A DNA stretch of 31,855 nt from a virus (IMGVR_UViG_3300025083_000131:1-31855), one strand, 5' to 3'; counted from the stretch's first letter, positions 1 to 31,855 are shown. The notes: generated by a model not told the origin, from the letters alone. Numbers and translations are program-made.

Positions 1-1197
1 TTCATCATAAGAAACAACCTTTCCTACAGCAGTAGAACCAAGTCCAACAGTTTGAGTTATAAAGGAATCTGGAGCAAATACTGCTTCACTATAACCAGTA
101 CCCACTAATTTAAGTGCATACAGAGCGCTTGCTTTATCTTTGGTAAGAAATGAAGAAGAATTGTAGTTTGTTGGATTTTTTATAATTCCTACTTGGGCAA
201 ATTGGTTGCCAGTAATAAAATCTGGGTTTTGAGTGTCATTTTCAAATCTTGCATAAGACAGAACATTATATGCACCTAGCTCAGAATAAATATTGGCACC
301 ATGACCTCCAGGAGGAGGAATGATTACATCAAAAATTGGAGCAATTGTTCCATTTGGTACACCACCATTCTCTAAATCTAGTGTGCCGAAAGTATAACCA
401 TGACCACCTCTAGAAACCGTGACAGATTCTACTTTTGCATCATTATTGACAACAACTGTAGCTTCTCCACCTCTACCATTACCTAGAATAGGTACTCTAG
501 TATATGTAACATTTGCCGTTCCAATACCAACACCACGATTTCTAATAGTTACAATCTTAATTTCACCACTATTTGCAGCATTCTCTCTTACTGGAGCGTA
601 AGATGCATTAGTATTCCAATCAGTTGGTACTGCAATATAACTTGTAGAATCAAATTTAATGATTTGATTTGGTTTGATGGTATAAAGATACTTCCAGATA
701 TATCCATCACCACTACTACCAGCTTCTCTAGGCTCTAGGTCAGTGAAATTTGGTTCATCTAGAGATGGACCACCTCTAAAACTATTTTCTGGGTTGGCAT
801 TATTAAATAGACAAATATAAACTTTATATTCACTATTCATTACATAGAAATTTGAGTCATAAATGTCAAATGAATTAGATGGGAGAGATGGATTATCTCT
901 TGTAATATCATTTCTCCACATATCATATGTGGTTCCAGACTGCCATACAATCTTTCTAACAACCTGACTTACATCAGTAGAGTTGATCCTCTTAAGACAG
1001 AGCATCGTATCCCAATAATCATTGGATTGATTTAAACTGTCTTTAGGTGCTGGGGGATTGGAATCCCAGTCACTTTGAAAATCTGCAGGGTCTGGTAAAC
1101 CAATCCAAGCGTAGTAAGAATTAGAAGAATTTTGGACATCATCCACAAAATTCTTCGCATTCAAAATACGTAATTGATCTGTAATTATCGCAGCCAT
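1..1197 (-). CDS. 8: Baseplate wedge protein gp8 homologue (3' end cut by window)
   Basis: This reading frame opens with ATG at 1197 (MAAIITDQLRILNAKNF) and stays open for 399 codons to the window edge, so the C terminus is missing. The first 200 or so residues (YYAWIGLPDP, the DYWDTMLCLKRI stretch, DGYIWKYLYTIKP) match my recollection of cyanophage gp8, the T4 baseplate wedge subunit that binds gp6, gp7 and gp10. T4 gp8 is about 334 residues, so this version is longer. The extra part from about residue 215 carries GxGY repeat modules (RNRGVGIG, SRGGHGYTFG) like those in the 4042-residue protein upstream. The gene is the last of the 25-6-large protein-fiber-8 run, consistent with T4 order 6-7-8. 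The stop codon of the preceding gene lies 22 bases upstream and overlaps a late-promoter-like box. Family assignment is strong; the exact length is unknown. Confidence 0.9.
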   Translation of the reverse strand, partial: MAAIITDQLRILNAKNFVDDVQNSSNSYYAWIGLPDPADFQSDWDSNPPAPKDSLNQSNDYWDTMLCLKRINSTDVSQVVRKIVWQSGTTYDMWRNDITRDNPSLPSNSFDIYDSNFYVMNSEYKVYICLFNNANPENSFRGGPSLDEPNFTDLEPREAGSSGDGYIWKYLYTIKPNQIIKFDSTSYIAVPTDWNTNASYAPVRENAANSGEIKIVTIRNRGVGIGTANVTYTRVPILGNGRGGEATVVVNNDAKVESVTVSRGGHGYTFGTLDLENGGVPNGTIAPIFDVIIPPPGGHGANIYSELGAYNVLSYARFENDTQNPDFITGNQFAQVGIIKNPTNYNSSSFLTKDKASALYALKLVGTGYSEAVFAPDSFITQTVGLGSTAVGKVVSYDE

Positions 1198-1214
1198 TTT
1201 TACCGGACTTTTTG

Positions 1215-1222
1215 TTATTTAG
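1215..1222 (-). promoter_or_regulatory. T4-type late promoter-like box before gp8
   Basis: On the minus strand the sequence reads CTAAATAA, one mismatch from the T4 late consensus TATAAATA. It ends 18 bases before the gp8 ATG and overlaps the stop codon of the preceding gene. The match is imperfect, so gp8 may also be read through from upstream. Confidence 0.45.
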
Positions 1223-3774
1223 ACTGTAAACAGGTCGGGATATACTACAACAGTTCCACCCATACCCGCATGAGCAGTACATTGATAATATAGTGAGTTT
1301 GGTGCATCAAACGGGACATCAAAAGTTGTAGTTCCATTTGATGTGGTTCCCTCTACAGATATGCCGTTAGTATATGCAGCACCACCATTTGATACTCTAA
1401 TCTCAAATGGATGAGCATTCATAGTATTCACAAATTCATACTTTTGGCCTCGTGCAAGGTATATGACAGGATCTGCTGTAGCATTTAAACCACCAGGACC
1501 AGTAAATTGATAGTGATTACTACCATCTGCACCAAGATTCCATTTACCCGAGGTGATATTAGATGCATCGCCGTAATAGGTAACAGCAGCACCAGTTCTG
1601 GCAGTCACAATACCAGCTACACTAAGACCACTAGAAGACATAGACATCCAAGTGGCACCACCAGCACCAGCACCAAAAGCATTTCCAAATTCAATTTCTG
1701 AACCACCAGGTCCGAAGCCAGAACCATCAACCCAGAAACTCATATTACCATTGGAGGTAAATATGTCTGCTCCAGGTGGTGTACCTAAGGAAGTACCATA
1801 ATATATTCCAAGATGATTCTGACCAGATCCATCTACATTCTGACCAACGGTAATATGAGCATTATTGCCAGTAGTATTAACAATTGATAAATTTGCATTA
1901 TCAGTTATAACACTTCCCGAAAATGTGGAAACACCTGAAACTTGTAAAGTGTTTGCATTTATATTGGCGGTTGTAATACCACTACCACCTCCTCCTGATG
2001 CAGTTACTGTAACTATACCTGCAGAGATTGGAGAAACACTAAGGTTTGCACCGAAGTTAATAGTTGCTGCAGTTCCAATTAGTGAACCGCCATCCCTTAT
2101 GATGACACCAGATCCAGATCCAACTACACCAGTCAGTCCAGATCCATCACCAACAAATGATGTTGCCGTGATGATACCAGTTGTAATGGTGTTTGACTTG
2201 ATATTTGCAGTACCTCCTACGCCAGTCAGTCCAGATCCATCTCCAATGAAAGATGTTGCGGTCACAATACCAGCTACAACAACACCATCAGAAGACATGG
2301 ACATCCAAGTGGCACCACCACCAGCAGGACCGAAAGCATTTCCAAATTCAAATTCGGAATTACCAGCCCCACCACCAGCTCCATCAACCCAGAAACTCAT
2401 ATTACCATTGGAGGTAAATATGTCTGCTCCAGCTGGTGATCCAAGACCAGTACCGTAATATATTCCAAGGTGATTAGCACCAGATCCATCTACATTTTGC
2501 CCAATGGAAAATGATGCATTAGTAGTATTAACAATTGCTAAATTTGCACTTCCAGCACTTGAAGCACCAATGACTAAATCACTACCAAGTACAACATCTC
2601 CAGTAAATGTAGAAACACCAGCAACTTGTAAAGTGTTCGCACTTATATTGGCGGTTGTAATACCACCACCACCTCCTGATGCAGCAATAGTAACAATACC
2701 TGTTGGACCGCCAGTGAGTGTTATATTTGCACCGGCAACAATTGAAGTCACAACACCAGTCATACCAGAACCATCCGCTCCAGTAAGAGATGGAACTATT
2801 CCTGTTAGATTTGATCCATCACCATAATATGTTGCACCAGTGACAATACCTAATGTGGAGATACCAGATACTTTAAAGTAACCCAATACATCAACACCAC
2901 CATGTTTTGTCTCAAGTCTCTTGTTATTGTTATAGTAGAATTCAACACCAAAGTTACCATCAACATTGGTCGCCATAATTTGAGTTGTCCCAGCACCACT
3001 AGTGTAGTTTTGGGTATCTGCCTTAACATTTAAACTGGCAACATTGGCCCTAATGACATTTCCATCAGAGTCATTATGGAAGATAGTAAATTCTGAGTTG
3101 TCACCTAGTATAAGTTGTTTATCATCTCTCATCAACAGTGATGAACCAAGACTTACATTGCCAGTAAATGTTGAAACACCACTTACATTTAGAGATGAAC
3201 CAAGACTTACATTACCAGTAAATGTAGAAGTACTACTGACTCCCAATATTGCTATAGTACCAACACCAGCAATATTCAGGTTTCTACCAGTAACTTCGTC
3301 ATAGACAACATCGTCTAGTACATATAAATCTCCACCAACATAAAGATCACCACCAGTCGTAGTAATACCACCACTACTTGCAAGTGTAGTAATGCCAGAA
3401 ATCAATACTGAACCGGTTATTGATGTAACACCAGTTATTGATGTTGCACCGACTATTGTTGCAGAACCTGTTATTGATGTTGCACCAGTTATTGAGGTAA
3501 CACCTAATGTAGAAACACCACTTACATTCAAATTTGTAGCGTTTATCTGTGACGGAATATTTGAAGATATTTGAACAGAACCATATGAGGTACTAATACT
3601 TACATTAGTACCCGCAGTAATTTGAGTTACAATACCAACAAAGGTTGTTGACCCATTACCGACAATGTTGTAAAGTTCAACAAAATTACTGTTAATCTTT
3701 TCGGCACCTTCAATAAGTGAGTCACCAGTTCCACTATTGGGAGATGAGCCCGTATTAATACCTTGGTATGCCAT
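1219..3774 (-). CDS. Fiber-like virion protein with C-terminal cupredoxin-like domain
   Basis: This 851-residue protein starts MAYQGINTGSSPNSG, an N terminus I associate with cyanophage tail or baseplate fibers (GTGDSL..GAEKINSNFVELY). The middle is Gly/Ser/Thr-rich beta repeat (GVSTLG, SITGATSITG, TFTGNVSLGSSL, FIGDGSGLTGV), typical of trimeric fibers. A block of about 100 residues beginning GQNVDGSG.NHLGIYYGT and ending TWMSMSS occurs twice. The last 95 or so residues look like a cupredoxin: H788 in AHPFEIRV, then C832, H835 and M838 in YYQCTAHAGMGG, the arrangement of a type 1 copper site. Copper binding is inferred, not shown. The gene has its own ATAAATA box and sits between the 4042-residue gene and gp8, so a structural role on the baseplate or fibers is likely. 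Receptor binding is possible but unproven. Confidence 0.8.
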   Translation of the reverse strand: MAYQGINTGSSPNSGTGDSLIEGAEKINSNFVELYNIVGNGSTTFVGIVTQITAGTNVSISTSYGSVQISSNIPSQINATNLNVSGVSTLGVTSITGATSITGSATIVGATSITGVTSITGSVLISGITTLASSGGITTTGGDLYVGGDLYVLDDVVYDEVTGRNLNIAGVGTIAILGVSSTSTFTGNVSLGSSLNVSGVSTFTGNVSLGSSLLMRDDKQLILGDNSEFTIFHNDSDGNVIRANVASLNVKADTQNYTSGAGTTQIMATNVDGNFGVEFYYNNNKRLETKHGGVDVLGYFKVSGISTLGIVTGATYYGDGSNLTGIVPSLTGADGSGMTGVVTSIVAGANITLTGGPTGIVTIAASGGGGGITTANISANTLQVAGVSTFTGDVVLGSDLVIGASSAGSANLAIVNTTNASFSIGQNVDGSGANHLGIYYGTGLGSPAGADIFTSNGNMSFWVDGAGGGAGNSEFEFGNAFGPAGGGATWMSMSSDGVVVAGIVTATSFIGDGSGLTGVGGTANIKSNTITTGIITATSFVGDGSGLTGVVGSGSGVIIRDGGSLIGTAATINFGANLSVSPISAGIVTVTASGGGGSGITTANINANTLQVSGVSTFSGSVITDNANLSIVNTTGNNAHITVGQNVDGSGQNHLGIYYGTSLGTPPGADIFTSNGNMSFWVDGSGFGPGGSEIEFGNAFGAGAGGATWMSMSSSGLSVAGIVTARTGAAVTYYGDASNITSGKWNLGADGSNHYQFTGPGGLNATADPVIYLARGQKYEFVNTMNAHPFEIRVSNGGAAYTNGISVEGTTSNGTTTFDVPFDAPNSLYYQCTAHAGMGGTVVVYPDLFTV

Positions 3775-3802
3775 CTTCTATACAGAATCCTTTTCTATGT
3801 TG

Positions 3803-3809
3803 TATTTAT
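3803..3809 (-). promoter_or_regulatory. T4-type late promoter (ATAAATA)
   Basis: The minus strand reads GATAAATACA just after the stop codon of the 4042-residue gene and 29 bases before the ATG of the fiber-like gene. It matches the NATAAATA late promoter recognised in T4-like phages by the gp55/gp33 system. AAAAGGA between box and ATG could serve as ribosome binding site. Confidence 0.7.
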
Positions 3810-6800
3810 CTAAACATTATAATTATTGAATTTCAAAGGTTGAAATCTTTGTACAAGAGGTGATGATGATAATCCGCTATATCCTTCAGGGAAGAATTCT
3901 AGAGCAGTTGTAGGAACTCTGTTTATGAACTGCAGTTTACCCCACGTATATTCACCGAAAATACGGGAATTATCGAATACACCGGAACCAGAAGAATAAC
4001 CCTGACTTGTGAACTCAATTCTTCGAATGGTAGTTACACCAAGACCAATACTTGAAAGATCTTTAGTTACATTTTCCGCATTCTTAACATAATATCTTCC
4101 ATCAAAGTTATTGTCAGTAAATATACCCACATTTGATTCATTGACAATAAAGAAATCACCCGGAATCAATTGACTGACCGTAACTGCCACACCTGCAATA
4201 GATACATCTCTCATGTACGAATCTTCTGGGATATGCAGTTCAATAAACGCAGTATTGATACCCGAATGTGCATAACCAACGATATTACCGTAATCACCAA
4301 AGTATGAGGTAATTCCAATCTTCTCTCTTCTAACAGAAGGTTGTTGAATAAGAACATTAGGTGCTTGAGTGTATCCTGTTCCTGCATTAGATACAGAAAT
4401 CGATACTACACCATCACCAATTACTGAGGCAATACCTGTTGCTCTGGTTCCATTGAGTTCATCTGGCAAAGAAACTGACACCACAGGGCTTGTTAAGTAA
4501 GAATAACCTGCACCAACATTACTTACAGTAAATGATGTGATTGTTCCACCGACCCCAGTAGATGCAGTGGCAGTTGCAACGTCGATAGATCCTTGGTCTA
4601 TAATTACAACCTTATCTTGATAATCTAGAAGATTTGTTTCACTACTAGAGTTAAACAACGGTCTAATGCTATCAACATAACCATAGACACTAGTGAAACC
4701 AACATATGATGTTAGATATGCTGCAGGATAGATGTACGGTTCCTGGTCAACTCTATCCTTGGTTACGAAGTCACCATCAATTGTAATATCATCAGTTTGC
4801 TTACACCAGGTAACGGGTCTTATCAGTGCAGTATTTGTAGTAACACCAGGACCATTATAAGCAAGAGTGGTTACGGTATCCAGAGTGGTAATACCAGTCA
4901 CTACTCTTGGGTCTTGGTATAATCCAAACGTTTGACCTTTTGTGATGTCATTCTTCAGTTGTAATGTATCGCCAATTTTAACGGTCTCAAGAATATCGAC
5001 AAAAACAACGTCAACATCTGGAGTACCTTTATAGAAGATAATTTTACAAGTATCACCCTTTTTAGGAGGTTCTGTAAATTCTACATAACCACCACCAGTG
5101 AAGTTATATGCAATTTCAGGAACTTGTAAAATATCATTGATTGTTATGATTAGTGCTTGAGCAGGATTGATGTTTGAACCTTTCTTAGATTCAATCGCAA
5201 ATTGTTTATTTGAAATCTTAAGAGGGAATTTTGTAGCTAACCCATCAAACAACTCATTAACACTATCAAATACATCAAGTTCTCCAACAGTAAACCCGTT
5301 AAAAGTATCTCGATATACGTCGGTAACACTTAATTCAAACGGAATGAATGGAAGACTTGAATCAGTCTTGACACCTGTGGTTCCACCAATAGCAATATTA
5401 AGTTTATCACCAACATTATAACCAAAACCACCACTTACAATTTCAAAATTGATAATACTAGAACCTTGTCCAACAATAATATCAACTCTTGCACCAGTAC
5501 CAACTCCAGATGCAGAATTAGAACTATAGACCAAAGGAATATTTGAGTATCCAAGAGGTTTGTCTATAACGACAACTGGTGGATTGTTGAAGTCAAGATT
5601 AGAACCAAGGTTATAAAGGTCAATACTATCTACATGACCATCTACAATATTTGCAGTACCAATACCAATAACTCGAACATCCCCAACAGATGACGTGATA
5701 ATACCGACACCTACGTTAGTTTGAATACCAGTTCTATAACCAGAACCACTATTACCAATACTGATTGAGTTGATTGTACCCCCAGAGTTGACAAATACTG
5801 AAGCACCAGCACTAACTAATGGTTGGAAACCAAAACCTGGAGTAGAACCAACAGAGATAAGTGTTCCTCCTCTAGGAATTGAAGCCTTATTTGGATCTTC
5901 TTCAGATGAGACACTATCACCGAGATATGTAATACTCGTAACACCTGCAACTTCAAGGAAACTATAGTCACCAGATGTTATCTGACCACCTAGAGGTTCT
6001 TGAAGAATATTTGAATTCAATACTATTGCCTGGTTTGTTGCAAATCCAACTAAATTTTGGCCATTTTGAGTCAAAGTAAAGACTTTTCTTTGACCATTAA
6101 ATCCGCTTTGAATATTATCAAAAGTGTAGTTAGTCGCATATGTATCAAGGTCATCATTAAGAATACCACTCCTCATAAAGGTTCTGCCTTGGAAACTTGA
6201 GTATGTGGTAACACCAACCCAATCCACATTATCAGGACCTGCTGTAGTAGTTCCAATTGGAGTTGCTCCAAATGGAGCAGAGGCAAAGTGAATTGTATTA
6301 TCGATAATATTATAGTTACCACCAAGCAAATTGACTGAAGTTCCTATATTATGTGATGCAACCTGTGTTCCCATCTGTGCACGTAGAACTTTGAGACTAT
6401 TCTCAGAAGAAACTCCCGTGTTCTGAACAAGCATAATCTCATCATCAATCTTGAGCAAATCATTTGCTCTGAACGATGTAATCCCAACAACATCAAAATC
6501 TACGTCAAATACAATACTTTCAGACAACTGTGTTTCAATATTAACCTCAGTTACAGGTGACTGAACCATATTATCAATTGCCAACAATGCTCTGGCATTT
6601 TGATTAGTTGCGGTAATTTTATGGAATGTTCCAATACCAACAGAACTCAGATCAAATACGGTAGGAACTGTACTCAGTGCATCTGCTGCGCTTTTTGCAA
6701 ACCCTACAGACTTTTCACTATATTTGACAATATAAAGAGTAGACGGAAGTTTATCAGTGGATACTCCAGCTACACTTGTAGTTCCGATCCCAATAGCATT

Positions 6801-9800
6801 TGCAGTTGATAGAATAGAATTTTCATAATCATAAGTAACTTTCTCACCAGTTACGAAGAAATGATCTTCCAAAACAACTTGGTTGTTCGTAGTACTAACT
6901 ATAGAAGTGCTGTTCCCTACAAAACTTCTTTGGAATACATCTAAATTGTTTGATTGTAACTTGAATGCAGTCTTTTTATCGAACTCTGTACCAGTGTATG
7001 TTCCATATTCAGAGAATAGAATGTTATTATCGAGATCAATTGAAGAAATACCGACAATGTTGTTGAAATTCTTAAGAGAAATACCAAATGCTCTTATTTC
7101 GACATTAATATTTGGATTTGGTGTATATACAAGATGAGTTTCGGTACTACTATTCGTAACACCAACTGTCCCAAGACCTACATTAGTTCTAATATCACCA
7201 TATTTCACAATTCTGTTTACAGTATCATTATCAAGGACATTTACCTCAAACATCTCATACTCATTGTTTGTAGTGTCCTCTACCGATACTATAAAGTATT
7301 CGGAATTGAATGGTGATGAGTAAGAAGCAACAATATTTTCGACAGGGGTTCCTGAAGAGGCAATAGACTTGGAATAAGATGATAGATTAGTAACTACAAG
7401 ATTTGATGTAGAAACCCCAGAAGCACTATTGTCAGCAATAGATACGACACTCACATTCGCAGTAACCGCAGTTCCTACAGTAGGAATAATATCAACTTTT
7501 ACCTGTCCACCAGAAATATATGCATTATATGTTCCAAATCCAGAACTTGGCAAACCAGCAAGACCAACTTTATTGTCAATTGCACCATATTGAAGAGTAG
7601 TTACATTTGTTCCATCGTGAAGGATATTGAGTTCGTTACCATAGTAGTTATTTTCTGCATCTTCCATTTGAATAAGAAGTTTTGCAGCTCTATAGGTAGA
7701 AGAAATTGATACCAGATTTGTAGTGGTTGCAACAGATACATTAGTGCTTGCAGTAGAAATTTTAACTACATTACCAATTTGTTGAGTTCCAATTCCAGTT
7801 ACATCATTCAATCCACTGAAGGTGAAGTAAGAAATATCATAGTTATTGTACTTAAACAGAGTTGGATAGAAGGTGAGACCCCATGAACTGGTTCCTGCAC
7901 CAATATAGTCAAAATAACCCAAAGACATTGCAGTGTCTAAAGTACCATATTGATTAACAAAACCTCTAGTTCCATCTTGCGCAACAGAAACAATACTAGA
8001 TTGTTTTCTGTTTCTAACTTCTCTATCCTGAACTAAAGTAAAGAACTTATTGAAGTAGAATTTATTGTCGAAGAAGTCTACAATAGAATATTTTGTATCT
8101 CTTGCATTACTGTTAAATTGATTGCTAATATCGTCCAGTTCTAATACTCTATTTCCTCTAGATTCAAAGTAATCTAGCAAAATTCGATTTTCGAATACAA
8201 TTTGATCGGATATAGTCTTACCATTGACAATATCAATAGTAGTTTCTGTTACCCCATCAAAATCCGGGAAACAATACAGACTACCCTCACCAATAAGATC
8301 AACTACCGTTTCTATAGTTATTTCTTTTGTTGATACAATACTACCAGCATTGTTATCGATAACCAAATCTGCAAATTTATCAAAACCGGCAGTATGGTTG
8401 AGGGAACTTACTGGATCATCCCAAGTTTTATAGGGAATTCTAGATTTAAGGGAATACGAGAAGTTCTGATAGTACTCATTATTGGGAATAACTTGCAAAT
8501 TGTCGTTCAAGAAACCAGAATTTGATTGCCAACCCGAAATAAAGGTTGTTCCTGCACCAATACCAATAGTTGAGTTAAAATCAATCTTAGATTTAACTCT
8601 AGACTTAATTTGAGAGGTTTCGGACTCAATGATACTACCAACTTCGAAATCTGAATTAGTAGAGATGAACAAATACTCACTAACCGGATCCCATCTCTCT
8701 ACTACACCCACACTCTCGTCATTTGAGACCTTTTCCCCATCAAAGAAATTAGAAATTTTGAGTTTAATATCAAAGATTGGAAAATATGTCTTTGGAGTTA
8801 CTTTTCCTACTGCAAAAGTTGTTACTTCGCCGGGAGATTCTCCATCACTAAGATAATCTGAAAGATCATATTCAATATATGAACCAGATCCACCAAGATT
8901 ACTATCAGTTGCAGTTAGAGTGAATAATGCGTAATCATAATTCTCCGAATTATAACCTTTTCCTGTAGTATTAAAACCAATCGCAATATTTTCAACAATT
9001 ACGGTCTCACCAACCTTAAATGGCCAGTCTTGAGGATCACTGAACTGCTTAGATAGTGATAGTCTTACAATTTTTGATACAGAGTTATAAGTAATAGAAC
9101 TAATACTGAATCCATTTGAATTATTGATAGGAATAATTTCTGGAGTGACATTGTTCAGTGAGATAGTGTTGTCTACAATAGTAACTTCGGTATCATCTAA
9201 CTCATAATCCAGTTTTACATCCGTTATTTGTAGTTTTGATGCTCCATCAACTACAACCAGTTCAGGAGCCTCGTAATAATTCAAACCAGCTGAACTAATG
9301 CCAATAGAATCAAATGATGCCAAAGGTTCAATTCTCAAAATTTCTGGCAAATTGCCAGGAGCATTCAGAGTTGTGTCAGATGGATAACCAAAACCAATAT
9401 AGTTAACTTTTGTTGATATAATATTGCCAATAGTAGTGCTTGACGGTTGTATTAATGCCCCAGTACCAGTAGAACTTCTTACTGAAGTAAATCCAGGAAG
9501 AGATCTGTAACCTCTACCACCATTCAAGATAGTCAATTTAGAAATAGGACCAACTGTAGTAGAAGAATTTGTAGTGTAACTAAGAATTGCTGTGGTTGGA
9601 TCGTATGAATTAGTAATATCTCTATTGTAAGGTATGTTATAATCGAAAGTCATAGATGTTACACCTACAACGTTATAACTACCATCAAATTTATTATCAG
9701 TGACATTAATCTGGTTGTTATTATAAACTGAAGTGTCAGTATATCTTCTCATCTTTACGGGAAGATTGATATCAATATTATCAGTCTCGAAGTTATACCA

Positions 9801-12800
9801 CAGATTGGTAGGAATATTTTCACTAACGTAAAGAGTTAAATTTGCATCAGTATCAATACCAACAATTCCAGATTTAGTAACTTCAAATGAATCGGAATTT
9901 GATGTAGTCCAGAATTTATTTGCATGCGATAAGTCACTGTAGATAAACATATCAAATGCGGCAAATTTAGCACCAGAATTGGTGAACGACAAAGAGTCAT
10001 CAGAAAGATTAAATTTCAAATTCTGATTTTTTTGAACTTTGATCGCAGGATTGATCCTAGAGATTGTTGTAGTATGCGCAGTTCCAATATTGACAAATGT
10101 TGGGTTTTCTTTCCCTAGTTCAGAAGCATACTCAACTAATTTAATCTGATTATTCTTAAAGACATAAACATAGTAGAGACCTTTATTGGAAAGACTAGGA
10201 TCCGGTATTACCGAACTGTAGATAACCTTATCACCGATCTGATACTTATTTTCAGGAACATTAAATGTATTAGATACTGTATTAATTCCTACTGGTTGAA
10301 TAATGTCTGGATCAAATATTATTCTTCGGTTATAGTCATCATAAATGACTGCTATTTCTGTAGTTGTGGTTGGGTTTACGTCGTTAGTAATTCTATCACC
10401 AGGTCTTATGCCATGAGTACTTGCAGTAGAAACAGTAACAACATTTTTAGAAAATCTACTACTTAATACTGATGATATATTAGTTTTAAAACTGTGGTAA
10501 CTACCGAGACCAACTGAATTAGTAAAGTAAAGAAGACCACCTGCCTCACTATTAACCCCTACATATTCTCCAGAAATACTGTCAATACCAACACGAACTG
10601 TTGCAATACCAAGGATATCCTTACTGATAGGAACTGCAAAAAGATTTCGGTTAGACTCTAGTTGGAATATATTAGAACTAGTAATACCACTCCATGCATT
10701 AATAGTTGTTCCACCATTAGTATAATAGACAATGGGAGTGTTCAATCCCAATCTATGATCTGGAATGTAGATTTGTTGTTGATCAACTCTCAGTTGAGTC
10801 TGACCCACACCTGGATTAGCGAAAACTAACGTTGTGGCAGTACCAACAGTTGCAGTACCAAGGCCTATTGCCTCGTTTGGTTCAAAATAAATTTGTCTAT
10901 TGGTTGTTAGTTCTTTTGTAGTAACAATACCTGTTGCAGTAAATGATAGTTTTCTAGGATCGTTTCGAACTAATGTACCGGCACTATGTACTACCGCAAA
11001 AGTATTATCATAACCTCTTAAAACTCGAATTCTACTCGAAGTTTTATCGATATTTAAAACCTTAAGTTTTTCAGATTCAATTCTTAGAATATCATCGGGT
11101 GCTACAATGGATTCATCAAGTGAACCAGAAACATAGACATAGGTCACAATACCCGTCACAGGACCTGTAGAGATGCCTAACGAAGTGTACCATCTATCAC
11201 TACTTACACCAACACTGTAAGAACCCTGTAAGTTCTTATACGTCTCAGACAGGCCATCGATATAAATGATGTTACCAGGAAGAAAATTATGTGGTACCGA
11301 AGTCAGACCAATAAATTGATTAGAACCGGTACTTGGATAAATCTCAACATCTTCAATAGAAGTTGTTGCAAGACTTACGGCATTTACTGTTTTACCCCCA
11401 ATCTGAGAAACCTTAACATTTAGATTACTACCACCAGTTTTAGTGTTATTAAATATAACTCTATCATTAATTTGGTAATCACTACCAGGATCAAAGACTG
11501 TAATAGAGTCAATAGTTCCTGCAGTTGTTGCAGTAATATCAATAGTTTGTTTTCTTACTGTGTTAGAGTTGAAGATATAATCATATCCACTCTGTCCACC
11601 ATTTGTATAGTAATACTTAGTATTTCTAAACCAACCTTTACCTTCAATATCATAATCAGTCTGATTAGATCTTGCTAAAAAGTTGAATGCAATAGGTGTT
11701 GACTTATAGGTATCACCAATTACATAAGGGAATACAGGTCTTCTGTAGTTATTGAATGGTCCACTAGAGTCATTTCCTTCGGAAATGGTACAGAAGTATG
11801 CATATGTTCCATTTGGATAATCTGGTGTTACACAGAATCTTCCATTATGAATATCTAAATCACCATCTCCACTAAAGATATAGTCATTGGCAAAGAAACC
11901 ATTGGGGAATGACCCATATGGAGGTCTACCCTTTTGAACTTTTTGTAATTTATAACCAGACGACATCCTTGAAATAGAACCAGTACCGTCAATATTTTTA
12001 AATCCATATGGTCCATATATTGGATTTCCATCATATGCCCATCCAACAATAGGTGAGTGATAAATGTTATCAACTTCTCCACCAGTCTGTGAATCAAAAC
12101 TTAAGTCAAAAGTACCATATAGTTCATTATCTTTATCAAATCCATTGATTACATTCAAAGACCTACGAAGAGCCCTAGGTAGATATGTAGCACAATACTC
12201 TAATGATTCATTGGAAAGATTTTCTTCAATTATGCCATCATCATCGAGTATATTATTGTAGTTCTTTTCAAATAGATTTATGTTCCAAGCCTGAATATTT
12301 GCATTTACTCTAGCACCACCACCAGATGGTATCACATTGACACTTGTCTTTCCTGCAACATAGCCAGTACCACCTTTTGATATTAGTATGCTCTTAATAG
12401 AACCATCTTCAATTATCGGAATTAAAACAGCATAGTTACCAGTATCACTAACAATCTGCAAATCTGGAGGAGAATTGTATCCACTACCGGGAGTATTAAC
12501 AACGACTTCCACAATTTTGCCATTATTGATGATAGTAGTTAATTTTGCATTAACCCCTGCATCAAATATAATCTCTGGTTGTCTCACAAAATCTACAATA
12601 TCTGAAGAACCATAACCAACACCATTTGAAGTTAAATCAATGGTCTCAACAGACCCTCTAAAAATTGGTTGGAGTTTGGCATCGTACAAAAGAATATTGC
12701 CAATGAATGGATCATCACTAATCAACCAATTAGAACCCTCATTTACTTCTACATAGAATTCATCTATTACTGAACTATTATTTGTAATCTCTGCTTCGGT

Positions 12801-15800
12801 ATCTGTCCATGCAAGAACAAATACTGGAGTTGTAATATTTTCTTCAATCGGAGATTCGATTATGAACAATTCTTGGTAATCTTCAACAAAAGTCTTATCA
12901 TAAGACGCGGCAGCACCTTCAACTGTTACAGTAATTGGTGGATAGTTAAAAGAACCTAAACCTTCATTGCTGAAGTTAACAATGATACCATTGTCAAAGT
13001 AATAATCTGTTGCGACGGGATCAACTCCAACCTCTACTAAAGAGAATGCATCATCATTAACTTTGACAACATAATACTCAGTAGTTTCAGATAATCCAAT
13101 AACTCTATCACCAGTATCGGGTCTTGTATATTTTACAATTTCTTTTGATTGATAACCATGATTTACAATCTCTACTTGATTAGATACAGTATTAACACCT
13201 ACGGTAGGAATTGTTCTTCTTTTATTTTCGTAATTTTGTCCTGGATTAGTAATTACGACAGAAGATACAACTTGTTTTAGATCTGATGCAACAAAGTATT
13301 GTGTGCCGGAACCATATTTGGTGAGATTAACCGTGTTAATACCAATAAAGGCATCACCCTCAGTGATATGAAGTTTAATTGCAGTTTGACTAGTAACTCG
13401 AGCATAGTACGATCCTCCAGTAGCAAGACCTGTAATAATTTCGGCTCCTCTTGGCTCATAGATTATCTCTTCACCATCCAAAAACTTATGGTCACTTGGG
13501 AAAGTAATTGTATTATTGACAAGATCAACCTGAGATGGAAAGTCTGAAAAGAATGAATTTTCATGTTTGATTGAAATCATTCTTGGTTCAGCTTGAGCAC
13601 CAGATCCATTACCACCACTAATAGAGATTGTTGGAGGTTCGTAATAACCAAGACCGGGATCTGTAACATCAAGTCTTATAAGTGACCCTTTTACATTACA
13701 GAATCCTGTTGCACCCGATCCAACTTCATCATTAATTACCAATAATGGTGGATTGATAATGTCATATCCATCACCACCGGCGGTCATGGACAAACTATTG
13801 ATTGCTCCATAATAAACACTACTTTGTGCCTTGTAGTTTAATAGTTCAACACCATTGATAAACATACCGGTATGGCCGGCTCTAGTATTATAATCCTTAC
13901 CATCATTGATTGGTTTTAAAATCTGTCTATACAAACCTTGAGGTTCTATGTTCTTATCATAGAAATCTAGATATGAAATAGATGCATCAACTACAGAACC
14001 ATTAAATGTGATATAAATTTTTCTAGATAGATCAGCTTTACTTCTAGAAAGTTTAATAGTCTCCTCATCAACTCTAAAAACAAAATACGATGCAGATGGT
14101 ACATCATCAAAACCATTTCCTGCAGAGGTAAAATATACTGCATCTCCAGTATAATATCCATGATCAGGTCTTGATGTGGGGTTAACTGGTAATTTTAGTT
14201 CGTTTGTTGAAAGAAGATTTGCACTAAAAGTTATTTTTTTATCATATGGGTTAGTTTCAAGGTTATCGTACTTTGGAATAGAGTTAGATGCAATGATTAG
14301 ATCATCATTGTACTTAGAATATGTGTTCTGAACGTTCGCAATATAGCTATTCAGATAAGGATATGTCTGAGACTCACCTTTCAATGTTTGATTTTCAATT
14401 GTAAACTGACCTGTTAGGTTAATTTGTTGTGAAAAAGTTACTCTAATTTTTTTTGAAGAAAGAATTCTAGAAACTGTACCAAAAATAGAGTAAGTTTGGT
14501 CTAAATTCTCATATCTTACATCATAACCCTCTCTTAAAAAGTGATCTTTTGCAAATTCGAACTCATATACAAAGGCATTTGCATCAATAACACTAGATTC
14601 TATAACATCCCAGTTAGTTTTTACATTTAAAACGTAATTGTTTGACTTTTTCGTCTTAGATTGCAATCCAAGAGACTTCAGTTCTACCGTATCGTGTGGT
14701 TTGTAGTAATAATTGGGTCCATTGGGGATAAAATCACTCACTGCAGCAGTAAATCGGACTCTTATCTGCTGAGTAGTATCAATACCGACGTATGCATATG
14801 AATATGTGTCTAAAGTTAGATTAGTTTTCTTTGCAATTTCACCAATAACACCACTTGTATTAAAAAATTGGTTTAAAGTTTTACCACTATACGCAATAGA
14901 TACCTCATTATCATCAATATCTAATACATTAAGATTACCAAACTCTGGAAATCCGATTGTAGAGTCAACATCGATGATAGTTGAACCAACACTTACCTCA
15001 TTTAAGACTTTTGTAAGTGGATTTGGCTTAAATTGACCGTAGATAGAACCACTTACATCACTATCTCGGGCAAAACCGGAGTCAATACTGATCTGATAAA
15101 ACTGAAAATTCTCATAAGGTATCTGTTGAACGTTAGTAACAGATCCTCTGGCCCCAGTTAGGTCTTGGTATATTGTAAGATTCTTCAAATCAAGAGGATC
15201 ACCTTGAAGTTGTTCTACAACAAAATCTTTAGTGATCTTATAATTTGCATTAGACGGTGTTAAAAGAAATTTCGATGGACGAATAAGTTCTACATCTTCT
15301 CCATATAATGCTCGGAAAAGTATTTCGTAAGATTGTTCAGTACCTTTTGACTTGTAAAAACTATCAGAGTTAATTATAAAATTTCTTTTATCTAATCCTG
15401 TATAAAAATTTCTATCAGTAAACCCTGGAGTTACCTGTCTTTTGAGTTTAGTGAGAAATTCTTTGAGAAAAAGTATGTTTAAATTCTTAACAGTTGCATC
15501 AGTGGCATGAGATTCTGCAATCGTTGAAGAAAATGTCAGTTCATCTGGTGAACCAGAAGTAATATATGTTGTAACTCCACTAAAACCTCTAGAACATTCT
15601 ACAAATGTGGTTGAAGTTTTGGATTGATAGAATATAATTTCGTTATCAATTTGAATGATACCATTATTGTCTGAAAATCCTTCAGTAGAACTTACAACAA
15701 TAGTAGTGTCAACAGTATCTAATGAACTAGTAAGTTTAGTAGAATCAACAACATCACATAATTGATCTACTTTTACGTACTGATCAATATTATTAAGGAC

Positions 15801-15938
15801 ATCAATAGGACCACTTTCAAATTCTTGAGAGATGTAATATTGTTTAATGAAATCGCCTAGTAGTGGAAAGTCTTCCCTAACATACCTAGGGAGTTGACTT
15901 TCAACGATTTCTTGAAATTTAACTCTATCTACTGTCAT
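3810..15938 (-). CDS. Giant baseplate/structural protein, 4042 residues, with YHYH domain and GxGY repeats
   Basis: At 12.1 kb this is the largest gene in the window. It starts MTVDRVKFQEIVESQLPRYV, 18 bases after the gp6 stop, with no clear late box of its own, so it is probably co-transcribed with gp6. It occupies the place of T4 gene 7 (between 6 and 8), whose product is about 1030 residues; equivalence to gp7 is inference from order. About a dozen modules share the pattern GxGY..PP.v.i....GxGA (for example DPGLGYYEPPTISI, NTPGSGYNSPPDLQI, NAGTGYTQAPNVLI). Around residues 1290-1390 there is a YHYH-type domain (YHSPIVGWAYDGNPIYGPYG and later GTYAYFCTI). Recurrent TTIxVxSTxGF-like strands also appear (TTIVVSSTEGFSD, STIIDVDSTIGFPEFG). 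Many unrelated frames are open inside it, a by-product of its composition. Structural role is confident; the detailed function is unknown. Confidence 0.85.
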   Translation of the reverse strand: MTVDRVKFQEIVESQLPRYVREDFPLLGDFIKQYYISQEFESGPIDVLNNIDQYVKVDQLCDVVDSTKLTSSLDTVDTTIVVSSTEGFSDNNGIIQIDNEIIFYQSKTSTTFVECSRGFSGVTTYITSGSPDELTFSSTIAESHATDATVKNLNILFLKEFLTKLKRQVTPGFTDRNFYTGLDKRNFIINSDSFYKSKGTEQSYEILFRALYGEDVELIRPSKFLLTPSNANYKITKDFVVEQLQGDPLDLKNLTIYQDLTGARGSVTNVQQIPYENFQFYQISIDSGFARDSDVSGSIYGQFKPNPLTKVLNEVSVGSTIIDVDSTIGFPEFGNLNVLDIDDNEVSIAYSGKTLNQFFNTSGVIGEIAKKTNLTLDTYSYAYVGIDTTQQIRVRFTAAVSDFIPNGPNYYYKPHDTVELKSLGLQSKTKKSNNYVLNVKTNWDVIESSVIDANAFVYEFEFAKDHFLREGYDVRYENLDQTYSIFGTVSRILSSKKIRVTFSQQINLTGQFTIENQTLKGESQTYPYLNSYIANVQNTYSKYNDDLIIASNSIPKYDNLETNPYDKKITFSANLLSTNELKLPVNPTSRPDHGYYTGDAVYFTSAGNGFDDVPSASYFVFRVDEETIKLSRSKADLSRKIYITFNGSVVDASISYLDFYDKNIEPQGLYRQILKPINDGKDYNTRAGHTGMFINGVELLNYKAQSSVYYGAINSLSMTAGGDGYDIINPPLLVINDEVGSGATGFCNVKGSLIRLDVTDPGLGYYEPPTISISGGNGSGAQAEPRMISIKHENSFFSDFPSQVDLVNNTITFPSDHKFLDGEEIIYEPRGAEIITGLATGGSYYARVTSQTAIKLHITEGDAFIGINTVNLTKYGSGTQYFVASDLKQVVSSVVITNPGQNYENKRRTIPTVGVNTVSNQVEIVNHGYQSKEIVKYTRPDTGDRVIGLSETTEYYVVKVNDDAFSLVEVGVDPVATDYYFDNGIIVNFSNEGLGSFNYPPITVTVEGAAASYDKTFVEDYQELFIIESPIEENITTPVFVLAWTDTEAEITNNSSVIDEFYVEVNEGSNWLISDDPFIGNILLYDAKLQPIFRGSVETIDLTSNGVGYGSSDIVDFVRQPEIIFDAGVNAKLTTIINNGKIVEVVVNTPGSGYNSPPDLQIVSDTGNYAVLIPIIEDGSIKSILISKGGTGYVAGKTSVNVIPSGGGARVNANIQAWNINLFEKNYNNILDDDGIIEENLSNESLEYCATYLPRALRRSLNVINGFDKDNELYGTFDLSFDSQTGGEVDNIYHSPIVGWAYDGNPIYGPYGFKNIDGTGSISRMSSGYKLQKVQKGRPPYGSFPNGFFANDYIFSGDGDLDIHNGRFCVTPDYPNGTYAYFCTISEGNDSSGPFNNYRRPVFPYVIGDTYKSTPIAFNFLARSNQTDYDIEGKGWFRNTKYYYTNGGQSGYDYIFNSNTVRKQTIDITATTAGTIDSITVFDPGSDYQINDRVIFNNTKTGGSNLNVKVSQIGGKTVNAVSLATTSIEDVEIYPSTGSNQFIGLTSVPHNFLPGNIIYIDGLSETYKNLQGSYSVGVSSDRWYTSLGISTGPVTGIVTYVYVSGSLDESIVAPDDILRIESEKLKVLNIDKTSSRIRVLRGYDNTFAVVHSAGTLVRNDPRKLSFTATGIVTTKELTTNRQIYFEPNEAIGLGTATVGTATTLVFANPGVGQTQLRVDQQQIYIPDHRLGLNTPIVYYTNGGTTINAWSGITSSNIFQLESNRNLFAVPISKDILGIATVRVGIDSISGEYVGVNSEAGGLLYFTNSVGLGSYHSFKTNISSVLSSRFSKNVVTVSTASTHGIRPGDRITNDVNPTTTTEIAVIYDDYNRRIIFDPDIIQPVGINTVSNTFNVPENKYQIGDKVIYSSVIPDPSLSNKGLYYVYVFKNNQIKLVEYASELGKENPTFVNIGTAHTTTISRINPAIKVQKNQNLKFNLSDDSLSFTNSGAKFAAFDMFIYSDLSHANKFWTTSNSDSFEVTKSGIVGIDTDANLTLYVSENIPTNLWYNFETDNIDINLPVKMRRYTDTSVYNNNQINVTDNKFDGSYNVVGVTSMTFDYNIPYNRDITNSYDPTTAILSYTTNSSTTVGPISKLTILNGGRGYRSLPGFTSVRSSTGTGALIQPSSTTIGNIISTKVNYIGFGYPSDTTLNAPGNLPEILRIEPLASFDSIGISSAGLNYYEAPELVVVDGASKLQITDVKLDYELDDTEVTIVDNTISLNNVTPEIIPINNSNGFSISSITYNSVSKIVRLSLSKQFSDPQDWPFKVGETVIVENIAIGFNTTGKGYNSENYDYALFTLTATDSNLGGSGSYIEYDLSDYLSDGESPGEVTTFAVGKVTPKTYFPIFDIKLKISNFFDGEKVSNDESVGVVERWDPVSEYLFISTNSDFEVGSIIESETSQIKSRVKSKIDFNSTIGIGAGTTFISGWQSNSGFLNDNLQVIPNNEYYQNFSYSLKSRIPYKTWDDPVSSLNHTAGFDKFADLVIDNNAGSIVSTKEITIETVVDLIGEGSLYCFPDFDGVTETTIDIVNGKTISDQIVFENRILLDYFESRGNRVLELDDISNQFNSNARDTKYSIVDFFDNKFYFNKFFTLVQDREVRNRKQSSIVSVAQDGTRGFVNQYGTLDTAMSLGYFDYIGAGTSSWGLTFYPTLFKYNNYDISYFTFSGLNDVTGIGTQQIGNVVKISTASTNVSVATTTNLVSISSTYRAAKLLIQMEDAENNYYGNELNILHDGTNVTTLQYGAIDNKVGLAGLPSSGFGTYNAYISGGQVKVDIIPTVGTAVTANVSVVSIADNSASGVSTSNLVVTNLSSYSKSIASSGTPVENIVASYSSPFNSEYFIVSVEDTTNNEYEMFEVNVLDNDTVNRIVKYGDIRTNVGLGTVGVTNSSTETHLVYTPNPNINVEIRAFGISLKNFNNIVGISSIDLDNNILFSEYGTYTGTEFDKKTAFKLQSNNLDVFQRSFVGNSTSIVSTTNNQVVLEDHFFVTGEKVTYDYENSILSTANAIGIGTTSVAGVSTDKLPSTLYIVKYSEKSVGFAKSAADALSTVPTVFDLSSVGIGTFHKITATNQNARALLAIDNMVQSPVTEVNIETQLSESIVFDVDFDVVGITSFRANDLLKIDDEIMLVQNTGVSSENSLKVLRAQMGTQVASHNIGTSVNLLGGNYNIIDNTIHFASAPFGATPIGTTTAGPDNVDWVGVTTYSSFQGRTFMRSGILNDDLDTYATNYTFDNIQSGFNGQRKVFTLTQNGQNLVGFATNQAIVLNSNILQEPLGGQITSGDYSFLEVAGVTSITYLGDSVSSEEDPNKASIPRGGTLISVGSTPGFGFQPLVSAGASVFVNSGGTINSISIGNSGSGYRTGIQTNVGVGIITSSVGDVRVIGIGTANIVDGHVDSIDLYNLGSNLDFNNPPVVVIDKPLGYSNIPLVYSSNSASGVGTGARVDIIVGQGSSIINFEIVSGGFGYNVGDKLNIAIGGTTGVKTDSSLPFIPFELSVTDVYRDTFNGFTVGELDVFDSVNELFDGLATKFPLKISNKQFAIESKKGSNINPAQALIITINDILQVPEIAYNFTGGGYVEFTEPPKKGDTCKIIFYKGTPDVDVVFVDILETVKIGDTLQLKNDITKGQTFGLYQDPRVVTGITTLDTVTTLAYNGPGVTTNTALIRPVTWCKQTDDITIDGDFVTKDRVDQEPYIYPAAYLTSYVGFTSVYGYVDSIRPLFNSSSETNLLDYQDKVVIIDQGSIDVATATASTGVGGTITSFTVSNVGAGYSYLTSPVVSVSLPDELNGTRATGIASVIGDGVVSISVSNAGTGYTQAPNVLIQQPSVRREKIGITSYFGDYGNIVGYAHSGINTAFIELHIPEDSYMRDVSIAGVAVTVSQLIPGDFFIVNESNVGIFTDNNFDGRYYVKNAENVTKDLSSIGLGVTTIRRIEFTSQGYSSGSGVFDNSRIFGEYTWGKLQFINRVPTTALEFFPEGYSGLSSSPLVQRFQPLKFNNYNV

Positions 15939-15956
15939 TTGTATTCTGACTTCTTA

Positions 15957-18023
15957 TTAGTAAGATGATGATGATGATGATCTGGGACTTCTACTTATAG
16001 TAGTTGATCTACCTGCTAATGTGATTGTATTAGAAGGAGTAGTTGGTGTAGACATAGGACCTACTTCATTTTCAAATACGGACTGCCCTCTAACCAAAAT
16101 GTTAGAGCCATAACTAGAAGAAACAATATAGTTGGTTCCTGAAACATCATTTCCAGAAGAAATATTGTCAGCAACAACGTTAACTACTGTATTATTTACA
16201 TCCAATTGTAGATAGAGATCTTGAAGACCAATCACATCATTTGAGTACGGACATGCAGAAACTTCGATCAAAGGAGTACCTCTATTCACCAGTGTCGATA
16301 TAATATTAATTGGGTTAAGTTTAATCTCACCCTTATTATAATCAATTGTACCCACATTCTGTCTTACAATATATGGTTCTGACGAAGACTTCAGTTTGAA
16401 CAGGAATACAGTCCCCTTACTTAAATTACCAACCGGACTATCACCAAGGTATACAGTTCCACTAATACCACTGACAGTAAAACCGGATGATTTGATATTA
16501 TACCCAACGAGATTTCCATTGAAGTTTGCACCATGTCCGTGGTTTCTTATATAGAACCGATTACCGAAGCATAATTCATACTCAGCAAAAGTATTCAGTT
16601 GAGTATTAATATCTCGTCTAATCTCAATATTTGTAATGTTTGACATTACAGATTCGTGACTTTGATCAATTACTTTTTGAAATTTGGAGTATTTAAATCT
16701 TCCACCAAACTTATTGACATCCGATGATTCGGAATACTTAACAATATTAGTTGTAGTTAGATTTTGAACGAATGAAGCAGTTGGGGCCAGATTCGAATCG
16801 TAATATACTGTACAGTTTGGTTCGATGTACAAATACTTTAGATCAACAATCTCAGATAAAATACCAGCAACAGAGTATTTTCTCATCTGTTGTTGTAAGT
16901 TTTGTTTGATATCACTTGATAGGAAGACACCATTATATGGTTTGATACTTACAAATACCTTACCATATGAAGGTGGAGTTAAATCTTCACCACCAAATGC
17001 TGAAACTGACTCTGCTTCAGGATAAATCTGTGGAATCAATGCTTCATAGTCGGCAGCAGTAACAGCTCTATTCTGTGACGCGTAAATTTGAGGTGCATAC
17101 TTCTTGACAGAATCAATAGATTCGATTGGTTTACCACCACCAGAAGATACTTCCGTAGTTACAATCGATACACCAGAACTAATCGTATCTCCAGAACTAG
17201 ATTTTAGATTACCTATAAATGCAAATTTATTAATATTATTAGCTGATTGACCATTGGTAATGATATAACTTGCTTCAACAACATTGTCATTATCTAACTT
17301 GACGCCAAATATTCCATCACCAAATAATAGTTCGTATCTTTCTTGACTAATTTCTTGAATAAAGTATGCTCTAGTAGACGCAGTAACATCAAACAAACTA
17401 TTGAATAGTTCAAACTTTCTAGTTACCGTTGATCCTTGTGTATCTCTTACGACAACAGATAATAGATCAGTATCAATACCTGAGTTAGGTAGTACAAATT
17501 TTTGATTTACATTCGCACTATCGACAGTAAATGTTTGGGCAACATACGTTCCTTCGTATATTTTGATATTATAGAAGTCTGCAAATCCAGAAGAGTTAAC
17601 TGGAACGGTAATATCGTTTGGAATTGAGAATATAAAATTCTTCGTACTATTCACACCAACTGACCTAGATGCCATCACTGCACCTGCCTTAAGTGTTACT
17701 GCTACAGCTGTGGTGTTTGAAACGTTTACTGTAAAAGAAACTGTTGCACAAGAAGCTTTCTTGGACCTAGGTACATACCCTATATTACGTGCTAGAGATA
17801 CCACATTCTCTCTTAAGGTGGCACTATCAATGAATACCTCATTAGATACCATATTGGCATTATATGAGGTTATATACGTGTTGTAAGCTAACGTATCTAG
17901 AATAGTTGATAGATTAGATCCCTCAAAGTCATAGTCCGTGAAGTTTGAATTTGCACGGAGATAATCCTTGATGGAAGTCTTTATCTGATCAAAATCTAAG
18001 TTGCTAAAATTGACTAAGGGCAT
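15957..18023 (-). CDS. 6: Baseplate wedge protein gp6
   Basis: The 688-residue product starts MPLVNFSNLDFDQIKTSIKD, then DYLRANSNFTDYDFEGSN and STILDTLAYNTYITSYNANM, which I recognise as the start of gp6 in T4-like cyanophages. T4 gp6 is about 660 residues and forms the inner ring of the baseplate wedge, with a gpJ-like region homologous to P2 gpJ; the VTAADYEALIPQIYPEAESV segment fits that region. Its ATG directly follows the gp25 stop (TAAATG), so translation is probably coupled. The C terminus is a serine run (SPRSSSSSSY) written with consecutive TCA codons, a small tandem repeat near 15962-15978. A late structural gene, presumably transcribed from the late box before gp25. Confidence 0.94.
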   Translation of the reverse strand: MPLVNFSNLDFDQIKTSIKDYLRANSNFTDYDFEGSNLSTILDTLAYNTYITSYNANMVSNEVFIDSATLRENVVSLARNIGYVPRSKKASCATVSFTVNVSNTTAVAVTLKAGAVMASRSVGVNSTKNFIFSIPNDITVPVNSSGFADFYNIKIYEGTYVAQTFTVDSANVNQKFVLPNSGIDTDLLSVVVRDTQGSTVTRKFELFNSLFDVTASTRAYFIQEISQERYELLFGDGIFGVKLDNDNVVEASYIITNGQSANNINKFAFIGNLKSSSGDTISSGVSIVTTEVSSGGGKPIESIDSVKKYAPQIYASQNRAVTAADYEALIPQIYPEAESVSAFGGEDLTPPSYGKVFVSIKPYNGVFLSSDIKQNLQQQMRKYSVAGILSEIVDLKYLYIEPNCTVYYDSNLAPTASFVQNLTTTNIVKYSESSDVNKFGGRFKYSKFQKVIDQSHESVMSNITNIEIRRDINTQLNTFAEYELCFGNRFYIRNHGHGANFNGNLVGYNIKSSGFTVSGISGTVYLGDSPVGNLSKGTVFLFKLKSSSEPYIVRQNVGTIDYNKGEIKLNPINIISTLVNRGTPLIEVSACPYSNDVIGLQDLYLQLDVNNTVVNVVADNISSGNDVSGTNYIVSSSYGSNILVRGQSVFENEVGPMSTPTTPSNTITLAGRSTTISRSPRSSSSSSY
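15962..15978 (+). repeat. GAT trinucleotide repeat encoding the gp6 serine tail
   Basis: The plus strand shows consecutive GAT units, read as TCA (Ser) codons at the end of gp6. Such a run is prone to slippage, so tail length could vary between isolates. Confidence 0.7.
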
Positions 18024-18425
18024 TTACCTAGTGGGCTGTAATGCGAATAATAATTGTTGTCGAGGAAGATCGATACCTACGATGTCATACTTAAGAGTTA
18101 CTTCAAAGATATTATCATCAAAATTTGGATTGACGATAACAGTTCTTAAACGGACTCTAGGTTCAAAGTTGTTAACTGTGTTCCTAATTTCAGATTCAAT
18201 TGAACTGGCGGTAAGTCTATCTAAATTTTCAAATAACAGATTAGTGACATTACAACCAACATTAGGTTGAAATGGTTTCTCACCAGGTATAGTAAAAATT
18301 AAGTTACGAATTGATCGTGCAATGGCATTCTCGTTTCTCAACGCAATTAAATCGAGATTTAACGGGTTGATCTTGAATGATGCACTTACATCTCTAAAAC
18401 CTTGACTGACTCTTTGGACAGGCAC
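18024..18425 (-). CDS. 25: Baseplate wedge protein gp25 (lysozyme-like fold)
   Basis: Gp25 is the small conserved wedge subunit of contractile tails and related injection machines. The product reads VPVQRVSQGFRDVSASFKIN, then RNENAIARSIRNLIFTIPGEKPFQP and NVGCNVTNLLFENLD, which contains the family's ARSIRNL and PGEKPF signature. I choose a GTG start at 18425, giving 133 residues, because the conserved part begins there; an in-frame TTG at 18443 would add six residues that do not look conserved. GGAA lies a short distance before the GTG. The stop abuts the gp6 ATG. An ATAAATAA late box lies 25 bases upstream of the GTG, making this the first gene of the wedge transcription unit. Confidence 0.93.
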   Translation of the reverse strand: MPVQRVSQGFRDVSASFKINPLNLDLIALRNENAIARSIRNLIFTIPGEKPFQPNVGCNVTNLLFENLDRLTASSIESEIRNTVNNFEPRVRLRTVIVNPNFDDNIFEVTLKYDIVGIDLPRQQLLFALQPTR

Positions 18426-18450
18426 GTAATGTTTCCACAACAATTATGAG

Positions 18451-18458
18451 TTATTTAT
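18451..18458 (-). promoter_or_regulatory. T4-type late promoter before gp25
   Basis: The minus strand reads TAATAAATAACTC, a good match to the late box, between the stop of the 50-residue gene and gp25. It probably drives gp25, gp6 and the giant gene. Confidence 0.7.
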
Positions 18459-18476
18459 TACACTAAACCCAATCTT

Positions 18477-18629
18477 TTAATCAATCAATGTTTGCTTGTT
18501 ATCATCATTCTCCCAGAAGTCTTTCCAATCAGCTTCAGATGCTTCATAAAACCCATCCTCACGAACCTTCTTGGTATTCTTTGGTGTCTGCTGATCGTGA
18601 TTAATCTCTCTTAGAAAATTCTTATCCAT
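18477..18629 (-). CDS. Small conserved-type phage protein, 50 residues
   Basis: The product starts MDKNFLREINHDQQTPKNTK and ends in an acidic segment (EADWKDFWENDDNKQTLID). Its ATG overlaps the end of the preceding gene by eight bases (ATGGATAA), a translational coupling arrangement that supports it as real. No motif or membrane segment is seen; function is unknown. It is the last gene before the gp25 late promoter. Confidence 0.75.
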   Translation of the reverse strand: MDKNFLREINHDQQTPKNTKKVREDGFYEASEADWKDFWENDDNKQTLID

Positions 18630-19194
18630 CTATAATAAACCCTAATCGATGATACTCAGTATCTTCTATGTAGGTGTTAACACTATCTCCTTCCCATACT
18701 GGAATAACTGAATCATTATTATATCTAAAATCTGGATTACCTCTTAAATGTATCTCAATTAATTTGTTACCAATAAATTCACAATTAATCCAATTGTAAT
18801 CTAGGTTCTGTAGTAGTTTAGGTAATGGTATCACTCTATCTACCTTATACCACTTCTTCCACTTATACAGAGGGTCCTGAGGGTCTCTCACACCCTTTAC
18901 AGTTAACTCCTGTTGTCCCTTGTAATAATCAACTGATATATGTTCTCCTTCAAATACTTCACACCAGAACTCAGCTGGATGTAGATGTTCAGTATCACCT
19001 TCAAGATATTCAATACGAGCATGACGACCCATACCCATGAAATTAATACATGGTCGAACAATATAAAAATCGGGTCTAGGTACGATGTGACCCATTGGAC
19101 CACACTCATATCCTAATACCCGACTCACCTGTAACTTATTATAAATCCATAAATCTTGAGGATGAATAGATGACCACTCATCCTCAACAGTCAT
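18622..19194 (-). CDS. Conserved-type cyanophage protein, 190 residues, unknown function
   Basis: I place the start at the ATG at 19194 (MTVEDEWSSIHPQDLWIYNK). GAGGATAAG lies just upstream as a ribosome binding site, and the preceding 49-residue gene stops 7 bases earlier. A longer frame to 19311 exists but would run through that small gene. The protein is rich in aromatic residues and acidic/His motifs (HLHPAEFWCEVFEGEHISVD), has no signal peptide or membrane segment, and ends TEYHRLGFIIDG. I remember similar proteins beside baseplate genes in cyanophages but know no function. A metal-binding or structural accessory role would be a guess. Confidence 0.8.
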   Translation of the reverse strand: MTVEDEWSSIHPQDLWIYNKLQVSRVLGYECGPMGHIVPRPDFYIVRPCINFMGMGRHARIEYLEGDTEHLHPAEFWCEVFEGEHISVDYYKGQQELTVKGVRDPQDPLYKWKKWYKVDRVIPLPKLLQNLDYNWINCEFIGNKLIEIHLRGNPDFRYNNDSVIPVWEGDSVNTYIEDTEYHRLGFIIDG

Positions 19195-19201
19195 TTTATA
19201 C

Positions 19202-19351
19202 TTATCCTCGTCCTTGTCCACGATAGCGCTTCCTTTTGCCATTACGACTACTTGCAGCGTACTTAGTATGTGCACCACAACCTTGTCGAGTTTTCTTTGG
19301 TTGAGATTCAATCATCGTTTGTCCCAATAGAGACTTTCGAATCTTTGCCAT
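19202..19351 (-). CDS. Small basic protein, 49 residues (MAKIRKSLLGQTMIE family)
   Basis: This short gene reads MAKIRKSLLGQTMIESQPKK and continues with TRQG, then a strongly basic C terminus (SSRNGKRKRYRGQGRG). I recall close relatives as conserved hypotheticals in cyanomyoviruses. AAGGAG lies 9 bases before the ATG, overlapping the end of the upstream gene, and the downstream gene starts 7 bases after its stop. The basic tail suggests nucleic-acid or ribosome contact, but no domain is recognisable. Confidence 0.85.
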   Translation of the reverse strand: MAKIRKSLLGQTMIESQPKKTRQGCGAHTKYAASSRNGKRKRYRGQGRG

Positions 19352-19354
19352 AAT

Positions 19355-19504
19355 CTAGTTCTCCTTATAAATTGATTCTAATTGAGCTTGGTTTTGTAGA
19401 TGTTGTCGGTATTGCTTCAAATACTTATCACTACTTACATCAGTAATTAATGTCATCTTTGAAGCAAATTCCTTTGATTGATCAACTTTAAATTGATTTG
19501 CCAT
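19355..19504 (-). CDS. Small hydrophilic protein, 49 residues
   Basis: The product begins MANQFKVDQSKEFASKMTLI and ends YRQHLQNQAQLESIYKEN, mostly predicted helical with a Gln-rich end. It lies between the glycosyltransferase stop (6 bases away) and the 49-residue basic protein (3 bases away), so it is part of the same tight operon. Its last codons contain the ribosome binding site of the next gene. No function recognised. Confidence 0.75.
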   Translation of the reverse strand: MANQFKVDQSKEFASKMTLITDVSSDKYLKQYRQHLQNQAQLESIYKEN

Positions 19505-19510
19505 TAGTGT

Positions 19511-20290
19511 TTAGATAACTCGGGTTTTCTCATGACCAACACGAATACGTGGATCACACCAAATCTCATATCCTGATTCAATTGCATCAAGACAGAAACT
19601 TACATCCTCTCCACACATATCCTGTACGGCACCACTCTCAAAGACTTGCATCTTAGGAGCAAACCATGGATACGTCATACCTTTATTCTCAAAGACACCC
19701 TTCTGAATTAATACCCATCCGAATCCAGTATAGTCTACAGTAAATGGCTTCTTACGCTTACTAATACCATCAACCATTTCATGATTCATCACTCCGCCAT
19801 TATTACGGAAATCATCTTCCTCTAACCAATGTGCAACAGAGGTTGTCCGCCCGTCTTCCGTAGAATACCACCCTGCACTAATAGGCCGCTCAGTTCCATC
19901 AGCATCTAATGCTACATCACATAATTGCCAGAACTTCTCAGTGTTGAAAATAATATCACTATCAATCCATAACTGATAATCATACTGTAACTTTCCATCC
20001 CATGGAATTTGGTCAGGCCCTCTCAAGACATTGGCGCCGAGACACTTACATCGTGCGAAATTCACCATGCTTGAGTAATCCTGACTAATCTGAATACTCA
20101 TCTGGTTTTGTACAAGATCAAAACATAACTGTACAAAGTTCTTCATGAATGCATAACTACATCCCCTTCCAGGTAGACAAAATACAATTGCCTTCCCTCT
20201 CATTCTTTCTTTGATTGCATCATAATCCCACTCAGGACCTTCTTCCTTTTTCTTTGGTGTTGATGCTTTGACTGTAAATCCCTTAGCCAT
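19511..20290 (-). CDS. GT-A fold glycosyltransferase-like protein
   Basis: The 259-residue protein resembles family 2-like glycosyltransferases that move sugar from a nucleotide sugar to an acceptor. YQLWIDSDIIF carries a DxD metal-binding motif (D110, D112). The segment DYSSMVNFARCKCLGA precedes it as usual, and the end has GEDVSFCLDAIESGYEIWCD followed by a His in RVGHEKTRV (H253), the ED...H arrangement of GT-A enzymes. There is no membrane segment. The gene sits behind a perfect TTGACA-17-TATAAT promoter and heads a run of small genes leading to the baseplate block. The acceptor is unknown: phage DNA bases, virion proteins or host surface sugars are all possible. The fold is fairly sure, the substrate is not. 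Confidence 0.82.
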   Translation of the reverse strand: MAKGFTVKASTPKKKEEGPEWDYDAIKERMRGKAIVFCLPGRGCSYAFMKNFVQLCFDLVQNQMSIQISQDYSSMVNFARCKCLGANVLRGPDQIPWDGKLQYDYQLWIDSDIIFNTEKFWQLCDVALDADGTERPISAGWYSTEDGRTTSVAHWLEEDDFRNNGGVMNHEMVDGISKRKKPFTVDYTGFGWVLIQKGVFENKGMTYPWFAPKMQVFESGAVQDMCGEDVSFCLDAIESGYEIWCDPRIRVGHEKTRVI

Positions 20291-20318
20291 GCTGTAGTGT
20301 CACTCCAGTTCAATTTTT

Positions 20319-20347
20319 ATTATACTTCGATATTTAGTGTCTGTCAA
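20319..20347 (-). promoter_or_regulatory. Perfect sigma70-type promoter for the glycosyltransferase operon
   Basis: The minus strand has TTGACA (20342-20347), a 17-bp spacer and TATAAT (20319-20324), full consensus at both hexamers. It sits between the stop of the 70-residue gene and the glycosyltransferase ATG at 20290. It should be used by the host RNA polymerase, so this operon is probably expressed early although it adjoins late genes. Confidence 0.85.
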
Positions 20348-20348
20348 G

Positions 20349-20561
20349 TTAACAACTAGTATCTGACAGATTACTGATATCCTCTCTTTCATGTAGTACT
20401 TCCACTACCTCATATGAGAGATCCTCAGCTACATAGTCAGTCTTTAATAAACCTACTATCACATTTAAACACTCCCAGTTATACTTAAACTTCTCCTTGT
20501 CTAACGAAGGCATGATACATTCATCCCTCAAATATATGTGATATAACTTTGAAATACTCAT
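20349..20561 (-). CDS. Conserved-type cyanophage protein, 70 residues
   Basis: The product reads MSISKLYHIYLRDECIMPSL, then DKEKFKYNWECLNVIVGLL, which resembles small cyanophage hypotheticals with a KLYHIYxKDECL start. I start at the ATG at 20561; a TTG 57 bases upstream would add a poly-Lys/Pro stretch encoded by A-runs and looks spurious. GAGG lies about 14 bases upstream, a weak ribosome site. The stop overlaps the -35 region of the next promoter. Function unknown. Confidence 0.7.
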   Translation of the reverse strand: MSISKLYHIYLRDECIMPSLDKEKFKYNWECLNVIVGLLKTDYVAEDLSYEVVEVLHEREDISNLSDTSC

Positions 20562-20658
20562 ACGGTCTGCAAACCTCGGGGGGATTTTTTTATATATGGG
20601 ATTTTTTTTTCTTTGCAATATATTAAGGCCGGATTGTCACCTTTGTAGGTTAGACAAG

Positions 20659-20691
20659 CCGCATTTTCTTTTATGGGCGATCGCTATGCGG
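20659..20691. repeat. Inverted repeat enclosing a HIP1 octamer (GCGATCGC)
   Basis: CCGCAT and ATGCGG form a 6-bp stem. The loop contains GCGATCGC (20677-20684), the HIP1 palindrome overrepresented in many cyanobacterial genomes. It lies in the 5' leader of the 70-residue gene. One copy is weak evidence for a cyanobacterial link. Confidence 0.5.
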
Positions 20692-20755
20692 TCATAAGGA
20701 TAACATCGAAAATCTCAAAACACTGCCGCTTGTGCATACTAACTGCTCATCGCTA

Positions 20756-20784
20756 AGTATAACATAACAGCTGCAATTTGTCAA
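20756..20784 (-). promoter_or_regulatory. Sigma70-type promoter, TTGACA-17-TATACT with extended -10
   Basis: TTGACA (20779-20784) is followed after exactly 17 bp by TATACT (20756-20761), with a TG one base upstream of the -10. It points to the 70-residue gene and the glycosyltransferase operon. Expected start of transcription is near 20749. Confidence 0.8.
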
Positions 20785-20790
20785 GTTGTT

Positions 20791-20814
20791 AACACTAACT
20801 GTTTTGATAGTGTT
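20791..20814. repeat. 7-bp inverted repeat upstream of the promoter
   Basis: AACACTA and TAGTGTT are perfect complements around a 10-base loop. The repeat abuts the upstream side of the -35 box, so it could be an operator or the end of the preceding transcript. There is no T-run. Confidence 0.5.
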
Positions 20815-20821
20815 ATATCTG

Positions 20822-20844
20822 AGGGAGGAGAGATTGTCCTCCCT
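20822..20844. terminator. 8-bp hairpin after the 43-residue gene
   Basis: AGGGAGGA pairs perfectly with TCCTCCCT around a 7-base loop, 46 bases after the stop of the 43-residue gene. No U-tract follows on either strand, so intrinsic termination is doubtful; the hairpin may protect the 3' end of the RNA. AGGGAGGA also resembles a ribosome binding site. Confidence 0.4.
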
Positions 20845-20890
20845 ATGTGTTACTTAAGAGCTCACACTATATGCGAATTAGCGGTAAAGC

Positions 20891-21022
20891 TCACATAGAA
20901 TCAATCTGCCTTTGAATAGTTTCATTTCTATTCTCGATGACTTCTCTTAGTGGAGAATCTAGCAGGTCAATAACTAAGTTAAGACCTAAGAGAACAATAA
21001 CAACAGAGAGTGCAATACGCAT
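20891..21022 (-). CDS. Small single-pass membrane protein, 43 residues
   Basis: The product begins MRIALSVVIVLLGLNLVIDL, one N-terminal hydrophobic helix, then a charged tail (REVIENRNETIQRQIDSM). It could be an inner-membrane peptide or an uncleaved signal anchor. It follows repeat copy 1 with about 100 bases between. No clear Shine-Dalgarno is present. Function unknown. Confidence 0.6.
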   Translation of the reverse strand: MRIALSVVIVLLGLNLVIDLLDSPLREVIENRNETIQRQIDSM

Positions 21023-21122
21023 GAGTTGAGTGTTTTAGAAAAGATTTGTGTGAGTTTATCACCAGCAGTAGAGTTGCCAACTGACTCGCTTGGGAGTGAT
21101 GAATGGGTGTCCTGTGCCCCTC

Positions 21123-21154
21123 ACACTATAGGGGTCAATTCGAGGTGAGTAACT
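21123..21154 (-). promoter_or_regulatory. Intergenic repeat, copy 1 (lowest coordinate)
   Basis: Minus-strand order: GTTACTCACCT, CGAATTGACC, then CCTATAGTGTGA. The -10-like hexamer is TATAGT. Unlike most copies it is about 100 bases from the next ATG (21022) and is not adjacent to a stop codon. Confidence 0.8.
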
Positions 21155-21155
21155 C

Positions 21156-21212
21156 TAAGGGGGTGCTATATAGGCCCCCTTATATAAGGCCTCTATATAT
21201 GGCCCTTATATG
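21156..21212. repeat. Nested G/C-clamped TATATA palindromes
   Basis: Between the stop of the 49-residue gene and repeat copy 1 there are three TATATA cores flanked by G and C runs: a GGGGG...CCCCC stem around CTATATAG, the perfect 12-bp palindrome CCTTATATAAGG (21178-21189), and CTCTATATATGGCCC. It could be a processing or termination structure, or a protein-binding array. Confidence 0.55.
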
Positions 21213-21213
21213 A

Positions 21214-21363
21214 TCAGAACTCCAATTCCATAAGTGTTGGCTCATTGGCGACTTGTGCTACTTGCTGTTCATTAGCGCCCTGTGAGATAGACTCAAGGAT
21301 CTCAAGAATCTGTGAACCTGTGTTACCCTTACGAAGCAGGGAGATCATTACAGATTTGGTCAT
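21214..21363 (-). CDS. Small protein, 49 residues
   Basis: The product starts MTKSVMISLLRKGNTGSQIL, then EILESISQGANEQQ, and ends TLMELEF. The LRKGNTGxxILEILESI segment resembles a short helical protein seen in several cyanophages. It is preceded by about 60 bases without the intergenic repeat, and no ribosome site stands out. Function unknown. Confidence 0.65.
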   Translation of the reverse strand: MTKSVMISLLRKGNTGSQILEILESISQGANEQQVAQVANEPTLMELEF

Positions 21364-21424
21364 GATAAAGTGTTAGTGAGTGTTTGTTTGTGATGTGTAG
21401 TTTAAAGTCATTGCGGACTGTGAA

Positions 21425-21544
21425 TCAAAGCACGGACTTGCGTCTACGCTTAATCTGTGAGGGGAGCACAGTTACTGTTACTTTGTAGTGTCCATCTGCC
21501 TTAAGTGTGTCAATGGTCTGTAGCAGTGATTGTGTGGAACTCAT
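21425..21544 (-). CDS. Small protein, 39 residues
   Basis: The product reads MSSTQSLLQTIDTLKADGHY followed by KVTVTVLPSQIKRRRKSVL, with a basic C terminus. Repeat copy 2 ends 15 bases before the ATG with no Shine-Dalgarno, the pattern seen across the array, which supports this as a true start. Function unknown. Confidence 0.6.
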   Translation of the reverse strand: MSSTQSLLQTIDTLKADGHYKVTVTVLPSQIKRRRKSVL

Positions 21545-21558
21545 CGATGATTGCCGTG

Positions 21559-21593
21559 GTTACACTATAGGGGTCATTTGAAGGTGAGTAACT
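21559..21593 (-). promoter_or_regulatory. Intergenic repeat, copy 2
   Basis: Reads AGTTACTCACCTTC, AAATGACC, CCTATAGTGTAAC on the minus strand. It heads the 39-residue gene. Upstream lies the origin-like segment instead of a gene. Confidence 0.85.
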
Positions 21594-21641
21594 ATGTGGG
21601 TCATGAACTTCGGGGGTTTCAGAGTATTTTTGGGGGAGGGG

Positions 21642-21670
21642 TTGACATTATCGGAAAGGCCTGATAGAAT
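21642..21670 (+). promoter_or_regulatory. Sigma70-type promoter pointing against all genes
   Basis: TTGACA (21642-21647), a 17-bp spacer and TAGAAT (21665-21670) with an extended TG, on the plus strand. No plus-strand gene follows. The RNA would start near 21677 and run through the AT-rich repeats, then antisense to the small genes above 21908. Confidence 0.7.
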
Positions 21671-21689
21671 ACGGCCTAAGATGACAATA

Positions 21690-21880
21690 AGATCTGCCAT
21701 TTATAAGACTTAAAGAGATATTAGATCTGCCATTAATTAACACCTTTTCCACAGAATAACACACTTATTAACACCTTTAACCTTACTATTCCACAGCCAT
21801 TGTGGAAAACAATAAAACACTCATATACATTTAAAAAGGCCTTTATTAAACGTTTTTAATGAAAATAGTCTATTTATAAG
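21690..21880. other. Candidate replication origin: AT-rich, DnaA-box-like nonamers and direct repeats
   Basis: This segment holds two AGATCTGCCATT repeats (21690 and 21723), two ATTAACACCTTT repeats (21736 and 21767), and three DnaA-box-like nonamers: TTTTCCACA at 21745, TATTCCACA at 21787, and TTTTCCACA on the minus strand at 21801-21809. The last two form an inverted repeat, TTCCACA-gccat-TGTGGAA. The following 70 bases are very AT-rich. A strong promoter fires into it from 21642. The combination resembles a bacterial origin, or a T4-style origin where an RNA from a nearby promoter invades an unwinding element. No replication evidence can be seen directly. Confidence 0.45.
21871..21878 (-). 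promoter_or_regulatory. Perfect T4 late box TATAAATA inside the origin-like segment
   Basis: The minus strand reads CTTATAAATAGAC, an exact match to the T4 late consensus. The nearest supported gene downstream is the 39-residue gene at 21544, more than 300 bases away, so its target is unclear. Confidence 0.5.
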
Positions 21881-21907
21881 TGTTTTTTAGGTGTATTTCT
21901 TGAGTTC

Positions 21908-22171
21908 TTAAGTAGTAACCTGATTCTGTACTCTTCCCACTTCATCATCAATCAGTTCACCTATTTGTGTGTAGATGTCATCAGTATTCCCTACCTCAAA
22001 TAGCACTTGGTCACTATCATCTTGAGAGAGATATAATTCATCATTAGATACATCTTCAAAATAGAATACATCTTCTTTAGTATAGATGAAGGAAGCACAT
22101 GTAGCATTCTCTCCTTGTTGTTCAATGAGTTGATTTACTTGGTCTTTGAGTTTAGATAGTGTGTGATACAT
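21908..22171 (-). CDS. Conserved-type cyanophage protein, 87 residues
   Basis: The product starts MYHTLSKLKDQVNQLIEQQG, then ENATCASFIYTKEDVFYFED, and continues acidic to the end (GELIDDEVGRVQNQVTT). I recall similar proteins in cyanomyoviruses. A helical N terminus is followed by a beta-rich acidic region. It is the last gene of a three-gene unit headed by repeat copy 3 and starts 9 bases after the preceding stop. Function unknown. Confidence 0.8.
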   Translation of the reverse strand: MYHTLSKLKDQVNQLIEQQGENATCASFIYTKEDVFYFEDVSNDELYLSQDDSDQVLFEVGNTDDIYTQIGELIDDEVGRVQNQVTT

Positions 22172-22180
22172 TGTGATTAG

Positions 22181-22342
22181 TTAGAGAAAAGGATTACAGG
22201 TAGTACGTGTTAATGGTTCACCTAATTGTTCTTTGGTTGGTATCTCATCATGAGGACGATATGCATAGATGATTGAACTTAACTGAGCTTGTAGTTTATC
22301 ATCCATCTGTGTATTGCGTAGATGATAGATGTCATAATTCAA
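22181..22342 (-). CDS. Small protein, 53 residues (TTG start) or 41 (internal ATG)
   Basis: The conserved-looking part is MDDKLQAQLSSIIYAYRPHD followed by EIPTKEQLGEPLTRTTCNPF. A TTG at 22342 overlaps the stop of the upstream gene (TTGA), suggesting coupling and 12 extra residues (NYDIYHLRNTQ after the start). The first internal ATG is at 22306 and lacks a ribosome site. The gene fills the gap between two better-known neighbours. Function unknown; the start is uncertain. Confidence 0.6.
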   Translation of the reverse strand: MNYDIYHLRNTQMDDKLQAQLSSIIYAYRPHDEIPTKEQLGEPLTRTTCNPFL

Positions 22343-22674
22343 GAGAAGATATATCCGTTAGTGAACTCTTTGGTTACGTTGTTATCTCTTACGAACCATT
22401 GATAGTTCTTTTGAAAGACACCATCAGTGAATGCATTACAGAACTCATTAATAAGTGCATTGAGTCTTGACTTAGTAGTATTAGACTGCCAACCTCCATC
22501 GAAGATTGTCATATCGTTGTCAGAAACCTCGGCAATCTTGTTACCATGAAGGAAGACTGAAGCAACAACACATTTGTCACCATCATTGAAGAAATTAACA
22601 ACTTTTGTGTTTCCTGATTTCCAATCAGTTTCAGACTTGATTGCTTGGATCATTTGGGTTTCGATCTTTCTCAT
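22339..22674 (-). CDS. Conserved-type T4-like cyanophage protein, 111 residues
   Basis: The product begins MRKIETQMIQAIKSETDWKS and contains the distinctive IFDGGWQSNTTKSRLNALIN followed by EFCNAF. I remember this combination as a widespread conserved hypothetical of cyanomyoviruses and other marine T4-likes. It looks like a small soluble domain with beta strands around KVVNFFNDGDKCVVASVFLHG. It is the first gene after repeat copy 3, whose end is 19 bases upstream. Its function is not known to me. Confidence 0.88.
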   Translation of the reverse strand: MRKIETQMIQAIKSETDWKSGNTKVVNFFNDGDKCVVASVFLHGNKIAEVSDNDMTIFDGGWQSNTTKSRLNALINEFCNAFTDGVFQKNYQWFVRDNNVTKEFTNGYIFS

Positions 22675-22693
22675 GATGTGGTGGATTGTGTTC

Positions 22694-22727
22694 TTACACT
22701 ATAGGAGTCAATTGAAGGTGAGTAACT
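22694..22727 (-). promoter_or_regulatory. Intergenic repeat, copy 3
   Basis: Reads AGTTACTCACCTTC, AATTGACTC, CTATAGTGTAAG on the minus strand. It begins three bases after the stop codon of the secreted zincin-like gene and heads the 111-residue gene. Confidence 0.88.
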
Positions 22728-22730
22728 TTG

Positions 22731-23276
22731 TCAGAAACAAAATTCACGTACTTTTTGTTCAATAGAGGATGCAGGTACATCTTCAGCTACAACATAAGCT
22801 TCCATCTCTTGTTGTATCTTAAGATCGCTTAATCCTTGTTCCTCTAACATTGAATATAAGCCTTGTAAATTCTCTAAACTTACAGATGAATTTTTTAGAA
22901 ATTCAACTAACTCATCTTCAGGAAATAACGTTGAAAGTATTCCATCACCTAATGATTCTGCTGCACAATCTTGTACGACATGATGAGCTTCATGTCTTAA
23001 TGTATCTAAATCATTTGCAGTCCATTTCTCTTGCTTACCATGACTTACCATCTTATCTTGACAAATTACTAAAAATCCAATATGTGGATAATATATGCCA
23101 TCATTCTTACCACTACAATGTAACTTGGAATTGACTGCCATAGTCACTCCAACATCTTCTAATGTTTGATATAACTTCTCATGATCCTTAAATGTATTTT
23201 GTGCGTACGCATTACTTGCTGTTAATACAAATGCAGTGACAGTTGATGTGATAACTGTAGATAGAAGATTCTTCAT
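22731..23276 (-). CDS. Predicted secreted zincin-like metalloprotease, 181 residues
   Basis: The protein starts with a typical signal peptide (MKNLLSTVITSTVTAFVLTA, then SNAYA before QN as cleavage site). After that it has an HExxH zinc-protease motif, H95-E96-A97-H98-H99, in LRHEAHHVVQDC. A glutamate 60 residues later in QQEMEAYVVAED (E157 or E159) could be the third ligand, as in gluzincins. Three or four cysteines (C54, C72, C104, C180) could form disulfides. It follows the 76-residue gene by 12 bases behind repeat copy 4, with no ribosome site. Possible jobs are cell-envelope remodelling or digestion of a periplasmic target; the substrate is unknown. The motif is visible, activity is inferred. 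Confidence 0.72.
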   Translation of the reverse strand: MKNLLSTVITSTVTAFVLTASNAYAQNTFKDHEKLYQTLEDVGVTMAVNSKLHCSGKNDGIYYPHIGFLVICQDKMVSHGKQEKWTANDLDTLRHEAHHVVQDCAAESLGDGILSTLFPEDELVEFLKNSSVSLENLQGLYSMLEEQGLSDLKIQQEMEAYVVAEDVPASSIEQKVREFCF

Positions 23277-23288
23277 AATAAGATAAGA

Positions 23289-23519
23289 TTAAACATTAAG
23301 TGTAGTTGGTACATATTCTGCAATATCTGATACGTCATCACTATCAAGATATGTTGCAGTGAATTGAATTGCGTCACGATGTGATCGAAACTCAACAGTT
23401 ACATTATCATACTCAGTTGGATTGAATGTAACAGATAATGGTGCGACATTTGATTCCTCACATACTTGTGCGACTGCAGTCAATGTATAGTCAGAAAAGA
23501 AATCGTAGTTGATTTTCAT
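23289..23519 (-). CDS. Hypothetical protein, 76 residues
   Basis: The product begins MKINYDFFSDYTLTAVAQVC and is beta-rich and acidic, ending DVSDIAEYVPTTLNV. It is the first gene after repeat copy 4, with an unusually long gap of about 40 bases from the repeat to the ATG. There is no signal peptide or membrane segment. Function unknown. Confidence 0.75.
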   Translation of the reverse strand: MKINYDFFSDYTLTAVAQVCEESNVAPLSVTFNPTEYDNVTVEFRSHRDAIQFTATYLDSDDVSDIAEYVPTTLNV

Positions 23520-23557
23520 AAAAGTTGAAAGTTGATTGGGTGGGATGCCGTATGGCG

Positions 23558-23592
23558 GTTATACTATAAGAGTCAATTCGAGGTGAGTAACT
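23558..23592 (-). promoter_or_regulatory. Intergenic repeat, copy 4
   Basis: Reads AGTTACTCACCTCG, AATTGACTC, TTATAGTATAAC on the minus strand. It starts three bases after the stop of the 85-residue gene and heads the pair 76-residue protein and zincin-like protein. Confidence 0.87.
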
Positions 23593-23595
23593 CTC

Positions 23596-23853
23596 TCACC
23601 ACTGATTGGTTTGTATCATATAACTACGAATCTCATCATATGCAAATCTCTGAATCTTAACATCAGTTGCGGTATCTAAGACTTCATACATTCTTTGAAT
23701 ATATTCACTCTTTGTTGTTGGTGGTGATATGTTTTTCTTTGCGGTATATCCTAGATTAGTGTTACCATTGGTTCGAGTCTTTGGCCTTCCAAAGTTACCC
23801 GTTACATTGCCTTCTGTTCTTAACTTAGTCTTGATCTTAGATAGATTTGTCAT
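23596..23853 (-). CDS. Hypothetical protein, 85 residues
   Basis: I start at the ATG at 23853 (MTNLSKIKTKLRTEGNVTGN) because GGAGGAGC lies about 8 bases upstream, a good ribosome site; a TTG two codons earlier is less likely. The N-terminal half is basic and Gly/Asn/Thr-rich (GRPKTRTNGNTNLGYTAKK), probably disordered. The second half looks helical (EYIQRMYEVLDTATDVKIQR). It follows the 91-residue gene with almost no gap and ends at repeat copy 4. Function unknown. Confidence 0.75.
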   Translation of the reverse strand: MTNLSKIKTKLRTEGNVTGNFGRPKTRTNGNTNLGYTAKKNISPPTTKSEYIQRMYEVLDTATDVKIQRFAYDEIRSYMIQTNQW

Positions 23854-23855
23854 GA

Positions 23856-24131
23856 TCAAAGCTCCTCCATCATTTCATTCATCTCTACACTGTTGATATT
23901 AACATCATCCCACTTTACGCCATCACCTGTAGTTTCAGCACCACAGTTTAACATACAACGAACAAACTTCTCATATGGGGTATCATCTTCATTACAGAAT
24001 TTGACACATGCTTTGGCCGTATTATACAGAAACTCATCATTACCCATCCATAGACTTGCGTTCCAGGTTTCATAGTTAGTCCAACCATTGTAGCTGGTGT
24101 CTTCCATTGTGGTCTGATAGGTTGATGTCAT
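23856..24131 (-). CDS. Phage protein with GWTNYETWNASLW motif, 91 residues
   Basis: The N-terminal YNGWTNYETWNASLWMGND is a recurrent signature of small proteins in phages and plasmids, often written NYETWN. After it come three cysteines (KACVKFCNED, MLNCGAE) and an acidic end with Met and Glu. I know the motif but no established activity. Repeat copy 5 ends 15 bases before the ATG, with no Shine-Dalgarno; its own last codons provide the GGAGGAGC used by the next gene. Confidence 0.8.
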   Translation of the reverse strand: MTSTYQTTMEDTSYNGWTNYETWNASLWMGNDEFLYNTAKACVKFCNEDDTPYEKFVRCMLNCGAETTGDGVKWDDVNINSVEMNEMMEEL

Positions 24132-24145
24132 GAGTTGATTGCGTG

Positions 24146-24180
24146 GTTACACTATAGGAGTCATTTGGAGGTGAGTAACT
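24146..24180 (-). promoter_or_regulatory. Intergenic repeat, copy 5
   Basis: Reads AGTTACTCACCTCC, AAATGACTC, CTATAGTGTAAC on the minus strand. It directly abuts the stop codon of the 69-residue gene and heads the 91-residue gene. Confidence 0.88.
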
Positions 24181-24390
24181 TTAGAAGAGCCAGGATAACA
24201 ACCCCTTTCTATCATTATCACTGTTATGCTCTCTTACAACTGTTGGCCAAGTTGCACTTGAATTTGGTATCATACCTTCGACAAGTCTCATTGCTTCATC
24301 ATTATACATTGCCTCCACATTGATATGGCGAGTTCCAGCTTCTGTTGGGACAGTGTAAGGAACTCGAAAAGTGTATGTGATTTGTGCCAT
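24181..24390 (-). CDS. Hypothetical protein, 69 residues
   Basis: The product starts MAQITYTFRVPYTVPTEAGT and ends NDRKGLLSWLF. It may be a small beta strand plus helix protein. It lies 20 bases after the secreted 76-residue gene without a repeat between them, so it probably belongs to the transcript from copy 6. Function unknown. Confidence 0.72.
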   Translation of the reverse strand: MAQITYTFRVPYTVPTEAGTRHINVEAMYNDEAMRLVEGMIPNSSATWPTVVREHNSDNDRKGLLSWLF

Positions 24391-24410
24391 GATAAAAAAG
24401 AAGAATTGTG

Positions 24411-24641
24411 TTAGTTAGGGGTGGACTCAAGTTCAAACAAACTTCGACGCAGTTTGCGTTCTATCTGTTGATTGACACAACGGTCATATTTCTGTGGCTC
24501 GTCAAGCGGTACTTTATCACAAATAAGACTTAAACTTTCAATAAAGTCTATAATCTGTTCACTCTCTGAATATGCATGAACAGGAGATGATCCTGATAAA
24601 AGTAATACTGAAATAACTGGAATAATGTTAATAAGTTTCAT
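24411..24641 (-). CDS. Predicted secreted small protein, 76 residues
   Basis: The ATG at 24641 gives MKLINIIPVISVLLLSGSSP then VHAYSESEQ, a signal peptide with an Ala-x-Ala-like cleavage region. GGAGG lies 6 bases upstream, so this start is much better than the longer open frame to 24758. The mature part is about 54 residues with two cysteines (LICDKVP, DRCVNQQ), possibly one disulfide, and a basic patch (ERKLRRSL). It overlaps nothing and starts next to the stop of the 73-residue gene. It is the second exported protein of this array. Function unknown. Confidence 0.75.
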   Translation of the reverse strand: MKLINIIPVISVLLLSGSSPVHAYSESEQIIDFIESLSLICDKVPLDEPQKYDRCVNQQIERKLRRSLFELESTPN

Positions 24642-24642
24642 A

Positions 24643-24864
24643 TCAACCTCCGTAAACTTCTTCGGCCATGGGTGTATCAGTGTAGATACTTGGCACCTTA
24701 ACTGATTCCCCAAACATTTGCTCAAAAATATCAGGCTCAAATTGTTTTTTATAGTCACGATTTAGTCGTGCAATCTCTTCTTTACATGCTTCGACTTCCA
24801 TTTGTGCCTTCCACATTTTGTGGCGAAGATCATACTGCAAGTTGTTTCTTTCTGTGATTGTCAT
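24643..24864 (-). CDS. Coiled-coil protein, 73 residues
   Basis: The product begins MTITERNNLQYDLRHKMWKA, then QMEVEACKEEIARLNRDYKK, a heptad-like helix likely to form a coiled coil. It ends TDTPMAEEVYGG, whose codons include the ribosome site of the secreted gene downstream. Repeat copy 6 ends 13 bases before the ATG. Function unknown. Confidence 0.77.
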   Translation of the reverse strand: MTITERNNLQYDLRHKMWKAQMEVEACKEEIARLNRDYKKQFEPDIFEQMFGESVKVPSIYTDTPMAEEVYGG

Positions 24865-24876
24865 AATGTTGAACGG

Positions 24877-24911
24877 GTTACACTATAGGAGTCAATTAGA
24901 GGTGAGTAACT
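24877..24911 (-). promoter_or_regulatory. Intergenic repeat, copy 6
   Basis: Reads AGTTACTCACCTCT, AATTGACTC, CTATAGTGTAAC on the minus strand. Its first bases overlap the TAG stop of the 65-residue gene. It heads the 73-residue, secreted 76-residue and 69-residue genes. Confidence 0.88.
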
Positions 24912-25107
24912 ATGAAGAGGTCATATCGTCCCATACTTCTTCGCCATAACAATCACTAATCTCTTCCTTTAGATCTTCCATCTCATAACCTTTTAAGTTT
25001 TCCACAATACTATCCTCAGCGAATTCAATCAATAGTTTCATATCCATTCCCTCTACAATCATTTCAGCATAATCTCTTTTTAATTGGTCTAGTTGAGTGA
25101 TAGTCAT
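24910..25107 (-). CDS. Acidic phage protein, 65 residues (YAEMIVEGMDMK type)
   Basis: I choose the ATG at 25107 (MTITQLDQLKRDYAEMIVEG then MDMKLLIEFAEDSIVENL), which resembles common T4-like phage proteins of this size. A longer frame to 25161 would be translated from the worn repeat copy 7 and is unlikely; the ATG at 25113 is an alternative. The protein is helical and acidic (MEDLKEEISDCYGEEVWDD). It may be a small regulatory protein, but no activity is known to me. Confidence 0.8.
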   Translation of the reverse strand: MTITQLDQLKRDYAEMIVEGMDMKLLIEFAEDSIVENLKGYEMEDLKEEISDCYGEEVWDDMTSS

Positions 25108-25137
25108 GTTCATTTGATTGATTTGCAAGTGGAATAA

Positions 25138-25155
25138 TTTAGAGGTAAGTGACTT
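25138..25155 (-). promoter_or_regulatory. Worn intergenic repeat, copy 7
   Basis: Only the upstream part survives: the minus strand reads AAGTCACTTACCTCTAAA, compared with AAGTTACTCACCTC in full copies. The CTATAGTG part is replaced by TTATTCCACT. It still sits between two genes at the usual place, which suggests decay of a former full copy. Confidence 0.6.
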
Positions 25156-25157
25156 TA

Positions 25158-25355
25158 TCACCCAACAGAAACAAGTTCTTCAAACCTATCAAGAGTTGCA
25201 TATCTTACGACTCCATTCTCATCTGTGAGTTGAACCATGGGCCACATGGATGAATCAGCGAGAAACTTACCACCGGTAATGATATGAACCATTCCAGTTT
25301 TTTCGTCTTCTACTTTACAACCGATTGCTTCTTGGACCCAGTTAAGAAAACTCAT
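25158..25355 (-). CDS. Hypothetical protein, 65 residues
   Basis: The product starts MSFLNWVQEAIGCKVEDEKT and continues GMVHIITGGKFLADSSMW, a short helix followed by a likely small beta-barrel (PMVQLTDENGVVRYATLDRF). It heads a unit behind repeat copy 8. The pattern resembles small SH3-like domains, but that is only a guess. Function unknown. Confidence 0.75.
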   Translation of the reverse strand: MSFLNWVQEAIGCKVEDEKTGMVHIITGGKFLADSSMWPMVQLTDENGVVRYATLDRFEELVSVG

Positions 25356-25372
25356 TTGAAACGAAAAACAGA

Positions 25373-25407
25373 ATTACACTATAGGAGTCATTTGGAGGTG
25401 AGTAACT
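25373..25407 (-). promoter_or_regulatory. Intergenic repeat, copy 8
   Basis: Reads AGTTACTCACCTCC, AAATGACTC, CTATAGTGTAAT on the minus strand, 22 bases after the stop of the 58-residue membrane protein, one of the larger stop-to-repeat gaps. Confidence 0.87.
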
Positions 25408-25429
25408 CTATCACTCATCAAGTTGAATA

Positions 25430-25606
25430 TCAAAACCAGAGATACATCATTCGTCTTACCCATAGTTCACCAGCAGCGGTGTTGTGTAACAACAAACCAA
25501 TGTAATGACCAATAACAATAATGAATAGACACGAACACAATATACCAATGGCGGACATGGCGCCAATCAACACGTCATTAGTGAAGGTAGAAAGTTGTTG
25601 TTTCAT
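25430..25606 (-). CDS. Single-pass membrane protein, 58 residues
   Basis: The product begins MKQQLSTFTNDVLIGAMSAI, then GILCSCLFIIVIGHYIGLLL, giving one strong membrane helix at about residues 13-40, and a short basic/aromatic tail (GELWVRRMMYLWF). Repeat copy 9 ends 14 bases before the ATG. Placement behind a repeat and the clean hydrophobic segment support it as a gene. Small phage membrane proteins often affect host envelope or superinfection, but nothing specific can be said. Confidence 0.75.
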   Translation of the reverse strand: MKQQLSTFTNDVLIGAMSAIGILCSCLFIIVIGHYIGLLLHNTAAGELWVRRMMYLWF

Positions 25607-25619
25607 GATTGATTGTGTG

Positions 25620-25654
25620 GTTGCACTATAGGAGTCATTTGGAGGTGAGTAACT
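25620..25654 (-). promoter_or_regulatory. Intergenic repeat, copy 9
   Basis: Reads AGTTACTCACCTCC, AAATGACTC, CTATAGTGCAAC on the minus strand and heads the 58-residue gene. No stop codon of an intact gene adjoins its upstream side, unlike most copies. Confidence 0.87.
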
Positions 25655-25760
25655 TTGATATCCGACAAGTGGGCCTTACATTGTAATACTGTAACCACCA
25701 CAGAAATTGTATTACAAATGCCCATAGATTAGCGGGTTGAGGCTGATACTTGAACTGCGG
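25635..25760 (-). pseudogene. Possible gene remnant without start codon (Trp-rich frame)
   Basis: Between the 35-residue gene and repeat copy 9, one minus frame is open for 41 codons and looks coding: YQPQPANLWAFVIQFLWWLQ then YYNVRPTC. It has no ATG, GTG or TTG at its front, begins inside the 35-residue gene, and ends inside the repeat. Either a frameshift separated it from the frame of the 35-residue gene (joined, it would make one protein of about 65 residues), or it is accidental. Confidence 0.35.
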
Positions 25761-25836
25761 TCATTGCAGTCATTGTTGTTGAATCAATCCACACAATCTT
25801 GCGGGTCTTGATGTCTGATGCGATGTTGTAGATCAT
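25729..25836 (-). CDS. Small protein, 35 residues, coupled to upstream gene
   Basis: The product starts MIYNIASDIKTRKIVWIDST and ends VQVSASTR. Its ATG overlaps the upstream TGA (ATGA), strong support for coupled translation. A second frame just downstream looks coding, so this protein may be a truncated version of a longer one. Function unknown. Confidence 0.6.
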   Translation of the reverse strand: MIYNIASDIKTRKIVWIDSTTMTAMTAVQVSASTR

Positions 25837-26015
25837 TTGTCTGATTTACCATTAGTGAAAGATCCTATGATTGGCTCTGGGCCACAAAGATTACGTTTAA
25901 CTTCTGCATATCCAAACTCTTCAGATAGATCACAACAGATACGCCATGCTTGATCTAGGTCATTTGTGGTCACATCTTCATATCGAGCGGATGGAACAAC
26001 AATTCTAAACTCCAT
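25833..26015 (-). CDS. Hypothetical protein, 60 residues
   Basis: The product starts MEFRIVVPSARYEDVTTNDL, then DQAWRICCDLSEEFGYAEVK, with alternating strand and helix pattern and two adjacent cysteines. It ends KSDK with an ATGA overlap to the 35-residue gene. Repeat copy 10 ends 16 bases before the ATG. Function unknown. Confidence 0.75.
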   Translation of the reverse strand: MEFRIVVPSARYEDVTTNDLDQAWRICCDLSEEFGYAEVKRNLCGPEPIIGSFTNGKSDK

Positions 26016-26031
26016 TTGAATTGATTGCGTG

Positions 26032-26066
26032 GTTACACTATAGTGGTCAATTGAAGGTGAGTAACT
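26032..26066 (-). promoter_or_regulatory. Intergenic repeat, copy 10
   Basis: Reads AGTTACTCACCTTC, AATTGACCA, CTATAGTGTAAC on the minus strand. It abuts the TAA stop of the 67-residue gene. Confidence 0.88.
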
Positions 26067-26270
26067 TTATTTTAGTTCAATTCGGTCAATTAAACACATA
26101 CCAAGCTCGTAAAACAAATCTTCATCAACATCACCTAGTTTGGCACGTAATGCATCAGAAACTAAATCATTCATAAGTTCCATATAACGCTCATCTTCGT
26201 AGATGTGGTTGATAACATCAGATTTGAGTGCATCAACAAGTTTAGAGACGCAAGTTGCAGAGAGTGACAT
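26067..26270 (-). CDS. Conserved-type cyanophage protein, 67 residues
   Basis: The product reads MSLSATCVSKLVDALKSDVI, then NHIYEDERYMELMNDLVSDA, mainly helical. I recall cyanophage proteins with the same MSLS..C...L......VI.YI.EDERY pattern. It follows the 25-residue membrane peptide by 5 bases and ends at repeat copy 10. The function is unknown to me. Confidence 0.8.
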   Translation of the reverse strand: MSLSATCVSKLVDALKSDVINHIYEDERYMELMNDLVSDALRAKLGDVDEDLFYELGMCLIDRIELK

Positions 26271-26275
26271 GATAG

Positions 26276-26353
26276 TTAGGAAAAGTGTTTGATAATAGTT
26301 ACAAAGAATGCCCCGACGGCAATATAATAAAAGAAACGAATAATGGTAAACAT
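26276..26353 (-). CDS. Tiny membrane peptide, 25 residues
   Basis: The product starts MFTIIRFFYYIAVGAFFVTI and ends with KHFS, almost entirely one membrane helix. The ATG overlaps the stop of the 113-residue gene (TAATG) and its stop is 5 bases before the next ATG. The tight fit on both sides makes it more likely real than its size suggests. Function unknown. Confidence 0.55.
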   Translation of the reverse strand: MFTIIRFFYYIAVGAFFVTIIKHFS

Positions 26354-26694
26354 TAGCGAACGTAAAGAAAAGAACCGTAAGGATCTACGATCTCAGGAGT
26401 ATCAACTAAGGACTCAAGAAAGAATCGAATGCCTTTCGCAGGTGCTTTATGTGATGCTGGTTTGTAACATGCACCAGACTCTTTGTCGATGAACATGAAC
26501 ACGCCGTTATTTGAAGAACTACCATCAGCATGAACCTTGAATTGATTCAGTTTGAGGTATTTCTTACCTGCACTATATTCTAGTTTGGAATATGAACTGT
26601 GTCCAGACTCTACTGCATTAACTTTCCAGTCATTATTAACAACTTCAATCAATGATTCAGTCAAAAATTCAGTTTTAGTTTGTGTGATTATCAT
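26353..26694 (-). CDS. Hypothetical phage protein, 113 residues
   Basis: The product starts MIITQTKTEFLTESLIEVVN. It is a beta-rich soluble protein (KKYLKLNQFKVHADGSSSNN then GVFMFIDKESGACYKPASHK) ending VDPYGSFLYVR. The GVFMFIDKESG..YKPAS.K.PAKG arrangement is familiar from small T4-like phage proteins, but I know no function. It heads the unit behind repeat copy 11, 14 bases away, followed by the membrane peptide and the 67-residue protein. Confidence 0.78.
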   Translation of the reverse strand: MIITQTKTEFLTESLIEVVNNDWKVNAVESGHSSYSKLEYSAGKKYLKLNQFKVHADGSSSNNGVFMFIDKESGACYKPASHKAPAKGIRFFLESLVDTPEIVDPYGSFLYVR

Positions 26695-26708
26695 GTGGTG
26701 ATTGTGTG

Positions 26709-26743
26709 ATTACACTATAGTGGTCAATTGGAGGTGAGTAACT
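26709..26743 (-). promoter_or_regulatory. Intergenic repeat, copy 11
   Basis: Reads AGTTACTCACCTCC, AATTGACCA, CTATAGTGTAAT on the minus strand. It abuts the TAG stop of the 105-residue gene. Confidence 0.88.
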
Positions 26744-27061
26744 CTAGTCGTCTGAATTTGCGTAGTATTCGTTATCAGTTTTGACATCAGTGAAACATTC
26801 TTCCTCATCATCAAAAATGAGATATAATGTTTGATTATTATCCTCAACATTCCATTCTGAATGGAGAGATAGTATGTTACGCCCAACATAAGACTTTTTA
26901 CTCTTTTTCTTGGCCTTCTTATACTCTTTGGCCATGATCTTCATTTGATCTTCATATTGACCAAGAATATCTTCTGCAAGATATTCCGTTCGGTCATGAT
27001 TGTACTCAAATGTTGTACCTTCGGTTTCAAAGGTTTCTGTTTGTTTAGGATCAAATTTCAT
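26744..27061 (-). CDS. Hypothetical protein, 105 residues
   Basis: The product starts MKFDPKQTETFETEGTTFEY. It has a Lys-rich central helix (AKEYKKAKKKSKKSYVGRN) between two acidic halves and ends DEEECFTDVKTDNEYYANSD. The sharp charge segregation suggests a nucleic-acid or protein-binding surface, but no domain is recognised. It follows the 69-residue gene by 14 bases without a repeat. Confidence 0.75.
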   Translation of the reverse strand: MKFDPKQTETFETEGTTFEYNHDRTEYLAEDILGQYEDQMKIMAKEYKKAKKKSKKSYVGRNILSLHSEWNVEDNNQTLYLIFDDEEECFTDVKTDNEYYANSDD

Positions 27062-27075
27062 AATATATCTGTTAA

Positions 27076-27285
27076 TTATGCTGCAGCCTCAGTTTTGGCC
27101 TTACCGACATTAGATGGGCCAGACCAAACCATACCATTTTCTTGCCAATAGGTAATAAATGCACGACGAAGTTCTAGAAGTTCATCATAACGGGCCTGTT
27201 GACTAGATGTAAACTTAAAGTTTTGAACTTTGTAAGTTTTCTGAAGTGATTGAAGCTCTTTAAGTACGGTAGATGAATTGTTCAT
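27076..27285 (-). CDS. Helical protein, 69 residues
   Basis: I start at the ATG at 27285 (MNNSSTVLKELQSLQKTYKV); a TTG three codons upstream is the alternative. The middle is helical with an aromatic end (RYDELLELRRAFITYWQENG then MVWSGPSNVGK). The repeat (copy 12) lies 17 bases before this ATG. Function unknown. Confidence 0.75.
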   Translation of the reverse strand: MNNSSTVLKELQSLQKTYKVQNFKFTSSQQARYDELLELRRAFITYWQENGMVWSGPSNVGKAKTEAAA

Positions 27286-27302
27286 GATTGTCAAATGTGA
27301 TG

Positions 27303-27337
27303 GTTACAGTATAGTGATCAATTAGAGGTGAGTAACT
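27303..27337 (-). promoter_or_regulatory. Intergenic repeat, copy 12
   Basis: Reads AGTTACTCACCTCT, AATTGATCA, CTATACTGTAAC on the minus strand. The -10-like hexamer is TATACT, a change that keeps the key T, A and final T of a bacterial -10. Confidence 0.87.
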
Positions 27338-27345
27338 TTAATTAC

Positions 27346-27555
27346 TCACAATAATTTGGTAGAAGAGATAATGAGAAGGAATGTTAGCATGATAACTACA
27401 TCCCATGATTTTGTTCTAATAAAGAACGGAACAGAAATGGCATCAGCAATAAACTGCATGAAGACACCAACTGTGACATTTACATGTAAGATAACAAAGT
27501 AGGCAGAAACAACTAGGAAAGATCCAATTATTCTGCCCACAGTATCAATTTTCAT
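27346..27555 (-). CDS. Membrane protein with two predicted helices, 69 residues
   Basis: The product begins MKIDTVGRIIGSFLVVSAYF, then VILHVNVTVGVFMQFIADAI, and contains SVPFFIRTKSWDVVIMLTFL. I recall very similar conserved cyanophage membrane proteins (GRxIG...V..YF.ILHV....G....FIADAIS.PFF.RTK.WDVVIML). GGAGGAGATG in the upstream gene's end, 14 bases away, may supply its ribosome site. It is last in the unit headed by copy 13. The role is unknown, probably in the inner membrane. Confidence 0.82.
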   Translation of the reverse strand: MKIDTVGRIIGSFLVVSAYFVILHVNVTVGVFMQFIADAISVPFFIRTKSWDVVIMLTFLLIISSTKLL

Positions 27556-27557
27556 AG

Positions 27558-27758
27558 TTAATTCATCTCCTCCTGTGTAACATTACGATAGTTTTCCACA
27601 ATTGTCAGTAGTTTGTCTTTAGCAGTTTCTATTGTTGCACGTGAGTAACCAGTATAAAAAGAATAACCTTTAGTTGGGTCAGTCATGGCACTTTTATACT
27701 CTTCCAATGCCCAATCAAGATTTTCGATAACAGACAGAAGCTGATTGTCAATGTTCAT
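27558..27758 (-). CDS. Hypothetical helical protein, 66 residues
   Basis: The product starts MNIDNQLLSVIENLDWALEE, then YKSAMTDPTKGYSFYTGYSR, mostly helix, and ends NVTQEEMN. Its ATG overlaps the stop of the basic 43-residue gene (ATGA) and its end is 2 bases from the next ATG. No function recognised. Confidence 0.77.
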   Translation of the reverse strand: MNIDNQLLSVIENLDWALEEYKSAMTDPTKGYSFYTGYSRATIETAKDKLLTIVENYRNVTQEEMN

Positions 27759-27886
27759 GGTGATTTGATACTTAGTTTGAGTTTGAGTGACCTTAGAGAC
27801 TGCTTACGCCCCTTTAGAACACCCTTACAGATGCCCTTGGTCTTCTTATCTTTTTTAGAATGATGTTTCCAATTAGGTATATTCAT
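27755..27886 (-). CDS. Very basic small protein, 43 residues
   Basis: The product starts MNIPNWKHHSKKDKKTKGIC, then KGVLKGRKQSLRSLKLKLSI, with about 15 Lys/Arg residues. The ATG overlaps the upstream stop (TGATG) and its stop overlaps the next start (ATGA), so it is embedded in a coupled operon. The charge suggests nucleic-acid binding. Function unknown. Confidence 0.65.
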   Translation of the reverse strand: MNIPNWKHHSKKDKKTKGICKGVLKGRKQSLRSLKLKLSIKSP

Positions 27887-28068
27887 CACATGCCATTCAT
27901 GAACTCATGAAGTTCAGCATAATACTGTTCTTCAGTGTCAAATGAACGACCATGAATAACACATGGAAATGTTTTCTTTTGAAACATAGTGGACGTAACT
28001 TCTACGTCTTGTTTGTCATAACCCATTTCGAGCAGGTTTTGGATGTAAGGATTTGAATTGTATGTCAT
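27886..28068 (-). CDS. Hypothetical protein, 60 residues (start inside the repeat)
   Basis: The open frame gives MTYNSNPYIQNLLEMGYDKQ, then DVEVTSTMFQKKTFPCVIHG and RSFDTEEQYYAELHEF. The ATG at 28068 follows the TATAGT hexamer of repeat copy 13 directly, so a transcript made from that hexamer would begin after it. Either the true start is Met15 (28026) or the transcript comes from further upstream. The sequence from Met15 onward looks compact and complete. Function unknown. Confidence 0.7.
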   Translation of the reverse strand: MTYNSNPYIQNLLEMGYDKQDVEVTSTMFQKKTFPCVIHGRSFDTEEQYYAELHEFMNGM

Positions 28069-28098
28069 ACTATAGGAGTCAATTGGAGGTGAGTAACT
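28066..28098 (-). promoter_or_regulatory. Intergenic repeat, copy 13
   Basis: Reads AGTTACTCACCTCC, AATTGACTC, CTATAGTATG on the minus strand. Its 3' edge is fused to the ATG of the 60-residue gene. The upstream side abuts the TAG stop of the 69-residue gene. Confidence 0.87.
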
Positions 28099-28308
28099 CT
28101 ATTTCCTTCGTTTTCTTAACTTATCTATCAAATTGAGTGCTGATTGACGGTTGCGACATACTTTAACCGGTTGTCCATTGTGTATCACCATTAATTTAGT
28201 TGTACTACCTGCTACAGGTATTGCAGCGAGTTCACCATCACCAATCATAATGGGAAATGGCGGCACCTTAGTGTCAAGAATACCTGAATTTGTGTAGTTG
28301 AAAGACAT
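28099..28308 (-). CDS. Hypothetical protein, 69 residues
   Basis: The product starts MSFNYTNSGILDTKVPPFPI, then MIGDGELAAIPVAGSTTKLM, beta-rich, with a basic C-terminal helix (CRNRQSALNLIDKLRKRRK). AAAGAG lies just upstream as a weak ribosome site. It lies about 115 bases after the helicase stop with no repeat between. Function unknown. Confidence 0.75.
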   Translation of the reverse strand: MSFNYTNSGILDTKVPPFPIMIGDGELAAIPVAGSTTKLMVIHNGQPVKVCRNRQSALNLIDKLRKRRK

Positions 28309-28423
28309 AAAAACTCTTTTTTCAATAACGGGACGGGGATGGATGACCTAACACATCTAAACGGTCAGGATATAGAAAAATCAGTTTATGATACTCCCAG
28401 ATCCTTTGGTATGACTGAGCCGA

Positions 28424-29602
28424 TTACCGGCGAACAACACTGTCGCACATCTCACCCTTCTCAAAGACAATATCTACAGCATTCTGTAGGGCTCTTTGAG
28501 TAGAAACTCCGACGTTATTATATACTGGCACACATAGCATACCATAGACTTTGTTAGAAGAACCGACACGAATCACGCGACCCACAGTCTGCAACATCTC
28601 GATAACATCCATGTTACGGAGAAACACAACGGCTTCGAGTTCTGAACAGTTAATACCTTCAGATAGGATAGAACGATGAAGGACAACGAATTTCTTATCT
28701 ACATCTCTACCCCATGCATTGAGTGTATCAAAGAACTCCTCACGCTTGACTTTCTTACCATCAACAACTGCACCAGTCTTCGATGTAATATAGAGGTAAG
28801 AATAACCACGCTCTTTAAGTTGTTCTGCAAAGTCTGTCAGAAAGATATTCTGCAGTTGTCGTGTGGTCTTGACACAAACTAGGATCTTTTTGATGTCTAG
28901 TTCATCAATGGATGCAAGAACATTATTACTTTCAAGATAAGGTGTGAGTGACTTTTTGTCAACTTTATCCATCTCAATCACCTTGACTTTAGGTGGCAAA
29001 ATGTAACCTCCGTCAACCAGAGTTGGTGCAGACACACGTGCAATCACCTGTCCATAAGTATCAACGTCATTCATACCATGTTTCTTTGGTGTGACTGAAG
29101 TCTTACGAGTCGCAGTAAAATAGTAACAACGATCAGCCTTCTTACTGAAATACTCAGTGGGCCCGAAGAAGTTATTTTGACAGGAGTTATGTGCCTCGTC
29201 AAAGTATATGGTATCTACAGCAATACCGGACTCTTCCACACGATGGAGAGAATGATATGTCGTGAAAATAATAACATGTTCACGTACAGTTTGACACATA
29301 TCAACAAACAGTTTGATATGTTCAGACTTTGTAGTGCTGAAGTGTTTTGTATCACCAGAATGAACATGCAAAACATTAGCATTGGTGATGTGTTCCATAT
29401 ACTCACTGCACAACTGATTAGCAAGGAGCAGTCTAGGAGCCACAACTACAATGGTACGAGGAACATTTACCTCAAACCGTTTCATTGCATCAGTGATTGC
29501 AATTAGAGTCTTGCCACCACCAGTTGGAACAATAACTTGACCCATACTATTGACACGCATTGCATCAAGAGCTTCGTTTTGATGTGGGCGAAGAGTGATC
29601 AT
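28424..29602 (-). CDS. SF2 DEAH-type helicase, 392 residues
   Basis: The protein has a complete superfamily 2 helicase core: a Q-like start (LRPHQNEAL), Walker A PTGGGKT (26-32), the Ia region VVAPRLLLANQL, DEAH (135-138) in IYFDEAHNS, motif III TAT (163-165) in YYFTATRKTS, and motif VI QTVGRVIRVG (338-347) with its two arginines. It should couple ATP hydrolysis to movement on nucleic acid. At 392 residues it is shorter than T4 UvsW (about 590) and resembles the small stand-alone UvsW-like or RAD25-type helicases of phages. Repeat copy 14 lies 11 bases upstream. The 195-residue gene before it may be a nuclease (PD...DxK), suggesting a joint function. Confidence 0.88.
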   Translation of the reverse strand: MITLRPHQNEALDAMRVNSMGQVIVPTGGGKTLIAITDAMKRFEVNVPRTIVVVAPRLLLANQLCSEYMEHITNANVLHVHSGDTKHFSTTKSEHIKLFVDMCQTVREHVIIFTTYHSLHRVEESGIAVDTIYFDEAHNSCQNNFFGPTEYFSKKADRCYYFTATRKTSVTPKKHGMNDVDTYGQVIARVSAPTLVDGGYILPPKVKVIEMDKVDKKSLTPYLESNNVLASIDELDIKKILVCVKTTRQLQNIFLTDFAEQLKERGYSYLYITSKTGAVVDGKKVKREEFFDTLNAWGRDVDKKFVVLHRSILSEGINCSELEAVVFLRNMDVIEMLQTVGRVIRVGSSNKVYGMLCVPVYNNVGVSTQRALQNAVDIVFEKGEMCDSVVRR

Positions 29603-29613
29603 AAAGTTGTGGT

Positions 29614-29648
29614 GTTATATTATAGTGGTCAATTGAAGGTGAGTAACT
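29614..29648 (-). promoter_or_regulatory. Intergenic repeat, copy 14
   Basis: Reads AGTTACTCACCTTC, AATTGACCA, CTATAATATAAC on the minus strand. The hexamer is TATAAT, the exact bacterial -10 consensus. It heads the helicase. Confidence 0.88.
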
Positions 29649-29651
29649 TTA

Positions 29652-30239
29652 TCACCCCAATAATACTTTTGGAAAGTATGGTGTAAGGTCAGAATCAATT
29701 ACATTATGTTTACAGTCAACAAATTTCTTTCGTGATATGTTTTTGACATAGATTAACTGACCAATATTGATTTCTTTGTAATCCCGTGGGGTTCTCTTGC
29801 GAATTAAAGCAAAAGCTTCATTTTCACTACGAGTAGACACAACCACTTTAGACAATCTATCAATATCTGTCAAGAAATTGTTGATTAGATCATAAGATTT
29901 GTCCTCAACAAACTTATCATAATGATATGCAAAGATAAACTTTGATCCACTACGAACACCACCAAAGTGTTCTTTGGTAAGACTACTTCCACCTTTGACT
30001 TTCATGTCAATAACTTTAGATAGAGTCTTATCTGGATATTCACTCCATCTTAGAAATGCATCGGGAGTAAGAAGTGCACCAGTTTCATCAATTTTAAGTG
30101 AAGAACCCCAACAAATACCACCAGAAAGATCTTCAATACACTTGAACATGGTGTCCCGAGTATAAAGATCCAACTGAGATTGATCAAGAGACATAATCAA
30201 CTTAAGTTGATTTGTAAGATGATTTTTTGCAGTAGTCAT
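29652..30239 (-). CDS. Possible PD-(D/E)XK nuclease-like protein, 195 residues
   Basis: I do not recognise a named family. The protein starts MTTAKNHLTNQLKLIMSLDQ and is mixed alpha/beta. LLTPDAFLRW followed 17 residues later by VIDMKVKGG gives P59-D60 and D78-M-K80, the spacing and residues of a PD-(D/E)XK core, with E52 or E67 as a possible further acidic residue. A basic stretch (ALIRKRTPRDYKE) could bind DNA. It lies directly before the SF2 helicase, each behind its own repeat, which fits a DNA-processing role. The fold is inferred from short motifs only. Confidence 0.6.
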   Translation of the reverse strand: MTTAKNHLTNQLKLIMSLDQSQLDLYTRDTMFKCIEDLSGGICWGSSLKIDETGALLTPDAFLRWSEYPDKTLSKVIDMKVKGGSSLTKEHFGGVRSGSKFIFAYHYDKFVEDKSYDLINNFLTDIDRLSKVVVSTRSENEAFALIRKRTPRDYKEINIGQLIYVKNISRKKFVDCKHNVIDSDLTPYFPKVLLG

Positions 30240-30251
30240 GTGGTGGGCGTG

Positions 30252-30286
30252 ATTATACTATGGGAATCAATTGGAGGTGAGTAACT
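30252..30286 (-). promoter_or_regulatory. Intergenic repeat, copy 15
   Basis: Reads AGTTACTCACCTCC, AATTGATTC, CCATAGTATAAT on the minus strand. The hexamer is CATAGT, the weakest -10 in the set. It abuts the stop of the 54-residue gene and heads the nuclease-like gene. Confidence 0.86.
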
Positions 30287-30451
30287 TTATTGGCGTTGAC
30301 GAACCGAGTTAATTACAACTCTTTCTGCTGGATACTGTGATTCTACAATATCCAGTATCAAAGATCTATCCGCACTATCAGTTTGTATCTCAAAGTTATG
30401 CCTACGACCATTGCGATCAGTCCAGGCACCTTTTACATTAAATTGTGTCAT
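30287..30451 (-). CDS. Small phage protein, 54 residues
   Basis: The product begins MTQFNVKGAWTDRNGRRHNF, then EIQTDSADRSLILDIVESQY, and ends AERVVINSVRQRQ. The pattern of a short beta sheet with a helix (DRNGR.HNFEI....DRS.I...V...YPAERV.I) recalls small cyanophage proteins. It follows the 293-residue gene by 5 bases. Its stop abuts repeat copy 15. Function unknown. Confidence 0.75.
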   Translation of the reverse strand: MTQFNVKGAWTDRNGRRHNFEIQTDSADRSLILDIVESQYPAERVVINSVRQRQ

Positions 30452-30456
30452 GTTAA

Positions 30457-31338
30457 TCAGTTACCGAACCCATGATTGAAATTAGCGTAGGCAAACTCAG
30501 TACGATTGACCAACTTGACTGAACCATACGTGTCAGAGTGGAAGACATAACCTTCACCATCAGTCTCTTTTCCATTAGGAAGATATGCAGTAGGTGCATC
30601 ACTGATGATGAAACTATCCATCAAATCATACTTGATGTCAATCACCAACTGATACAGATTTGCAAGGAAAGGACAACCTAGAATGTCAGTCAGTGATGCG
30701 TCATCAACAAACTGACCAGACTTGATAAGTGCGTTGATAGCAACTTTGGCATGACTTGCTTCTTTGTCAGTCAGAAACTTGATATTGTCAGTGTTAATCT
30801 TGGGTGCATCATATCCACCAAAAATACGGTCAACAGAAGGTTGTACCCACTTGATGATAACACTGTCATCAAACGATTCTTTGATTGGTTCACACACTGG
30901 TTCATGAAATGCAGTAGTAACATACACTTGAGTGTGTGGTGCAATTACCAGTTTCTGGTCAATCGCCTCGGGGAATGCGTAGGTAAGAGTATTTTGTGTC
31001 AGTACGTCAGTTCTACCAAAACCAAGCCAATCGGCCCAGTAGATGTTATCAGTTCTTGGTAGGTACTTAAGACAATATGACAGAATCTCAAACACTTCCA
31101 TTTGATGACCGAAATGCTCAAAGATGTCATCAGTCGTATAACATTTACGGTCTTTCTTCTTGTTGAATGCAGCCTTGGTGCAAACAAAAAACTTACCGTT
31201 GAGTGGATTTGTACCCCATACAAGAGACATTCCATCCATTTTCATGGAGATATGACCCACATCGTAGAGTAACTCAAAAACTGACAGATCACCTGTCAAA
31301 ATAAGATCTTCTGGGTGTTCGATATGTGTCAATGTCAT
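30457..31338 (-). CDS. Nucleotidyltransferase/ligase-like phage protein, 293 residues
   Basis: The protein starts MTLTHIEHPEDLILTGDLSV, a beginning I associate with a phage family annotated as a domain of unknown function. It carries motifs of the covalent nucleotidyltransferase superfamily (DNA/RNA ligases): KxDG as K33-M-D35-G36 in ISMKMDGMSLVWG, EGYVF at E262, and VKLV with K275, matching motifs I, IV and V in order and near the usual positions. Motifs III and IIIa are not obvious. If active it would form a lysyl-AMP intermediate and could seal or modify nucleic acid ends; it may also be inactive. It heads the unit behind repeat copy 16. Confidence 0.72.
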   Translation of the reverse strand: MTLTHIEHPEDLILTGDLSVFELLYDVGHISMKMDGMSLVWGTNPLNGKFFVCTKAAFNKKKDRKCYTTDDIFEHFGHQMEVFEILSYCLKYLPRTDNIYWADWLGFGRTDVLTQNTLTYAFPEAIDQKLVIAPHTQVYVTTAFHEPVCEPIKESFDDSVIIKWVQPSVDRIFGGYDAPKINTDNIKFLTDKEASHAKVAINALIKSGQFVDDASLTDILGCPFLANLYQLVIDIKYDLMDSFIISDAPTAYLPNGKETDGEGYVFHSDTYGSVKLVNRTEFAYANFNHGFGN

Positions 31339-31352
31339 AATAAAGTGGTGGT

Positions 31353-31387
31353 CTTATACTATAGTGGTCAATTGGAGGTGAGTAACT
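31353..31387 (-). promoter_or_regulatory. Intergenic repeat, copy 16 (highest coordinate)
   Basis: Reads AGTTACTCACCTCC, AATTGACCA, CTATAGTATAAG on the minus strand. It begins three bases after the stop of the 51-residue gene and heads the ligase-like gene. The array may continue past the window edge. Confidence 0.88.
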
Positions 31388-31390
31388 CTA

Positions 31391-31546
31391 TCAGGGAAGA
31401 ATTACCCACACTTTGTCGTCAACTTTATTCGCAGTATTGTTTGTAACGTATACTTTAGCCTTTGCCGAAGATATACTTAATTCATTTTTGACGTAAGTTA
31501 CAGCTTCGGTGACTGTATTGAACAGTCGCATCATTTTTTGTGTCAT
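31391..31546 (-). CDS. Small protein, 51 residues
   Basis: The product starts MTQKMMRLFNTVTEAVTYVK, then NELSISSAKAKVYVTNNTAN and KVDDKVWVILP. The ATG overlaps the stop of the upstream basic gene (ATGA). A helix plus beta hairpin is likely. Function unknown. Confidence 0.72.
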   Translation of the reverse strand: MTQKMMRLFNTVTEAVTYVKNELSISSAKAKVYVTNNTANKVDDKVWVILP

Positions 31547-31855
31547 GATAGAGCTTTGGCAGCAGCATGAGCCTTGGCGGTCATTTGAATTGCCTCTTTT
31601 TTATTTGGTTTTCTACCATGAGTCTTTTCAAACTCGGCACGCATTTGTGACTTTGCATCTTTCCTACTTTGACCAGTTGCTTTATTTCTGGTCGCATCTC
31701 TTTCTTTTCTTGTCATACCACCACCATCAGCATGAGCATATTTTTTACGAGGTTTTGCAGGTTCCGTCTTCTTTGGTTCTGAAGTTTTTGTCTTCAATAA
31801 CTGATCTGCTTTCTTTTCAGCATCTTTAGAAGATGTAGTTGTTGACTTTACTTTA
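31543..31855 (-). CDS. Lys/Ala-rich basic protein, 5' end cut by window
   Basis: The frame is open to the right edge, giving at least 103 residues; an internal TTG at 31797 is unlikely to be the start because the same frame continues upstream with similar composition (STTTSSKDAEKKADQLLK). The sequence is low-complexity and charged (KKTEPAKPRKKYAHADGGG, RKERDATRNKATGQSRKDAK), then RAEFEKTHGRKPNKKEAIQM and an Ala-rich end. It may bind nucleic acid or act as a disordered linker. Its stop overlaps the next ATG (ATGA). The real start lies outside the window. Confidence 0.7.
   Translation of the reverse strand, partial: KVKSTTTSSKDAEKKADQLLKTKTSEPKKTEPAKPRKKYAHADGGGMTRKERDATRNKATGQSRKDAKSQMRAEFEKTHGRKPNKKEAIQMTAKAHAAAKALS

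Follow-up and report, generated by a model that had tools for sequence, protein, structure and literature searches.

The 31,855-nucleotide window analysed here, that is, the whole stretch of DNA under study, is a single IMG/VR virus contig that gene content and synteny assign to the T4-like cyanophages (Kyanoviridae). Read along its minus strand, it carries a small-gene module that includes a helicase, after which come the gp25 and gp6 genes and the gene of a very large gp7-like protein, an order found identically (helicase module to gp25, gp6 and gp7-like) in the cultured Synechococcus phage RN05-S and resembled in outline by that of phage Syn9. Between the small genes, at 21121-31386, lie 15 full repeats of 33 nt and one worn copy, all on the minus strand. 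They are listed below with the genes that they head; each full copy is supported by its profile score and placement, copy 1 additionally by the motif count, and the worn copy by its profile score and position.

31354..31386, minus strand: repeat copy 1, heading the 293-aa gene at 30457-31338 (DUF6267, Pfam)
30253..30285, minus strand: repeat copy 2, heading the 195-aa gene at 29652-30239; hexamer CATAGT
29615..29647, minus strand: repeat copy 3, heading the helicase gene at 28424-29602; hexamer TATAAT
28065..28097, minus strand: repeat copy 4, whose hexamer is overlapped by the next ORF's first ATG (TATAGTATG)
27304..27336, minus strand: repeat copy 5; hexamer TATACT
26710..26742, minus strand: repeat copy 6, heading the 113-aa gene (DUF7717, Pfam)
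26033..26065, minus strand: repeat copy 7
25621..25653, minus strand: repeat copy 8
25374..25406, minus strand: repeat copy 9
25121..25153, minus strand: worn copy (GTCACTTACCTCTAAATTATTCCACTTGCAAAT; start GTCACTTACCTCTAAATTATTCC)
24878..24910, minus strand: repeat copy 10, sharing 1 nt with the stop codon upstream
24147..24179, minus strand: repeat copy 11, heading a DUF7249 gene
23559..23591, minus strand: repeat copy 12, with the ATG 39 nt away
22694..22726, minus strand: repeat copy 13, heading the Kyano_Gp96 gene (Pfam)
21560..21592, minus strand: repeat copy 14
21121..21153, minus strand: repeat copy 15, the last of the module, with no clear ORF directly downstream

The full 33-mers align without gaps, and the word GTTACTCACCT occurs exactly 15 times in the window, always on the minus strand and within 21143-31386. 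When two mismatches are tolerated it yields 25 matches, compared to 10.2 in shuffled sequence (shuffle maximum 19), and the window repeats are far beyond chance. The motif count, the gap-free alignment and the profile score together confirm the 15 full repeats and one worn repeat in a single orientation that a sequence-only reading of this DNA had described. A further one-mismatch match at 27649 is considered fortuitous, as it is intragenic and the rest of the motif is missing. The worn copy scores 11.6 against the family profile, just over the chance maximum of 10.8 reached in a 1.44-Mb reversed control, and sits where a copy is expected, 4 nt past a stop codon and 7 nt ahead of an ATG. The same reading had most copies starting within three bases of a stop codon and ending 10 to 25 bases before an ATG, which holds for the majority: of the 16, 11 begin from 1 nt inside to 4 nt past the upstream stop and 12 have their end 12-19 nt ahead of an ATG, with exceptions at 23559, 28065 and 21121.

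Each repeat is built of three parts, namely a 10-nt box (columns 2-11, TTA[C/G]T[C/A/T]ACCT), a middle segment (AA..G[T/A]C) and a -10-like segment (CTATAGT / TAnTrT), in which columns T26, A27 and T29 are conserved at 93-99% and lie at a fixed distance from the box. The hexamer variants TATAGT, TATAAT, TATACT and CATAGT and their constant spacing are as initially described; the accompanying claim of a spacer better conserved than the -35 is incorrect, considering that GTTACT is invariant in all 15 full copies (15/15) and that across lineages it is the first block (columns 2-11) that is conserved best. The exact register of the -10 hexamer is uncertain. At columns 24-29, the position originally assigned, TAnnnT is present in 64% of 303 copies, compared to 82% two bases downstream (columns 26-31), 89% in either register and 11% in neither, and the -11 base of the columns 24-29 hexamer is not an A in about a quarter of the copies, which is what leaves the register in doubt. 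Columns 24-29 are favoured nevertheless by the A that 283 of 401 leaders have at column 36, seven bases past T29. Depending on the register, the first block ends 12 bp (columns 24-29) or 14 bp (columns 26-31) from the hexamer. Shine-Dalgarno-like words were found in merely 6 of the 401 leaders.

A sigma-70 scan of the window did not list the repeats, whose first block is not TTGACA-like, and the late motif TATAAATA is found within none of them. Both types of signal are present elsewhere in the window:

20756..20784, minus strand: sigma-70-like TTGACA-17-TATACT, with a TG before the second hexamer
20319..20347, minus strand: consensus sigma-70 promoter TTGACA-17-TATAAT (12 of 12), heading the 259-aa gene at 19511-20290
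18452..18459, minus strand: late-promoter-like AATAAATA, heading gp25 (18024-18443)
3803..3810, minus strand: late-promoter-like GATAAATA, heading the ORF at 1219-3774

The promoter at 20319..20347 is thus of a different, host-like kind and lies just beyond the repeat module, ahead of the next block of genes, and ATAAATA late-type motifs are found on the minus strand at 18459, 3810 and 21878. Taken together, the repeats, the sigma-70 promoter and the ATAAATA motifs amount to three kinds of signal within one window, each on a gene group of its own.

To follow the family beyond the window, we built a profile from seed copies and scanned it over all loci fetched, with a catalogue cut-off of 16 relative to a top score of 10.8 in the 1.44 Mb reversed control. 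The resulting catalogue holds 693 distinct copies, corresponding to 505 distinct 33-mers, from 199 source stretches, which overlap and do not represent 199 separate phages, and some of which were fetched by pattern scans that favour certain letters. Members come from uncultured ocean phages and from the cultured phages RN05-S, RB11-B, S-B05, S-B43, SynMITS9220M01 and P-TIM68. None of the 139 source stretches with at least four copies has them in mixed orientation, and a flank analysis of 523 copies finds only 12 inside an ORF; a predominance of intragenic copies in both orientations, the outcome named beforehand as refuting a promoter role, is therefore absent. In the same flank analysis, 79% of the 457 copies with a recognised stop have that upstream stop at -6 to +10 nt, and the downstream ATG follows at a median of 13 nt (interquartile range 11-15). 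The orthologous position of the helicase-heading copy 3 could be traced through about 55 loci.

A relaxed pattern allowing up to two mismatches was furthermore scanned over 14 complete phage records, in which a backward control pattern gave three matches in total. It matched 12 times in RN05-S, 11 in RB11-B, 13 in S-B05, 8 in S-B43, 13 in P-TIM68 and 11 in SynMITS9220M01, and all matches in these six genomes fall in the homologous small-gene module. The S-B05 and S-B43 records split this module over two places. Confinement to one module is likewise apparent from the RN05-S 10-mer TTACTCACCT, 13 of whose 14 occurrences in 206 kb lie within the first 12.5 kb. The relaxed pattern has one weak match in ACG-2014f and none in the whole genomes of T4, Syn9, S-RIM2, S-T4, P-SSM2, S-PRM1 and S-SM2, and neither S-T4 nor P-SSM2 has a repeat family close to the helicase. 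On the helicase tree the element is accordingly patchy, with S-T4, P-SSM2 and S-PRM1 devoid of it. An exact pattern of the P-TIM68 version gave no match in IMG/VR. The element is specific to phages: a search of 84,980 genomes of bacteria and archaea gave zero matches, on which a host promoter copied from bacteria was rejected.

Within this common architecture, each genome carries its own version, or dialect, of the element:

Window: GTTACTCACCTCCAATTGACYMCTATAGTGTAA
RN05-S: ATTACTCACCTCCAAANGTCCACTATAGTGTAA
Contig L095: GTTAGTAACCTCCAAATGTCCnCTATAGTGTAA
Contig L093: GTTAGTTACCTGCAAAGGTCn...TAGTGTAA
SynMITS9220M01: RTTACTCACCTCTAAAGTGTCCCTATAGTRTRA
P-TIM68: GTTAGTTACCTCTAAATTGACnTATTAATGTAA

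Mean identity is 82% among copies within a genome versus 64% among orthologous helicase copies between genomes, and the helicase copy is nearer to its own genome's copies in 52 of 56 comparisons. This within-genome uniformity is concerted evolution, through gene conversion, a shared reading factor, or both. Divergence of the box in particular is seen between S-SM2 and SynMITS9220M01, whose helicases are sisters (tree support 100/97): S-SM2 keeps the middle segment and the hexamer, whereas the place of the first block holds GGGGGGTCGC instead of the TTACTCACCT of SynMITS9220M01, as would be expected if the box were read separately from the -10.

The sequence-only reading had also suggested that the repeats may promote cassette exchange, which now has quantitative support. 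When 113 module stretches were aligned all against all, 4,100 distinct internal alignment ends were obtained, of which 31% lie in a repeat ±10 nt, six times more than the 5.3% expected from random position shifts (highest of 300 shifts 7.8%), with the qualification that alignment ends are not independent events and that the repeat's own conservation can draw alignments to its edge. Left alignment ends have their peak no more than 10 nt from the repeat's upstream edge and, among 35 loci, one helicase cassette with its repeat is preceded by 11 different upstream genes. The comparison shows that the repeats mark the points at which abundant ocean viruses have their cassettes of unknown small genes cut and joined.

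We propose that the element probably serves the pre-replicative small-gene module as a phage-specific promoter and acts as a recombination joint as well. Of the readings considered, this one, which was also put forward initially, is best supported by the comparative evidence, from which we infer promoter activity, early timing and the participation of a phage factor. Each repeat would act as a promoter with the box in the -35 region, a conserved middle segment and a sigma-70-type -10, and transcription starting 7-9 nt past the hexamer would give a leader of about 8-15 nt with no Shine-Dalgarno sequence. A phage-specific factor, either delivered with the virion or made first, would help the host RNA polymerase to recognise the box, much as MotA and its box take the place of the -35 at T4 middle promoters, although the protein would be a different one. 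Such a factor is suggested by a box that is not a host -35, varies between lineages, is uniform within genomes and is absent from bacteria. At the same time, near-identical copies would provide homology for recombination, so that a cassette, comprising a promoter and the genes that follow it, could be swapped without loss of its control signal.

The phage factor is also where this proposal meets its most serious competitor, in which the repeats are plain strong early promoters used by unmodified host RNA polymerase, as in T4 early transcription, with the additional conserved bases merely improving polymerase contacts. A factor would have to be present before early genes are expressed, early genes need to be read before phage proteins exist, and a comparison of RN05-S and P-TIM68 proteins with those of Syn9 returned many shared genes and no clear co-occurring regulator candidate. 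T4 early promoters do have additional consensus bases outside the sigma-70 elements and can start without any phage protein (PMC2988021), and Clokie et al. 2010 suppose an unmodified host polymerase for cyanomyovirus early genes (PMC2984593). We nevertheless consider this explanation possible rather than likely, since the first block is unlike TTGACA and escapes the sigma-70 scan in a window with perfect sigma-70 promoters elsewhere, the box dialects differ between sister phages, and the element occurs in none of the bacterial genomes searched.

An RNA-level role, as a processing site, terminator or riboregulator between the genes of one long transcript, would agree with a location after the stop codon of one gene and before the start codon of the next, co-oriented gene, and the terminal GTTAC...GTAAC could in principle pair. 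It is nonetheless very unlikely: predicted folds are no better than those of shuffles (z -0.07 to 1.06), an Rfam search of the repeat gave no match, the repeat has neither a GC stem nor a T run, and compensatory change is lacking, as GTAA is retained at the 3' side in lineages whose 5' side has TTAG. On the folds, the Rfam result and the lack of compensatory changes, a hairpin or riboregulator was rejected. Least probable of all is a passive recombination hotspot or selfish mobile insertion with no regulatory role, which would account for near-identical copies within a genome and for the sixfold excess of alignment ends but sits poorly with the strict single orientation, the fixed start-codon offset, the one -10-like core conserved across deep lineages, the single-module confinement and the lack of terminal repeats, target duplications or copies elsewhere.

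Returning to the reading of the repeats as phage-specific promoters and recombination joints, a bolder extension can be formulated in which every lineage maintains a private dialect: a phage-encoded specificity factor and the -35-region box would co-evolve, the copies would be kept uniform, and the repeats would serve as adapters through which cassettes pass mainly between phages of like dialect. We hold this extension to be rather doubtful; if true, the transcription code would also be a filter on gene exchange. How marine T4-like cyanophages, in which MotA, AsiA, Alt and Mod are lacking, guide the host polymerase to early genes is an open question (PMC2984593). A defined 33-nt element with about 500 natural variants and lineage-specific boxes, cultured phage-host pairs for RN05-S, S-B05, P-TIM68 and SynMITS9220M01, and the clean natural box-swap comparison offered by S-SM2 and SynMITS9220M01 make this question directly testable.

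Early-promoter cassettes of T4-like phages are already known, and what is new is this element's version of them. The PeSL (promoter-early stem-loop) cassettes of T4-type phages (Arbiol et al. 2010 and Comeau et al. 2014, both cited in PMC4503421) are described as early promoter units that separate the small genes of a hyperplastic region, with near-identical copies at which modules are shuffled. The cyanophage repeats share these features, including module shuffling as quantified above by alignment ends and by the upstream genes of the helicase cassette, and differ from PeSLs as described there in having neither a stem-loop or terminator (z about 0) nor a sigma-70 -35. Cyanophage S-PM2 has a low PeSL density (PMC4503421). 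T4 middle promoters, in which the MotA box lies 12±1 bp from the -10 and is centred at -30 (PMC2988021), likewise carry a phage box where the -35 would be, and the 12-bp distance would be matched if the hexamer occupies columns 24-29, while columns 26-31 would give 14 bp. The box sequence is a different one, however: the MotA consensus WWTGCTTYA occurs in 0 of the 505 distinct copies, and neither a MotA nor an AsiA domain was found in the 8 cyanophages searched, with T4 found as a positive control. On the missing box, MotA and AsiA, a MotA-type middle promoter by descent was rejected. A more distant parallel is provided by halovirus HF2, nine cloned intergenic repeats of which all have promoter activity (PMC8707807); these are also short and conserved in position within a virus genus, but belong to an archaeal virus with archaeal promoters and are unrelated in sequence. 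A search for the motif letters in literature text gave nothing relevant among the papers listed.

Among cyanophages themselves, transcriptome work on Syn9 and P-TIM40 by Doron et al. 2016 reportedly revealed a novel early-gene element conserved among T4-like cyanophages, with host-like promoters said to be on middle genes and late promoters besides. The window's layout is alike, with repeats on the small genes and sigma-70 and late motifs elsewhere. The element present in Syn9's own module nevertheless differs in both sequence and layout, consisting of AAGTGTCCACTAT, a hairpin-like stretch and then CTATAAGAGTC about 40 nt downstream, with the Syn9 elements at 46304 and 46346, and its sole common part with the RN05-S dialect is the AAgTGTCCACTAT core. 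S-RIM2 has a repeated element of this Syn9 type (AAGTGTCCACTAT, hairpin-like stretch, CTATAAGAGTC) in the same module, and, because the string AA(A/G)TGTCCACTAT is common to the RN05-S dialect and the Syn9/S-RIM2 element, the two families may be related. In ACG-2014f a longer, PeSL-like repeat that includes a GC stem is present in at least 15 copies, and S-PRM1 carries a third kind of repeated element.

A Shine-Dalgarno-like word is found in only 6 of the 401 leaders that separate a repeat from the following start codon across all lineages, a scarcity suggesting, at the sequence level, that the short-leader genes behind the repeats probably begin translation without such a word. In cyanophage S-SM2, the repeat is present in a version whose first block, or box, is swapped (GGGGGGTCGCCTAAAGCGTCCCTATAGTATGAG). 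There, the start codons that the annotation places at 9467 and 11324 overlap the -10-like hexamer (TATAGTATG), and both may be misplaced.

Distinct intergenic repeats are found in other phages. ACG-2014f carries a family of its own at 2039-11078, with at least 15 copies that combine a GC-rich stem with a TATACTA hexamer and resemble the promoter-early stem-loop (PeSL) cassettes of T4-type phages. The homologous region of S-PRM1 (9185-12810) holds a third kind, AACCGGCCACA...TATATTGGCCATGTTGAGAGGAACAC, which occurs there three times. In the deposited S-B05 and S-B43 genomes, the helicase-containing small-gene module is divided over places far apart. In S-B05 the parts lie on opposite strands as well, and one junction adjoins a repeat copy (18337 versus 18400); misassembly or real rearrangement is possible.

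Within the window, the last repeat (21121..21153, minus strand) is directly preceded by a short AT-rich run at 21154-21214 with repeated and partly palindromic words (ATATAAGGGCCATATATAGAGGCCTTATATAAGGGGGCCTATATAG). The non-coding stretch at 21600-21900 holds a TATAAATA motif at 21878 (minus strand) and two copies of the word TGGCAGATCT. Finally, 22731-23276 (minus strand) codes for a 181-aa protein that has no Pfam match and whose PHROGs matches are all function-unknown families; its N-terminal stretch is signal-peptide-like, and it contains HEAHH, a zinc-protease-like motif.
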